Source: Thermodesulfobacteriota bacterium (lineage in GTDB: Bacteria > Desulfobacterota > Desulfobacteria > Desulfobacterales > Desulfosudaceae). From it: 53,595 nucleotides of DNA. Location: positions 1 to 53,595 of the forward strand of contig JBFMDX010000025.1 of NCBI GenBank assembly GCA_040753795.1. Direction: 5' to 3'. Shown here piece by piece: positions 1-53,595 of the stretch. Positions within the stretch are counted from its first letter, which is position 1; every line of letters starts with the position of its first letter. The notes below the pieces were generated by a model that made no database searches, was not told the DNA's origin, and was given only the letters and a program-made list of their open reading frames with translations. The position numbers and the translations under genes are program-made.

Positions 1-1425
1 GACCCCCCGGCCCCTGGTTTTAAACACCTGGTTGACAAAAGAGACGGCCTTTTCCTCCATCTGGGCGATGGTGTGTTCCACCCGGCGGCTGATCAGGGTG
101 TGGGCCAGCATCAGGGGGATGGCCACGCCCAGGCCCACCATGGTGGTGACCAGGGCCTCGGAGATGCCGCTCGACATCATCCGGGGATCCCCGGTCCCGT
201 AATAAGTGATGACGTGAAAGGTGTTGATCATGCCGGTGACCGTTCCCAGCAGGCCCAGCAGGGGCGCGATGGTGGCCAGCATGCCCAGGGTGGACAGAAA
301 CCGCTCCAGGCGCGGCACTTCGTTTAAAATCGCTTCCTGCAGGGCGTTTTCCATATCCTCCCGGCTCATCTGCCGAAAATCCAGGGCAGTCCGGATCACC
401 CTGGGCACGGACTTTCCCTTTTCTCCGTCGCACAGCCGGCAGCAGGAGTCCCAGTCCTCCTGCCGGATGCAGGCCGAAACCCGGGCCATGAACGCCTCGG
501 CGTCGCAACTGCCCCGGCGCAGATAACGGACCCTCTCGGCGATAATGCCCAGGCCGAGAAAAAAAATCAGCACCGTCGGCCAGACAATGGGACCGCCCTT
601 GGGAATCTGCGCCATCAGGCTCAGTTGATGGGTCATTTGCCGCAGGGCGGCGCCGCCGGAGATATCCAGCCAGACGGAATCGGTTTTACCGGACAGGTAC
701 TTCCGGATCGATCGGACCGTTAAAAAAGGCGGTTTTTCGGACAGGGCGAACAGGCCCCGGCTGGCGTCGGAATACAGCGCGAAACCGGTTTCCTGTCCGG
801 TCTGATAGGCCGCGGTCAGATTGCCGATCAGCAGAATGTCGGCGGGAGACTCCTGGCCGCCGCGGTCGATCACCGTTCCCGTCACCCGGCGGACCTGTCC
901 CGACCAGTTGATTTCCTGCAGCAGCATATCCGTCATGTCACGGACCACCGCCATGGAGGGCAGCCGGTCGGTTCCGGCCAGCCCGGCCATCCGGCCCTGA
1001 CGGTCATCCGTCAGCGCGCTCTGGGGACTGTGCCGGTAAATCTCTTCCATGTCCCGGGCAAAGCCGCGGACAAAGCCGGCGATTTCCCTGACCAAACCTG
1101 ACAGTTCTGACAATGATTTCTGAAGCGACAGCGTTTGAGCCGTCAGCTGTTCCACCTGTTTTTCAGCCCCGGCGACCTGCGGTTTCAGGGCATCATTCTG
1201 CTTCTCCAGTTCAGCCACGGCCTGCTGCAAAGCGCTTTTATCGGCCAGGATCTTCCGGCGGCTTTCTTCCGCCTCCAACTGCGCCTGACGGGCCGACGCT
1301 TCGGCCTGGCGCAGGGCAGCATCCTTCTTCTCCCGCATCTGTTCGTAATCCAGGCGCATGTCCCCGGCGGCCACCGGCCGGACGCAGACAAGAATGAAAC
1401 ACAACAGAACATAGAACTTATTCAT
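1..1425 (-). CDS. Long ExbB/TolQ-family proton channel protein, TtpC-like (partial, runs off left edge)
   Basis: Reading from an ATG at 1425 the frame is open for 475 codons to the window edge. It begins with a signal peptide (MNKFYVLLCFILV), then a periplasmic coiled coil (about residues 25-110), a soluble region, and a C-terminal MotA/TolQ/ExbB core with three membrane segments; the second carries the typical LLGLLGTVTGM motif. This N-extended ExbB architecture is that of TtpC in TonB2 systems of Vibrio, where it helps couple the proton gradient to TonB. The start overlaps the stop of the upstream DUF3450 gene by 8 bp, so the two are translationally linked. The family is about 450 residues long, so little is missing. 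ExbB, ExbD, TonB and TPR genes would be expected just beyond the left edge, but that is inference. Confidence 0.85.
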   Translation of the reverse strand, partial: MNKFYVLLCFILVCVRPVAAGDMRLDYEQMREKKDAALRQAEASARQAQLEAEESRRKILADKSALQQAVAELEKQNDALKPQVAGAEKQVEQLTAQTLSLQKSLSELSGLVREIAGFVRGFARDMEEIYRHSPQSALTDDRQGRMAGLAGTDRLPSMAVVRDMTDMLLQEINWSGQVRRVTGTVIDRGGQESPADILLIGNLTAAYQTGQETGFALYSDASRGLFALSEKPPFLTVRSIRKYLSGKTDSVWLDISGGAALRQMTHQLSLMAQIPKGGPIVWPTVLIFFLGLGIIAERVRYLRRGSCDAEAFMARVSACIRQEDWDSCCRLCDGEKGKSVPRVIRTALDFRQMSREDMENALQEAILNEVPRLERFLSTLGMLATIAPLLGLLGTVTGMINTFHVITYYGTGDPRMMSSGISEALVTTMVGLGVAIPLMLAHTLISRRVEHTIAQMEEKAVSFVNQVFKTRGRGV

Positions 1426-2209
1426 GCGGGTTGCCCTCCCGTCCGGCCAGTTTCCCCAGGGGGAGTTTGACCAGATCCGCGGGCCGGCGTTTTTCCGCCA
1501 TGTCGATGGCGGCTTGCAGGTCCCGGCACCAGCGGCCCGGCAGGGGCCGCCACGTCCCTTCGGCGACACTGTAATAACCGGCCAGGTTCTGGTCCGGCGA
1601 GAGGCAGAACAGCGCCACCCGCCCGACCCGCAGCACGGAGAACATGCGCTCATCGCCCTCCAGCCGGAGCTGCTCCTGGTAAACGTCGGAGGTGTTGCCG
1701 TAAGCGGCTTCCACCAGAAGGGTCTCCATTGTTTTCCGGAATTTTTCGCTGACGCTCACCTCCGGATCATCCAGCACCTGTTTGAGATGATCCAGGCGAT
1801 CCTTTCTTTCCGCCGACAGAAACGGCAGATCGGCTTCCACCTCCTGCCGGATGCGGGGATAAACGGAGGCCAGAAACGGTTCGATCTCGGCGGCCATGGC
1901 CCTGGCTTCGTTAATCTGCGTTTCCAGGGACAGGGCCAGGGACTGGCGGTCGGCGATTTCCTTTTGCAACTGCGTCAGTCGGTCGGTCAGATCCGCCTGC
2001 TCCCGTTGCAGCTGGTCGTATCTTTCGGTCAGCCGGATCCGCTCCTGCTCCCACAGATCCATCTCCTTCTGGGTGCTGATGCGGGTATCGATGGCCTGGT
2101 CGATGGGCGCCTGAAGCCGGGCGGCAAAATCCTCGGCCATCCCTTCCGGCGACCAGCAGCATATAACAAGGCCGATGATACCTGCCGCAATCATTCTTTT
2201 CAGTATCAT
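1418..2209 (-). CDS. DUF3450 periplasmic coiled-coil protein of a TonB2-type system
   Basis: A 263-residue protein with an N-terminal signal peptide (cleavage probably near GMAED, residues 24-27), a long coiled coil (about 30-110, rich in Q, E and L heptads) and a C-terminal globular part with RVGRVALFCLSPD. This matches DUF3450, a family usually placed directly in front of the long ExbB gene of TonB2 clusters. The ATG at 2209 has a good RBS (AGGGAG). It is the first gene after the cobalamin riboswitch and terminator, 59 nt downstream of the terminator T-tract, so its expression should fall when B12 is plentiful. Its molecular role is not established; a periplasmic accessory of the energising complex is the usual guess. 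Confidence 0.82.
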   Translation of the reverse strand: MILKRMIAAGIIGLVICCWSPEGMAEDFAARLQAPIDQAIDTRISTQKEMDLWEQERIRLTERYDQLQREQADLTDRLTQLQKEIADRQSLALSLETQINEARAMAAEIEPFLASVYPRIRQEVEADLPFLSAERKDRLDHLKQVLDDPEVSVSEKFRKTMETLLVEAAYGNTSDVYQEQLRLEGDERMFSVLRVGRVALFCLSPDQNLAGYYSVAEGTWRPLPGRWCRDLQAAIDMAEKRRPADLVKLPLGKLAGREGNPHE

Positions 2210-2267
2210 AAAAGCTCCCTAACCTTATACCCTTAACCTTGAGCCCTGAACCTTGTACCTTCTAAAC

Positions 2268-2300
2268 AAAAAACCCCGGACCGAAACCTTCGATCCGGGG
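2268..2300 (-). terminator. Intrinsic terminator of the cobalamin riboswitch (expression platform)
   Basis: On the minus strand, CCCCGGA (2294-2300 read in reverse) pairs perfectly with TCCGGGG (2274-2280) around a 13-nt loop and is followed at once by TTTTTTGTTT. It sits between the aptamer (ending near 2366) and the DUF3450 start (2209), where a transcriptional switch needs it. Part of the stem could compete with aptamer sequence, but I did not derive the antiterminator. Confidence 0.8.
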
Positions 2301-2365
2301 ATGCCCCTGTTTTATCCGCAAGATCCGGCCGCCTCCGCCGCCCGGCGGAGAACCCGGCCTGTCAA

Positions 2366-2511
2366 TCAGGCAGGTCTTCTGACTCTCGAATCATCCTACC
2401 GGCCGCGCCTTCCCATTTTGCATCAATGCAACAGTGACATACGTGCGGCGTTCGTCCTCGATTACAGCGGCGGGTCCGCTCCCGATTTTCACGGGATTCC
2501 CTATTAAGCCA
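2366..2511 (-). promoter_or_regulatory. Cobalamin (B12) riboswitch
   Basis: Read on the minus strand the segment has the conserved blocks of the cobalamin aptamer in order: AATAGGGAATCCCGTGAAAA (P2/P3 entry, about 2486-2505), GACCCGCCGCTGTAA (about 2462-2476), the CACTG block (about 2432-2437), GGGAAGGCGC (2405-2414) and the 3' B12 box GAGTCAGAAGACCTGCC (about 2370-2386). Spacing fits the family. It lies just downstream of a sigma-70 promoter and upstream of a terminator, so binding of adenosylcobalamin should stop transcription of the DUF3450/TtpC operon. Ends are approximate because P1 was not folded. Confidence 0.93.
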
Positions 2512-2533
2512 ACGGCGCCTGATTTTTTCCCGT

Positions 2534-2562
2534 ATCCTATCGACAATTCGCTCGAATATCAA
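2534..2562 (-). promoter_or_regulatory. Sigma-70 promoter of the riboswitch operon
   Basis: On the minus strand TTGATA (2557-2562) and TAGGAT (2534-2539) are separated by exactly 17 nt. Transcription would start near 2527, about 15 nt before the first conserved riboswitch bases, which is the expected arrangement. Confidence 0.65.
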
Positions 2563-2593
2563 GGGGTTTGTTTCCGGGACCGAATGAAAACAG

Positions 2594-2621
2594 TTGACGT
2601 CGAAACAGGCCCTGATATAAA
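2594..2621 (+). promoter_or_regulatory. Probable promoter of radA-rlmE-yebC
   Basis: TTGACG (2594-2599) and TATAAA (2616-2621) are 16 nt apart, 50 nt upstream of the radA ATG. It is divergent from the riboswitch promoter with about 30 bp between the two -35 boxes, so the operons share a short control region. Confidence 0.55.
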
Positions 2622-2670
2622 AGATGAAGAAAATTTTTTCATATACTCCCCTTTGCCGCGGACATCCATA

Positions 2671-4035
2671 ATGAAAAATACAAAGACCGTCTTCTGCTGT
2701 CAAAACTGCGGGCACCAGTCGCCCAAATGGCTGGGGCGGTGCCCGGAGTGCGAAAGCTGGGGCACCTTCGTGGAAGAAGCGGTGGGGATCTCCGTCGGGA
2801 AAACCGCGCCGGTCATGGCCGGACGGGCCGCCAAACCGGTGCCCCTGGGAGAGGTGACCATCGGCGACGAGCAGCGGCGGAAAACGGGCATCAGCGAATT
2901 TGACCGGGCCCTGGGCGGCGGCATCGTAGCCGGCTCGCTGATCCTGATCGGCGGCGACCCCGGCATCGGCAAATCCACCCTCATGCTCCAGGCGGCCCAA
3001 CGGCTGGTGGAAGCCGGTCACAAGGTGCTGTACGTCTCCGGCGAGGAGTCGTTAAAACAGCTGAAAATGAGGAGCGAACGGCTGGGCGGCAGCCGCGCCG
3101 CCGACATCCTGGCGGTGGCGGAGACCAGCATCGAGACGGTGGTGGCCACGGCCGATGCGTTGCGGCCGGACGCACTGATCATCGATTCCATCCAGACCAT
3201 GGCCAGCCCGGATTTTTCCTCGGCCCCGGGCAGCGTCGGCCAGGTTCGGGAAGCGACCATGCGCCTCATGGTCATGGCCAAGCAGACCGGCGTTCCCGTT
3301 TTCCTCATCGGCCATGTCACCAAGGACGGCTCCATTGCCGGCCCCCGCACCATGGAACACATGGTGGACACGGTCCTCTATTTTGAAGGCGACAAGAACC
3401 AGGTCTTCCGGATTCTGCGGGCCGTCAAAAACCGCTTCGGCTCGACCAATGAAATTGGCGTCTTTGAGATGAAAACCGCCGGCCTGGATGAGGTAGCCAA
3501 CCCCTCGGCCGTCTTCCTTTCCGAAAAGCCGGAAAACTCCCCGGGATCGGTGGTCTCCGCCAGCATGGAAGGCACCCGGCCCATCCTGGTGGAACTCCAG
3601 GCCCTGGCCAGCCGCTCCGGCCTGGGCATGCCCCGACGGACCATCCTGGGGCTGGACCAGAACCGGGTCGCCCTGCTGGTGGCGGTCATGGAGAAAAAGC
3701 TGGGCATGGAACTGATGGGCTACGACGTGTTCATGAACGTGGCCGGCGGCGTGAAAATCAGCGAACCGGCCGTTGACCTGGGCATTATCGCGGCGGTGGC
3801 CTCGAGCTTCCTTGACCGGCCCATCAAGCCCGGAACCGTGGTGCTGGGGGAAGTGGGCCTGACCGGCGAAGTACGGGCCATCAACCATATTGAAACCCGG
3901 GTGGCTGAAGTCAAAAAGATGGGATTTAACAGCTGCCTGCTGCCCTACAGCAATGTCAAACGCATGCACAATGAAAAGCAAATCACCATCACCGGGGTAA
4001 AAACCATATCGGACGCCATCGAGGCCCTGTTCTGA
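2671..4035 (+). CDS. radA: DNA repair protein RadA
   Basis: A 454-residue RadA (Sms). It has an N-terminal zinc finger (C10, C13, C24, C27 in CQNCG...CPEC), a RecA-like ATPase with Walker A GGDPGIGKST at 94-103, the RadA signature KNRFG, and a C-terminal Lon-like domain. RadA is a branch-migration helicase-like ATPase acting on recombination intermediates. The frame is open further upstream to 2434, but I chose the ATG at 2671 because it matches the family N-terminus (zinc finger close to the start) and follows the promoter at 2594-2621. The upstream extension would run antisense through the riboswitch. It is the first gene of a plus-strand group with rlmE and yebC. Confidence 0.96.
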   Translation: MKNTKTVFCCQNCGHQSPKWLGRCPECESWGTFVEEAVGISVGKTAPVMAGRAAKPVPLGEVTIGDEQRRKTGISEFDRALGGGIVAGSLILIGGDPGIGKSTLMLQAAQRLVEAGHKVLYVSGEESLKQLKMRSERLGGSRAADILAVAETSIETVVATADALRPDALIIDSIQTMASPDFSSAPGSVGQVREATMRLMVMAKQTGVPVFLIGHVTKDGSIAGPRTMEHMVDTVLYFEGDKNQVFRILRAVKNRFGSTNEIGVFEMKTAGLDEVANPSAVFLSEKPENSPGSVVSASMEGTRPILVELQALASRSGLGMPRRTILGLDQNRVALLVAVMEKKLGMELMGYDVFMNVAGGVKISEPAVDLGIIAAVASSFLDRPIKPGTVVLGEVGLTGEVRAINHIETRVAEVKKMGFNSCLLPYSNVKRMHNEKQITITGVKTISDAIEALF

Positions 4036-4057
4036 TCCGCCGGGGGAAACACGTCTT

Positions 4058-4681
4058 ATGAGCCGCAACAACAACAATCCCTGGAGCCGCCCCGACTTTT
4101 ACGCCCGTCAGGCGAAAAAAGATCATTATCCGGCCCGCTCGGTATACAAGTTGATGGAAATACAAAAAAAATACAAGTTGCTCCGCAAGGGGGACAAAGT
4201 GGTCGATCTGGGCTGCGCCCCGGGTTCCTGGCTGCTGTACGCGGCCGAAGTGGTCGGGGACCAGGGAACGGTGACCGGTATGGACCTGACGGCCGTCACC
4301 ATCGGTCTGCCACCGCGGGCATCCGCTCATGTCATGGACATGTTCGAGCTGCGGTCGGACGACCCGCTTTTCTCGGGCAAAAAGGCGGACGTGGTGTTAA
4401 GCGACATGGCGCCGTCCACCACTGGTCATACCGGCACCGACGCGGCCCGGTCCCAGGATCTGGCCATGGCCGCCCTGACCCTGGCCGGGGAGATTCTCAG
4501 GCCAGGGGGGAATTTCGTCTGTAAACTTTTTCAGGGAGAAGATTTTAAAATATTTACGGATATGGTAAAAAAACAATTCAACCGGTCTGCGATCTTCAAA
4601 CCGGCCAGTTGCCGGAAAGACAGCCGGGAAACTTACATTATCGGATTAGGGAAAAAGGAGCCGGGCAATGTCAGGTCATAA
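4058..4681 (+). CDS. rlmE: 23S rRNA 2'-O-ribose methyltransferase RlmE (FtsJ/RrmJ)
   Basis: A 207-residue Rossmann-fold methyltransferase. The SAM motif is DLGCAPGSW (50-58), and the catalytic K-D-K-E tetrad is visible as K31, D116 (SDMAPS), K156 (VCKLFQG) and E191 (SRETYI). In the family it methylates U2552 of 23S rRNA in the 50S A-loop, a late assembly step. It starts 22 nt after radA and its end overlaps the yebC start by 14 nt, so the three genes are probably cotranscribed. Length is normal for the family. Confidence 0.95.
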   Translation: MSRNNNNPWSRPDFYARQAKKDHYPARSVYKLMEIQKKYKLLRKGDKVVDLGCAPGSWLLYAAEVVGDQGTVTGMDLTAVTIGLPPRASAHVMDMFELRSDDPLFSGKKADVVLSDMAPSTTGHTGTDAARSQDLAMAALTLAGEILRPGGNFVCKLFQGEDFKIFTDMVKKQFNRSAIFKPASCRKDSRETYIIGLGKKEPGNVRS

Positions 4682-5405
4682 TAAATGGTCGTCCATCAAA
4701 CACAAAAAACAGGCGGCGGACGCGAAACGGGGACAGGCGTTCACCAAGCTGATCAAGGAAATTACCGCGGCCGCCCGGGCGGGCGGCGGAGACATCAACG
4801 CCAACGCCAGGCTGCGCAGCGCCATCGCGGCCGCTAAAATGGAAAACATGCCCAAGGACAATATGGACCGGGCCATCAAAAAGGGAACCGGCGAGCTGGA
4901 CGGCGTGAATTACGAAGAACTCACTTATGAAGGCTATGGCCCAGGCGGGGCGGCCATCTTTTTAGAATCCCTGACGGACAATAAGAACCGGACGGTCAGC
5001 GATATCCGCCATATTTTCAGCCGCCATGCCGGCCGGCTGGCGGAGAACGGCAGTGTTGCCTATCTGTTCAAGAAAAAGGGGTATTGTGAAATCGACAAGG
5101 CCACGGCCGATGAAGACAAAGTGATGGAAACGGCCATTGAAGCCGGCGCCGAGGATGTCCGGGAGGCGGAAGGCAGTTTTGAGGTCATTACGGCGGTGGC
5201 TGATTTTGAAGCCGTGAAGCAGGCCCTGACCGACGCGGGCATCACCTGCTCTCTGGCCGAAATCACCATGCTGCCGCAGAATACCATCGACCTGGGCGAG
5301 AAGGAGTCGGAGCAGATGTTAAAGCTCCTGGAAGCGCTGGACGACTGCGACGACGTTCAGAAGGTTTATACCAACGCTAACCTGGATGAAAGCGCCGGCG
5401 CCTAA
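4668..5405 (+). CDS. yebC: YebC/PmpR family regulator or translation factor
   Basis: A 245-residue protein with the invariant YebC N-terminus MSGHNKWSSIKHKK and the conserved GYGPGG motif around residues 90-95. The family is described both as DNA-binding regulators (PmpR) and, more recently, as ribosome-associated factors that help with difficult peptide stretches. The linkage to rlmE fits a translation role. The start overlaps rlmE by 14 nt and has a GGAG-type RBS inside rlmE. In many genomes yebC precedes ruvC; here the following gene is convergent nadA. Confidence 0.94.
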   Translation: MSGHNKWSSIKHKKQAADAKRGQAFTKLIKEITAAARAGGGDINANARLRSAIAAAKMENMPKDNMDRAIKKGTGELDGVNYEELTYEGYGPGGAAIFLESLTDNKNRTVSDIRHIFSRHAGRLAENGSVAYLFKKKGYCEIDKATADEDKVMETAIEAGAEDVREAEGSFEVITAVADFEAVKQALTDAGITCSLAEITMLPQNTIDLGEKESEQMLKLLEALDDCDDVQKVYTNANLDESAGA

Positions 5406-5413
5406 ATTCTTGC

Positions 5414-6298
5414 CTACCGCAACGCCAGCATCCGCTGGACCGCGTCAAGGGCCCGCTCCTGGATGTCGGCCGGCACCTTGACTTCAGGGCCCATGTTTTC
5501 AAGGCAGTCGACGATCATTTGCGGGGTGATGCGCTTCATGTCCGGGCAGATCATTTTTTCCGAAACCGGATAAAACGTCTTTTCCGGGCAGGCTTTCCGC
5601 AGGGCGTGCATCAGGCCGTTTTCGGTGGCCACCAGAAACTGATCGGCTTCCGAGTCTTGAGCATATCGCAGCATGCCGGAGGTGCTCAGCACCGCGTCGG
5701 CCAGGTCCAGCACCTCGCCGCGGCATTCCGGATGGGCCATGACCACCGCGTCCGGGTGCCGCTTTTTGGCCGAGAGGACATCCGTTGCCCGCAGGGCATC
5801 ATGGATGGGGCAACAGCCGTCCCAGAGATGAATTGTCTTGTCGGTCAGGGAGGCGGCGTAAGACGCCAGGTTCCGATCCGGCGTCATCAGCAGTTCCGCC
5901 TCGTCCAGGCTGTTGACCACCTTGACGACATTGGCCGAGGTGCAGCAGACGGTGGACATGGCCTTGACCGCGGCCGACGAGTTCACGTAGGTCACTACCG
6001 GCATGTCCCCCAGTTCCTTTATTTTCGCCCGCAGGGCCGGAACCGTGACCATGTCGGCCATGGGGCAGCCCGCGTCCGGCGCCGGGAAGAGGATGGTCTT
6101 GTCCGGGCAGACAATGGAGGCGGTTTCGGCCATGAAATGTACGCCGCAGAAGACAATCACCTCGGCATCGGTGGCCGAAGCCCGAATGGACAGCTCCAGC
6201 GAGTCGCCGCACAGATCGGCCAGGTCCTGAATTTCCGGCGGCTGGTAGTTATGCGCCAGAATGATGGCGTTGCGTTTTTTTTTGAGCGCTTCGATCAA
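5414..6298 (-). CDS. nadA: Quinolinate synthase A
   Basis: A 294-residue NadA, close in length to the short Thermotoga form. It condenses iminoaspartate with dihydroxyacetone phosphate to quinolinate in NAD synthesis, using a [4Fe-4S] cluster. The three cluster cysteines appear as C78 (GCPMAD), C163 (CCPIH) and C251 (ICPDMK), and the substrate motifs AHNYQPPE, YVNSSA, TSAN and HPEC are all present. The start is a TTG at 6298 overlapping the lolA stop in the sequence TTGA. No nadB or nadC is nearby, and its partner in this operon is lolA, which is functionally unrelated. Confidence 0.95.
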   Translation of the reverse strand: MIEALKKKRNAIILAHNYQPPEIQDLADLCGDSLELSIRASATDAEVIVFCGVHFMAETASIVCPDKTILFPAPDAGCPMADMVTVPALRAKIKELGDMPVVTYVNSSAAVKAMSTVCCTSANVVKVVNSLDEAELLMTPDRNLASYAASLTDKTIHLWDGCCPIHDALRATDVLSAKKRHPDAVVMAHPECRGEVLDLADAVLSTSGMLRYAQDSEADQFLVATENGLMHALRKACPEKTFYPVSEKMICPDMKRITPQMIVDCLENMGPEVKVPADIQERALDAVQRMLALR

Positions 6299-6972
6299 TT
6301 CTTCGGATCCAGCAGCAGGACATCGGCGTTGGCCGGGGGTTCAAAGATAAACAGGGCGTTTCCCAGGGGTTCTCCCAGGCGGATGTCTGAAAAAATAATC
6401 CGGGTGGTGTCTTCATAAGTATTCATGGTTTCTATTTCCTCGACCAGACCGCTCTGCCGGGAAACATAGAAGTAAATCGCCGCCAGGTCACCTGTTTTCT
6501 TGTTGGGCACCAGCTTCAAGGCATAAAAGCCTTCGTTGGTCCGGTTCGAGTCGATGGTCACCTGATTTTTTTCGCTGATGGTGTTCAACGCCGCCAGAAA
6601 ATTGACGCCCTGACCATCGTCGAACAGGGCCGGAGTATCACCGGTCATGACCTGATTTTCAAGCGGCTTGTAGATCCAGAGCTTTTTCCCGTCGGTAATG
6701 ATCTGCTGGGGGTCGGGGGTGATATACTCCCAGCGCATCATTCCCGGATCCTTGAAAAAGGCCTTGCCGGCAGCCGTGTCGGTTATGTCCATTGCCTTGA
6801 GCGTGGACACCTGTTCGAAACGGGCGGAAAAACTGCCGCTGGCATAGGTAGACTGAATCTGCTTCAGCAGATCCGCGGCCGAAGCCGGCGTCGAAGGGGC
6901 CGGGTCGGCCCAGGACCAGACGGCCGTCAGGCAGACTGACAGCCAGAAACAGGTAACCGCGACTTTTTTCAA
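6295..6972 (-). CDS. lolA: Outer-membrane lipoprotein carrier protein LolA
   Basis: A 225-residue periplasmic protein with a signal peptide (MKKVAVTCFWLSVCLTAVWSWA) and the LolA pattern: SFSARFEQ, GKAFFKDPGMMRWEY, TDGKKLWIYKP and the C-terminal FEPPANADV. LolA takes lipoproteins from the LolCDE ABC transporter and carries them across the periplasm to the outer membrane, which confirms a Gram-negative envelope. It is translationally coupled to nadA (4-bp overlap) and lies 60 bp downstream of the PilZ gene on the same strand. Confidence 0.93.
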   Translation of the reverse strand: MKKVAVTCFWLSVCLTAVWSWADPAPSTPASAADLLKQIQSTYASGSFSARFEQVSTLKAMDITDTAAGKAFFKDPGMMRWEYITPDPQQIITDGKKLWIYKPLENQVMTGDTPALFDDGQGVNFLAALNTISEKNQVTIDSNRTNEGFYALKLVPNKKTGDLAAIYFYVSRQSGLVEEIETMNTYEDTTRIIFSDIRLGEPLGNALFIFEPPANADVLLLDPKN

Positions 6973-7034
6973 TGGGTCTCCAGACTAAAAATCATCTCCG
7001 GGGATGGCGCCGTGTTCAATCATGACGCAGACCT

Positions 7035-7427
7035 TCAGGATTGGCTCTGGTGATTGATAAACTGTACACCGCAGCCGTATCGTCTGGCTCCGCCGATTTC
7101 TATTTCCAGGCACCAGCGGACTTCCGCCCGGCACTGTCTGGCAGGGCCGAAACCGCCTGAGTCTAACAACGGATCATCATCGGTTTTCACCATGACATAC
7201 GATCCGGTGTCCAGGGGTGATGACAATTCAAAATACACCCCGCCCTCGCTGTAATTGAGCATCAGGGCGGACGAGAGTCTCCGGGGACTGTCCCTGACGA
7301 CAACAATGGGTACCGCGCATGAAAACCTGGGATGCGCCCGCCGCTGCAATTCTTTTTCCATCTGACTATACATCTTTTCCGGAACCGGCAAGCCCGGTTC
7401 CCGACGACAAACACGTTTGAGCAGCAT
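7035..7427 (-). CDS. PilZ-domain protein (probable c-di-GMP receptor)
   Basis: A single PilZ domain. The c-di-GMP motif RxxxR is seen as RRAHPRF and the second motif as NYSEGGV, followed by a beta-rich stretch ending GCGVQF. From the ATG at 7427 it is 130 residues. The frame is open to a GTG at 7523, but a good promoter (7510-7538) overlaps that region, so the longer form is unlikely; an inner ATG just before QMEKELQRR is another option. No enzymatic domain is attached, so it probably acts as a stand-alone effector adaptor. Its target is not evident from the neighbours. Confidence 0.82.
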   Translation of the reverse strand: MLLKRVCRREPGLPVPEKMYSQMEKELQRRAHPRFSCAVPIVVVRDSPRRLSSALMLNYSEGGVYFELSSPLDTGSYVMVKTDDDPLLDSGGFGPARQCRAEVRWCLEIEIGGARRYGCGVQFINHQSQS

Positions 7428-7509
7428 GAACGACCGGCGCCGCTTAACCCGGATATTTTGGTTGCCACGCTCACGGCTGCAGCCACACGACTGCACCCTT
7501 AATAAAATC

Positions 7510-7538
7510 AAGATATCAGACACCGACTTTCAAGTCAA
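7510..7538 (-). promoter_or_regulatory. Probable sigma-70 promoter of the PilZ gene
   Basis: On the minus strand TTGACT (7533-7538) and TATCTT (7510-7515) are 17 nt apart. It lies about 85 nt upstream of the preferred ATG at 7427 and argues against the GTG start at 7523. Confidence 0.5.
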
Positions 7539-7783
7539 GAAACGATTCCCTGGCGCCGATGGGTTTGAACAGGAACGCAAACATGCCGGGCACATGATTA
7601 GCGCTACGGGCCAACAGGCAAAACCGATACGTTTTTTCGGTACACATTTGTTTCACTGCATCACCACAAAAACGCTCTCCCGAATCAGATTCAAGTGAAG
7701 GCGGCCGGAGAGGACCTGCCATGGGAAAAAAAACATTCTTGTTTTCAAATGGTTTTTAAAAACATGGCTGTGAATCCTTCAAG

Positions 7784-7799
7784 TGGCATGAGCCTTGCT
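7784..7799 (+). promoter_or_regulatory. Sigma-54 (RpoN) promoter
   Basis: TGGCATGAGCCTTGCT matches the sigma-54 consensus TGGCACGNNNNTTGCW at all but one defined position, with GG (7785-7786) and GC (7797-7798) the required 10 nt apart. It is about 105 nt upstream of the desulforedoxin-knuckle gene and points towards it. The rest of the 7524-7915 gap is AT-rich with no convincing gene. An enhancer-binding-protein site would be expected upstream, but I could not define one. Confidence 0.72.
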
Positions 7800-7915
7800 A
7801 ATCACTGACAAAATTATCAACCGGTTTTTTTATTAAAAAATGCCGGCGGGGTCGGATCGGAAAACGCCAAGCCCGGTGGCAGCCGAAACAAAAACAAAAT
7901 AAGGAGAACAAAACC

Positions 7916-8245
7916 ATGAAGATTGAAATCGTAAAAAATGTCGTCGATTTTACCCCCGAGAATGCCGATGAACAGTCCAAGCTCGAGGCCCTCTGGCGGC
8001 TGATGGTGGATTGCGTCCGCTTCAACAAGAAACTGGTTCCCATGGGTGAATATGTCCCGCAGAAAAAGAACAAGGCCAGTTTTGTGATTGAAGGCATGGC
8101 CGGCGGCAAGACCACCGAGTACCCGGAAGTGCATGTGGAGGCAGACTGCCGCTGTTACTGTCAGACCTGCAACAAGTATGTCGAGCTTAAGAAAGGGGAC
8201 CGCATTCCGCCATGCTGCGGCAAGCTGATGGAAGTGCTGGACTGA
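7916..8245 (+). CDS. Small protein with a C-terminal desulforedoxin-type iron knuckle
   Basis: A 109-residue protein. Residues 1-75 are not recognised (predicted alpha/beta, no cysteine ligand pattern). The last 30 residues carry C82-x2-C85-x14-C100-C101-G, the spacing of the Fe(SCys)4 centre of desulforedoxin and of the N-terminal domain of desulfoferrodoxin. Two more cysteines, C78 and C80, sit just before the knuckle. The superoxide-reductase motifs of full desulfoferrodoxin are absent, so I do not call it SOR. It has a clear RBS (AAGGAG), follows a sigma-54 promoter and precedes a ferredoxin and rubrerythrin, which suggests a role in oxygen or peroxide defence or small-scale electron transfer. 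Confidence 0.75.
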   Translation: MKIEIVKNVVDFTPENADEQSKLEALWRLMVDCVRFNKKLVPMGEYVPQKKNKASFVIEGMAGGKTTEYPEVHVEADCRCYCQTCNKYVELKKGDRIPPCCGKLMEVLD

Positions 8246-8272
8246 TGCCCGGACTTATTGTAATCTGCTTAA

Positions 8273-8301
8273 TAAGGGGAGAGGCCCTGCCTCTTCCCTT
8301 A
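8273..8301. other. Intergenic hairpin, 13-bp stem
   Basis: 8273-8285 and 8289-8301 form a 13-bp stem with one G-U pair and a 3-nt loop. It lies 28 nt after the stop of the 109-residue gene and has no T-tract, so it is not a classical intrinsic terminator. It may protect the upstream mRNA or attenuate read-through into the ferredoxin gene. Confidence 0.6.
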
Positions 8302-8398
8302 CGCTGAACCTTAAACGGGACCAGGGTCATCCGTGCCCGGTTCCGGAGCAAGCCCTTCCGTGTTCTTTTTTTGAAACATCATAAAAAAGGAGAAAACA

Positions 8399-8590
8399 AT
8401 GAAAGCACGCATCACCAGCCAATGCATGGGAGACCGTAACTGCAACAAGTTGTGCCCGGAAGTTTTTCAGTATGATGAGGACCAGCTTCTGTCCGTGGTT
8501 CAATTCGGTGTCATCCCTGAAAAATATGAAGACCTGGTTCGCCAGGCGGCCAGTGAATGCGGGGCTCAGGCCATCGAAATCGAAGAATAA
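8399..8590 (+). CDS. Single-cluster [4Fe-4S] ferredoxin with an aspartate in the second ligand position
   Basis: A 63-residue ferredoxin. The cluster motif is C9-M-G-D12-R-N-C15-N-K-L-C19-P, with the last cysteine at C54 (SECGAQAIEI). The second ligand is Asp instead of Cys, exactly as in Pyrococcus furiosus ferredoxin (CIGDAIC), where the Asp-ligated cluster interconverts easily between 3Fe and 4Fe forms. The residue after the last Cys is Gly rather than the usual Pro. It has a strong RBS (AAAGGAG) and lies between the desulforedoxin-like gene and rubrerythrin, so it is a plausible electron donor to the latter. That pairing is inference. Confidence 0.85.
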   Translation: MKARITSQCMGDRNCNKLCPEVFQYDEDQLLSVVQFGVIPEKYEDLVRQAASECGAQAIEIEE

Positions 8591-8632
8591 CCGATCACCT
8601 TACCCGGTAAGGGCTATGCCCGCATCCGGTTT

Positions 8633-8674
8633 AAGGCCACCTTTTAAAAAATATATCTGTTAAAAGGTGGCCTT
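8633..8674. other. Perfect 15-bp inverted repeat directly before the rubrerythrin RBS
   Basis: 8633-8647 and 8660-8674 are perfect inverted repeats around a 12-nt AT-rich loop. The RBS (GAGG, 8675-8678) begins at the very next base and the ATG is at 8686. There is no T-tract after the stem. It could be an operator or an mRNA element affecting translation or stability of rubrerythrin. A small palindrome (8598-8612) precedes it. Confidence 0.65.
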
Positions 8675-8685
8675 GAGGATTATCT

Positions 8686-9261
8686 ATGGGAAAATTCCGT
8701 GACAGCCGGACCGCCCGCAATCTAATGCTATCCTTTGCCGGCGAATCCCAGGCCCGCAACCGCTACACGTATTTCTCCCGCCGGGCCCTGGAGGAAGGTT
8801 ATGTGCAGATCGCCGACATTTTCCGGGAAACGGCCGACCAGGAGTGCGAACATGCCCTGCGCTTTTTCAAGTTTTTCAACGGCGGGGAGATGGAAATCAC
8901 CGGCAGTTTCCCCAGTGGCGTGATCGCGGACACTTACGCGAATCTGACCGCCGCCGCCGACGGCGAGCGCTTTGAACACACCCGTCTTTATCCTGATTTT
9001 GCACAGACGGCCCGGGACGAAGGGTTTGAGCGGGCGGCCGAAACATGGGAGGCCATCATCGTTTCCGAGCGGCAGCATGAAAAGCGATACCGGGAACTGG
9101 CGGCCAACCTTTTGGCGGGAAAGACGTTTGCCCGGGAGAGGGAAACGGTGTGGCGCTGCCGGAACTGTGGTTACCTGCACACCGGTACCCGGCCCCCGGA
9201 CAAATGCCCCGCTTGCGTCATGCCCCGCGGTTATTTTGAACTGCTGGCTGAAAACTGGTAG
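8686..9261 (+). CDS. rbr: Rubrerythrin
   Basis: A 191-residue rubrerythrin. The N-terminal ferritin-like four-helix bundle has the di-iron ligands E20 (FAGESQARNRY), E53 and H56 (ECEH) and a second ExxH set in SERQHEKRY. The C-terminal rubredoxin-like domain has CRNCG and CPAC. It reduces hydrogen peroxide to water in anaerobes, taking electrons through its rubredoxin-type centre. It is the third gene of the small redox group and stops 12 bp before the convergent transglutaminase gene. Confidence 0.95.
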   Translation: MGKFRDSRTARNLMLSFAGESQARNRYTYFSRRALEEGYVQIADIFRETADQECEHALRFFKFFNGGEMEITGSFPSGVIADTYANLTAAADGERFEHTRLYPDFAQTARDEGFERAAETWEAIIVSERQHEKRYRELAANLLAGKTFARERETVWRCRNCGYLHTGTRPPDKCPACVMPRGYFELLAENW

Positions 9262-9273
9262 AATGGATTTTCG

Positions 9274-10749
9274 CTATCGCGTCGGCTTGTAGTCGATAAC
9301 CGTCAGCCGGATATTACCGATCACGGGAATCAGGTCAAGTTGCTGGTCCAGCCGGCCGCCGGCCAGCCGGATATGGGTCACGTCCGCCGGCATCTGGCCG
9401 AAGGTGGCGTCGGCGGTTATCCACCGTCCGGCGTAAAGGCGATTCCAGGCGTGATAAAAGAATTTTCCCTTCAGGTACACCAGACCGGTTTCCACCTGGG
9501 CGGGTATCCCCGCGGCTCGGGCCAGGGCCGCCAGCAGCATGGCGTGCTCATTGCAGTCCCCCTGCCGGTGCGTTAACGTCGACAGGGCATTGGGCATGGA
9601 TACGACCGGTTTCTTGTCGATATTTTCGTATACCCACCGCATCAGTCGCTCCGCCTGCTCCCGGGGCGACCCACCCGGAGCTACAATTTCAGCAGCCAGT
9701 TGACGGATGGCGGGATCGTCGGACTGAATCAGCGCGTCGGGCTGAAGGAAATCTTCCAGATTCTTTTCCGGCTCTTCCGCCCGGACCTGTTCCACAAGGT
9801 CCTCGCTGGTAACGGTCAACTCCTGACCGGACAGGGCTTGCCGGCCCCCGGCCAGGGCCAGGGAGGCGGTATCGATGCCTTCAATTTTCACCTTCAGCAT
9901 TTCCAGTTTTTCCGGCGCGTCAAAGGTGACATTGGATGTGATGGCCAGCATCTCCGTCAGGTCGCCCCGGCCGCCTTCAATTCTTTCCAGGGCCAGATGC
10001 TTGTCGGTCTTTTCCAGAACCAGCCCCATCAATCCGCTCTCCCGCAGCACCTCACCGTTTTCACTGATCCAGACCTGCTGCCGGGCTCCCTTGAACTCAA
10101 TCAGCAGGCGGGTGGCCGCCTGCTTCATGCCCATAATGACGATATCTTCCTTTTCCTCAACCGTTACCCGGATGGGCACAACCGCCATGCTGGAAGGATC
10201 GAAGAGAGGCACCGACAGGGTGTCTTTCGGGGCCATGCCCGAATTGCAGACGGCGTAGGCCAGTCCGGCGGACAGATAGGGAGCGGACGACAGCGGCAGG
10301 CGGATTTCACTGGGCTTCCCTTCCGCCACGGCCGTCACCACCAGCGTCTTATCCTCGACCCGGCCCGTGGCTGAAAATTCAAACGGCCCGGATCGCAGCC
10401 GGCTGTCAAAAGAGCGCAGGGTCAAATCCCGGTTGAGAATGGCCTCCGTGTGAAGATTGACCCGGTGCGTCAGTCCCATGATCCCGACCTGCAAAAACAA
10501 GGTCTCGGCGAGGCTATAGTGATCTTCCCGATTGCTGAAAATGGAGTGGGAATAACCGATTTTGCTGTCATTCTGCAGGATTTTCATCCATGTTTCCCGG
10601 TCCGGAAGCGTCTGGCCGGTTACAGTCACGGGTTTCCGGTTAACCATTCCGGAAAACAACCCCAGGCGAAAACCGAAAAGCCCCAGAAACAGCGCCAGGC
10701 ATACCACCGCGGCGGCCCACAAACCCCGCATTGATCGTTTATCCGCCAT
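9274..10749 (-). CDS. Membrane-anchored transglutaminase-like protein
   Basis: A 491-residue protein with one N-terminal membrane segment (about residues 12-30), a long beta-rich extracytoplasmic region and a C-terminal transglutaminase-like cysteine protease domain. The triad is C399 (GDCNEH), H433 (YHAWN) and D447 (TADATF). Such proteins are usually hydrolases or cross-linkers of envelope proteins; the substrate is unknown. The ATG at 10749 begins one base after the mutL stop; a TTG at 10758 would overlap mutL. It is the last gene of the argS-gatCA-mutL operon. Confidence 0.85.
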   Translation of the reverse strand: MADKRSMRGLWAAAVVCLALFLGLFGFRLGLFSGMVNRKPVTVTGQTLPDRETWMKILQNDSKIGYSHSIFSNREDHYSLAETLFLQVGIMGLTHRVNLHTEAILNRDLTLRSFDSRLRSGPFEFSATGRVEDKTLVVTAVAEGKPSEIRLPLSSAPYLSAGLAYAVCNSGMAPKDTLSVPLFDPSSMAVVPIRVTVEEKEDIVIMGMKQAATRLLIEFKGARQQVWISENGEVLRESGLMGLVLEKTDKHLALERIEGGRGDLTEMLAITSNVTFDAPEKLEMLKVKIEGIDTASLALAGGRQALSGQELTVTSEDLVEQVRAEEPEKNLEDFLQPDALIQSDDPAIRQLAAEIVAPGGSPREQAERLMRWVYENIDKKPVVSMPNALSTLTHRQGDCNEHAMLLAALARAAGIPAQVETGLVYLKGKFFYHAWNRLYAGRWITADATFGQMPADVTHIRLAGGRLDQQLDLIPVIGNIRLTVIDYKPTR

Positions 10750-10750
10750 A

Positions 10751-12562
10751 TCAGACAATCCGCTTGAAAAGTTTTTCTATCTCCCGCACCGACCAGCCGA
10801 TAATGGTCGGCCGGCCGTGGGGGCAGTGCCAGGGGTTGTCACAGGCATCCATCTGGTTCAGGAGGGCGCGCATCTCCTGCTCATTCATCCGCCGGCCGGC
10901 CCGGACAGCGCCGTGGCAGGCCATTACCGCCAGAACCTCATCCCGGGCAACTTGCAACTCCGGCGCCAGGCCCAGCTCGGCCATTTTCCCGGCCAGCTCC
11001 TGCACCAGTTGAACAGCGTCGGTGTCGGCGATGGGTTCGGGAATTGCCTTGACGACAAAAGTGTTCTGCCCGAACCGTTCCAGCACCAGACCGAAAGCCT
11101 CGCAGGCGGGCAGCATGGATTCCATGACGGCCGCCTCCCGGTGGGTCAGTTCCACCGTTTCCGGCACCAGCAGCCCCTGGCTTACCGGCTGGCGGGCTTC
11201 GGCGCGTTTTTTGAGTTTTTCGAACACCACCCGTTCATGGGCGGCATGCTGATCAATCAGAAAAAATTCGCCTTCCGATTCGCACACCAGGTAGGTCTGC
11301 CGGAACTGCCCCAGAACCGTCAGCCCGGAAAAAAAGAGCGCCCGGCCGGCTTCGCCGGTCCGGTCCGGAACCACCGGCGCCCGGACCTGAACGGGCGTCC
11401 GGTCCCGGTGATTTGCCTCCGGAAGCGGTAAGGTCCCCTGGGCCGGTCGGGGCCGGTCTTCAGGAAAAGGCCGGCCGGATACGGAATAGACCTGCGGGCG
11501 TTCCGCGACAATCGGTGGTTCGGTCTCTCGGGGAGAAAAGGCATCATCGGCGCCTTTTTCCCAGGGCAGGACCGGTTCCGCCCGCCACACCTGTTCAACG
11601 GCGGTTTTCAAGCTTTCGTAAACCCGTTTGGGGTCCGCGAAGCGCACTTCACTTTTGGTCGGATGAACATTGACGTCAACGCGGTCAAAGGGAATAGTGA
11701 TGGAAATTACAGCCACCGGATAGGTTCCTTTGACCAGACGTCCCCGGTACCCCTCAAACAGAGCGTATTGCAGTCCGCGGTCCCTGACCATCCGGCCGTT
11801 TACAAACAGATAGATTCGCTGGGCCGAACGCCGGGTGATGTGGGGTGCGGCGATCCATCCGGAAACGGTGATCGCGCCGCTTGAGAAATTCAACGCATAA
11901 AGGCTGTCCCGGGTGTCCCGTCCCAGGGCGTCCGCGATTCTGTCCAGAGGGCGGGCGGTGGCCGGCCAGTTTTTTAAGGATTTTTCATTATGGGAAAGCC
12001 GAAAGTGGATATCGTGGCGACACAGAGCGAAGGTGGTCATCATATCGGCGATATGCCCCATCTCGGTTTCGGCCGATTTCACGAACTTGCGGCGCGCGGG
12101 GACGTTGAAGAACAGCTGCCGGACCTCCACCATGGTGCCCACCGGCGCGCCCACGTCCCTGACATTTCTGAGGTTTCCCCCGGAAATGGTGATTTCCGTG
12201 GCCGCTTCCGAAGCAGCGTCCCGCGTGACCAGAAGAAAGTTGGACACGGAGGCAATGCTGGGGATGGCCTCGCCGCGAAACCCCAGGGTGCCGATGGAAA
12301 ACAGATCCGTTTCGTCCGTCAGCTTGCTGGTGGCGTGACGCTCCAGGCATAATAGCGCATCGTCCCGGGACATGCCGGTGCCGTTATCCGATACCCGGAT
12401 GAGGGACAGCCCCCCCCGTTCCACCTGCACGGAGATATGCGTGCCGCCGGCGTCAATGGCGTTTTCGACCAGTTCCTTGATGACCGACGCCGGCCGCTCC
12501 ACCACCTCTCCGGCGGCGATTTTATTGGAAATGCTTTCCGGCAGTACCCTGATGACGGACAT
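10751..12562 (-). CDS. mutL: DNA mismatch repair protein MutL
   Basis: A 603-residue MutL. The GHKL ATPase motifs are present (ENAIDAG, DNGTGM, GFRGEAIPSIASVS), followed by the transducer region and a C-terminal dimerisation domain. That domain keeps the endonuclease motif DQHAAHERVVFE in its last 167 residues, plus ACHGAVRAG and CPHGRP, so this is the nicking type of MutL found in bacteria without MutH. I chose the ATG at 12562; a TTG two codons earlier is possible. No mutS is adjacent. It follows a 61-residue small gene by 6 bp. Confidence 0.95.
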   Translation of the reverse strand: MSVIRVLPESISNKIAAGEVVERPASVIKELVENAIDAGGTHISVQVERGGLSLIRVSDNGTGMSRDDALLCLERHATSKLTDETDLFSIGTLGFRGEAIPSIASVSNFLLVTRDAASEAATEITISGGNLRNVRDVGAPVGTMVEVRQLFFNVPARRKFVKSAETEMGHIADMMTTFALCRHDIHFRLSHNEKSLKNWPATARPLDRIADALGRDTRDSLYALNFSSGAITVSGWIAAPHITRRSAQRIYLFVNGRMVRDRGLQYALFEGYRGRLVKGTYPVAVISITIPFDRVDVNVHPTKSEVRFADPKRVYESLKTAVEQVWRAEPVLPWEKGADDAFSPRETEPPIVAERPQVYSVSGRPFPEDRPRPAQGTLPLPEANHRDRTPVQVRAPVVPDRTGEAGRALFFSGLTVLGQFRQTYLVCESEGEFFLIDQHAAHERVVFEKLKKRAEARQPVSQGLLVPETVELTHREAAVMESMLPACEAFGLVLERFGQNTFVVKAIPEPIADTDAVQLVQELAGKMAELGLAPELQVARDEVLAVMACHGAVRAGRRMNEQEMRALLNQMDACDNPWHCPHGRPTIIGWSVREIEKLFKRIV

Positions 12563-12568
12563 GGTCAA

Positions 12569-12754
12569 TCAGCATCCGGCTTTGCCGGAGACAAATTTCG
12601 CCAGAAACTCGGCTTCCGTGGGAGACAGGTCGAATTTCAGGACCGCTTCGTCGGCAATTTTCAGAGGGCTCCTGTCCGGACGGGCCTGGCGTTCCTCGGT
12701 GATCCAGGCCACCGCTCTTCTGATCGCTTCGCCTTCCGGCATGATGGTTGTCAT
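12569..12754 (-). CDS. Small conserved-looking protein of unknown function
   Basis: A 61-residue protein (MTTIMPEGEAIRRAVAWI...) that I do not recognise beyond the impression of a small conserved protein. It is hydrophilic and predicted helical, with one Cys at the very end and no signal peptide or membrane segment. It sits tightly between gatA (17 bp) and mutL (6 bp) on the same strand, so it is very probably expressed with them. The close packing and normal codon use argue that it is real. Confidence 0.65.
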   Translation of the reverse strand: MTTIMPEGEAIRRAVAWITEERQARPDRSPLKIADEAVLKFDLSPTEAEFLAKFVSGKAGC

Positions 12755-12771
12755 TTGGCCTTCTCCATAGG

Positions 12772-14238
12772 TTAAATTTCGGGTTTTCTGTCGCGGATTC
12801 CCGCCGCTCGCTCAAAATTCCAGGCAACTCGCATGAGCGTACCCTCGGCAAAATAACCGCCCGTCAACTGCAGACCGATGGGCAGACCCTGGCGTGAGAA
12901 CCCGCAGGGAACGGACATGCCCGGCACGCCGGCCAGGTTCGTTGACAGGGTAAAAACATCCGACAGATACATGGTCAGAGGATCATCCGTTTTGGAGCCG
13001 ATGGAAAACGCCGGGGTCGGGGCAACGGGCGAAACCATGACGTCGCAGCGGCTAAAGGCTTTTTTAAAATCATCGGCGATCAGGGAGCGCACCTGGCAGG
13101 CCTTCTTGTAATATGCGTCGTAATATCCCGCCGACAGGCAGTAGGTGCCGATGAGAATCCGCCGCTGGACCTCCCGGCCGAATCCCCGGGACCGGGTGGT
13201 TTTATACATCTGCAGCAGATTGTCGGCCGATTTCTCCCGAAAGCCGTATTTGACGCCGTCATACCGGGCCAGATTGGAACTGGCCTCAGCCGGGGAGAGC
13301 ACATAATAGGCGGCTATGGCGTACTCGACGTGGGGCAGGGACACCTCCACGCAGCGCGCCCCCAGGGACTCCAGTTGCCGGACGGCGGCGGTCACGGCGG
13401 CGGTCACGTCCGGATCGACTCCTTCGGTGGAAAGATATTCCCGGCAGAGGCCGATGGTGACCCCTTCCAGGCCCTCGACAAAGGCGGCGCCGTAGTCCGG
13501 AACCGGAGCCGGGGCCGAGGTGGAATCGCCGGGATCGTGACCGGCGATGGACTGCAGCAGCAGGCCGCAGTCCGGCACGCTTTTGGTCAGAATACCGATC
13601 TGATCAAGCGAGGAGGCAAAGGCCACCAGTCCGAAACGGGAAATCCGGCCGTAGGTCGGTTTCAGCCCCACTACCCCGCAATGGGAGGCAGGCTGACGGA
13701 TAGACCCGCCGGTATCCGATCCCAGGGAACCCAGGCACATGTCCGCGGCCACGGCCGCCGCGGATCCGCCGCTGGAGCCGCCGGGAATCCGGGACAGGTC
13801 CCAGGGATTACGGGTGATCCGGAAGGCCGAATGCTCGGTGGATGAGCCCATGCCGAATTCGTCCATATTGGTTTTACCGACGATGACCGCGCCCGCCCCC
13901 TTGAGTTTTTCCATAACGGTGGCGTCATACTGGGGAACAAATTCGCTCAACATCCGGGAGGCGCAGGTGGTCCGCAATCCCCGGGTGCAGATGATATCCT
14001 TGATGGACAGGGGAATACCGGTCAGGGGGGACGCGTCCCCGCGGGCGATCCGCTCGTCCGCCGCGCGGGCCTGCTCCAGCGCCGATTCGGCCGCGACCGT
14101 AATGTAAGCGCCGACACGGTCATCCACCTCCCGGATGCGGTCCAGCACCGCCCGGGTCAGCTGGACGGAGGAAATCTCCCCGCTTTGTAACCGCCGGCGG
14201 GCTTCGGCAATGGTCAATTCATTTAATTTTTGCGGCAT
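12772..14238 (-). CDS. gatA: Asp-tRNA(Asn)/Glu-tRNA(Gln) amidotransferase subunit A
   Basis: A 488-residue amidase-signature protein. The catalytic Lys lies in SIKDII, and the Ser-cisSer pair in [10 protein letters not shown], with [12 protein letters not shown] completing the triad region. GatA releases ammonia from glutamine for transamidation of misacylated tRNA in the GatCAB complex, so this organism makes Gln-tRNA or Asn-tRNA indirectly. gatC lies 20 bp upstream; gatB is not in the window. Length is as expected. Confidence 0.96.
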
Positions 14239-14258
14239 CGGTTCTGTTTTCCAACCTT

Positions 14259-14546
14259 CTATTCAATAATTTTGGGTACTTCAAACATGTCATCAGCAGT
14301 GGCCGGGGCATTGGCCAGGGTTTGGTCCAGGGGGCAGGATGCTTTGGGGACATCCTCACGAAAGGCGTTTACCACGGATATGGCCTGGGCCATGGGCTGA
14401 ACGTCTTGGGTGGCCACGGCGTTCAGCTTATCAACGTAGGCCAGTATGTCGCTGAGCTGGGCGGCAAGCGGCTCCAGATCGGCGTCGGCAATTTCCAGTC
14501 TTGCCAGATGGGCGACATGACGGACATCTTCAAGGGTCAGCTTCAT
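14259..14546 (-). CDS. gatC: Asp-tRNA(Asn)/Glu-tRNA(Gln) amidotransferase subunit C
   Basis: A 95-residue GatC with the typical start [19 protein letters not shown] and the [20 protein letters not shown] region. GatC wraps around GatA and stabilises the GatCAB complex. It lies 11 bp after the SPOR gene and 20 bp before gatA. Confidence 0.95.
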
Positions 14547-14557
14547 TTGATTCCTTC

Positions 14558-15292
14558 TTATCTCCGGACCAGGATGGGGCTGAAGCCATCCTTGCGCAAC
14601 CGCTCGATTACCGGGGCCGCTTCATCGTGACTGGCAAACTGGCCGCATCTCAGCCGGTACCAGGTGACGCCGCCCGATTGAATCGTCTGAACGGTGTCCG
14701 GCGCGTACTTGTTTTTCTTCAGTTTTTCATAACACTGGTCGGCCGCCCGGCGGTCCCGGACCGCAGCCACTTGTAAGGTAAAAATCTTACCGCCCGTTTC
14801 AGCCGGTTTATTACCGGAAGCTTTATCGACGGCCGGGGCGGTCACGGCTGTCCCGGCCGGAGTCACTTCAGATGGGGAGTCCGCCGGAGGAGGCGCCTTA
14901 TCCCTTGACGGCGATTTCTCTTCAACCGGCGCAGCCGGCGGATCCTTTTCCGGAATGGCCTTGACCGCCTCTTCGGATACCGTCGGCAAAACCGGTTTGG
15001 GCGATCCCTGCTCTCCGTCCGGGCCGGATGACCTGCCTTCGGCCGTTATTGTCTCCGGCCCCGGGGCCGGGGCCGGCTCCGGGAACGGTGTTTCCCCTTT
15101 TGCGAAATACAGCCTGGCCGGCTCTTTCTCGCCGGGAACCGGTACCAGGCCCCGGCCGACAAAGATGCCCAGGATGAAAAACCAGCCACAGACAAAAATG
15201 ACCAGAGCCGCCCAGCCCACTGCTTCGGACGTGGACAGCTCCATCACGAATCGATTTTTTTTTTCAGCCGCTGTGGTTGTGTTTTTTTCCAT
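14558..15292 (-). CDS. SPOR-domain membrane protein
   Basis: A 244-residue protein: short cytoplasmic N-terminus, one membrane segment (about residues 25-47), a long Pro/Ala/Glu-rich linker (about 60-160) and a C-terminal SPOR domain (about 168-242, FTLQVAAVRDRRAAD...GFSPILVRR). SPOR domains bind peptidoglycan stripped of stem peptides at division sites. The architecture resembles DedD/FtsN-type proteins, but I see no FtsN-specific motif. It lies 9 bp after argS, an arrangement that suggests cotranscription. Confidence 0.88.
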   Translation of the reverse strand: MEKNTTTAAEKKNRFVMELSTSEAVGWAALVIFVCGWFFILGIFVGRGLVPVPGEKEPARLYFAKGETPFPEPAPAPGPETITAEGRSSGPDGEQGSPKPVLPTVSEEAVKAIPEKDPPAAPVEEKSPSRDKAPPPADSPSEVTPAGTAVTAPAVDKASGNKPAETGGKIFTLQVAAVRDRRAADQCYEKLKKNKYAPDTVQTIQSGGVTWYRLRCGQFASHDEAAPVIERLRKDGFSPILVRR

Positions 15293-15301
15293 GCTTTATG
15301 A

Positions 15302-16963
15302 TCACATGGATTCCGGCGCGAAAACCCCCAGCAGCGCCAGGCCGTTTTGAATGATTTTCTTCACCGCGCAAACCAGGTACAGCCTGGCCGCACTCAGCTC
15401 GGGATCGTCGCCGAGTACCTTGTGCCGGTTGTAATAAGCGTGGAAACAGGCCGCCAGATCCATCAGGTAGAACGTTACCCGATGGGGTTCCATGAACCGG
15501 GCCGCCGTCCGGACCGCGTCCGGATAGCGTGCCGCCGCCTTGATCAGATCGATTTCCTCCGCCTGGTCCAGCCTGGACACAACCGGGGTATCAGCGGAAA
15601 TCCGCCCTATACCCATCTCGTCGGCTTTGCGCAGCATACTGGCAATCCGGGCATGAACATACTGGACATAATAAACGGGGTTATCGTTGCTTTTTTTCTT
15701 GGCCAGTTCCAGATCGAAATCCAGCGGGCTGTCGTAGTGGCGGGAAAGAAAAATGAAGCGGGCAGCGTCCACGCCGACCTCGTCAAAGACCTCCCGGAGC
15801 GTGACAAAGGTTCCCGACCGGGTGGACATGGACACCGGGGCATTGTTCCGCAGCAGGTTCACCAGCTGGACCAGGATCACGTCGATATCGTCCCCGCTCC
15901 GGCCCAGGGCCTGAACCGCGCCCTTGACCCGGGGGATATAACCGTGATGATCCGCCCCCCAGATATCGACGAGGCGGTCGAACCCCCGGTCAAATTTGTT
16001 TTTATGGTAGGCGATGTCGGACGCGAAATAGGTTGCCTCGCCGTTGTTCCGAATCACCACCCGGTCCTTTTCATCCCCGAAAGCCGTTGACTTGAACCAC
16101 AGGGCGCCGTCGGCCTCGTAGGCGAACTGCCCGGCCCGGAGGGACTCCAGGGTGTCGGCCACGGCATTACCCGCGAACAGGGACTTTTCCGAAAACCAGT
16201 TGTCAAAATGGATACGAAAATCGGCCAGGTCCCGGCGGATTCCGTCCATAATCCGGCCGGCGGCATATTCCGCGCAGTTTTTGACGACGGTTGGCTCGTC
16301 CATGCCCGTCGAATCCAGGAGATTCTTTTCGGCCATTTCCCGGGCCAGGTCCACGATATAATCCCCCTGATAGCAGTCCTCGGGAAACGGGATCTTCTCT
16401 CCGCATGTTTCCCGCCAGCGCAAGTAAACGGACCGCCCCAGGGTCATGATCTGATTGCCGGCATCATTGACATAATACTCCCGCTGGACCTTCCAGCCGC
16501 AGAAGGACAGGATGTTGGCCAGGCTGTCGCCCACGGCCGCCCCCCGTCCGTGCCCCACATGTAGCGGCCCGGTAGGGTTGGCGCTGACGAATTCGACCAT
16601 GATGCTGCGACCCCGGCCGAGGTCGCAGGCGCCGTAGGCCGGATCGGTATGAATCGTTTCCAGGGTCGGCAGCCAGGACGCGGGGTTCACAAAAAAATTA
16701 ATGAAGCCGGGGCCGGCGATCTCCGTCCTGGAGATAAACTGGCCGGAATGGTCAAGATGGCTGATAATGACCTCCGCGATGGCCCGGGGGGGCATCCGGT
16801 AAACGGCCGCGGCGGTCATGGCGAAATTGGTGGCATAATCGCCATGAGCCTTTATTTTGGGCTCTTCGACCTCGTACCCGGGCAAAACGGCCGACGGCAG
16901 CCGACCGTTTTGAAAGGCCCGTCCGGCGGCATCGGCGATAATCGCTCTGATCTTTTCTTTCAT
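15302..16963 (-). CDS. argS: Arginyl-tRNA synthetase
   Basis: A 553-residue class I synthetase. The HIGH-like motif appears as HVGHGRGAAVGD, and the KMSKS region has the ArgRS form MSTRSG. An N-terminal additional domain (about 1-110) for tRNA D-loop recognition and a C-terminal DALR anticodon-binding domain (FHAYYNRHKVL) are present. The frame is open to 17101, but I took the ATG at 16963 (MKEKIRAII...), the family start. The longer form would overlap the preceding gene. Confidence 0.96.
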   Translation of the reverse strand: MKEKIRAIIADAAGRAFQNGRLPSAVLPGYEVEEPKIKAHGDYATNFAMTAAAVYRMPPRAIAEVIISHLDHSGQFISRTEIAGPGFINFFVNPASWLPTLETIHTDPAYGACDLGRGRSIMVEFVSANPTGPLHVGHGRGAAVGDSLANILSFCGWKVQREYYVNDAGNQIMTLGRSVYLRWRETCGEKIPFPEDCYQGDYIVDLAREMAEKNLLDSTGMDEPTVVKNCAEYAAGRIMDGIRRDLADFRIHFDNWFSEKSLFAGNAVADTLESLRAGQFAYEADGALWFKSTAFGDEKDRVVIRNNGEATYFASDIAYHKNKFDRGFDRLVDIWGADHHGYIPRVKGAVQALGRSGDDIDVILVQLVNLLRNNAPVSMSTRSGTFVTLREVFDEVGVDAARFIFLSRHYDSPLDFDLELAKKKSNDNPVYYVQYVHARIASMLRKADEMGIGRISADTPVVSRLDQAEEIDLIKAAARYPDAVRTAARFMEPHRVTFYLMDLAACFHAYYNRHKVLGDDPELSAARLYLVCAVKKIIQNGLALLGVFAPESM

Positions 16964-16982
16964 GGGCATGAAAATGTCCGGG

Positions 16983-17396
16983 CTACTCGTCGTCTTCAGG
17001 GGCCAGGTCTTCTTCTTCCTGGTCGTCATCCGTAAGAATTTCGTCCAGATCCTCAATGTCGGTTTCGTCGTCAATTTCATCAACGACGACGTCGAGTTCA
17101 TTCATGACCCGCACATCGTCTACAACCACCTCCAGGGAATTTTTGGAGGGATCCTTCATTAACTCATCAATGGCCCCAACCAGTTTTTCAATGGTGCTGT
17201 GAGGCGGAAAAAAATTCGGGGACCGGAGAACCTTGATCAAGGAATCGGTCCCGGCTTTCCAGGCCTTATTGATGTCGCTGAATTTATAACTCTGTTCGGA
17301 CAGCATCGAAAACTCATTGGATGCCAGTTCGACAAATTCACTGATCATGACATCAGCGTTTTTATCGGGTTTTACAACAAGATATTTCTGTTTCAT
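16983..17396 (-). CDS. Acidic protein of unknown function
   Basis: A 137-residue protein not recognised. Residues 1-95 look helical and globular; the last 45 residues are almost all Asp and Glu with a few hydrophobics (VDEIDDETDIEDLDEIL), so the tail is strongly acidic and probably disordered. It has a clear RBS (GGGAGAGAGG) and is the first gene of the argS operon, 19 bp before argS. The acidic tail could mimic nucleic acid or bind basic proteins, but that is only a guess. Confidence 0.7.
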   Translation of the reverse strand: MKQKYLVVKPDKNADVMISEFVELASNEFSMLSEQSYKFSDINKAWKAGTDSLIKVLRSPNFFPPHSTIEKLVGAIDELMKDPSKNSLEVVVDDVRVMNELDVVVDEIDDETDIEDLDEILTDDDQEEEDLAPEDDE

Positions 17397-17639
17397 CTGC
17401 CTCTCTCCCTGATGGCGTTACATTGGTTTCGAATTCCGTTAATAACAAGGACCGGTTTCGGCGGATAGTCGGCGATGTCGCCCTCTTCTATCCAAAATTA
17501 TATTTTAACAGGTTGTTATCCTGATTAAAAGCCTTAATCTTATCCGGGTTGACAGGCCCGATGAAATCCGGATGGCATTACGTAAATGGGTATGGGAAAA
17601 AAATCAAGACAAAACAGTCAGGTATTGGAAAAACGGCGG

Positions 17640-19088
17640 CTATTTTCTCCAGAATTCGGGCACCAGAAGAATTATTAAGGTATAAATTTCCAGCCGGCCG
17701 AGCAGCATACACCAGGTCAGGACCCATTTTCCCGCTGCCGGCAGGTGAAAAAAATTGTCCAGAGGGCCGACCGTCCCGAAACCGGGCCCGACGTTTCCCA
17801 GGGTCGTTGCCACAGCGGTGGCCGAAGTCACGGCATCAATCCCCATGGCACCGAGAAGCAGAGAACAGACGATGAAGATCAGCATGTAAAGGCTCAAAAA
17901 ACCCATGACGCTCCGCATGATGTCATCAGGCACGGTTTTATCGACGATTTTGACGTAGGAGACGGCCTTGGGATGGATCAGGGAAAACAATTCCCGGTAG
18001 CAGTATTTCAGACAAAGCAGGACGCGAATGCACTTGATCGCTCCGGTGGTTGATCCGGCCGAGGCGCCGATAAACATGCATAAAAAAAGAATCAATTGGG
18101 ACAAACCCGGCCAGACCTCAAAATCCGCGGTGGCAAAACCGGTGGTGGTGATGATGGAAACCACCTGGAAGGCGCCATGCCGCAGCGCGATGCCAATGGT
18201 TGCATACACCGGCCCGTAAATGTTCCAGGTGACGATCAGGGTCATCGCCGCCACCAGCACCAGGAAAAAACGGCATTCGGCGTCCTTCCAGAACGCCAGG
18301 CCCTCGCCTTTTAGCATCCGGTAATGAAGGGTAAAATTGATTCCCGCCAGCATCATGAACAGAATGATGACCCCGTCGATATAGGCACTGTTAAATGATC
18401 CGATGGAAAGATTGCGGGTCGAAAATCCGCCGGTGGCCATGGTAGCGAATGTGTGGCATAGGCAATCAAACAGGCTCATGCCGCCGGCCTTCAGCAGGAA
18501 AATCTGGCACAGTGTAAAAACAATGTAGACCTTCCAGAGGGTTTTAGCGGTTTCCTTGATTCTCGGCTGAAGTTTGTCCGGCATTGGCCCGGGCACCTCC
18601 GCCTTATAAAGCTCCATACCGCCAACGCCGATCAGGGGAAGGATCGCCAGGGACAGAACGATGATGCCCATGCCCCCCAACCAGTGGATAAAACTGCGCC
18701 AGAAAAGATAGCCCTTGCTCACGCCTTCGATATTGGTCAGCACCGAAGCGCCGGTGGTGGTAAAACCGGAAACGGACTCGAACAGGGCATCGGTAAATGA
18801 CGGCAGTACGCCGCCAAAATAAAAAGGCAGCGCGCCCGCCACTCCGGCCGCCGTCCATCCCAGGGCCACGGCCACCATCCCTTCCCGCCTGTTGATCGCC
18901 TCACCGGACCGGGGCCGGTTGAAAACAACCAGGCCGGCGCCGGAAGCGATGACAGTGGCCATGGCGTAAAGCAGCGGCCGGAAGCTGTCATCATGGTAAT
19001 AAAGGCCGGCCGCCAGGGGAAAAATCAGGCTCACGCCCAGGAAAATCAGGAGATATCCGTTAAAATGTAAAATGACCTTCCAGTTCAT
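17640..19088 (-). CDS. trkH: TrkH-family potassium uptake membrane protein
   Basis: A 482-residue TrkH/KtrB-type subunit with about ten membrane segments and four pore loops. Selectivity-filter-like motifs are visible as TTTGAS, ATGGFS, TTGFAT and LGNVGPG. It imports K+ coupled to the proton or sodium gradient and is gated by the cytoplasmic TrkA ring. The trkA gene is 12 bp upstream on the same strand. The 243-bp gap before the argS operon holds no gene that I can support. Confidence 0.94.
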   Translation of the reverse strand: MNWKVILHFNGYLLIFLGVSLIFPLAAGLYYHDDSFRPLLYAMATVIASGAGLVVFNRPRSGEAINRREGMVAVALGWTAAGVAGALPFYFGGVLPSFTDALFESVSGFTTTGASVLTNIEGVSKGYLFWRSFIHWLGGMGIIVLSLAILPLIGVGGMELYKAEVPGPMPDKLQPRIKETAKTLWKVYIVFTLCQIFLLKAGGMSLFDCLCHTFATMATGGFSTRNLSIGSFNSAYIDGVIILFMMLAGINFTLHYRMLKGEGLAFWKDAECRFFLVLVAAMTLIVTWNIYGPVYATIGIALRHGAFQVVSIITTTGFATADFEVWPGLSQLILFLCMFIGASAGSTTGAIKCIRVLLCLKYCYRELFSLIHPKAVSYVKIVDKTVPDDIMRSVMGFLSLYMLIFIVCSLLLGAMGIDAVTSATAVATTLGNVGPGFGTVGPLDNFFHLPAAGKWVLTWCMLLGRLEIYTLIILLVPEFWRK

Positions 19089-19100
19089 GCCATGTCCGGC

Positions 19101-20465
19101 TTAGAAGAATTCGAGTTTAACGGAAAGCAGTTTTTCCACCTTGGGAATGGCGTGCTTGTGGGCGAAAATAATGACCCGGTCTTCCGGGTTAATTATTGAA
19201 TCACCGGCGGGAATGATGATTTCTTTGCCCCTGATAATGGCAAGGACCAGTGTGTCCTTGGGCATTTCGAGTTTCTTCAGTGGTTTCCCCACCAGATCGG
19301 AGGTTGACAGGGCTACAGCCTCAAGGATTTCCGCCTGTTCCTCTTTCAGGGATATGGCGGAAAGCACTTTGCCCTTGCGGATATGCTGCAAAATACTGTT
19401 GATGGCCGACAGCCGGGGGCTGACCACCTGTTCCACTCCGATAGTAGACATCAGCGGGATATAGTTGAATTTCGAAATCTTGGTGACGGTGTTGGCCGCG
19501 CCCATTCGCCTGGCCAGAAGCGAAATCAGGATATTGGTCTGTTCGTCGCTGGTCAGGCTGACCACCACATCCATATTTTCAATATGCTCCTCAACCAGGA
19601 GTTCCTGGTCGGACCCATCGCCCTGCAGCACCACGGTCTTATGCACCTCTTCCGCCAGCCGGGCGCACCGGGCCGGATCTGAATCGATAATCTTGGTCTT
19701 GATGTCGGACGCCTCAAACCGTTTGGCCAGCCGCAGCCCCAGGCGGCCTCCGCCAACAATCATGGCCCTTTTAACCGGCTGAGCGGACTTGCCGAAGATT
19801 TTAAGAGATCGTCCCAGCGTTTCCAGTTCGCTGACAAAATAAACAATATCATTCGGCATCAAACGGGTGTTGCCCTTGGGAACAATCATTTTCTCATGAC
19901 GGACAACCGCAGCCACCAGGAAAAGTCTCCCGCCGAACTTTTCCGAAAGATCAGAGAGCTTCTGCCGGGCATAGGGAGAGGCTTCGCTCAACCTTATTCC
20001 GACCAGCTTGAGCTTTCCCTCGGCCAGGTCGGCCACTTCAATAGCGCCGGGAACATTGATCAGCCGTTCAATGGTGTTGACCACCTCAATCTCAGGATTG
20101 ATGATGGTGTCGATAAAAGGAGGCTGCTCCTTGAACAGGCCGTGATAACCGTCAAAATCGGCATTCCGGACACGGGCCAGCTTCCGGGTGGTGGGGGAAA
20201 GGATATTGGTCATCATGCAGGCCACCAGATTGGTTTCATCGCTGTCCGTGACGGCCAGCACGATTTCCGCTTCCTGAATGCCTGCTTCCTGGAGGACCAC
20301 CGGGCTGCTGCCGGAACCGATCACCGTCTGGACATCCGTATGGTCCGCCACACGACGCAGGGACTGGGCGTCACGATCGATGACCACCACGTCCTTATTC
20401 TCTATGGACAGCCGGCTGGCGATGTGAAATCCCACCTCTCCGGCGCCGACAATCAGAATTTTCAA
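19101..20465 (-). CDS. trkA: TrkA potassium uptake regulatory subunit
   Basis: A 454-residue TrkA with two RCK units. Each has a Rossmann NAD-binding motif (GAGEVGFHIA near residue 7 and GGGRLGLRLA near 238) followed by a TrkA-C domain ending near 225 and 450. It forms the cytoplasmic gating ring on TrkH and responds to NADH/ATP. It starts an operon with trkH. Confidence 0.95.
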   Translation of the reverse strand: MKILIVGAGEVGFHIASRLSIENKDVVVIDRDAQSLRRVADHTDVQTVIGSGSSPVVLQEAGIQEAEIVLAVTDSDETNLVACMMTNILSPTTRKLARVRNADFDGYHGLFKEQPPFIDTIINPEIEVVNTIERLINVPGAIEVADLAEGKLKLVGIRLSEASPYARQKLSDLSEKFGGRLFLVAAVVRHEKMIVPKGNTRLMPNDIVYFVSELETLGRSLKIFGKSAQPVKRAMIVGGGRLGLRLAKRFEASDIKTKIIDSDPARCARLAEEVHKTVVLQGDGSDQELLVEEHIENMDVVVSLTSDEQTNILISLLARRMGAANTVTKISKFNYIPLMSTIGVEQVVSPRLSAINSILQHIRKGKVLSAISLKEEQAEILEAVALSTSDLVGKPLKKLEMPKDTLVLAIIRGKEIIIPAGDSIINPEDRVIIFAHKHAIPKVEKLLSVKLEFF

Positions 20466-20609
20466 CCATTTCTCCTTTCAAACCAGACCTGACGATTTTG
20501 TGTTTACGCATCATATCCCCATCTATCGCCAAACGCAACTCCGCCGCCATCGGCCGACGCCAGATGGCCGGCGTCTTGCCGGACATCCGGTCCGGCGGGG
20601 AAATACCGC

Positions 20610-20637
20610 TTGATATTGGAAATGGTTCTGAGATAAT
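20610..20637 (+). promoter_or_regulatory. Possible promoter of the TM2-domain gene
   Basis: TTGATA (20610-20615) and GATAAT (20632-20637) are 16 nt apart, 35 nt upstream of the ATG at 20673. The area is AT-rich compared with the flanks. Confidence 0.4.
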
Positions 20638-20672
20638 TAAAAAGATAATCTCTATCTGACGAGCGGGGGCAC

Positions 20673-21953
20673 ATGGATATGGAGGACAGGAAATACCAGG
20701 TTCTTTTCTACGGCGAGTTGTTACCCGGCGCTGATCCTGAAGAGGTGAAAGAGAATCTGTCCAGGGCCTTTAAAATAGACCGGAAGAGAATCGAGCCCCT
20801 GTTCTCCGGCGGCAAAAAAGTGGTCAAAAAAAACGCCGCCCGCGAGGTGTGTGAGAAAACCAAAAAAATGTTTGAGGCCGCCGGAGCGGTGGCTGCTGTA
20901 GTTCCCCAGGTGACGGAGAAGATTCAGCCGTCTGCCCCGCCCGCCCCGGACCCGGACGGCATTTTCATCAACTTTACGGACGGAGGGGCCGCCACCTTCG
21001 AGGACCGGTCCGAAGACGGTACCGGCATCAGGGAGACAGCACCGCCGGCTGACGGTGTCAGCAAAAACACGCTGCTGCTGCTCACCTTTTTCCTCGGCGG
21101 CTTCGGTGTCCACAAATTCTACCTGGCCAGATATATCCAGGGGACAATCTATCTTCTGTTCTGCTGGACCGGTATTCCCGGATTGATTTCTTTGATTGAA
21201 TTTATCATATATGCGGTTTGCGGCGAAGAAAACCTGCAAAGAAGATACCGGGCCGGTTCCACTCCTTTAGTAATTATGATGGCGGTTTTCGGACCTTTTT
21301 TTCTCATTGCCATGGTTGCCGTCATCACCCTGATTGTCGTGCCCCTGGTGATCGCGTCCCACCAGGGGGGCATCACCGCTCCGATCAGGGAGATGATGTC
21401 CCGGTTGCCGGCCGCGGCGCCCGGGACGACCGAGACCGCGCCCATGCGGCAGCCGAATTCCGGCTCCATGTACTTTGAGGAGTCGGCCCCCCCCGATCCC
21501 GTGCCGGCCGCACCGGTGGAGCCGCCAGCTGCCCCCGCTCTGCCCCCCGGCGAACACCACGGCGGCTGCTACGGAAAAATCAAAGGATTGGATTTTTTTG
21601 TCGAACACGCCTCGGTTCAAAACGGCGTGCTTCATCTGAAACAGGGCCGGGGCTTGTTCGCCGACCGGGAAGTGGTTATTTTCATGCTGCTCAAAGGCAG
21701 CGACCCGTCCGGCCAGCAGATCAGGGTTTCAGCGGACCGGGGCAGCACCTCCGATCCGCACATCCATCTGCGATGGAAATCCGAAGAAGACGACACGCCC
21801 CAGTCGGAAGTCATTTCAAAAGGCTACGATCTGTATCTGGAGTTCGGAAGGATGAGCGGGCAATCTCTTGACGGCAAAATAGATTTGAGCATACCCGGTG
21901 ACCGGGAAACGCGCCTGGCGGGGACATTTATTGCCAAGGTCACGAACCAGTAA
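20673..21953 (+). CDS. TM2-domain membrane protein with a soluble C-terminal domain
   Basis: A 426-residue protein in three parts. Residues 1-90 form a small soluble domain (YQVLFYGELLPGADPEEV..., helix-rich, Lys-rich). Residues about 128-215 form a TM2 domain (hairpin of two membrane segments with GGFGVHKFYLARY) and a third membrane segment. After a Pro-rich linker (about 255-290), residues 295-426 form a beta-rich C-terminal domain that I do not recognise. Most bacterial TM2 proteins are far shorter. The function of TM2 is not firmly known. The stop lies 46 bp before the start of the tandem TetR gene. Confidence 0.78.
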   Translation: MDMEDRKYQVLFYGELLPGADPEEVKENLSRAFKIDRKRIEPLFSGGKKVVKKNAAREVCEKTKKMFEAAGAVAAVVPQVTEKIQPSAPPAPDPDGIFINFTDGGAATFEDRSEDGTGIRETAPPADGVSKNTLLLLTFFLGGFGVHKFYLARYIQGTIYLLFCWTGIPGLISLIEFIIYAVCGEENLQRRYRAGSTPLVIMMAVFGPFFLIAMVAVITLIVVPLVIASHQGGITAPIREMMSRLPAAAPGTTETAPMRQPNSGSMYFEESAPPDPVPAAPVEPPAAPALPPGEHHGGCYGKIKGLDFFVEHASVQNGVLHLKQGRGLFADREVVIFMLLKGSDPSGQQIRVSADRGSTSDPHIHLRWKSEEDDTPQSEVISKGYDLYLEFGRMSGQSLDGKIDLSIPGDRETRLAGTFIAKVTNQ

Positions 21954-21999
21954 AGAGATAAATCGAAACAGAAAACAGGTCGGAACGGGTCATAGAGCG

Positions 22000-23391
22000 G
22001 TGGCTGAAAAACCAGGAAAACACCAGCGAAAGGATACTAAAAGCCGGGCCGACCGGTCCCGGGAACGGATTCTGTCCGCTGCCAGATCCGTTTTTTCCCG
22101 CTACCCTTACGGCGCCGCCGGCGTAAGAAAAATCGAAGGCGCGGGGGAATTCAACTATGCCCTGATCCGTTATTACTTCGGCTCCAAAAAAGGCCTGTTT
22201 GAAGCGGTTTCCCAGGAACTGGTGAATGAATACAGCCGTTATCTTCTGCCCCTGATCAGGGACACCCTTCGGAACACCGATCCAAAAACAGCCCTGAAGC
22301 GGTTCGTGGACGGGCTGTTTGATTTCGGATTTGATCACCCGGACGGTCCGGCCACCATCATGCTCAACATCGGTCAGGCCCAGTTGTTCGACGACACCCT
22401 GCTGGGGCTTTCCGCCATGCGCCGGTATGTTGCCGAGGTCACGGAAATATTTACCGCCTCCATTCCCTTTGCGGCCGACGAGAGGAAAATCGCCATGTGG
22501 GTGTTTGTCTTCACTATTCTGGCGGCTAACTTCATCGGCGCCCGGTCATTTCATGCCGCCGCCCTGGGCCTGAATCCGGAAAGCCGTCAATACCGGCAGT
22601 GGGTAAAGAAGGCGTTGCTGGCCATTTTCGAGCCGGTTCTGGACCGGTTTCTGCACGGCCCGGGGATTGATCCCGAGATCACCATTCCCCGGGAGATTGA
22701 ATCGGTTCTTCCCGAACCGCCGGCCAGCAGGGAAAAATCGGCCGGAAAACGAACCAAGGGGGACCTTACCCGGCAAAAAATCCTGGATGCCGCCCTGTCG
22801 ATTTTTACCCGGCGGCCATACAGCACGGCCAGCATCCGGAAAATCGGCCAGGAGGGCGGTTTTGACTTTACGATTATCCACCATTACTTCCCCACGAAAA
22901 AGGATCTGGCCGAGGCCGTTGGCAACCGGTGTTATGACGATTTCTTCCGGCAGTCCGCTCTATTCTGGGTGTCACTGGCGCAAAAAGGCGCCAGCGGCCG
23001 GGTCCCTCTTTCGGACGGGTTGTCCGTCTATATCAACAGCCTGCTGGGCTACCTGTTCGACTGCCATCACGGTCCGGCCATCATGATGCAAAATATCGCC
23101 CAACCGAATCCTCAGCAGATTCTGCCGGCCTTCAATCTGTCCCTGCGCTTTTATACGGACATTTCCACCCGGCTCAAAGTTCTGCTGTCCATCCGGGCGC
23201 CGGAGGAGGAAATCCGCATGTGGCAGTACTGTCTGGTGGTCCTGATTTCCAATTGCGTCGGCGCGCCGGACTATCCGGCCCGGATCATCGGTCTCTCCCC
23301 CCGGAAAGACGAATACCGCCGGTGGATCGCCGACGCCCTGATCTTTCTGTTCTATCCCGGCCTGAAGAAGCTGGTGACGACTTCCCCTTAA
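22000..23391 (+). CDS. Tandem TetR-family regulator: two complete TetR units in one protein
   Basis: About 463 residues from a GTG at 22000; the frame is open to an ATG at 21898 that would overlap the TM2 gene, so the exact start is uncertain. The first half has a TetR helix-turn-helix (RILSAARSVFSRYPYG...YYFGSKKGLFEAV) and a ligand domain ending MWVFVFTILAANFIGA...WVKKALLAIFEP. The second half repeats the plan: RQKILDAALSIFTRRPYS...HHYFPTKKDLAEAV and MWQYCLVVLISNCVGA...WIADALIFLFYP. A Pro-rich linker of about 25 residues joins them. TetR proteins normally work as homodimers of about 200 residues, so this looks like an internal duplication giving a covalent pseudo-dimer. Its stop overlaps that of the convergent crotonase gene by 4 bp. 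Confidence 0.85.
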   Translation: MAEKPGKHQRKDTKSRADRSRERILSAARSVFSRYPYGAAGVRKIEGAGEFNYALIRYYFGSKKGLFEAVSQELVNEYSRYLLPLIRDTLRNTDPKTALKRFVDGLFDFGFDHPDGPATIMLNIGQAQLFDDTLLGLSAMRRYVAEVTEIFTASIPFAADERKIAMWVFVFTILAANFIGARSFHAAALGLNPESRQYRQWVKKALLAIFEPVLDRFLHGPGIDPEITIPREIESVLPEPPASREKSAGKRTKGDLTRQKILDAALSIFTRRPYSTASIRKIGQEGGFDFTIIHHYFPTKKDLAEAVGNRCYDDFFRQSALFWVSLAQKGASGRVPLSDGLSVYINSLLGYLFDCHHGPAIMMQNIAQPNPQQILPAFNLSLRFYTDISTRLKVLLSIRAPEEEIRMWQYCLVVLISNCVGAPDYPARIIGLSPRKDEYRRWIADALIFLFYPGLKKLVTTSP

Positions 23392-24155
23392 AACTTTCCG
23401 TGACGGCCGTCGCCTTCGGCGAACCGACCGGCGCCGGTCACCGTTTCCCCGCTCTGGATGGTGGCCAGCCCGAGTCTAAATTCGTTTTCCATGGCGCCGA
23501 CAAAATCCATTCCGGCCTGCTCATAGGCCGATCGCCGATCGGAACGCAGACAGTTCTGCGGGAAAGTGGTTATGGTTCTGGCCAGGACCACCGCCTCGGC
23601 CACCGCCCTCCCGGCCGGAACGACCCGGTTGGCCAGGCCCATGGACAGGGCCTCAACCGCCCCCACCGGCCGACCGGTAAGAATCATGTCCAGGGCGCGG
23701 GACAGGCCGATCAGCCGGGGCAGCCGCACCGTGCCGCCGTCGATCAGGGGAACGCCCCAGCGGCGGCAGAAGACGCCGAAAACCGCTTCTTCCTCCATGA
23801 CCCGCAAGTCGCACATCAGGGCCAGCTCCAAGCCCCCGGCCACGGCATATCCAGCCACGGCGGCGATGACCGGCTTGGCAAAAACCATCCGGGTCGGCCC
23901 CATGGGACCGTCTCCGTCCGGGGCGAAACGGTTGACCGTATCAGCGGCCCCGGCAATACTCTTCAAATCCGCGCCGGCGCAGAAATGACCGCCGGCCCCG
24001 GTCAGAACCGCCGCTTTTGCCGCCGGGTCCGCCTCAAATCGCCGGAAGGCAACGGCCAGGGCTTCGGCCGTGGGCCGGTTGACCGCGTTCCTCACCTCGG
24101 GCCGGTTGATGGTGATAATGGTCACCGGCCCATCTGTTTCCGTCAGTACCAGCAT
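23388..24155 (-). CDS. Crotonase-fold (enoyl-CoA hydratase/isomerase family) protein without the classical catalytic glutamates
   Basis: A 255-residue crotonase. The oxyanion-hole segments are intact (HFCAGADLK near 57-65 and VAGGLELAL near 105-113). At the two positions that hold glutamates in true enoyl-CoA hydratase, this protein has C130 (FGVFCRRWG) and D156 (RALDMILTG). The FCRRWGVPLIDGG pattern is shared by a subset of proteins annotated loosely as enoyl-CoA hydratase, so the reaction may differ. The ATG at 24155 has a strong RBS (AAGGAG); an upstream in-frame ATG is less likely. It is convergent with the tandem TetR gene, which may control it. Confidence 0.85.
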   Translation of the reverse strand: MLVLTETDGPVTIITINRPEVRNAVNRPTAEALAVAFRRFEADPAAKAAVLTGAGGHFCAGADLKSIAGAADTVNRFAPDGDGPMGPTRMVFAKPVIAAVAGYAVAGGLELALMCDLRVMEEEAVFGVFCRRWGVPLIDGGTVRLPRLIGLSRALDMILTGRPVGAVEALSMGLANRVVPAGRAVAEAVVLARTITTFPQNCLRSDRRSAYEQAGMDFVGAMENEFRLGLATIQSGETVTGAGRFAEGDGRHGKF

Positions 24156-24234
24156 GGCCTCTCCTTGTTTCGGCAAAGACAACCGTTTTATAGTAGCATC
24201 CCCGGAAAGCGCATGGCTTGAACGCGATACCGTT

Positions 24235-25416
24235 TTACAGGAGGGCGCTCGGAGAAACCTTCAAGAGGTTCCAGGCCATCCGCGGCCGGGCCAGGCGCCG
24301 GTAAAAAATGGAAAACGGCGCGGTTACCGGATCGCCCAAAGCCGTAAGGACGTCTTCCAGAAGGTAATGGGATTTATATCCGGGCTGAAAATAGTGAATC
24401 AGAAGATGACACCCCGGGCAATAGCTGACCACATGCTTTTTGCCGGCCGCGATCAGGTCTTTGCGTTTGACCGAAGCGGTCTTAACGACCTGAGCGATTT
24501 TACCGTCATTGAACAAACCGCCGTAGCCGCAGCAGAGGGCGTCGTCCCGGTTGTGCGGCAATTCGGAAACGGTCAGACCGATGGCAGCGGCAAGGCGACG
24601 GATCGCTTCCAGGTAGACGGTTCCGTTCTCATATCCGAAACAGGGGTCGGATATGGCTGCGTCGGCTTTTATGGGGCGGGTGACGCGCGCGGACCCGGCT
24701 TCGATCATCTCCAGAAAATATTCATAGATGCTGATGACGGGAAACGGCGGCGTCAGGCCGAAGGTTTCCGGCAGAATCCGGGTCAGGACTTTCTGGCAAT
24801 GCCCGCAGCCCACGACTAAACGATCGAAACGGTTTTCCTGGATGCGGTTGAGGAGCCGTTCCGCGATCCGATAGCCTTCCTCAAACAGGCCGGCCTGAAT
24901 GGCCCAGACGCCGCAGCAGTCATCCGGACCGCCGAACTTAGTCGAGTTGCGGAGAGCGGAAGAGCCCTCTACCGCGGCCGGCATCATGCGGTCGGTACAG
25001 CCGATAAAAAGGAGGTCTTTGCTTTTCTTGGGCTGGGCCCAATCGCGCAGAATTTTTTTGTCAGCCGCGCCAAGGCCCCGATAAACATCCCTGAAGAAAT
25101 TCGCGCGCCACCCTTCGGCGCCCATGCCATTGATGGCGTAGGCCATGGAAAAGGGAACTTTCTCCTGAGCGCGGCGCCTGTATTCAAGGCATTCCCGCAT
25201 CAGGCTGCCGGGCCGGGCCTCTTCCGGGCAGCGGTGGTCGCACTTGCCGCAGCGGATGCAATCGGCCAACTCCGGAACCCATTGCGCCTCGGACGTTATT
25301 TTCAGCATGACTTCCCGAGCCTGTTTCGGCGTAAAGACGCCGTAATGGCATCCGGACAGGCATTGGCCGCATTGATTGCAGTGATCGGCCCGGAAGCCGC
25401 GTGTGAACGTTGCCAT
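24235..25416 (-). CDS. HdrD/GlpC-like iron-sulfur protein with two CCG domains
   Basis: A 393-residue protein with two N-terminal 4Fe-4S motifs (CNQCGQCLSGC and CIRCGKCDHRC) followed by two CCG domains (IGCTDRM...DDCCGVW...GCGHCQK, then DPCFGYENG...CCGYGG...CPGCHLL). This is the layout of HdrD and of many electron-transfer partners in anaerobes, where the CCG domains hold special Fe-S clusters. The first ferredoxin motif is atypical (CHYG instead of CP). No membrane segment is seen. Its location beside a crotonase suggests electron transfer linked to acyl-CoA oxidation, but no HdrA or flavoprotein is adjacent. Confidence 0.85.
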   Translation of the reverse strand: MATFTRGFRADHCNQCGQCLSGCHYGVFTPKQAREVMLKITSEAQWVPELADCIRCGKCDHRCPEEARPGSLMRECLEYRRRAQEKVPFSMAYAINGMGAEGWRANFFRDVYRGLGAADKKILRDWAQPKKSKDLLFIGCTDRMMPAAVEGSSALRNSTKFGGPDDCCGVWAIQAGLFEEGYRIAERLLNRIQENRFDRLVVGCGHCQKVLTRILPETFGLTPPFPVISIYEYFLEMIEAGSARVTRPIKADAAISDPCFGYENGTVYLEAIRRLAAAIGLTVSELPHNRDDALCCGYGGLFNDGKIAQVVKTASVKRKDLIAAGKKHVVSYCPGCHLLIHYFQPGYKSHYLLEDVLTALGDPVTAPFSIFYRRLARPRMAWNLLKVSPSALL

Positions 25417-25508
25417 AAGGACTGCCTTTTGGCAAATGTCATATCACGGACATATCCATTTTTGCCCTGACAAGTATTTCCGTGATGGTGGAAAACCGCC
25501 TAAAATAC

Positions 25509-25543
25509 AAGGGGCGCGACCTCGTTCTGAAGCCGTGCCCCTT
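25509..25543 (-). terminator. Probable terminator of the cold-shock gene
   Basis: On the minus strand AAGGGGC (25537-25543 complement) and GCCCCTT (25509-25515 complement) form a stem with a GC-rich interior, followed by TGTATTTTAG. It begins 23 nt after the csp stop. The T-tract is broken. Confidence 0.5.
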
Positions 25544-25565
25544 ATTTTAAAAAAGTCAGATTGCG

Positions 25566-25766
25566 TTAAATCACCTTGACATTAGTCGCGGAGGGACCTT
25601 TCTGTCCCTGCTCGACCTCAAAGGAAACCCGTTCGCCTTCCTTCAAACTTCTAAACCCGCTGGCGCTGATTGCTGAATGGTGCACGAAGACATCGGGGCC
25701 ATCATCCTGCGTAATGAAACCGAACCCTTTTTTGTCGTTAAACCATTTGACTGTTCCTGTGGCCAT
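25566..25766 (-). CDS. csp: Cold-shock protein (CspA family)
   Basis: A 66-residue protein with RNA-binding motifs KGFGFI (RNP1) and VFVHHSAI (RNP2). It has the length and five-strand OB-fold pattern of CspA proteins, which bind single-stranded RNA and melt structure. An RBS (GAAAGG) precedes the ATG. The AT-rich sequence upstream (25767-25850) probably holds the leader and promoter, but I could not assign boxes with confidence. Confidence 0.95.
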
Positions 25767-25855
25767 TTTAATACCTTTCTTTCTTAATTGATTTTTCCCG
25801 ATTTTAAACTGGAGGATGTAACAGGGTTATATAACATGGTCCCGTGGTCCTCCAG

Positions 25856-25885
25856 AAAAAAATCCCCCCGCCGATTTCAGGCAGG
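25856..25885 (-). terminator. Possible terminator downstream of the 901-residue gene
   Basis: On the minus strand CCTGCC (25880-25885) and GGCGGG (25867-25872) pair with one G-U, and after a short G run a tract of seven T follows (25856-25862). It lies about 150 nt downstream of the stop at 26036, with no gene between. Nothing else of note is seen in 25767-26035. Confidence 0.45.
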
Positions 25886-26035
25886 ACTTTATTACTATTA
25901 AATACAATACCATGGTGTTTCAGGAAAGCAAGCGATTTCTTAATTGATAGGGATCCGGACATGTTCGCGCCCCGCGGGGTGTCAACGGGAAGGACCAGTG
26001 CGCCTGTGGTACCCGGCGTCCTGACCTGGTCGCTC

Positions 26036-28741
26036 TTACATTTTAAGCGCGGACAGGGCGGCAGCGGAAAGGGCGGCCAGACGGAATGACTTCTGCCGTC
26101 CGGCGATGACCGCATGAATTTCCACTTTACTTTCCAGAAGGCCTCGCAAAAGGGCTGCGAATTGTTGGGCCGCGGCCGGTAATCGCTCGCCGACCGGGGA
26201 TGCCAGGGCCGCCGCGGCGCAAGCCCGGGAGGGATCCTGCCCGGCAGCGGACAGGGCGGCGGTCAGGTCGTCGGGATAGACCAGGCCGGCCAGCCGGATG
26301 GCCGCGGGCGTAAGCAGCCATTCGCCCTCGGTGTCGCGGTCGTACATGGGCAGGTTGTGGAACAGCGACTCCACCGGCGGGATGGCCGGCCGGGGCAGTA
26401 TGCCTTTTGCCTGAAGCTCGAAGACCGGCTGCGGCAGGCGGGGGGCCAGCAGGGCGTGGGCCTCGGAACGCAGCACCGGATCTTCGCCGGGATCGGCCAG
26501 GGCGGCAAAAAGCGCCCGGCGGGCCCGGTCGCCCTGGTTGATCAGCATGATCATGGCGTGATAAGCGTGGAGCCGGGTCCAGGCACGGATCCGGCGGCCG
26601 GCGATGATCTTTTCCAGGCCGGCGCCGATGGCTGCCTCGTCTTCCGGCGAAAGATATCCCCGGATGGTCTCGGCCAGCTTGGCGGCGTAAGTGTCTTCAC
26701 CCGGCCAGGCGGGTTCCGCCTGGGCGGCCGCGATCCGATTCAAGGAAACGAGCAGATCCGTGGCGGCCGGTCGCTGGTCCGGCTTCATCTGCTGCCAGAC
26801 GGCACGATGGGCGGAACTGGCTTCCCAGGCCACGGTCAGGTTCCGGGCGCGGTCGTTATACCGGCGAATATCGGCTATTTTTTCCCTCAACAGGGGCTCG
26901 AACGCCACGGCCAAATCCGGTTTCATACGGATAAATGACTCGGACAGGGCAATGGCCGAAAGCACGCGGCCGAGGTCAGCGTCGGGATCCCGCAACAGGG
27001 CCAGGACCTCTTCTTTTTCAATGCCGGCAATTGACTGGCCGGGCACCAGATCGGTAATGGAGGGCACGGAAGCACGCTGGACCACCGTGCTTCGCAGCTC
27101 GGCCAGGCGATCCGGCATCCAGCGGGTCAGGGCGTCCCGGATGGCGGTCTTGAATTCTTCCGGTTCAGCCGGATCGTTGAGCGCGGCGATGAGCAGGTCA
27201 TCGGCCCGACGGGCCGCGGCCTGCCCCTCGGGCGAAGGGCGAGGCTGGTTGTGACTGGCAGCGGCCGCGTCCGTGGCCAGCTTTGACAGGGCTTCCCGGG
27301 CCTGAAGGCGTTCTTTCACGGGGCGGGAGCGATCGGCTACTCCGGTAACGAGCAGGTCACCCACCCGCTCCACCGGAATCTCGTTGGCGGCCAGGGAACG
27401 GAAATGCATCCCCAGGGAAACACCCAGGCCGGCCGAGAGCATGGCCTCGATTACTTCGGTCAGGTCCTCCCACGAGCCGGTGCCGGGCACGGCAAACAGA
27501 AGGGAGTGGACGTCACGCGCCCGGGCGCACAGCCGGGTCGCCACCGGCGGCGGCTCGGTGCGCTTGTCCCGGCACAGGGGCAGCACGTCCGCGGCAAAGG
27601 CCGCGGCCTCTTCCGGCGCCACAAAGGCAAGGATACGGATCACCTCCAGGGCGGTTATCACTTCGGTGACGTCGGTCGAGATTAGTCCGACGCGGATGGC
27701 GGAGGGGGCGACGGTCAAGGAGGCCAGGGATCTGTCCTGGTCAAGCACACCGGGCCATTTCAGCGGAGACGGCAGCGGATCGACGGCTAGGCCCCGCTCG
27801 CGGCGCAACTCGCCGACCAGACCGGGAAAAATTCTCTGGCTATTCCAGACATGGCGAAGGCGCGTTTCAGCCGGCAGGGCGCGGTCGAGAATACGATCGC
27901 TTAAGGCCTTGCGCAGCAAATCCATACGGTCTCCGGCCAATCGGCATTGCAGAGCGAGATCGCAGGCCTGGTCGATCAGACCGGCCACGACCAGACGCCT
28001 GACCGCCGCGGCCTGAATCAGGTCCAGTCGGGCCATATGGTCATAAGGCGTCGGGCGCACCCCGGCCGAAAACCGGAACCGGCGGGCATAGGCGTTCACG
28101 GCTATTTCCAACAGGCGTTTGCGGCGAAGCTCGACATCGACAATGTTGAGGACAAGACGCAGGGCCAGGGCCTCCTCGGCCGCCGGACCGCGTTCAATAT
28201 CCATCACCAGGGCCAGCAGGCGCTTGTCGATTTGTTCGTCGGGCGGCAGCCAGCCCATCAGGAGCAGGGCATCGGGAACCTGGTCTTCCGGTCCTTCAGC
28301 CTTTTCCCACAGGCCCGTTTCGCCGATAACGGCGGCCGTGGAAAGTCGCTGCTCGACCGGCCAGCTCCGCACCCAGGAGGGTCCGATGGCGACTGGTGGT
28401 TCGGCGTCCGGCGACGGCGCGGGAAAAATGAACGGCTCTTCCGAAACCAGGGTGACGCCTTCCGGCAGTTCTCGGGTAATAAAAATGTCCAGTTGGTCGG
28501 GATGGCGGGTGTGGCGGCGGAAAAAGGCCAGTGACCGCGCGGCCAGGGTAGCCCATGCCCCGGCGGCCAGCGGGCATGGCGCCTCGCCTGTCGGCCAGAG
28601 ACCGAAGGTGATGGCGCCCTCCACGGCTTCAAAATCCGTAATATCTCCGCCGGCCAGGGGATCATCGGCCGCGTAAAAGACAGGGTCCCATTCCAGGGCC
28701 AAGGCTTCACGGCAGGCAAGGCAAACGATATAGATATTCAT
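26036..28741 (-). CDS. Large helical protein of unknown family (901 residues)
   Basis: An uninterrupted 901-codon gene with normal GC-rich codon use. I do not recognise the family. Residues 1-120 look alpha/beta, with a CxxC (IVCLACRE) at residues 7-10 and a further Cys at 56. From about 160 to the end it is almost entirely helical, Ala/Leu/Arg-rich, with helix pairs reminiscent of HEAT or TPR solenoids (ADRSRPVKERLQAREALSKL; ADPGEDPVLRSEAHALLAPR). There is no signal peptide or clear membrane segment. It starts 27 bp after the stop of a TetR gene on the same strand, so the two are probably one transcription unit. A scaffold or adaptor role would fit a solenoid, but nothing in the sequence gives a reaction. 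Confidence 0.75.
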   Translation of the reverse strand: MNIYIVCLACREALALEWDPVFYAADDPLAGGDITDFEAVEGAITFGLWPTGEAPCPLAAGAWATLAARSLAFFRRHTRHPDQLDIFITRELPEGVTLVSEEPFIFPAPSPDAEPPVAIGPSWVRSWPVEQRLSTAAVIGETGLWEKAEGPEDQVPDALLLMGWLPPDEQIDKRLLALVMDIERGPAAEEALALRLVLNIVDVELRRKRLLEIAVNAYARRFRFSAGVRPTPYDHMARLDLIQAAAVRRLVVAGLIDQACDLALQCRLAGDRMDLLRKALSDRILDRALPAETRLRHVWNSQRIFPGLVGELRRERGLAVDPLPSPLKWPGVLDQDRSLASLTVAPSAIRVGLISTDVTEVITALEVIRILAFVAPEEAAAFAADVLPLCRDKRTEPPPVATRLCARARDVHSLLFAVPGTGSWEDLTEVIEAMLSAGLGVSLGMHFRSLAANEIPVERVGDLLVTGVADRSRPVKERLQAREALSKLATDAAAASHNQPRPSPEGQAAARRADDLLIAALNDPAEPEEFKTAIRDALTRWMPDRLAELRSTVVQRASVPSITDLVPGQSIAGIEKEEVLALLRDPDADLGRVLSAIALSESFIRMKPDLAVAFEPLLREKIADIRRYNDRARNLTVAWEASSAHRAVWQQMKPDQRPAATDLLVSLNRIAAAQAEPAWPGEDTYAAKLAETIRGYLSPEDEAAIGAGLEKIIAGRRIRAWTRLHAYHAMIMLINQGDRARRALFAALADPGEDPVLRSEAHALLAPRLPQPVFELQAKGILPRPAIPPVESLFHNLPMYDRDTEGEWLLTPAAIRLAGLVYPDDLTAALSAAGQDPSRACAAAALASPVGERLPAAAQQFAALLRGLLESKVEIHAVIAGRQKSFRLAALSAAALSALKM

Positions 28742-28768
28742 GGATACGACCTTTTTATGAAAAGGGCG

Positions 28769-29470
28769 TCACAACGACCGTCGTTTTTCGATGGCCTGCT
28801 GAATGAGCTTTTCCAGGGGCGGGGCAAAAATATAAAGAAGCGCTTGCTTGACCCAGCTTCTGTATTCCTTTGATCGCGGTTCCATCCCCAGGGCCTTGCC
28901 ATGATAAGCGGCCGCGCCGACAAAGCCCGTCTGCAGGGCCATCATGGTATAGCTCCACATGGACACTTCCGCCCGCATGGTCAGGACGTTGTTTTTTTTC
29001 AGAAAGATTGCCTCGATTTCCCGGAAGAAACGGGTGAAGTAATCAAACCCAGGCAGCTCGGGATCGATCTTCATGTGACCCGTGTTCCGGGTGAGCACTT
29101 CCATGACATCAGGGTTTTCAAACAGATAATCCATGGCCCGGTCAAAATAAATCTTCAGGCCCTCGCGGGAAGGCAGGCGTTCCAAACCGTCTATCCATTC
29201 CAGGTAAGCGGTGATCAGTTCCCCGTAAAGCTGTTCGCACACGGCCCGGAACAACTCGGCCTTGGTAAAATAATGATGGATGATGGAAAAGTCGAACCCA
29301 CCCTCTTCGCCGATCATGCGGATGCTGGCGGCGTGATAGGGGTGCCGGGTGAAGACCCGGCGGGCGGCGGCGATGATTCTCTGCCGGGTGGCCTCGCTTT
29401 TGGGTGTCGCCCCGGTTCCGGCTGGAGCCGGCGGGGATTTTTTTTTCCTGCCCGCTGTTTCATTTTTCAT
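28769..29470 (-). CDS. TetR-family regulator, homologous to both halves of the tandem TetR
   Basis: A 233-residue TetR. The helix-turn-helix is at about residues 30-75 (RQRIIAAARRVFTRHPY...IHHYFTKAELFRAV). The C-terminal part ends MWSYTMMALQTGFVGA...SWVKQALLYIFAP, which matches the end of each half of the tandem protein at 22000-23391. I took the ATG at 29470; the frame is open to 29584, but that would overlap the AraC gene. It precedes the 901-residue gene on the same strand and is its likely regulator. Confidence 0.88.
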   Translation of the reverse strand: MKNETAGRKKKSPPAPAGTGATPKSEATRQRIIAAARRVFTRHPYHAASIRMIGEEGGFDFSIIHHYFTKAELFRAVCEQLYGELITAYLEWIDGLERLPSREGLKIYFDRAMDYLFENPDVMEVLTRNTGHMKIDPELPGFDYFTRFFREIEAIFLKKNNVLTMRAEVSMWSYTMMALQTGFVGAAAYHGKALGMEPRSKEYRSWVKQALLYIFAPPLEKLIQQAIEKRRSL

Positions 29471-29517
29471 ACCGTCAACCCTAAAATAATCACCGTCTCC
29501 TGTCAAACCGGGTATGA

Positions 29518-30570
29518 TCACATCGTTTTTTCCTTTGATGTTCTCTTTTTCCTGCGGTAATGAAGCGGCGTCTTGCCTGTCCACGATTTAAAGGCGCGAT
29601 AAAAATTAGCCACATCACTATAGCCGACAATGCCGGCGATTTCTTCAATGGAGAGTTCAGTTGACTGCAAAAGATCGCAGGCTTTTTTCCTGCGAATGCC
29701 TTGCGCCAGTGATTTATAACTCACGCCCTCGGCCGCCAATCGGCGCTTGAGCGTCTGATCGCTCATGTTCAGGAGTTGGGCCAGCTGCGACCTGGAGAGA
29801 ATGCCCTTGTCTTTGCGCTGAAGGGTCGACTTGGCCAGCTCCGTTGTGGTTGTCAGCATGGTGAGCTGCTCAAGGGTGTGACGGCAATCGGTTTCATAAA
29901 TCTTTTTGGTCAGCGTATTGGCGCATGGCAATGGTCTGGTCAGGTAGCTGCTATCGAACAGGATTTGCGTCTCTTCGGCATCAAAGACAATGGGGCAGTC
30001 AAAGATTTTTTTATATTCCTCCGCGTATTCCGGTTTGGGATAGGCAAGACGGATTTTTATCAATCGCACCCGTTCCCGCAGGATTTCACAGCAGATATTA
30101 TAGGCGCCGACCATATGCATTTCGTAGCGGTAGCGACGGCTGCAACCCATATCGATGAGATCAACAAAACCAAGTTTGGCCATATCGCCCTGAACATCAA
30201 GGATAATTTGGAAAGGCAACGATAAGAGATCGGCAAAATCAAAAGCCATTTTAAAGGCGTCAATGGCAGTGGCACAGCTGTTGATCGCCATTATCCATTT
30301 TCCCAGCTGACCGATATTGATGCGTTCTCCAATGTGCAGCCCTAACGCCGGATAGGAAATAACGTCGAATAACTGTTGAGTGATCTCATATTGCTGTTCA
30401 AAGCTTATCAATCTGTCCGGGTTGTCAAAATCCGCTTTCTCCAGCCCTTTGCTTGAGAGTATCGGCGCCGTATCAATACCATTCTCTTCCGCCCATTGGA
30501 TGACAACGCGCAAGTGATGCGCAGAGCGATAGGGCGCGATTACAGGCTTTGATTTCAAATAAAGTCTCAT
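29518..30570 (-). CDS. AraC-family transcriptional regulator
   Basis: A 350-residue protein. The N-terminal part (about 15-200) resembles the arabinose-binding-like domain of the OruR/ArgR-type AraC group. The C-terminal AraC DNA-binding domain (about 255-345) has both helix-turn-helix units, the second reading ELSIEEIAGIVGYSDVANFYRAFKSWTG. It is divergent from the phosphatase-fold gene at 30848 and a candidate regulator of it. The gene is AT-rich: 30001-30060 holds 22 G+C in 60 bases, against over 60% in neighbours, which suggests recent acquisition. Confidence 0.92.
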   Translation of the reverse strand: MRLYLKSKPVIAPYRSAHHLRVVIQWAEENGIDTAPILSSKGLEKADFDNPDRLISFEQQYEITQQLFDVISYPALGLHIGERINIGQLGKWIMAINSCATAIDAFKMAFDFADLLSLPFQIILDVQGDMAKLGFVDLIDMGCSRRYRYEMHMVGAYNICCEILRERVRLIKIRLAYPKPEYAEEYKKIFDCPIVFDAEETQILFDSSYLTRPLPCANTLTKKIYETDCRHTLEQLTMLTTTTELAKSTLQRKDKGILSRSQLAQLLNMSDQTLKRRLAAEGVSYKSLAQGIRRKKACDLLQSTELSIEEIAGIVGYSDVANFYRAFKSWTGKTPLHYRRKKRTSKEKTM

Positions 30571-30720
30571 AGGTTAACCGATACTATGCTTTACCGGGCA
30601 GCTGATCCAAAAAGACAATATTTTGATCCCCTACGGCAATTGTAAATGATACCGGCATCAGGTAGCGTCAAACGAAATTATCGAGATGAGCCATAACACA
30701 AGAATGGATGAAACTCAATT

Positions 30721-30890
30721 CCATATCATTTTCTCCACGAAAGTGGAGTTCTTCTTGACAAGGAGCATTGTGGCCGGTATGATTTCCACGTCCGTAGAAA
30801 AATGTGGGCGGGCAATAACTTTTAACTGGTTATGAGGAGGGGCTGTTATGAAAAAACCGACTAGGGGGTTGCTGCTGGTGATCATGGCGC
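30721..30890 (+). repeat. Duplicated leader, copy A (promoter, 5'UTR, RBS and first 13 codons)
   Basis: This stretch and 32561-32728 are direct repeats about 1.84 kb apart. Shared blocks include TTGTGGCCGGT, TCCGTAGAAAAATGTGGGCG (20 identical bases), TTATGAGGAGGG and the coding start MKKxTRGLxLVIMA. Similarity ends just after ATGGCGC in both. The sequence contains a palindrome (30733-30748), promoter boxes and the RBS of the gene at 30848. Confidence 0.9.
30733..30783 (+). promoter_or_regulatory. Near-consensus sigma-70 promoter with an upstream palindrome
   Basis: TTGACA (30755-30760) and TATGAT (30778-30783) are exactly 17 nt apart. A perfect 6-bp palindrome with a GAAA centre (CTCCAC at 30733-30738, GTGGAG at 30743-30748) sits 6 bp upstream of the -35 box and may be an activator or repressor site. 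Transcription would begin near 30790, giving a leader of about 58 nt with a strong RBS (GAGGAGGGG). Confidence 0.75.
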
Positions 30891-32551
30891 GGCAAAGACT
30901 TTCCGGTGTTTTTCCGCTGCTGTTGATATTTTTTCTTCTGATCGTTTTTTCCGTACAGGCATCTGCTCAAGCCTCATCAAAACTCGTTGTCATAGCGATT
31001 GATTCCCTTGATCCTGGTTATTTGTATCTTGATGCCAGGGGCAATGCCGGCGGCCGCCCCGGTAACTGGCTCATGCCGAATGTCCGCGCTTTTATAGATG
31101 GCGGTGTCTGGTTTGAGCACACGCGGGATTACCTGCCGTCAGCCACGGACATGAACCATCTGAACGCTCTGGCCGGCACCAACAGCGGCCAGCACGGTAT
31201 ACTCATGGTCACGAATCAATTGTTCGATTGGAATGACGACGGAACGCCGAATAACGTTTTCTCCAGCCTTGACTGGACACGGGACGACCAGGGCAGACCG
31301 GTGGACACACTGTTCAAGGCATGGAAGAGAGTCTATCCCGAATCAACAATCATGTTTGCTTCCGGCAAAGAATGGATTGAGAATGAATTTAATACAGCCG
31401 ATTCCGGCATAGACTTGTTCCTCTCCGGCGCAAATTATCCCGATTACATATCAGCCCCGGAAAAGCGCAGTTTTTACAACCCGCCGGGGATGATTCCCGT
31501 TGCGCCATCGCTTTGGCAGGTGATTTTCTGTGAATATTTATATGGATCAAGCCCGGAAAAATTCCCCAGCGATTACTGGATGGTGGATTCATCACTGAAA
31601 ATAATGAACCGGGAGAAGCCGGATTTCGTCTTCATGCTCCTGGCGGAATGTGATGATTTACAACATGGTCTCGGTTCTGCCCGTAATCCAAAAGATTTTA
31701 GTCTCATCACTGATATCGCTAAAAACAATGCGTATGTGTATCGGAAGCCGATTATTAATGGGATGAAGGATGTGGATATCCAGTTCGGAAAACTTATAGC
31801 CGGAATACGTTCCATGCCGGAATACCAAGACGCCGTCATCGTACTCTATAGCGACCACGGACACCTGACACATAATTACACAGCCGCCTCTAATGTTGTT
31901 TTCAGCACAAACGTCGACAATATACTCCGCGACAAAGGTGTCATCTCCGACGAAGAGAAGTCCTATGTAAATTACCAGGCATTAACCGGCGCCAGCTTTG
32001 GCCAAATTTGGTTCAACCGGACAACGCTGGCGGAAAGACGCGCTGTCGCTGCACGCGCAAAAACCGTTCTGGTAGATCACCGGGTGTTTAATCCGCAGAC
32101 TGGCCGCATGGAATGCCCCTGGTATGTTCTTGACATCAACGACATGAAGAACGGCGTGCCGGGTGTTTGCGGTCCCGGTGAACTTTATCATCCCCATTTT
32201 GCCGATAATAATGAGCCGGGAACGTTGCATTGGCCGGATATCACGCTGTTATTGAAAAACGGATGGCAACTGCCGGCTACTGCCGGATTGGCCAACAATA
32301 TCGGCGCCTCACTGCCGTCCTGGCTTCCGCCGTTGAATTATTTTTTGGGCGGGCATGGTTCGATTGACTCGATGTCTATCGTCATGGCCTTCCAGGGGCC
32401 CGGCATGAAGATCGGCAAGGTAAATGCCGATCCGGCATACGCGAAGAACTATCGTATTGCCGATATCGCCGTGACGCTGGCGGAGATATTCGGTCTTGAA
32501 CTCAGAAGCACAACGGTCGGCATAGACCGGTCAACCGATCTGAACTGGTGA
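30848..32551 (+). CDS. Exported alkaline-phosphatase-superfamily hydrolase (phosphodiesterase-like)
   Basis: A 567-residue exported protein. The metal and catalytic motifs of the superfamily are visible: AIDSLD near the mature start, the nucleophile region PSATDMN, CDDLQHGLG, YSDHGH and GGHGSID. It probably cleaves a phosphate ester or diester in the periplasm; the substrate is unknown. The N-terminus is odd: residues 1-13 come from the duplicated leader, and a complete signal peptide (MARQRLSGVFPLLLIFF...ASAQA) begins at the inner ATG 30884. The gene is AT-rich (31681-31740 has 21 G+C in 60), unlike the next gene. Confidence 0.85.
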   Translation: MKKPTRGLLLVIMARQRLSGVFPLLLIFFLLIVFSVQASAQASSKLVVIAIDSLDPGYLYLDARGNAGGRPGNWLMPNVRAFIDGGVWFEHTRDYLPSATDMNHLNALAGTNSGQHGILMVTNQLFDWNDDGTPNNVFSSLDWTRDDQGRPVDTLFKAWKRVYPESTIMFASGKEWIENEFNTADSGIDLFLSGANYPDYISAPEKRSFYNPPGMIPVAPSLWQVIFCEYLYGSSPEKFPSDYWMVDSSLKIMNREKPDFVFMLLAECDDLQHGLGSARNPKDFSLITDIAKNNAYVYRKPIINGMKDVDIQFGKLIAGIRSMPEYQDAVIVLYSDHGHLTHNYTAASNVVFSTNVDNILRDKGVISDEEKSYVNYQALTGASFGQIWFNRTTLAERRAVAARAKTVLVDHRVFNPQTGRMECPWYVLDINDMKNGVPGVCGPGELYHPHFADNNEPGTLHWPDITLLLKNGWQLPATAGLANNIGASLPSWLPPLNYFLGGHGSIDSMSIVMAFQGPGMKIGKVNADPAYAKNYRIADIAVTLAEIFGLELRSTTVGIDRSTDLNW

Positions 32552-32560
32552 TTCGATATT

Positions 32561-32728
32561 CCTTATCTTTTCTCCATGAAAATGGCGTTTTCCTAGGCAA
32601 GGGATGTTGTGGCCGGTTTGATCTTTACATCCGTAGAAAAATGTGGGCGGGCTGTAACGCTTAATCGATTATGAGGAGGGCGGTTATGAAAAAGTCGACC
32701 AGAGGTTTGTCGTTGGTAATCATGGCGC
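32561..32728 (+). repeat. Duplicated leader, copy B
   Basis: The second copy of the leader described at 30721-30890, in front of and into the gene at 32686. The promoter boxes are weaker here: TAGGCA (32594-32599) and TTTGAT (32617-32622), still 17 nt apart. The palindrome is changed to CTCCAT-GAAA-ATGGCG (32572-32587), with one compensating pair change and one mismatch. Confidence 0.9.
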
Positions 32729-34206
32729 TGCTGGTGACAGCGGTGCTCTCCGGCCAGGCGTTGGGCATGGGGTCGCTTCCGCCGCCGCCGGATTTCACCC
32801 ATGAACCGCCCCGGAACCCGTTTGTCGCGGACTCTACCTGGCCCATGAGCCACTGCCATCCTTACTGCCAGGCGTCCTCCCCCTACCCCGGCCCGGAAAC
32901 GTCCGACCTTGGCACCACCACTTCCTATACCATGGGCATGCCCGGCCTGATCACTCTGGCGGTCTCCGGCAAATATCCGGACGGCGGCCGGGTGGTCTGG
33001 GGCAGCTCCTCCACCGACGTGTTCAAGGCCGACACCTCGTTGAACTACATCAAGGCCATGAAAAAGGAGAGCCTGACGCTTTCCTCGGTGTTTTCCCCCG
33101 ACGAGATGCTTTCGGGCGCCTACACACTGGTGGATAAGGACAATATTTTCTACATGCCGCGGTTCACCAAAATATTCGCCTTTGGCGACGCCACCGCCGG
33201 CAAGCGCTATTCGGGCATCGTGATCAAGCGGACCTATGAAATCCCGGCCGGACAGTTGGCCGCCGCGGAAGAAAAAATCGTAGGGCTGTCCATGACCTGG
33301 GACGGCATGCTGGTATTCGCCACCAGCCAAGGCCTGGTGGGAGCGGTTTCCCGGGATTTCACCCGCGCCTATTACTACCGGTTCGGGCCGGACGAGCAGA
33401 TATCCAACTCCATTGCCTGCGACGAGGCCGGCGGCATCTATGTGGTGACCAATCTGAACATGTACCGGGTGCAGTGGACAGGCAGCCGGCTGACCACGGA
33501 TCCCGCCCTCGGCGGGTGGACGGCCGGCTATGAAACCGGCGAGGCCTCCGGCGTACGCCTGGGTGCCGGGTCGGGCTCCACGCCGACGCTAATGGGCAGC
33601 GGGACCGGGGACAAGTTCGTGGTCATTACCGACGGCCAGGACGTCATGAACCTGGTCCTGTTCTGGCGGGACAAAATTCCGGCCGACTGGCAGCAGATCC
33701 CGGGGACCAAGACCCGGCGCATCGCCGCCCAGGTGCCGGTGACCTTCGGCGATCCGTATGCCACGGACACCCTGTCGGAGCAGTCCGTCTGCGTCCGGGG
33801 CTACGGCGCACTGGTCGTCAACAACCAGTTGAAAACTTCGCTGAACAACCAGGTCATCAGCATCCTCCTGTCCGGCGTAAATATCATCGCCCCCTACGGA
33901 GCGGAGAAATTCGAATGGAACCCGGCCACCCGGAAGATGAACAGCGTCTGGGTCAACCGGGAAGTGAGCCTGCCCAACGGCATCCCGTCCATGAGCCAGG
34001 CCACCAATCTCGCCTACTGCGTCGGCCAGGACTGGCTGGGGTCGTGGACTTTCGAAGCCCTGGACTGGACCACCGGCAAGTCCGTGTTCAGCCATGTCTA
34101 CGGCGCCACCCCCGCCTTCAACAGCGCCTATGCCGCCACGGAAATCGGGGTGGAGGGCGCCCTCTATACCGGCACGATTATGGGCATGGCGCGCATGACT
34201 TATTAA
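32686..34206 (+). CDS. Exported protein of unknown function, probably a beta-propeller
   Basis: A 506-residue protein with a signal peptide (MKKSTRGLSLVIMALLVTAVLSGQALG). The rest is beta-rich with repeated strands of the type GGIYVVTNLNMYRVQW, DGMLVFATSQGLVGAV and GALVVNNQ, and few cysteines, which suggests a PQQ- or YVTN-like propeller. I do not recognise the family. The ATG at 32686 has a strong RBS (GAGGAGGG); an ATG five codons upstream lies in the RBS itself. GC content is high (33301-33360 is 63%), so unlike the phosphatase it matches the rest of the genome. It lies 134 bp after the phosphatase and is followed by a Cys-rich membrane protein. Confidence 0.8.
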   Translation: MKKSTRGLSLVIMALLVTAVLSGQALGMGSLPPPPDFTHEPPRNPFVADSTWPMSHCHPYCQASSPYPGPETSDLGTTTSYTMGMPGLITLAVSGKYPDGGRVVWGSSSTDVFKADTSLNYIKAMKKESLTLSSVFSPDEMLSGAYTLVDKDNIFYMPRFTKIFAFGDATAGKRYSGIVIKRTYEIPAGQLAAAEEKIVGLSMTWDGMLVFATSQGLVGAVSRDFTRAYYYRFGPDEQISNSIACDEAGGIYVVTNLNMYRVQWTGSRLTTDPALGGWTAGYETGEASGVRLGAGSGSTPTLMGSGTGDKFVVITDGQDVMNLVLFWRDKIPADWQQIPGTKTRRIAAQVPVTFGDPYATDTLSEQSVCVRGYGALVVNNQLKTSLNNQVISILLSGVNIIAPYGAEKFEWNPATRKMNSVWVNREVSLPNGIPSMSQATNLAYCVGQDWLGSWTFEALDWTTGKSVFSHVYGATPAFNSAYAATEIGVEGALYTGTIMGMARMTY

Positions 34207-34283
34207 TACGGAGCTTATCCCCCCTTGATTTATTGGCGGTTTTGTTGTTTCCTGTATCTGCCAAAAAAGATGGGAGGGGAACC

Positions 34284-34847
34284 ATGCAAAAACCGGAAGA
34301 AGAAAAACATGATTGCGCGGCCGGCCGGCCGGAGCCACCCTGGCCGGGATATTCGGCCGTGATCACCTTCATTCCCTGGCCGTTTATCGTGGGCCTGGCC
34401 GTGTATATCCTGTTTCATACCAACCGGGCCATGCTGGGGCTGTGGGTGACGGCGTTTATTCTGTTTTTCTTTCCGCTGCGCTACCTGGTCTGCGCCTGCT
34501 GCCCCTATTACGGTCAGCGCTGCTCCACTATCATGGGGCTACTGGTACCGCTGATGTTCGAGCAGCGCCCGGGGAAACCACTGGCCATCGGACTATGGCT
34601 GGATATTGTTTCCTTCGCGGTCCTGGCCATCATCCCCGTTCCCTATGCCTGGCGCCTGGGCGGGTTCTGGCTGACGGCTCTGTGGCTGTTTGTGTTCGGT
34701 TTCTTTCTTGCCTCCCTGGGATTGTTCGGCTGCCGGTATTGTCCCTTTACCCATTGCCCCATCGGTAAGGCCAGCCGGGGCCTGGCCGGAATGCTCGGGT
34801 TGCGGCGCTTTGCACGGCCTGACCGGACGGACAAACGGATCATGTAG
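34284..34847 (+). CDS. Cys-rich integral membrane protein of unknown function
   Basis: A 187-residue protein with four predicted membrane segments (about 23-41, 46-64, 108-126, 131-150). Two cysteine clusters lie beside the membrane: CACCPYYGQRC after the second segment and CRYCPFTHCP after the fourth. These could bind metal or an Fe-S or heme group, or form disulfides. I do not recognise the family. The ATG at 34284 has a strong RBS (GGGAGGGG); the frame is open upstream but overlaps the preceding gene. It is 10 bp before the cupin gene, so the two are cotranscribed. Confidence 0.75.
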   Translation: MQKPEEEKHDCAAGRPEPPWPGYSAVITFIPWPFIVGLAVYILFHTNRAMLGLWVTAFILFFFPLRYLVCACCPYYGQRCSTIMGLLVPLMFEQRPGKPLAIGLWLDIVSFAVLAIIPVPYAWRLGGFWLTALWLFVFGFFLASLGLFGCRYCPFTHCPIGKASRGLAGMLGLRRFARPDRTDKRIM

Positions 34848-34857
34848 GGACGGAAAA

Positions 34858-35283
34858 ATGAACATCCCCGAAAATCTGCTCGAAGTGCGTGAATATAATA
34901 ATGAAGGCTACCGGCCCCTGATTGATTACCAGGCCTGGCGGGTGGCGGTTTTAAATTTCAGCGATGCGCTGCTGCCGGAAAACCTCACCTCCATGCAGCG
35001 CCACAACGAAACCGACGAGGTGTTTGTCCTGCTGCGCGGCGGTTGCATTCTGTTCGTCGGCAACGGCGATGACGAGGTCACGGATATTTACGCCGAGAGC
35101 ATGAAACCGCTTACGGTTTACAACGTAAAAAGGGGGGTATGGCATACCCACACCCTGACCCCGGACGCCATGGTGCTGATCGTGGAAAACCGTGACACGA
35201 CCTATGGGAATTCTCCTTTCTGCCCGTTAGTCGAGGACCAGCGCCGGACGATACTGAACTTGGCCCGGAAGCTGAGGCACTGA
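34858..35283 (+). CDS. Cupin-like protein
   Basis: A 141-residue protein with a single small beta-barrel: QRHNETDEVFVLLRGG (H49, E54) and RGVWHTHTL (H96, H98) form the usual cupin metal-ligand pattern. Cupins may be enzymes or sensors; no substrate can be read from the sequence. It is the last gene of the phosphatase/propeller/membrane-protein run. The ATG at 34858 follows a GGGACGG RBS; the open frame extends upstream into the preceding gene. Confidence 0.75.
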   Translation: MNIPENLLEVREYNNEGYRPLIDYQAWRVAVLNFSDALLPENLTSMQRHNETDEVFVLLRGGCILFVGNGDDEVTDIYAESMKPLTVYNVKRGVWHTHTLTPDAMVLIVENRDTTYGNSPFCPLVEDQRRTILNLARKLRH

Positions 35284-35464
35284 TCATTCCTTCCGATTCT
35301 TCGCTCAAGACGTTGCGGTAAGCCAATCTCGTAACGTTCAACCTCGTCGGTATGCTTCGCCGGGTTCAAGGAGTCTCGCGGAGGAACGCTTTTTTTGAAC
35401 GGTGCAGAAAAAGCCCGCGATTTGACTCGGGATCGGGAAAAAAAGATTTGTGGAAGGAAACGGA

Positions 35465-35501
35465 TTGACTTTTGTTTTTATTCCTGTAACACTGTTACAA
35501 T
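35465..35501 (+). promoter_or_regulatory. Promoter region with a palindromic operator TGTAACACTGTTACA
   Basis: TGTAAC (35485-35490) and GTTACA (35494-35499) are perfect inverted repeats with a 3-nt centre, typical of TetR-type operators. The right arm contains TACAAT (35496-35501), a good -10 box, with TTGTTT (35472-35477) 18 nt upstream; TTGACT (35465-35470) is an alternative -35. A bound repressor would block RNA polymerase. The gene at 35594 lies about 90 nt downstream. The remainder of 35284-35593 shows no gene. Confidence 0.6.
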
Positions 35502-35593
35502 AACGATGTTAATTAAACCTCGGGGTTCGGAAACGATCAGCCGGAAGAGAGGCTGACCTGACTAACCGCCCGGCCAAAAAATTATTCCGGAAC

Positions 35594-36262
35594 ATGAATA
35601 TGCGGATCATAAAAAAAATCGTCATCGCCGTCGTGATTATCGTTCTCCTGGACGCTGTTGCCGTAGGCATCAATATCCTCCAGAACGGTTCCCGCGCGTG
35701 GGACGGCCGTTCCGTTGATAAAATCCTCGGCGTCCCGGCGGAAAACGCCGCTGCGCTAAATGTCGTGACGCTTTCCAAGTCCGATGTCATGCAGCTCTTT
35801 TACGCAGCGGAAGCCCCCGATTTTCAGCAAATGAAGGGTGAGTACCGCGCGGAACTGGTTCCCGTCGGCATTCTTTATTCCGTTAATGCGCTTTATTCCC
35901 ATCTCCTCATGGGGCCCGGCCATTGGGAAGGCAAGGCCTTTTTCCCCTTTGAACAGGAAAAGGGCTGGGGGTACAATCTATTCTCCACGAAGAAGGACAA
36001 TCGTGCCCAAATCGTCCGGACCATGAAGATGGATACCTTTACCGGCCCGTCCCGTTTTGACGGCAAGCCGTCCTTTCATCTGGTTTATGCCGCGCACAAC
36101 CGCGGGCGCAACCATTCCATGCGGGATGAGATAAGGAAAATCAATGACCGGCTGTGGATCGGCATGGGCTGCCTGGCCTGGGATCTGGATACCCTTAACC
36201 CCACCCCCTTTCTGCTGTATGGCTACCCGGCGCCGTGGGTTGGATTAGATATGAAACAGTAA
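35594..36262 (+). CDS. Membrane-anchored protein of unknown function
   Basis: A 222-residue protein with one N-terminal membrane segment (about residues 5-28, probably an uncleaved anchor) and a soluble extracytoplasmic domain of mixed alpha/beta character ending PAPWVGLDMKQ. It contains one Cys (MGCLAWD). I recognise no family. It starts behind a palindromic operator and ends 18 bp before the first DUF2284 gene, so it may be regulated by the nearby TetR (37887) and expressed with the DUF2284 pair. Confidence 0.72.
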   Translation: MNMRIIKKIVIAVVIIVLLDAVAVGINILQNGSRAWDGRSVDKILGVPAENAAALNVVTLSKSDVMQLFYAAEAPDFQQMKGEYRAELVPVGILYSVNALYSHLLMGPGHWEGKAFFPFEQEKGWGYNLFSTKKDNRAQIVRTMKMDTFTGPSRFDGKPSFHLVYAAHNRGRNHSMRDEIRKINDRLWIGMGCLAWDLDTLNPTPFLLYGYPAPWVGLDMKQ

Positions 36263-36280
36263 ATACGGATCGGGAAAATC

Positions 36281-36862
36281 ATGAAAGTCGCTTGTATTGA
36301 ATCCGGCCCGAAGAACAGGGAAAAGACAAAGACTTTTCTGAAAGAACTCTGCGAACTGGCCGTAAATGAAGGCGCGGATGCCGCCGGGGAAATCTCTTGT
36401 CAGGCGCTGCCTTTTGCGGATCAGGATGAAAAGCCGTCCGAAGTTTTGCCGGAGAAGCGGTCCCGCCACTGGCCTGAACCGGTCTATCCCAAAGATGATT
36501 TGAAACTGGCTTTGCAGAAATTCCGGCATGCCGTGATCTTCCGGGTGGAAAGCGGCAAAGGCGGCGGTGATCCGGGTCGGTGTGAAGCCCTCCTGAAGGT
36601 TTATACCATCGCGTCAAAACTGGAGTCCGCCGGTTTTTACGGCGGCTACCATTTGGCCCTGGGCCTGGCGGCCGGCAGTTGCCGCGAAGTCTTCTGCGGG
36701 AAGGAAGAAAAATGCCAGGCCCTGAAAAACGGCAGCCCCTGTCGTCATCCGTTGAGAGCCAGGGTCTCCATGGAAGCCTGCGGCCTGGACGTCAGGGAAA
36801 TCGCCGCCCGGGCGGGCTGGACGGGAGAAGGTTTTCTGGTGGGCATGGTCTTTGTGGACTGA
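36281..36862 (+). CDS. DUF2284 protein, short form lacking the N-terminal cysteine cluster
   Basis: A 193-residue DUF2284 (predicted metal- or Fe-S-binding) protein. The C-terminal signature is complete: GSCREVFCGKEEKCQ, PCRHP, RVSMEACGLDV. The N-terminal CxxxxC...CPPH motif found in the other two copies in this window is missing; instead the region is Glu/Lys-rich. This may be a specialised partner of the full-length copy that follows 26 bp later. The biochemical role of DUF2284 is not known. Confidence 0.8.
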   Translation: MKVACIESGPKNREKTKTFLKELCELAVNEGADAAGEISCQALPFADQDEKPSEVLPEKRSRHWPEPVYPKDDLKLALQKFRHAVIFRVESGKGGGDPGRCEALLKVYTIASKLESAGFYGGYHLALGLAAGSCREVFCGKEEKCQALKNGSPCRHPLRARVSMEACGLDVREIAARAGWTGEGFLVGMVFVD

Positions 36863-36888
36863 TTTTTCCGAAAAAAGGACGGCAGCCG

Positions 36889-37830
36889 ATGGCGGCAAAA
36901 AAGGCAACAGAGAAGAGACATCTGAAAAACGGAGAGGCCCTCCGGGAGCTGGTTGGGCTGGCCCTTGAATGCGGGGCCGGCGAGGCCCAGGTGATCGATG
37001 CCGGGGATGTCCGGTTCGATCCCCGGGTCAGGCTCAAATGCCTGATCCCGCCCTGCTACATGTCTGGCCAGTGCGGTCACTGCCCTCCCCACGGCTTTTC
37101 AATGGAGGAGACGCAAAAAAGGCTGTCCGGATACAGTCACGCTGTTTTCTTTCGGGTGCCCGTGGACAGTTGCTTCATCGCTTCCCCCCTGATCTCCGAA
37201 GCCCTGATCGAACACCGGATGGACGACCGGAGCGATCTGTGGGGGGTGGGGTTGTCCTACGTTCTCGTCGTCCAGATCGCCGTGCTGCTGGAAAAAAAGG
37301 CCGCGGAGCTGGGACTCCGGGCGACGGGGTTCACGGCCGGGGACTGCAAGGACATCCTCTGCTTTTTTCACAGCCACTGCATGGCCCTGATCAGCCAGAA
37401 GAAGGGTTGCCGTCACCCGGATCTGGCCCGGCCGTCCATGGAATCCTGCGGCATGGACGTCTTTACCATGGCCGCCCGGGCCGGATGGGAGACCTATCCC
37501 ATCGGCGGCACCTGCCGGCCCGGGGACGTTCCCCAGGGCGCTCTCATGGGACTGGTCATGCTGGGCGAAGACAATGACGCGGTCCGGAAGGCGTCCCCGA
37601 CCGGACAGGGCCTGCGGCCGACGGTAGCGGCGCTTCCGGACCCCCCGTTCAAGGGCTTTTCGCACAAAATGAAGGTCTACCGTGAGAAGCACATTTCCCT
37701 GCCCAATATGCTGCGCATCGCCCTGTGGACCCGGCGCCGGGCTTTTCTGCGGGTAATGAAAAATTTCCGGCGGATGGAAGGATCCTGGTCCGGCGCATTG
37801 AAACAGATGAAGAACGTCCAGTACCTGTGA
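36889..37830 (+). CDS. DUF2284 protein, full-length with C-terminal extension
   Basis: A 313-residue DUF2284 protein. The N-terminal cluster is CLIPPC...GQCGHCPPHG (about residues 44-65), and the C-terminal cluster is GDCKDILCFFHSHC, GCRHP, SMESCGMDV. About 80 extra residues at the end are basic and unlike the shorter family members. The ATG at 36889 was chosen because the family starts shortly before the first cluster; the open frame reaches further up inside the preceding gene. Cotranscribed with the short copy. Confidence 0.82.
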   Translation: MAAKKATEKRHLKNGEALRELVGLALECGAGEAQVIDAGDVRFDPRVRLKCLIPPCYMSGQCGHCPPHGFSMEETQKRLSGYSHAVFFRVPVDSCFIASPLISEALIEHRMDDRSDLWGVGLSYVLVVQIAVLLEKKAAELGLRATGFTAGDCKDILCFFHSHCMALISQKKGCRHPDLARPSMESCGMDVFTMAARAGWETYPIGGTCRPGDVPQGALMGLVMLGEDNDAVRKASPTGQGLRPTVAALPDPPFKGFSHKMKVYREKHISLPNMLRIALWTRRRAFLRVMKNFRRMEGSWSGALKQMKNVQYL

Positions 37831-37886
37831 CCGGTATCGGGGATGGCGACGAATAGACATGGCATAAACGCCTTCAGGAACGGTTG

Positions 37887-38549
37887 ATGCCCAGGAAACC
37901 GAGGACCGAAAGAGAGACAGACCGGGTCCGGAAGAACATTCTCGAACAGGCGCTGGCCCTGATCCAGGAGGAGGGTTTCGAGGGCTTTTCCATGCGCAAG
38001 TTGTCAGGTCGCCTGGGCGTTTCGGTGGTGACGCTGTACCGGTTTTATGAAAGCAGGGACCATCTCTATCTGGCGGTCCTGGGCCGGGGGTTTGATCTCC
38101 TTTTTCAGGATATCCGCAAAGCCTATGACGCCAAAAAGACCCCCGAGGCCCGGCTCCGGGCCATGGCGCGGGCCTACCTGAACTTCGGCATCCGGCAGGC
38201 CAACTTCTACAACCTCATGTTCACCTGGCACGTGCCCAAGTACCAGGATTACGTGGGCACGCCCATGGAGGCGGCCGCGCGGCACGAACTGGATGAGTCG
38301 CAGAAGGTGTACCGTTTCACCATCGAAGCCGTCAAAGAACTGGCGGGTACCATCCGCCCGGTCACGGAAGAACAGATCCGGGGGTATATCATTTTTTTCT
38401 GGAGCGCCCTGCACGGATACGTGGCCGGGATAAACAACAAATTGCTGACTTACATGCATGAAGATCCGATATCGCTGCAGGACGGCATCGTTGATCACCT
38501 GTTTGTCTACCTGCGGAGGATAATCGAGGATGAAAAAGAAAAAGGCTGA
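37887..38549 (+). CDS. TetR-family regulator
   Basis: A 220-residue TetR. The helix-turn-helix is at about residues 10-58 (KNILEQALALIQEEGFEGF...VVTLYRFYESRDHLYLAV), and the C-terminal domain has the TetR_C_33-like pattern (RAYLNFGIRQANFYNLMFTW). It is not close to the tandem family in this window. It lies 35 bp before an SDR gene and probably controls the SDR-hydrolase group and perhaps the operator at 35485. ATG at 37887; a TTG precedes it directly. Confidence 0.9.
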   Translation: MPRKPRTERETDRVRKNILEQALALIQEEGFEGFSMRKLSGRLGVSVVTLYRFYESRDHLYLAVLGRGFDLLFQDIRKAYDAKKTPEARLRAMARAYLNFGIRQANFYNLMFTWHVPKYQDYVGTPMEAAARHELDESQKVYRFTIEAVKELAGTIRPVTEEQIRGYIIFFWSALHGYVAGINNKLLTYMHEDPISLQDGIVDHLFVYLRRIIEDEKEKG

Positions 38550-38584
38550 CAGGAGAATCATTTAAGGAGCGAGTAATCAACAAA

Positions 38585-39358
38585 ATGAAATCCTTGAAAG
38601 ACAATATCATTCTTATCACCGGCGCGGCCGGCGGATTGGGGCAGGAGTTTGCCCGGCAGCTGCTGGCCCTGGGCGCGCATCTGATCCTGACGGACCTGGA
38701 TGAAAAGGCGCTGGCGGAAATATCCGGCGGGCTGCGCCAAGCCTCCGGTAAAATCCTGGGCATGATCGGCGCCGATATTTCCGGTGCGAAAGGGTGTGAG
38801 CAACTGCATCAGGAAGTCCAGAGGATTGCGCCCCGGGTAGATATGCTGATCAACAACGCCGGTCTGATCAACTACGGCTATTTCTGGGAGATTCCGGCTG
38901 ATAAATGGGAAAAACTGATGGAAGTAAATCTGACCGCGCCCATGCGGCTTTGCCGGTTGTTTGTGCCGGACATGATCGCCCGTGGCGACGGCCATGTCGT
39001 ATTCATATGTTCGGTGGCCGGGTTTGCCGCCACCTCCCTGGGAACGCCGTATTCCACGTCCAAGTTCGGGTTGCGGGGATTTGCCATGGGGTTGTCCGGC
39101 GAACTGAAGGACAAGGGGGTGCGGGCGACCATTGTCTACCCGTCCTGGGTCAACACGAAACTGCTCAGGTCTCCGGAGTTCGGTGCAGCGGCAGTTAAGC
39201 CGCTGCCGTCGATTTTTGCCGAAGATCCGGTCAAGGTGATCCGGGAGGCGATAACAGGAATCCGGAAGAACCGGCTGCATGTCTGCCCGGGGCTGTTCGC
39301 CAAAATCGTCTGGCAGGCGGCCAGGGTCCGGCCCATTGTGTCGCGGCAGTCGCATTAA
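38585..39358 (+). CDS. Short-chain dehydrogenase/reductase
   Basis: A 257-residue classical SDR. The cofactor motif is GAAGGLG (residues 13-19), then NNAG, a Ser in CSVAG and the catalytic YSTSK. The acidic residue after beta-2 (LTDLDE) suggests NAD rather than NADP. The substrate is not evident. RBS GGAG precedes the ATG. It is followed 12 bp later by a 46-residue membrane protein. Confidence 0.92.
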   Translation: MKSLKDNIILITGAAGGLGQEFARQLLALGAHLILTDLDEKALAEISGGLRQASGKILGMIGADISGAKGCEQLHQEVQRIAPRVDMLINNAGLINYGYFWEIPADKWEKLMEVNLTAPMRLCRLFVPDMIARGDGHVVFICSVAGFAATSLGTPYSTSKFGLRGFAMGLSGELKDKGVRATIVYPSWVNTKLLRSPEFGAAAVKPLPSIFAEDPVKVIREAITGIRKNRLHVCPGLFAKIVWQAARVRPIVSRQSH

Positions 39359-39370
39359 TCAGGAGGTAAC

Positions 39371-39511
39371 ATGGAAACGGAAAACAAGCCGTCTTCAAAA
39401 TTGAAAATAGCGATTCTGACGATTGCTTTTGGCGCAATCGCCGTTGCTCTGTACCCTTTTGTCGTGGAGCTTTGTTACAAAATATTCACGCGCATTATGT
39501 CAGGGCTGTAG
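39371..39511 (+). CDS. 46-residue single-pass membrane protein
   Basis: A short gene that is easily missed: the ATG at 39371 has an ideal RBS (AGGAGG, 7 nt before) and is followed by 46 codons and a TAG. The protein has a Lys-rich start (METENKPSSKLK), one hydrophobic segment (about residues 12-32) and a basic tail. It sits between SDR and hydrolase genes on the same strand. Small proteins of this kind often stabilise a membrane partner. No family recognised. Confidence 0.7.
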   Translation: METENKPSSKLKIAILTIAFGAIAVALYPFVVELCYKIFTRIMSGL

Positions 39512-39650
39512 CCGGGCCAGCCGGGTCAGACAAACCGGAAGTTGTCCTGCCGGGAGTCGGATGTGTTTGCGGAGGACCCCGCAGAGCTGGCCTGCTGTCG
39601 CTCAGAGGCCGGGAGGAAAACCTCATTATAAATTTTGTCAGGGGACAACC

Positions 39651-40544
39651 ATGATCCTTGAAGAACTGAATTTCCAGAGTAAAGGCACCCGTTGCGGGGC
39701 GACGCTGTTTCTGCCGGAAGGCGAGAAGAAACCGCCCCTGGTGGTCATGGGCCACGGGTTTGCCGCCCAGCAGGATTTCCGGCTGCCGGCCTATGCGGAG
39801 AAATTCGTGGACCGCGGTCTGGCGGTCATGACCTTTGACTACCGCAACTTCGGCAAAAGCGACGGCGCGCCCCGGAATCTGGTCAACCCCGGACGCCATG
39901 TGGAAGACTGGCTGGCGGCCATTGAATTCGGACGCGGTTTGAAGCAGGCGGACGGCTCCCGGATGGCCCTGTGGGGGACATCTTTTTCCGGCGGTCATGT
40001 GCTGGTCGCCGCGGCCAGAGACGGCCGCGTCTCGGCAGTGGTGTCCCAGGTGCCCTTCGTGGACGGCATCGCCACGGCCATGAGCCTCAGCCCGGTTTCG
40101 AGCCTGACCGGCCTCTGCCACGGCCTGGCGGATGCTGCCATCTCCCTGTTCGGAAAAGTTCATTACGTGCCGGTAGTCACCGATCCCGGTCGCTTCGGCC
40201 TGATGAACACGCCTGATGCCATGTCAGGTTTTCTGGCGCTGGTGCCCAAAGACACGGCCTGGGAAAACAAGGCCCCGGCCCGGATCGCCCTGACCCTGGC
40301 CGGTTACCGGCCGGTGAGTTATGCTTCCAGGATCCAGTGCCCGGTGCTGATGGTCTGCGCCGAGAAGGATTCGCTGATACCGGCCGCGGCGGTGAGAAAA
40401 TGCGCGGCCAAAATCAGAAACGCCCGGCTGGAGGTTCTGCCGGTGGGCCACTTTGAAGTCTATGTCGGCGAGTTGTTTGAAAAGGTATCGGCGATGGAGG
40501 CTGATTTTCTGGCGGAAAAACTGGGGTTAACAGGGCAGCGGTGA
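39651..40544 (+). CDS. Alpha/beta-hydrolase
   Basis: A 297-residue alpha/beta-hydrolase of the dienelactone-hydrolase/esterase type. The nucleophile elbow is GTSFSGG, the acid in AEKDS and the His in VGHFEVY; GHGFAAQQD supplies the oxyanion-hole region. The ATG at 39651 is the family start; the open frame goes further up but without an RBS. It follows the SDR and small membrane protein, suggesting joint turnover of a lipid or ester. Substrate unknown. Confidence 0.88.
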   Translation: MILEELNFQSKGTRCGATLFLPEGEKKPPLVVMGHGFAAQQDFRLPAYAEKFVDRGLAVMTFDYRNFGKSDGAPRNLVNPGRHVEDWLAAIEFGRGLKQADGSRMALWGTSFSGGHVLVAAARDGRVSAVVSQVPFVDGIATAMSLSPVSSLTGLCHGLADAAISLFGKVHYVPVVTDPGRFGLMNTPDAMSGFLALVPKDTAWENKAPARIALTLAGYRPVSYASRIQCPVLMVCAEKDSLIPAAAVRKCAAKIRNARLEVLPVGHFEVYVGELFEKVSAMEADFLAEKLGLTGQR

Positions 40545-40567
40545 AAACACAATACAGCAGCTTCTTT

Positions 40568-41494
40568 TCAAATGTATTTCGTGGCTAAACCCTCAAGCAA
40601 CTCCCAGAAGGCCGCGGCCTTTCCTGAATCCGCCGCCGGGTCGCCGGGGTGGAATTCGATGCGGCCCATCATGTTGTGATAATAGGCGCCGGATGTAAGA
40701 CCGGGTTGGATGGCGCAGAAAAGGGATGTCTGAGCGCCGGCTTCGGTTGATATGAACAGCGCTTTTTTCAGCCGGTGAACGAACCCGCCCAGGTCTCCGC
40801 CCAGGTTCGAGGCGACAACCCCCGGATGCACCGCGAAGGCGGGCCATTTTTCATAACGCCGGGAAAATTCCCGCACCCACCACAAATTGCCGAGTTTGCT
40901 TCGGCAGTAGGCAAGCTGCCCGCCCAGAGCGCCTTTGTACCGGAAGTCCGGGGTGCAATCCCTGGCGAGGATGTAAATATCGCCGGTCAGCATCACGATC
41001 CGCGCATCATCGGCTAAACGGGTATGGTTGATCAACCGCCGGATGAGAACATGATGCCCCAGGACATTGACGGCAAAAGCGGTTTCAAACCCTTGAGCCG
41101 ACGCGGAATAGCGCGTCGGCCAGATTCCGGCATTGGCAATGACCGCGTCAACGGGGCGGCCCGGCCATTGCCGGCCGATCTCGTCGACAGCGCGGCCGAC
41201 GCTTTCAAGGTCTGAGAGGTCAAGGGGGATGAAATGAACGCCTGCTTCGGACACGGCGCTGATTCGGGCCATGGCCGCTTCGGCCTTTGACCGGTTCCGG
41301 GCCAGAATCACCACCTCGGCGCCACGGCGCGCCAGGCCCAGGGCGGTTTCCAGCCCGATCCCGGCATTACCGCCGGTTACCAGTATTCGCTTGCCGTCTA
41401 AGCGGGGTTCGTCGGGGCAGAAGGTGATGGCACCGGATGGCTGCCAGAAGGCTTTGAAAAGCCGCAGAAGGAGTGTTCGCGGCGGCCGGGACAA
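40568..41494 (-). CDS. Short-chain dehydrogenase/reductase, retinol-dehydrogenase-like
   Basis: A 308-residue SDR of the atypical retinol-dehydrogenase type. Motifs: GGNAGIG, NAGIW, and the catalytic YCRSK with an N-terminal amphipathic extension of about 30 residues. It starts with TTG at 41494, 3 bp after the stop of the EFR1 gene, and an AAGGACG RBS lies inside that gene's end. It is convergent with the hydrolase. Substrate is unknown; NADP is likely from the Arg after beta-2 (LARNRSK). Confidence 0.88.
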   Translation of the reverse strand: MSRPPRTLLLRLFKAFWQPSGAITFCPDEPRLDGKRILVTGGNAGIGLETALGLARRGAEVVILARNRSKAEAAMARISAVSEAGVHFIPLDLSDLESVGRAVDEIGRQWPGRPVDAVIANAGIWPTRYSASAQGFETAFAVNVLGHHVLIRRLINHTRLADDARIVMLTGDIYILARDCTPDFRYKGALGGQLAYCRSKLGNLWWVREFSRRYEKWPAFAVHPGVVASNLGGDLGGFVHRLKKALFISTEAGAQTSLFCAIQPGLTSGAYYHNMMGRIEFHPGDPAADSGKAAAFWELLEGLATKYI

Positions 41495-41497
41495 AAT

Positions 41498-42313
41498 CTA
41501 AGCGTCCTTGTTTCCGGACAGGGCTTTGGCCATGTCCCGGACATGCATGCCCTTGTTGTAAACGGAAGGATCGAACCAGGAACTGATCCAGGCGTTGGCG
41601 GGGCAGATGTTCAGGCATCCGCAGCAGCCCAGGCAGAGCCGGTCGTCGTAGTGGATCTCGCCGCCGGCCATGGTGATGGCCCCGCTGGGGCAGAGACCGG
41701 CGCAGAGGCCGCACCGGACGCAGGCTTCCCGGTTGTATATCCGCCGACCCAGAAACCACTTGGGGCCGTTGGCCGGGGACGCGGCGCCGATCCAGTGCAG
41801 GGGGTTTATGGGATTGAAGATCGGGCGTTTGCCCGGCCGCTGGTTCAGGACCCTTTCCCTGACGAAGTTTTCCACCTTTTTAAACGAGGCGTCGTCGGGC
41901 TTGTTCCGGTCATTTAAGAACGGCATCCATTTAACAAAGGGGATGTAACTGTCCCGGCACCGGATCAGGACATGGCCGGCCAGCCGGATATTTTTTGCGG
42001 CCAGCAGTTTGCGGAAGAGCCAGTCGGTGTTGGCGGCGGCGCCGGCGTAGGTGATGACGGCAAAGGCCGGCCGGGCGGAGGCCAGGGGCGCCATGTCGGA
42101 TATAAGCCTTTTTACGGTAACGGGAACCTGGAAGTTGTGCACCGGAAAGGCAAAGACCAGGGCCTGGGCTTCAAAGTGTTCCGGCCCGGCCTTTTTCAGC
42201 GGCACGGTGGTGACGTTCCAGCCGTCGGCCGCAAGTACTTCCCGAGCTTTCAGGCCGCAGGCGTAGGAATGTCCGGTCTGGCTGTACCAGAACAGGGTGG
42301 CGTTCTTTTGCAT
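41498..42313 (-). CDS. EFR1-type flavodoxin-ferredoxin
   Basis: A 271-residue protein. The first half is a flavodoxin-like FMN domain (WYSQTGHSYACG near residue 9, FAFPVHNFQVP, YAGAAANT). The end has two 4Fe-4S motifs (CVRCGLCAGLCP and CLGCCGCLNICP). This layout is that of EFR1 proteins, which are thought to move electrons between ferredoxin and flavin systems in anaerobes. It is followed by an SDR gene at 3 bp, so the redox partner may be that SDR or its product. Confidence 0.88.
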   Translation of the reverse strand: MQKNATLFWYSQTGHSYACGLKAREVLAADGWNVTTVPLKKAGPEHFEAQALVFAFPVHNFQVPVTVKRLISDMAPLASARPAFAVITYAGAAANTDWLFRKLLAAKNIRLAGHVLIRCRDSYIPFVKWMPFLNDRNKPDDASFKKVENFVRERVLNQRPGKRPIFNPINPLHWIGAASPANGPKWFLGRRIYNREACVRCGLCAGLCPSGAITMAGGEIHYDDRLCLGCCGCLNICPANAWISSWFDPSVYNKGMHVRDMAKALSGNKDA

Positions 42314-42337
42314 AATAATCCGTTTCAGTGACCGCGG

Positions 42338-42691
42338 CTATTCCTTTTCAGCCGAAGCGGCTTCTCCTTTTTTGCTCTTCTTTTCCTTTTTCTCGGGAAC
42401 AGCCTTGGACTTTTTCTTCTTCTGGGACGGCTGGTTCCTGGTGGCTTCTCTGGTCGCTTCCTTTTCCTGCTTCTTGACGACCTTGTCGCTGTTGAGCTTT
42501 TCAGTGGCGGCCACGGCCCGCAGCCGGGCGCCGGCTTCACGGATTTCGGCCCTTAACTGGCGGACCAGGGGATCCTTGGCGATCTGCTTGGGGTCCAGGC
42601 CCTTTTCTTTGAGACGGTCGAGACAGGTCGTCAGTTTTTTCTGCACTTGCTGTTTGCGTGCCTCCGCATGTTTTTTGGCTTTGAGGTTCAT
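42338..42691 (-). CDS. Lys/Glu-rich coiled-coil protein of unknown function
   Basis: A 117-residue highly charged protein: helical first half (KQQVQKKLTTCLDRLKEK...), and a Lys-rich tail (QPSQKKKKSKAVPEKKEKKSKKG) that may bind nucleic acid. I recognise no family. A good RBS (AGGAGAG) precedes the ATG, and it lies 24 bp before the EFR1 gene and 43 bp after the HNH gene on the same strand. Confidence 0.65.
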   Translation of the reverse strand: MNLKAKKHAEARKQQVQKKLTTCLDRLKEKGLDPKQIAKDPLVRQLRAEIREAGARLRAVAATEKLNSDKVVKKQEKEATREATRNQPSQKKKKSKAVPEKKEKKSKKGEAASAEKE

Positions 42692-42734
42692 TGATCTCTC
42701 CTGATGAGGTTATGGCTTGTTTGTTTGATGTGCT

Positions 42735-43118
42735 TTACTTCTTGTCCTTCAGCAGCGCCTCCAGCCCGGCGAAAGGCTTGTGGTCGTATGCGGGCCGCTG
42801 TCCGATGTCCGGATCAGAGGTATCGTAGGCGTCGGCCACCGCCTGGCGGCCATGCTGATTTTCGTGGCAGTAAAGGCAGAGCAGCTCCCAGTTACTGCCG
42901 TCGGGCGGATTGTTGTCATGATTATGATCCCTGTGGTGTACGGTGAGTTCCCGCAGCCTTTTCCCCGAAAACTCCCGACCGCAATGGGCGCAGATCGGCG
43001 GGAACAGTTTGAGCGCCCGTTCCCGGTAGCCTTTTTCCGCCTGCTTCCGGCGACTTCGTACGTCGGCCAGGAGCTGATTCAGCCGATCATCGTCCGCTAT
43101 TGTTGCCGCGGGGGGCAT
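42735..43118 (-). CDS. HNH-type nuclease, YajD-like
   Basis: A 127-residue protein with a zinc finger CAHC and CLYC around the HNH motif (HHRDHNHDN ... LLCLYCHENQH). It resembles the YajD family, whose function is not well known. The ATG at 43118 follows the RBS GGAGGAG; an upstream TTG lies inside that RBS. No toxin-immunity or restriction gene is adjacent. Confidence 0.85.
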   Translation of the reverse strand: MPPAATIADDDRLNQLLADVRSRRKQAEKGYRERALKLFPPICAHCGREFSGKRLRELTVHHRDHNHDNNPPDGSNWELLCLYCHENQHGRQAVADAYDTSDPDIGQRPAYDHKPFAGLEALLKDKK

Positions 43119-43195
43119 ATGGCGACGCTCCTCCAAAAATTTCCGGCTAACCTATAACAGGGCCGATATTCCCTGTCAATATTTTCAAAAAGCTT

Positions 43196-43930
43196 TCACT
43201 CTTTTCCCGGCGGTTCCCCGGCCGCGGTCACTGGACAGGGCTGCAAATCGGCCGGAAGACCCGTGTGCTTTGAGGGACGCTCCTTCATCGGTTGGACCAC
43301 TCCCATGGACATGAGCATTTTGAAGGCATCCTCGACGGTCATGTTCACGTTCACCACCTTGTCTTCCGCGGTCACCATCAGAAAACCGGTGGTCGGGTTG
43401 GGCGTGGTGGGCACAAAAACATTGATCATTCTCCCGCCCAGTTTACTGTCGAACAGGGCTGACGATTTATTGCTCACAAAGCCAATGGACCACAGGCCTT
43501 CCCGGGGAAATTCCACCAGGACCACCCGCTGGAAAGAGGTGGTGCCGTCCTGGAGGACCGTTTCCATCAACTGCTTGCTGGTGCGATACACAATGCCCAC
43601 CAGTGGCAGCCGGTTGAGGATGGCTTCGCTGATGCTGATCAGCCGTCGCATGATCCAGGCCTGTCCAATCATCCCCGTGAACAGAAGCACCACGATGACC
43701 GTCAGCAGGGCCAGGAAAAAATCAGCCGCGGAAAGAAGGATGTTCAGCGGCTGGACAGCGATATCCGGCAGGAAGTCAAGCCACTGGGACGGTACACTCT
43801 GGGGTAGAATATCGAAATCCAGAACACCATACAGCCATTGGACCAGCCGCAGCAGAACGATCCAGGACACCAGAATGGGAACCAGAATCAGCAGCCCCGT
43901 TATCAGGTATTTTTTTAATACGGACTTCAT
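43196..43930 (-). CDS. DUF502-family inner membrane protein
   Basis: A 244-residue protein with two membrane segments near the N-terminus (about 10-30 and 68-90) and a soluble domain with the DUF502 pattern PTTPNPTTGFL and VLVEFPREGLWSIGFVS. Its function is unknown. The C-terminal tail is Pro-rich. It lies alone on the minus strand between the HNH gene and the ferredoxin gene. Confidence 0.9.
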   Translation of the reverse strand: MKSVLKKYLITGLLILVPILVSWIVLLRLVQWLYGVLDFDILPQSVPSQWLDFLPDIAVQPLNILLSAADFFLALLTVIVVLLFTGMIGQAWIMRRLISISEAILNRLPLVGIVYRTSKQLMETVLQDGTTSFQRVVLVEFPREGLWSIGFVSNKSSALFDSKLGGRMINVFVPTTPNPTTGFLMVTAEDKVVNVNMTVEDAFKMLMSMGVVQPMKERPSKHTGLPADLQPCPVTAAGEPPGKE

Positions 43931-44145
43931 GGTTTTTTACGCTCATCTCCTGATTGCTACTGTCATGTATACCGGGATGGGCCGGTAAGTCAATTGGATT
44001 CATCCGGGTTACGCCCCGATTGTTCTGTTTTTTCAAAGGATTTCCATCTGGACAAAAGTTGTTATTCATTGACTGCATAGTCGAAAACGAATATGGTGAG
44101 ATTATTTTAAAGCATAAAACAGGCGGAAAGGAGATAATTGCCATT

Positions 44146-45009
44146 ATGCTTTTTTCAGAAAAACCCCTGCGGGAACGATTTGCCGCCAACCAATCCAACT
44201 GGCGCTGGTACGCCAAGGGCTTTACCGCGGCCATGGGCCGGGCGGCCAATTTTGTGCGAACGCCGGTTCTGGGCGACCTTTTAAAAAAGATTGTTCTCAT
44301 GGACGACCGCCCGACCAACCTGACCCAGGCCTACACCTTCGACCTGAACTATTCATTGAGCGGCAACCAGCCGGTGGAAAACGTGGTCCTGCCCATCGAC
44401 GTGATCCGTCAGTCGATCATGGCGTCGTCCTATCGCGCCATCATGCACCAGTGTTTGTGCCGGACCGGCCGGCAATGCCGGGACTATGACAGCCGGCTGG
44501 GCTGTATTTTCCTCGGCCCCGGGGCCGAGGCCACGGTGAAAAACGGCGTGGCCCGGGAGGCCACCGTGGCGGAATCCCTGGCGCACTTGGAAAAAGCCGT
44601 TGGTTCGGGGTTGGTCGGTATGGGCATGTGGATCGAGGCGGAAAATTACATCTGGGGAATAAAGAAGGAGCACCATCACCAATGGCTGGAAATCTGCTTC
44701 TGTTGCCCCTGCTGCTGCATCGCCCTCCAGAATTTGAGGAAAGTGACGCCCGATGTCAGGGGACGGTTTCGGCACATGGGCTGGCAAGCCCGGTTGGCCG
44801 GTGCCTGCGACGGTTGCGGCCGCTGCCCGGCGGCCTGTCCGGTTGAGGCCATACACATGGCGGATGGCGGCGTCAGGATTTCGGGGGCGTGCCTGGGATG
44901 CGGTCTCTGTGTGAGTGCCTGCCCGGCCGGCGCCCTGGAGGTTTCGCCCGTGTCGCAAGGCGGAACCATGATTCAGGATTATTTTAAAGGGTTCCGGCCG
45001 GAACTGTGA
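44146..45009 (+). CDS. Multi-cluster ferredoxin-like protein with extra cysteine patches
   Basis: A 287-residue protein. The C-terminus has two 4Fe-4S motifs (CDGCGRCPAACP and CLGCGLCVSACP). Upstream are further cysteine patches: QCLCRTGRQC (about residues 98-107), a Cys in RLGCIF and ICFCCPCCCIAL (six Cys). The latter patches resemble those in some archaeal-type and Desulfobacterota iron-sulfur proteins and may hold another cluster. The ATG at 44146 has a good RBS (AAAGGAG). Role: electron transfer; partner unknown. Confidence 0.8.
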   Translation: MLFSEKPLRERFAANQSNWRWYAKGFTAAMGRAANFVRTPVLGDLLKKIVLMDDRPTNLTQAYTFDLNYSLSGNQPVENVVLPIDVIRQSIMASSYRAIMHQCLCRTGRQCRDYDSRLGCIFLGPGAEATVKNGVAREATVAESLAHLEKAVGSGLVGMGMWIEAENYIWGIKKEHHHQWLEICFCCPCCCIALQNLRKVTPDVRGRFRHMGWQARLAGACDGCGRCPAACPVEAIHMADGGVRISGACLGCGLCVSACPAGALEVSPVSQGGTMIQDYFKGFRPEL

Positions 45010-45040
45010 TCTTCGCGCCTGGTTTTCCCCGCAGGCGGAA

Positions 45041-46879
45041 TCAGGCGGAAACGGCCGTTCCCCTTCTTTCAAAGGTCTTGCGGCCGTGGGCGGAAAGAAT
45101 GGCTTTTCGCAGGCGGATGCTTTTCGGGGTCACTTCGATTACTTCATCGTCAGCGATGAACTGGATGGCTTTTTCCAGGGTCATGGGCGGAACGGTGGTC
45201 AGGGTAATGGCCTCATCCTTGCCGGAGGCCCGCATGTTGCTCAGCTGCTTGGTTTTGCAGGGGTTGACGTTTAAATCCGTGTCCCGGTTGTATTCCCCGA
45301 CAATCATGCCTTCATAGACGACATCCCCGGGCTGGATAAAAAGCTTTCCCCTGGCTTCCAGGTTAAACAGGGCAAAGGCCACGGCCCTGCCCTGGCGGTC
45401 CGACACCAGGCTGCCGGAGAAGCGGCCGGGAAAATCTCCCCGAAAGGGTTCATAACCGGAAAAACCGGCGTTCATGATGCCGGTTCCCCGGGTATCGGTC
45501 AGAAATTCGTCCCGGAAACCGATCAGCGCCCGGGAGGGAACGGAAAATTCCAGGCGGGTCCGGTCGTCGCCCTGGCGCTCCATGCGCATCAGGCTGCCTT
45601 TTCTCTGCAGCAGTTTTTCGGTCACGATCCCGCTGTAGGCGGTTTCACAGTTGATCAACAGATGTTCAACCGGCTCGAAACGCCGGCCGCCTTCATATCT
45701 GTAAATCACCTGGGGACGGCCCACGCAGAGTTCAAATCCCTCCCGGCGCATGGTTTCAATGAGAATGGCCATCTGAAATTCACCCCGCCCTTTGACGATA
45801 AAGCTCTCCTTGCTTTCGTCGATCTCCACCCGGATGGAAACGTTCATGAGGCTTTCCTTGATCAGACGGGCGTGGATTTTACTGGCTTGAACCAGCGCCC
45901 CTTCCCGGCCGGCCAGAGGGGAAGTATTGATGGCAAACCGCATGAAGACCGTGGGCTCATCCACCCGGATGCGGGGGAGGGCACTGGGACTTTCGTCGGT
46001 GCAGATGGTATCGCCGATGTGAACGTCCTCGATGCCGGACAGGATGATGATGTCGCCGGCCTCGGCTTCGGCGGCGTCTTTTACGCCCGGGCCGTTGTAC
46101 ACCTGAAGCCGGGAAACCTTCAACGGGACCTGGTTGCCGTCTTCATGAATGCAGACCAGGTTCTTTTTTGATGTCGCCGATCCATTCACCACTTTGCCGA
46201 TGGCCAGCCGGCCCAGATAATCCGAGTAACTCAGATCGGACACCAGCATCTGAAAAGGCGCCTCCGGGTCGGCCGCGGGCGGGGGAATCTCCGCGACCAT
46301 CATGTCCAGCAGCAGGTGCAGATTTTCGCCTTTATCCGCCGGAGATTTCATGGCCACCCCCTGACGGCCGACGGCATAAAGATAGGGAAATTCGATCTGC
46401 TTATCCGTGGCACCCAGATCGATCAGCAGGCTGTAAACCTCATCCAGCACTTCCGCCGGACGGGCGTCGGACCGGTCGATCTTGTTGATGACCACGATAA
46501 TTTTAAGATTGTTCTTCAGCGCCTTGTCCAGCACAAACCGGGTCTGGGGCAGAGGGCCTTCGGAAGCGTCCACCAGGAGAATGGCGCCGTCCGCCATGGA
46601 GAGCGCCCGCTCCACCTCGCCGCCGAAATCGGCGTGGCCCGGGGTGTCGATGATATTGATCTTGGTGCCGTGCCAGTTGATGGCGCAGTTTTTGGCGGCA
46701 ATGGTAATGCCCCGCTCCCGCTCCAGGTCCATACTGTCCATCAGTCGTTCGTCAACCACCTGGCCTTCCCGGAACAGGCCGCTCTGCCTGAACATGGCAT
46801 CCACCAGGGTGGTTTTGCCATGGTCAACGTGGGCAATGATGGCAATGTTTCTTATGGCTATCGTATTTGTCTTCTGCAT
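45041..46879 (-). CDS. typA: Ribosome-associated GTPase TypA/BipA
   Basis: A 612-residue translational GTPase. G motifs AHVDHGKTTL (G1), DTPGHADF (G3), NKIDRS (G4), then EF-G-like domains and the BipA-specific C-terminal domain. It acts in late 50S assembly and stress adaptation. It lies alone, convergent with the ferredoxin-like gene. Confidence 0.96.
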   Translation of the reverse strand: MQKTNTIAIRNIAIIAHVDHGKTTLVDAMFRQSGLFREGQVVDERLMDSMDLERERGITIAAKNCAINWHGTKINIIDTPGHADFGGEVERALSMADGAILLVDASEGPLPQTRFVLDKALKNNLKIIVVINKIDRSDARPAEVLDEVYSLLIDLGATDKQIEFPYLYAVGRQGVAMKSPADKGENLHLLLDMMVAEIPPPAADPEAPFQMLVSDLSYSDYLGRLAIGKVVNGSATSKKNLVCIHEDGNQVPLKVSRLQVYNGPGVKDAAEAEAGDIIILSGIEDVHIGDTICTDESPSALPRIRVDEPTVFMRFAINTSPLAGREGALVQASKIHARLIKESLMNVSIRVEIDESKESFIVKGRGEFQMAILIETMRREGFELCVGRPQVIYRYEGGRRFEPVEHLLINCETAYSGIVTEKLLQRKGSLMRMERQGDDRTRLEFSVPSRALIGFRDEFLTDTRGTGIMNAGFSGYEPFRGDFPGRFSGSLVSDRQGRAVAFALFNLEARGKLFIQPGDVVYEGMIVGEYNRDTDLNVNPCKTKQLSNMRASGKDEAITLTTVPPMTLEKAIQFIADDEVIEVTPKSIRLRKAILSAHGRKTFERRGTAVSA

Positions 46880-47091
46880 TGATGCAACCGCCTTTACCTC
46901 ATGCCTGCCCGCTATGGACAGGTATGGATTGTCTATGTGCGCCTGAGCATTACGCTATTTTAATAAAAAAAGAAAACTCTTTTTGTCAGGGGAAGAAGTC
47001 TTTTGCGGAATGGCGGACTGCTGTTAACGGGGACCTGCCGGAGAGCGCCTTGGCCGTAATCGCTAAAAGAACAATGACCGTTTCGTTTTTT

Positions 47092-47125
47092 CAGGACTGG
47101 GCGCCCTCCCTGGCGCCTGTTCCTG
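47092..47125. other. Strong GC-rich hairpin after the acyl-CoA dehydrogenase gene
   Basis: CAGGA (47092-47096) pairs with TCCTG (47121-47125) and GGCGCC (47100-47105) with GGCGCC (47112-47117). It starts 3 nt after the stop of the dehydrogenase at 47128. On the gene's strand it is followed by A residues, not T, so it is not a classical terminator but may stabilise the 3' end. Confidence 0.5.
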
Positions 47126-47127
47126 TG

Positions 47128-48834
47128 CTATGGGTTCATTTTATACGCATCAACCAGTGAATAAACATGTTTATCCAGGACCCTTTTAAACTTGTCCGCG
47201 TCCGCAACCGGCCGCTTGAGCATTTTCAGGCAGGCCTGCTGCTGGGCTTCGGTGCTGCCGGGTTTGGCCCGCAGCTCCAGTCCGTAGCGGGCAAAGTCCC
47301 TGATCATGAAATCAAAGATCAGGTCGAGAATGTCATCATCGATTTTTTCAATGGCCGCGCTTTCGATGATCAGCTGGCCATAGGCCACCAGGGTGAACAG
47401 TTCGCCGACACAGAGCAGGTAGTCAAAGTCGTTCATCATCTGGTCTTTTAATTCCATTCCGGAAACCACCAGGAACTCTTCGTAGGCCTTGATCTGCTCC
47501 TTGAACACCTCGATATTCGGCAGGCTTTTGGAGTTGTAGGCAAGGTGGTAATCGTGAAACTGGATCTTGCCGTATCCCCGGGTGGGGCCCTGCTGGAACA
47601 TGAAGTCGTCGTTCTGCGCCCCGTTCATTTTGGGGATTTCCGGGTATGGTTTCGGGTTGAAAAAATAGCTGGGAATGATCTTGGCGATCAGGGCCATGTT
47701 GACATGCCGGGTCCCTTCCAGCTTGGGATACCCGCGCAGCTCCACCACCGCCTGTTCAAAATACATGTCTTTTTCAAAACCCCTGGCGGCAATGATGTCC
47801 CAGAGCAGTTCGTGAACTTCCTCGCCCTGAATGGACACCTTCATCTTCATGATGGGGTTGTACAGCAGGTAGCGTTTGTCTTCCGGAGAGGCGGCCCGCA
47901 TATAATCCGTGGCCCGCAGACCGAACAGCTTCATGGCCGCCAGTCGGCAGAAGGCGTCCACGAACAGGCGTTTGACATGGGCGAACTCGGTCACGTATTT
48001 GCCGTAGAGGTTGCGGTGGGCGGCGTGATTCAGGGCTTCATAAAAGGAATGGGTGACGATGCCGATGGAACCGGAGCCGATGTTGAACTTGCAGATGTTG
48101 ATGGTGTTGAGCATGTCATCCCAGGCCTTGGGGCCGCGGGACAGGATCTCCGCCTCGGTGATGGGGTAGTCATGAAGGTTGAATTCAGCCACGAAGTTCT
48201 GGGCCCAGATGACATTCTGGACGCACTCGTATTTTTCATGCTTGGAATTCACGGCGAAGAAGACGTATTCGTCCGTGCCGTCGATTTTTCCGAAGACCGT
48301 TATGATGCCGGCTTCGTTGCCGTTGCCGATATAGTACTTGCTCCCCCTGGCCAGGTAGGTGCCGTCTTTCTGGGGGTAAAGCTTCATGGCCGAGGAATAG
48401 ATGTCGGCCCCGTGATCTTTTTCAGACAGGCCGAAGGCGCACAGGGGATTTTCCCGCAATTTTAGAACCGCCTTCTTCTTGAATTCTTCGTTGTCGCCCA
48501 GGAAGACCGGGTCAAGGCCCAGGGTGGAGACATGGTACATATACCAGTAGGCGGTTCCGTAAAACCCGAGGATTTCGGAATACTCGAACATGCGGTAGGT
48601 GCTGTAGTACTGATCCGGATCGCCATATCCTTTGGGCAGGAACAGGGTTTCAAAAATGCGCTCTTTTTTGACGAATTCGGCAAAGTCGTAGGTGAACTCC
48701 CGGGAACGGAAATCCTCCTTCATCTTTTTCATGCCTTTGTTTTCAAACCATTCGATGGTCTTGATCATGATGTCCCTGGATCGCTGATCCGGATAATGAC
48801 GGTCCTGGTACTTTTTCGGGTTCAACAGAATCAT
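47128..48834 (-). CDS. Acyl-CoA dehydrogenase family protein (long form)
   Basis: A 568-residue flavoprotein of the acyl-CoA dehydrogenase superfamily. The catalytic Glu is retained as E373 in KLEGTRHVNMAL, and FAD-binding segments (FGLSEKDHGAD near 134-144; ARGSKYYIGNGNEAGI) are visible. It is longer than the usual 380-400 residues, with about 160 extra C-terminal residues that are helical. Substrate is unknown. A strong RBS (AAAGGAGAG) precedes the ATG. It follows mscL with a terminator between them, so it should have its own promoter. Confidence 0.9.
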   Translation of the reverse strand: MILLNPKKYQDRHYPDQRSRDIMIKTIEWFENKGMKKMKEDFRSREFTYDFAEFVKKERIFETLFLPKGYGDPDQYYSTYRMFEYSEILGFYGTAYWYMYHVSTLGLDPVFLGDNEEFKKKAVLKLRENPLCAFGLSEKDHGADIYSSAMKLYPQKDGTYLARGSKYYIGNGNEAGIITVFGKIDGTDEYVFFAVNSKHEKYECVQNVIWAQNFVAEFNLHDYPITEAEILSRGPKAWDDMLNTINICKFNIGSGSIGIVTHSFYEALNHAAHRNLYGKYVTEFAHVKRLFVDAFCRLAAMKLFGLRATDYMRAASPEDKRYLLYNPIMKMKVSIQGEEVHELLWDIIAARGFEKDMYFEQAVVELRGYPKLEGTRHVNMALIAKIIPSYFFNPKPYPEIPKMNGAQNDDFMFQQGPTRGYGKIQFHDYHLAYNSKSLPNIEVFKEQIKAYEEFLVVSGMELKDQMMNDFDYLLCVGELFTLVAYGQLIIESAAIEKIDDDILDLIFDFMIRDFARYGLELRAKPGSTEAQQQACLKMLKRPVADADKFKRVLDKHVYSLVDAYKMNP

Positions 48835-48854
48835 GAGCTTTCTCTCCTTTGGTT

Positions 48855-48883
48855 AAAAATAAAAAATCTCACGGAAATGAGAT
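48855..48883 (-). terminator. Intrinsic terminator of mscL
   Basis: On the minus strand ATCTCA and TGAGAT (48878-48883 and 48866-48871) form a stem with a 6-nt loop, followed by TTTTTATTTTT (48855-48865). It lies 18 nt after the mscL stop. Confidence 0.85.
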
Positions 48884-48900
48884 CGTTATCGTTGTTGTGC

Positions 48901-49320
48901 CTAAACCTTCAGTTCCGAGGTGCAATGGGGGCAGCGGGTCGCCTTGACGGGGACGGCGGAAAAGCAAAATGGGCAGTCCTTTGTCGTGGACTCGGCCGCC
49001 GGCGCCGGCTTTTTGAATCGGTTCATCTGCTTGATGACCATGAAAATGGCAAAAGCGACAATGACAAAATCCAGAACCGTGTTGATGAACAGGCCATAGT
49101 TGATGGTCACGGCCTCGGCCGCCTCGGTTTTTTCCCGGAGCGTAACCGCCAGGGCCGAGAAATCCACGTTTCCCAGCAGCAACCCGATGGGCGGCATGAT
49201 GACGTCCTTGACCAGCGAACTGACGATCTTGCCGAAAGCGCCGCCGATGATAATACCCACGGCCATGTCAACGACATTGCCGCGCATGGCAAAATCTTTG
49301 AACTCTTTAATCATTCCCAT
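48901..49320 (-). CDS. mscL: Large-conductance mechanosensitive channel MscL with a C-terminal zinc ribbon
   Basis: A 139-residue MscL. The first membrane helix has [21 protein letters not shown], the second is near 78-98. The usual C-terminal helix bundle is replaced or followed by a zinc ribbon: C116-x2-C119...C130-x2-C133. MscL opens under membrane tension to release solutes on osmotic downshock. The zinc ribbon is a known variant, mainly outside the E. coli type. RBS AAAGGAG. Confidence 0.93.
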
Positions 49321-49560
49321 GGTTTATCTCCTTTGCTGTGAGTGGTTATATCAATACCACGTCAAAGGCCTCAAGTCAGTTGCCTCGTCTCCTTCCGACC
49401 GTCTTGTGAGCCTCTTTTCTTTGTAATCAATGCTGTTTTATCCGAACTGCCGGAGAAGAGCAAGCGGTCTTTGCTTTTTACCCTGGTTTTTTTAATGAAA
49501 ATAAATGCTTGAAAGAAAATAATTTACCTGTAGAATTTCACTTGAATGGCTGAAGACGCC

Positions 49561-49792
49561 TTCCTGGCGTAACGAACCGGAAAAACAAAAGGGGATAAAA
49601 ATGACAGGCTCGGAAAAGTCCGTTTTGTTCGCTCCGCGATCATTTCGGGCGGTCTCAGCGGCCCTGGCTGAATTTCTCGAACTCGGGCTGACGCCCTCAG
49701 ACAGTGAGAAATTCTTCACGCCAGGAACCTTGAGACCTTTATCCCCAAAATGATCGCAAGTCGCTCACAAAAGACTTTTTCCGAGCGCGTCA
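49561..49792. repeat. Cluster of crossed inverted repeats in a gene-free region
   Basis: Within the 765-bp gap 49321-50085 I see four inverted-repeat pairs: A 49561-49570 with 49718-49727 (10/10), B 49591-49599 with 49738-49746 (9/9), C 49602-49645 with 49748-49792 (imperfect, about 44 nt), and D 49670-49678 with 49706-49714 (9/9). D is nested, but A, B and C occur in the same order on both sides, so the pairs cross instead of nesting. This looks like REP-like palindromic units or rearranged element ends rather than one simple hairpin. No protein-coding frame is convincing. The rest of 49321-49560 is AT-rich without signals I can name. Confidence 0.7.
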
Positions 49793-49846
49793 CGGGTTGC
49801 AGCAAAATCATTTGGTTTTAAAGGAAATTGTGACAAAATGTCATAA

Positions 49847-49988
49847 GGGTATCTCTAAAAATTAGAATTTGGATTCGAGGTCAAAGCACGCGAAAATTTT
49901 AACCGGAGGAATACACTGAAGTATTTCAAGGATTAAAATTTGAGCGCAACGCCGAGATCGAGCTAAAAGGCAATTTTTAGAGGTGCCC
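49847..49988. mobile_element. MITE-like foldback element (142 bp)
   Basis: Terminal inverted repeats of 17 nt (GGGTATCTCTAAAAATT at 49847-49863; complement of GGGCACCTCTAAAAATT at 49972-49988) differ at two positions. The interior continues as a long imperfect inverted repeat: AAATTTTAACC/GGATTAAAATTT and AATAC/GTATT near the centre. There is no coding capacity and no clear target-site duplication. A 36-bp element with nearly the same ends lies at 51893-51928. Confidence 0.75.
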
Positions 49989-50085
49989 ACAAGGATAGGA
50001 ACAGGCGGTTTGCTTAACAACCATATTCGGTCAACAGGAATAGAATGAAATCACTGAAGCACACCAAATTGATAAAGGCCGAATA

Positions 50086-50679
50086 ATGAGTCAGGACGGG
50101 AAGTCCAGTCCATTGATTCAATACGCCCTCGACGCGGGGGCCGACCGGGCCGCCATTGTTGCGGCCGGGGATATTGTTGTTGATGCCGTCCTGGCCGGCA
50201 AGTGCCGGGAGCCGGGCTGCCCGAATTACGGATCGTCAAAAAACTGCCCGCCCCACGTGACCGGTCCCGCCGGGCTTCAGGCCCTGCTGAAAACCTTTCA
50301 TCAGGCCCTTGTCTTCCGGATCGACGTTCCCACGGCGGATCTTTTTTCCGAAAAACGCATCGAAGTTTTTCAGCGGCTCCACAAGACCGCGGCCGCCATT
50401 GAGCAGGAGGCGCATAAGACGGGTTTTCCGCGGGCCAGGGCCTACGCCGGCGGCTCCTGCCGGGAACTTTTCTGCCAGGACCAGCCGGACTGTTCGGCGC
50501 TTGCGGCCAACGGAGAATGCCGTTTCCCGCGGCAGGCCCGGCCGTCCATGTCCGGGTTCGGCATCGATGTGGCCCGGCTCTTTGAGACCGCCGGATGGAC
50601 CCTGACCGTGGCCGATCCTAAAGCCGATGCCGCTGAAAAGAAAATGGCCAACATCTGTGGCCTGGTGCTGATCGATTGA
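50086..50679 (+). CDS. DUF2284 protein (third copy)
   Basis: A 197-residue DUF2284 protein with both cysteine clusters: C40, C45 and C54 (GKCREPGC...KNCPPH) and GSCRELFCQDQPDC, ECRF. The otherwise conserved Cys of SMExCGxDV is replaced here (SMSGFGIDV). It is probably a metal- or Fe-S-binding protein. It stands alone between the foldback element and the potassium channel gene. Confidence 0.85.
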   Translation: MSQDGKSSPLIQYALDAGADRAAIVAAGDIVVDAVLAGKCREPGCPNYGSSKNCPPHVTGPAGLQALLKTFHQALVFRIDVPTADLFSEKRIEVFQRLHKTAAAIEQEAHKTGFPRARAYAGGSCRELFCQDQPDCSALAANGECRFPRQARPSMSGFGIDVARLFETAGWTLTVADPKADAAEKKMANICGLVLID

Positions 50680-50721
50680 TCCCTGGCGGGGGTATCTTTC
50701 CCGCACAACTCTCTTTTTTTA

Positions 50722-51723
50722 TCAGGCCGCCATGGCGGCTTTCCCGAATTTTTCCAGGTTGTCGCTGCTGCCCACCACGATGACGGTGTCGTTGGCCCGG
50801 ATCTCGGCGTCAAAAGAGGGATTGAATATCATGGCGGCATCTGATTTCTTGATGGCGATGACGATGAGGTCAAACTCCTGGCGGATGCGCGAATCGCTCA
50901 GGGTCTTGCCGCAGAACCGGGATTCGGGATTAATCGGTATCTCCTCCATCTGAATGTGCCGGTTCTTCCTGGCCAGGGCCAGTTCCAGAAAATTGGTTAC
51001 GTTCGGCCGCAGCACGCGCATGGCCATGTTGTGGGCGCCCGTATCGTAGGGGGATTCCACCTTGTCGGCCCCGGCGGCGCGCAGCTTGGATTTGGCCGAC
51101 TCCTGGCTGGCCCGGGCCATGATAAACAGTTTGGGGTTGAGCTGCCGGGCGGTGAGCACCAGGAAGACGTTGTCCGTGTCCGTAGCCAAAGCCGCGATCA
51201 GCACCCGGGCGTGTTCAATGCCGGCCTTGATCAGGGTCTCCTCCTGGGTGGCGCTGGCGCAGATATGGAGGACCTTGTCCGCCTCCATTACCGGGACCAG
51301 ATCAGGGTTTTCGTCGATGACGACCAGGTCCAGGGGGGTTTCCAGCAGGTGCGCGGTCAGTACCCGGCCGATACGGCCGTAACCGCAGACGATATGATGG
51401 TTCCGCAGCCGCTTGATTTTTGAGTCCACTTTTCTCCTCCCCAGAATCGCCCGGATTTTTCCGTCCACCATGAACTGGATCACCGATCCGGCGACATAAA
51501 TAAAGAGACCGTACCCCATGAAGATGACTGCAATGGTAAAAATTCTCCCGGACCGGCTGAGGGTGTGAATTTCTCCATAGCCCACGGTGGTCACGGTGAT
51601 GATGGTCATGTAAAACGCGTCCAGGAAATCCCAGCCCTCAATGACGATATATCCCGCCGTGCCCATAGCGAGAATGGCGAAGAAAAAAAGAATCAGGCCA
51701 AGCAGTTTTTTTGTGCTGATCAA
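50722..51723 (-). CDS. Potassium channel with TrkA-N/C (RCK) regulatory domains
   Basis: A 333-residue ligand-gated K+ channel: two membrane segments (about 8-28 and 60-85) flanking a pore loop with the selectivity filter TTVGYGE (45-51), then a Rossmann RCK domain (CGYGRIG near 113) and a TrkA-C domain. The layout is that of MthK-type channels. It starts with a TTG at 51723; no better start is seen. Together with trkAH it is one of two K+ systems in the window. Confidence 0.9.
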   Translation of the reverse strand: MISTKKLLGLILFFFAILAMGTAGYIVIEGWDFLDAFYMTIITVTTVGYGEIHTLSRSGRIFTIAVIFMGYGLFIYVAGSVIQFMVDGKIRAILGRRKVDSKIKRLRNHHIVCGYGRIGRVLTAHLLETPLDLVVIDENPDLVPVMEADKVLHICASATQEETLIKAGIEHARVLIAALATDTDNVFLVLTARQLNPKLFIMARASQESAKSKLRAAGADKVESPYDTGAHNMAMRVLRPNVTNFLELALARKNRHIQMEEIPINPESRFCGKTLSDSRIRQEFDLIVIAIKKSDAAMIFNPSFDAEIRANDTVIVVGSSDNLEKFGKAAMAA

Positions 51724-51892
51724 TGTCGTATCCGTCCAGCCAGAAAATCAGCGGCGTGTCCGATGACGCGCAACATCTTCCTTACCACCCACCGCTAGCT
51801 AACAAACCGTTTTTATGGCCGATACTCTTAACAGGGATTTCCCGTGGTGTCAATAAGCTTTGCGGACGGGTTTTCCGGATTACTTTTTATTT

Positions 51893-51928
51893 AGGGCATC
51901 TCTAAAATGAGATTTTTTGAGATACCCT
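51893..51928. repeat. Minimal foldback element (36 bp), relative of 49847-49988
   Basis: AGGGCATCTCTAAAA (51893-51907) faces GAGATACCCT (51919-51928). The ends match those of the 142-bp element (GGGTATCTCTAAAAATT / GGGCACCTCTAAAAATT), so this looks like an internally deleted or miniature copy. Confidence 0.6.
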
Positions 51929-52062
51929 TTACTTTTAAAAGAAGGTAAGTGTAAATTTACTGTCAATACTGTCATTCCGTAACGGGGGCCATTTCATGTC
52001 ACACGTCAATGGCGACTATCGGCCGTTTCTTTACTATGGTCCGTCATTCAGGGAGGCTTTTC

Positions 52063-53451
52063 ATGGGATATCTTGACCTTGACATCAAAATGGGGCGGCG
52101 CCTGACCGCCTTTCAGGAGACGGTCCGTGAGTTCGGCCGGCATGTAATCCGGCCGGCCGGCCTGACCCTGGACCGTCTGGCCGATCCGGTGGATGTAATC
52201 GCCGGCAAATCCGTTCTCTGGGACGTGATCCGGGGATTCCGGGAACGCGGCCTGCACCGGCTGATGATTCCCGCGGCTTACGGCGGCACCATGGGCAAAC
52301 TGCCCTCCATGGCCACCGTCCTGCTGGCTGAAGAACTGGGCTACGCCGACGGCGGCCTGGCCATCAGCCTGCTGGCTTCCGGAATGCCTTTCGCCTTCGC
52401 CCTCCTGTCGCCCCATGCCGAAATCAGGAACTGGGCCGGCGCCTATGCCGACGACCTGAAAGGGGACATCGTCGGCTGCTGGGCCATTACCGAGCCCGAC
52501 CACGGCACCGACTGGATCATGGGCCTGAGCAAGTGCGGCGGGGACCCGCGCCTGGCGCCGGGACTGACCGCCGTTAAGAAAGGAAACGAATATATTTTAA
52601 ACGGCTGGAAAGCCGCCTGGGTCAGCAACGGCACCATCGCTACCCATGCCGTGCTGCACGTGGGGCTGGACTCCTCCCAGGGCGTTCACGGTTCCGGCAT
52701 CGCCCTGTGCCCGCTGAACCTGCCCGGCATTTCCAGGGGCATGCCCTTGAACAAAATCGGTCAGCGGGCCTTAAACCAGGGCGAAATCATTTTCGACGAT
52801 GTTTGTCTGCCTGAAAAATACATGCTGATCCACATTCCGGGCGTGTTCGGGCCCAATGTCTTCGGCCACGCCTTTCTGGGCACGGCCAACAGCACCATGG
52901 GCGCCACCTTTGCCGGCCTGGGCCGGGCCGTGCTGGACGAAACCCTGAATTTCGCCCGCACGAATACCCGCGACGGCGTGCTCCTGGCCGATCGCAAGGA
53001 CATCCGCATCCGGCTCTTCCGCATGTTCGCCCGGGTGGAGTCCGCCCGGCTGTTCGCGCGCCGGGCCGCCGACTACTTCCTGGCCAAGTCCGCCGGTCCG
53101 CTCGGTTCGCTGGCGACCCGGTTTAAGGGCACCTACTGGACGGCCGGCCATGCCTTTGACGCCTACCAGAAGGCCTATGCCCGATACGCCTTTGTCAGGG
53201 ACCTGGCGGCCAGGTTCAACAATCCGGAGAAGCCTCACCAGCTGTCCGAGTGGGGCAAGTACGGAGTGGCGTCCAAAATCACGGCCACGGAAACGGCCTA
53301 TGAGGTGGCCGGCGAGGCCCTGAAAATATTCGGCGAGGAGGCGTTTTCTCCGGATCACCCTATCGAGAAGATGCTGCGCGACGCCCGGGCCTCCATGATC
53401 GAGGACGGCGTCAACGACGCCCTGGCCATGGCGACCTATGAATGCTTATAA
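52063..53451 (+). CDS. Acyl-CoA dehydrogenase family protein
   Basis: A 462-residue member of the acyl-CoA dehydrogenase superfamily: N-terminal helical domain, flavin-contact segments (CWAITEPDHGTD near 144-155, NGWKAAWVSNG) and C-terminal helices ending MIEDGVNDALAM. In alignment with medium-chain dehydrogenase the usual catalytic Glu position reads as Asp, with a Glu one residue earlier. The ATG at 52063 follows RBS AGGGAGG; an upstream ATG (52009) lacks one. A palindrome GTAAATTTAC (51951-51960) lies about 100 bp upstream and may be an operator. Confidence 0.85.
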   Translation: MGYLDLDIKMGRRLTAFQETVREFGRHVIRPAGLTLDRLADPVDVIAGKSVLWDVIRGFRERGLHRLMIPAAYGGTMGKLPSMATVLLAEELGYADGGLAISLLASGMPFAFALLSPHAEIRNWAGAYADDLKGDIVGCWAITEPDHGTDWIMGLSKCGGDPRLAPGLTAVKKGNEYILNGWKAAWVSNGTIATHAVLHVGLDSSQGVHGSGIALCPLNLPGISRGMPLNKIGQRALNQGEIIFDDVCLPEKYMLIHIPGVFGPNVFGHAFLGTANSTMGATFAGLGRAVLDETLNFARTNTRDGVLLADRKDIRIRLFRMFARVESARLFARRAADYFLAKSAGPLGSLATRFKGTYWTAGHAFDAYQKAYARYAFVRDLAARFNNPEKPHQLSEWGKYGVASKITATETAYEVAGEALKIFGEEAFSPDHPIEKMLRDARASMIEDGVNDALAMATYECL

Positions 53452-53468
53452 ATGTAGCGGAAGGCTTC

Positions 53469-53489
53469 ACAGGCTGTCCAACAGCCTGT
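53469..53489. other. Hairpin after the last acyl-CoA dehydrogenase gene
   Basis: ACAGGCTGT and ACAGCCTGT (53469-53477, 53481-53489) form a perfect 9-bp stem with a 3-nt loop, 18 nt after the stop. The nearest T-run starts 15 nt later, so it is at best a weak terminator. The last 85 bp are very AT-rich. Confidence 0.4.
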
Positions 53490-53595
53490 CGTTTGAGCCC
53501 CCGTTTTTATGGTTAAAAATTACAATTTTTTTTCTTTAAAAACCAGTCAAAAATCAAATTATATGCTTGATTTTATTGAAAATACGTTATATTTT

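Follow-up and report, generated by a model that had tools for sequence, protein, structure and literature searches.

Two neighbouring and unrelated genes in a member of the Desulfosudaceae begin with similar DNA, and the question is how they came to share it. The stretch analysed, referred to throughout as the window, is 53,595 nucleotides long and comes from contig JBFMDX010000025.1 of GenBank assembly GCA_040753795.1 (Thermodesulfobacteriota bacterium). A first-pass annotation, made from the sequence alone, had described a leader duplicated in front of both genes, and had proposed promoter capture, in which the leader of the second gene was copied upstream of an incoming phosphatase gene.

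The genes of the locus

The main features are listed here; G and L numbers denote genomes and loci respectively.

28769–29470, − strand: TetR-family regulator (Pfam TetR_N), with a 78% identical (amino acid) ortholog in L034 of the genome G002; divergent from and adjoining the leader in G002, parted from it by the insert in the window
29518–30570, − strand: AraC-family regulator (Pfam PF12625 and PF12833), 81–85% identical (amino acid) to those of L039, G395 and G401; divergent partner of the propeller gene in G395 and G401
30571–30720, + strand: AraC upstream region, common to L039, L122 and L121 (121, 118 and 113 of 151 columns identical); candidate AraC binding region
30718–30893, + strand: leader copy 1 (probably captured), comprising promoter, 5′UTR, RBS and the first 14–15 codons, ahead of PDE; 79–80% identical to copy 2
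30848–32551, + strand: PDE, type I phosphodiesterase/nucleotide pyrophosphatase family, 567 aa (Pfam PF01663, E 7.2e-19); 90% identical in DNA to L039
32558–32731, + strand: leader copy 2 (resident), ahead of the propeller gene; a homologous leader is present in G002, which has no PDE
32686–34206, + strand: resident "propeller" gene, 506 aa, 81% and 75% identical (amino acid) to G002 and L039 respectively

The start codon of TetR was picked by comparison with G002. Beyond this gene, at 26036–28741 on the − strand, there is a reading frame of 901 aa in GC-rich DNA, which matches no Pfam family.

PDE matches PF01663 over residues 46–482 with 69 bits (cut-off 23), and is on this basis a member of the family and a predicted enzyme; it has no match at E 0.001 among PDB sequences. 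The 506-aa protein matches no Pfam or NCBIfam family and no PDB sequence, and its structure model has a pLDDT of 33.6 and is unusable. "Propeller" is the label given to it in the first-pass annotation, backed by neither a family nor a PDB match, and is used here as a name. Both proteins are probably exported, judging the N-termini by eye and not with a signal predictor, and are likely to share a task outside the cytoplasm.

Two copies of one leader

The two copies (30721–30890 and 32561–32728) are identical in 134 of 170 alignment columns. They were detected as direct repeats in two pieces (30729–30841/32568–32680 and 30840–30893/32678–32731, each 80% identical), and comparison of the window with itself by BLAST gives one leader repeat, 30718–30893 against 32558–32731, with 79% identity and E 1.5e-34. 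The local alignment of 30721–30883 with 32561–32724 scores 195, compared to a mean of 34.6 (SD 5.8) for shuffled sequences, and none of 500 shuffles scored as high, so that chance similarity was dropped as an explanation. The duplication described in the first-pass annotation is thus real. By segment, the identity is 27/34 upstream of the promoter, 22/29 in the promoter, 51/64 in the 5′UTR and 34/43 in the codons. The 5′UTR does contain an identical run, which is the longest between the copies and is 23 nt rather than the 20 noticed earlier; at the given overall identity such a run is unremarkable (P 0.096), and it was dropped as a candidate for a special conserved element.

Similarity ceases at ATGGCGC (30890, or 30893 by BLAST), where the first-pass annotation had placed its end, and takes in 14 common codons, one more than was counted there. 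The genes that follow copies 1 and 2 have GC contents of 0.506 and 0.625 and encode unrelated proteins, one in PF01663 and one in no Pfam family, as expected for the different families that had been proposed, and the gene bodies have no similarity. Between codons 1–14 of the two copies dN is 0.08 and dS 1.6 (from few sites), which fits continued translation of both.

A third copy was sought in the whole genome (4.75 Mb in 41 contigs) and not found. Among the matches listed in this search, the other 14 are all at most 25 nt long, and a 21-nt core pattern, allowing up to 3 mismatches, occurs twice, with no occurrences for the controls. The leader has no match at E 1e-5 in 72,556 plasmid records. 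In 95 other genomes, with at most 8 candidates scored for each, there are only three matches of 19–31 nt (E 0.002–0.01); absence there is weak evidence, because the same search missed the diverged leader of G002. A known RNA family in the leader was also considered and dropped, the sole match being weak, antisense and inside PDE. The window's genome has a distant propeller paralog (39–41% amino acid identity) with another N-terminus, at 9879–11033 of L036 (contig C5), where the leader search found no copy.

These searches bear on the idea of a mobile promoter or small repeat element spreading ahead of unrelated genes. Putative mobile promoters, reportedly described by Matus-Garcia et al. in 2012, are said to be promoter-bearing repeats that lie ahead of unrelated genes, with several dispersed copies per genome. 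The window resembles them in having a promoter-bearing repeat ahead of unrelated genes, and differs in that its two copies are adjacent and run into coding sequence, with no dispersal seen. The idea draws support from PMC8049555, in which short repeats are assumed to act as promoters. In the present case it is scarcely credible: the genome of 4.75 Mb has just two copies, separated by 1.84 kb; plasmids gave no match and the 95 genomes only the three short ones; the repeat holds in-frame codons conserved as protein; and the distant locus L039, described below, uses another sequence. A dispersed repeat or mobile promoter should be present in several dispersed copies, and was dropped on finding two adjacent ones. 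Within the scope of these searches, the leader was not found to stand ahead of many unrelated genes.

Native association of the leader with the propeller gene

G002 belongs to the same family as the genome of the window, and has the locus on one contig. Its orthologs of TetR and propeller are divergent, with 287 nt between the aligned blocks. The propeller ortholog starts with MKKTTKWVSVICVAL, compared to MKKSTRGLSLVIMAL in the window, and carries a homologous leader and the signal start MKKTTKW... The intergenic DNA of G002 scores 85 and 86 against the two window copies, where 300 shuffles gave means of 53.6 and 52.4 (SD about 6) and maxima of 71 and 74. No match to PDE was found in the G002 genome, and AraC was not found in its 19.9-kb stretch. 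G001 (87% complete) likewise has no match to PDE.

Because G002 lacks PDE and has a homologous leader ahead of its propeller ortholog, we assign the leader (leader A) to the propeller gene as its native owner and regard the PDE-side copy as derived. A relative without the phosphatase gene was the comparison suggested in the first-pass annotation, which had assigned the leader to the propeller gene, and this assignment holds. The window has another TetR-family region, at 22768–22894, to which the G002 TetR gene is 73% identical in DNA (10402–10528 of L034).

Transfer of PDE and AraC between distant lineages

A parallel to the insert is in L039 (JAPLJP010000143.1, titled "Deltaproteobacteria bacterium", genome G096), where AraC, PDE and propeller occur in the same order as in the window. 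DNA identity between the two is 85% for AraC and its upstream region, 90% for the body of PDE and 72% for the body of the propeller gene. At 4-fold sites it is 0.832 for PDE, 0.653 for AraC and 0.310 for propeller; the window and G002 propeller genes are 0.631 identical at such sites. The distance of L039 was judged by RpoB identity, and a Myxococcota label, which follows its record title, was not relied on. RpoB of the window's genome is 0.56 and 0.57 identical (amino acid) to that of L039's genome, in two contig pieces of 438 and 855 codons, and 0.78 identical to that of G002. RpoB of G395 and G401 is 87–91% identical to that of L039's genome.

Since PDE is 90% identical in DNA to a locus whose genome has RpoB only 56–57% identical in amino acids, its origin is read as horizontal. 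It is concluded from these comparisons that PDE and AraC have moved between very distant lineages. The incoming phosphatase gene of the first-pass annotation is thereby supported, also by the lack of a match in G001 and G002, and has to be extended: the AraC regulator and its upstream region were acquired as well. The propeller gene has probably also moved between those lineages, at an earlier time; in a tree of propeller sequences the window groups with G002 (100/98), and L039 with the pair G395 and G401 (100/98).

The source of PDE may be different from either. For the window and L039 respectively, GC3 is 0.577 and 0.547 in PDE and 0.842 and 0.465 in the propeller gene. A third source is possible because the GC3 of PDE fits neither propeller gene, a point that is weakened by the value of 0.657 for TetR in the window. 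AraC and PDE may not have arrived together, given the difference in their 4-fold identity to L039 (0.65 and 0.83). The window's genome contains what appears to be a truncated second copy of PDE, in L037 (contig C38), where a frame of 104 aa lies at 1012–1326 and 1081–1389 is about 50% identical to the end of PDE.

The PDE comparison also bears on whether the two genes arose by tandem duplication of one gene, with the bodies diverging afterwards. The genes are indeed adjacent, on the same strand and with the same start. However, the two bodies are unlike in family content, each has relatives of its own, and that of PDE is 90% identical to L039, which makes the likelihood of such an origin negligible.

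The same arrangement with another leader in L039

In L039, PDE also lies behind a leader of the local propeller gene. The copies LB1 (5024–5107) and LB2 (6843–6926) are identical in 81 of 84 positions. A relation between this leader and that of the window is not detectable: for copy 1 against the PDE leader of L039, 57 of 500 shuffles score as high, and for copy 2 against the L039 propeller leader, 380 of 500.

In G395 and G401 the propeller gene and AraC are immediate divergent neighbours and PDE is absent between them, so that these are empty sites. L039 and G401 align without a break from AraC through LB1, a stretch that takes in the RBS and the first 23 codons (90.7% over 1444 nt); the alignment resumes at LB2 and runs into the body of the propeller gene (82.9% over 1522 nt). 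Because of this continuity on both sides, PDE in L039 is read as sitting behind the native leader, with an 84-nt duplicate serving the propeller gene. The alternative that the leader moved from PDE to propeller in L039 was dropped, in view of the empty sites.

LB1 is 89.9% identical to G401 and 88.6% to G395 (79 nt), which is below the 81/84 between LB1 and LB2. Since the two copies in L039 are closer to each other than LB1 is to these relatives, the duplication is probably younger than the split from G395 and G401, although the margin is small over the 69 coding nt (65/69 between LB1 and LB2, 63/69 and 61/69 to G401). The spacer between AraC and propeller in L039 (4837–5020) and in G401 (L122, 6609–6740) contains, by eye, what we take to be a remnant of a LacI-type DNA-binding motif (AGVSTATV), which is not seen in the shorter spacer of G395.

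Among the loci that were compared using tblastn, the window and L039 are the only ones to have both PDE and propeller. The loci compared had flanks of about 1.5 to 10 kb, and the PDE matches L104–L107 and L127 were left out of the comparison. Counting the centre genome, the propeller family was matched in 5 of 96, 10 of 389 and 12 of 297 genomes, and the PDE family in 3 of 96, 10 of 389 and 2 of 297, in sets that overlap and were searched with different thresholds.

Promoters, hairpins and a candidate operator

The predicted control elements are as follows.

30733–30748, + strand: terminator-like hairpin at the upstream end of copy 1, from a terminator scan; function putative
30755–30783, + strand: sigma-70-like promoter of copy 1, TTGACA-17-TATGAT (11/12 match to consensus)
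30783–30800, + strand: imperfect inverted repeat TTTCCACG-TC-CGTAGAAA, spanning the point where transcription is expected to begin, read from the sequence; candidate repressor operator
32572–32587, + strand: hairpin in copy 2, just after the PDE stop, similar to that of copy 1 with one pair broken; seen by eye, absent from the terminator scan
32594–32622, + strand: matching promoter position of copy 2, TAGGCA-17-TTTGAT, weakened (8/12 match to consensus)

Copy 1 has a strong match to a sigma-70-like promoter, and is predicted to drive PDE. G002 has TTGACA-16-GATAGT (10/12) at the matching place. The first-pass annotation had expected both genes to be under the same control; the weakened match in copy 2 (8/12 against 11/12) argues against this. 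Read-through from PDE may now supply part of the propeller gene's transcription, because the scan found no terminator on the + strand between the two genes; the hairpins at 30733–30748 and in copy 2 count against this reading. The inverted repeat over the transcription start may be an operator for TetR, which is the divergent neighbour of the leader in G002. An inverted repeat of another sequence, TCCACA-CC-TGTGGA, is found at the same place there.

The better promoter of copy 1 is what one would expect if copying had gone in the opposite direction, from a leader of PDE's own to the propeller gene. Against this stand the leader of G002, ahead of the propeller gene in a genome with no PDE; the N-termini of 15 other PDE relatives (two pairs of which are identical), most of them twin-arginine-like and none resembling leader A by eye; and the PDE leader of L039, which is the native propeller leader of G401 and G395. 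We consider this direction very improbable.

A possible second signal sequence in PDE

The N-terminus of PDE in the window, MKKPTRGLLLVIM-ARQRLSGVFPLLLIFFLLIVFSVQASAQ, has two hydrophobic stretches with a charged dip between them.

30891–30951, + strand: second hydrophobic stretch of PDE, likened to the propeller signals of L039, G395 and G401 (codon-shuffle test of 30884–30951)

Against the signals of the L039 clade, 30884–30951 has local scores of 45.5–49, compared to codon-shuffle means of 26–29, with 0 to 6 of 2000 shuffles as high (G401 2, G395 0, L039 propeller 1, L039 PDE 6). Against the propeller signal of the window the number is 61 of 2000, and against the G002 signal 773. Using simple shuffles and slightly longer stretches, the window propeller signal against the L039 PDE signal (score 41) and the G002 signal against the L039 propeller signal (score 36) each gave 0 of 500 as high, and the window against the L039 propeller signal 3 of 500. 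The likeness thus appears partly generic to both gene families, which weakens the point. PDE may first have been joined to a propeller leader of the L039 type, with leader A added ahead of it later, a suggestion that rests on about 60 nt of hydrophobic codons and is held loosely.

Repeats in other loci

A search for self-repeats (at least 60 nt, E 1e-6, spacing 300–6000) in 97 loci, totalling 755,947 bases, gave matches in 16. Overlapping loci, 31 in number, had been left out by identifier, and L126, a duplicate of L039, entered unfiltered. Fifteen repeat pairs were checked by script for gene starts. In two of these, the window and L039, both copies run through the RBS and start codon into unrelated genes. 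The repeats in L097 (11978/14440 and 11164/15987) are also at two starts, possibly of paralogs or chance frames, and those in L069, L113 and L125 reach a start with just one of the copies, or on the opposite strand. The check omitted L126, the repeat arrays in L046, L048, L052 and L103, and the array at 1595–2556 of L125; repeats read by eye were those of the window, L039, L097, L113, L121 and L125. The sample is centred on the PDE and propeller families and so gives no genome-wide rate.

Two of these loci have features of their own. In L097 (genome G099) a c-di-GMP-I-GGC riboswitch (RF03167 matches at 4355–4429 and 7768–7842, 65–72 bits) lies ahead of a propeller homolog (from 8044), and another ahead of a different gene (from 4530), so that in some hosts second messengers may control the propeller family. 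In L125 (genome G555) a propeller homolog lies between direct repeats of 301 nt (5907–6207 and 7826–8125, 93% identical), which take in the last part of one neighbour and the first part of the following gene, as though the homolog had been inserted with a long target duplication.

Discussion

The arrangement in the window is probably the result of a natural capture of promoter and leader, in which the resident leader A was copied ahead of the acquired PDE while one copy was kept by the propeller gene. Promoter capture, as proposed in the first-pass annotation, is supported by the leader of G002, the horizontal origin of PDE, the lack of a third copy and the unlike gene bodies.

We infer the following order of events. 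An ancestor of the window's genome would have had TetR, leader A and propeller gene, as in G002. AraC with its upstream region, and PDE, would have arrived from a distant L039-like lineage, between TetR and the propeller gene. Leader A (promoter, 5′UTR, RBS and 14 codons) would then have been copied, to give one ahead of PDE and one ahead of the propeller gene, the copy being joined in frame near the start of PDE so as to place 14–15 residues of the propeller signal ahead of an older one. If that older signal is of the L039-clade type, it would point to an earlier capture of the same kind in that clade. The likely benefit is that expression, translation start and export of PDE would be matched to the propeller protein, with the resident gene left intact. 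The ages of the parts are at odds with one another, which counts against this reading: between the window and L039, AraC is more diverged than PDE; the leader codons look older than the split of PDE; and LB1 and LB2 look younger over their 84 nt. The occurrence of PDE beside the propeller gene in two genomes only counts against it as well.

The boundaries of the copies are well defined. The left edge of copy 1 is at 30719–30722, where the AraC upstream homology to L121, L122 and L039 ends, and its right edge is at 30890–30893, at the in-frame join near PDE's own start; on the 3′ side of PDE, homology to L039 ends at the last codons (32544). The copying could have occurred by insertion with duplication of the target leader, through template switching at short shared sequences; by a tandem duplication, one part of which was then lost; or by gene conversion, with leader A overwriting an older leader of PDE. 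Comparison of the window with itself shows no other repeat of at least 60 nt at the leader spacing, and therefore no leftover second piece of PDE or propeller.

PDE may alternatively have been joined to a leader of type A in an unsampled relative and have arrived with it second-hand, the 20% difference between the copies then being the divergence of donor and recipient. The identity of 134/170 permits divergence between species, and the leader codons look older than, or as old as, the split of PDE (from few sites), their synonymous divergence being greater than that of PDE from L039. However, only the three matches of 19–31 nt were found in 95 other genomes, which is weak evidence, as that search overlooked the G002 leader, and one capture elsewhere would still be required, so that the event is only shifted. 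We regard this version as unlikely, though a more serious contender than the other alternatives. None of the counter-evidence restores chance similarity or a dispersed repeat.

Taking capture of the resident leader as the preferred reading, the pairing of PDE with a propeller leader may have been selected rather than be accidental, because the distant L039 shows the same arrangement with a different leader. A bolder proposal, which we offer tentatively and consider unlikely, is that PDE, on reaching a new genome, settles directly behind its partner's secretion leader through an event that duplicates this leader whatever its sequence (170 nt in the case of the window and 84 nt in that of L039). 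If so, selection would keep the pairing with the partner's export signal and not the promoter sequence, and PDE of the window would represent two stacked captures.

PMC11111574, which cites Li and Bock (2019) and Anderson and Roth (1978), describes capture of promoters by horizontally transferred genes, through deletion or tandem duplication, under laboratory selection. As in the window, a foreign or silent gene there gains an adjacent promoter, and duplication can bring this about; unlike that system, the window is from a natural genome, the RBS and signal codons were captured too, the adjacent donor gene keeps its own copy, and the same outcome is seen with another leader in the distant L039. 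Experimental evolution of E. coli has yielded promoter co-option mutations (PMC5526668), which are similar in that expression is gained from neighbouring promoters. They differ in working through promoter-capture deletions or read-through of terminators, where the window would have achieved this by copying a leader. Promoter capture, including capture by duplication, is thus already known (PMC11111574; PMC5526668), as are mobile promoters (PMC8049555). What appears to be new is a captured leader that includes signal codons, with the donor's copy retained; a partial literature search found no description of a captured leader including the signal peptide, or of the arrangement in the window, which is weak evidence of novelty.

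Laboratory selection has been used to study how foreign genes come to be expressed in a new host (PMC11111574; PMC5526668), and the window presents a natural outcome whose parts can still be read: the donor leader is still resident, relatives of either genome have empty sites, and a very distant genome has reached the same outcome with a different leader. Neighbouring genes that are unrelated except for a common leader are a signature that can be searched for to obtain a rate. For exported proteins, the finding points to partner genes as donors from which promoter, ribosome site and export signal can be taken over together, as a single unit.
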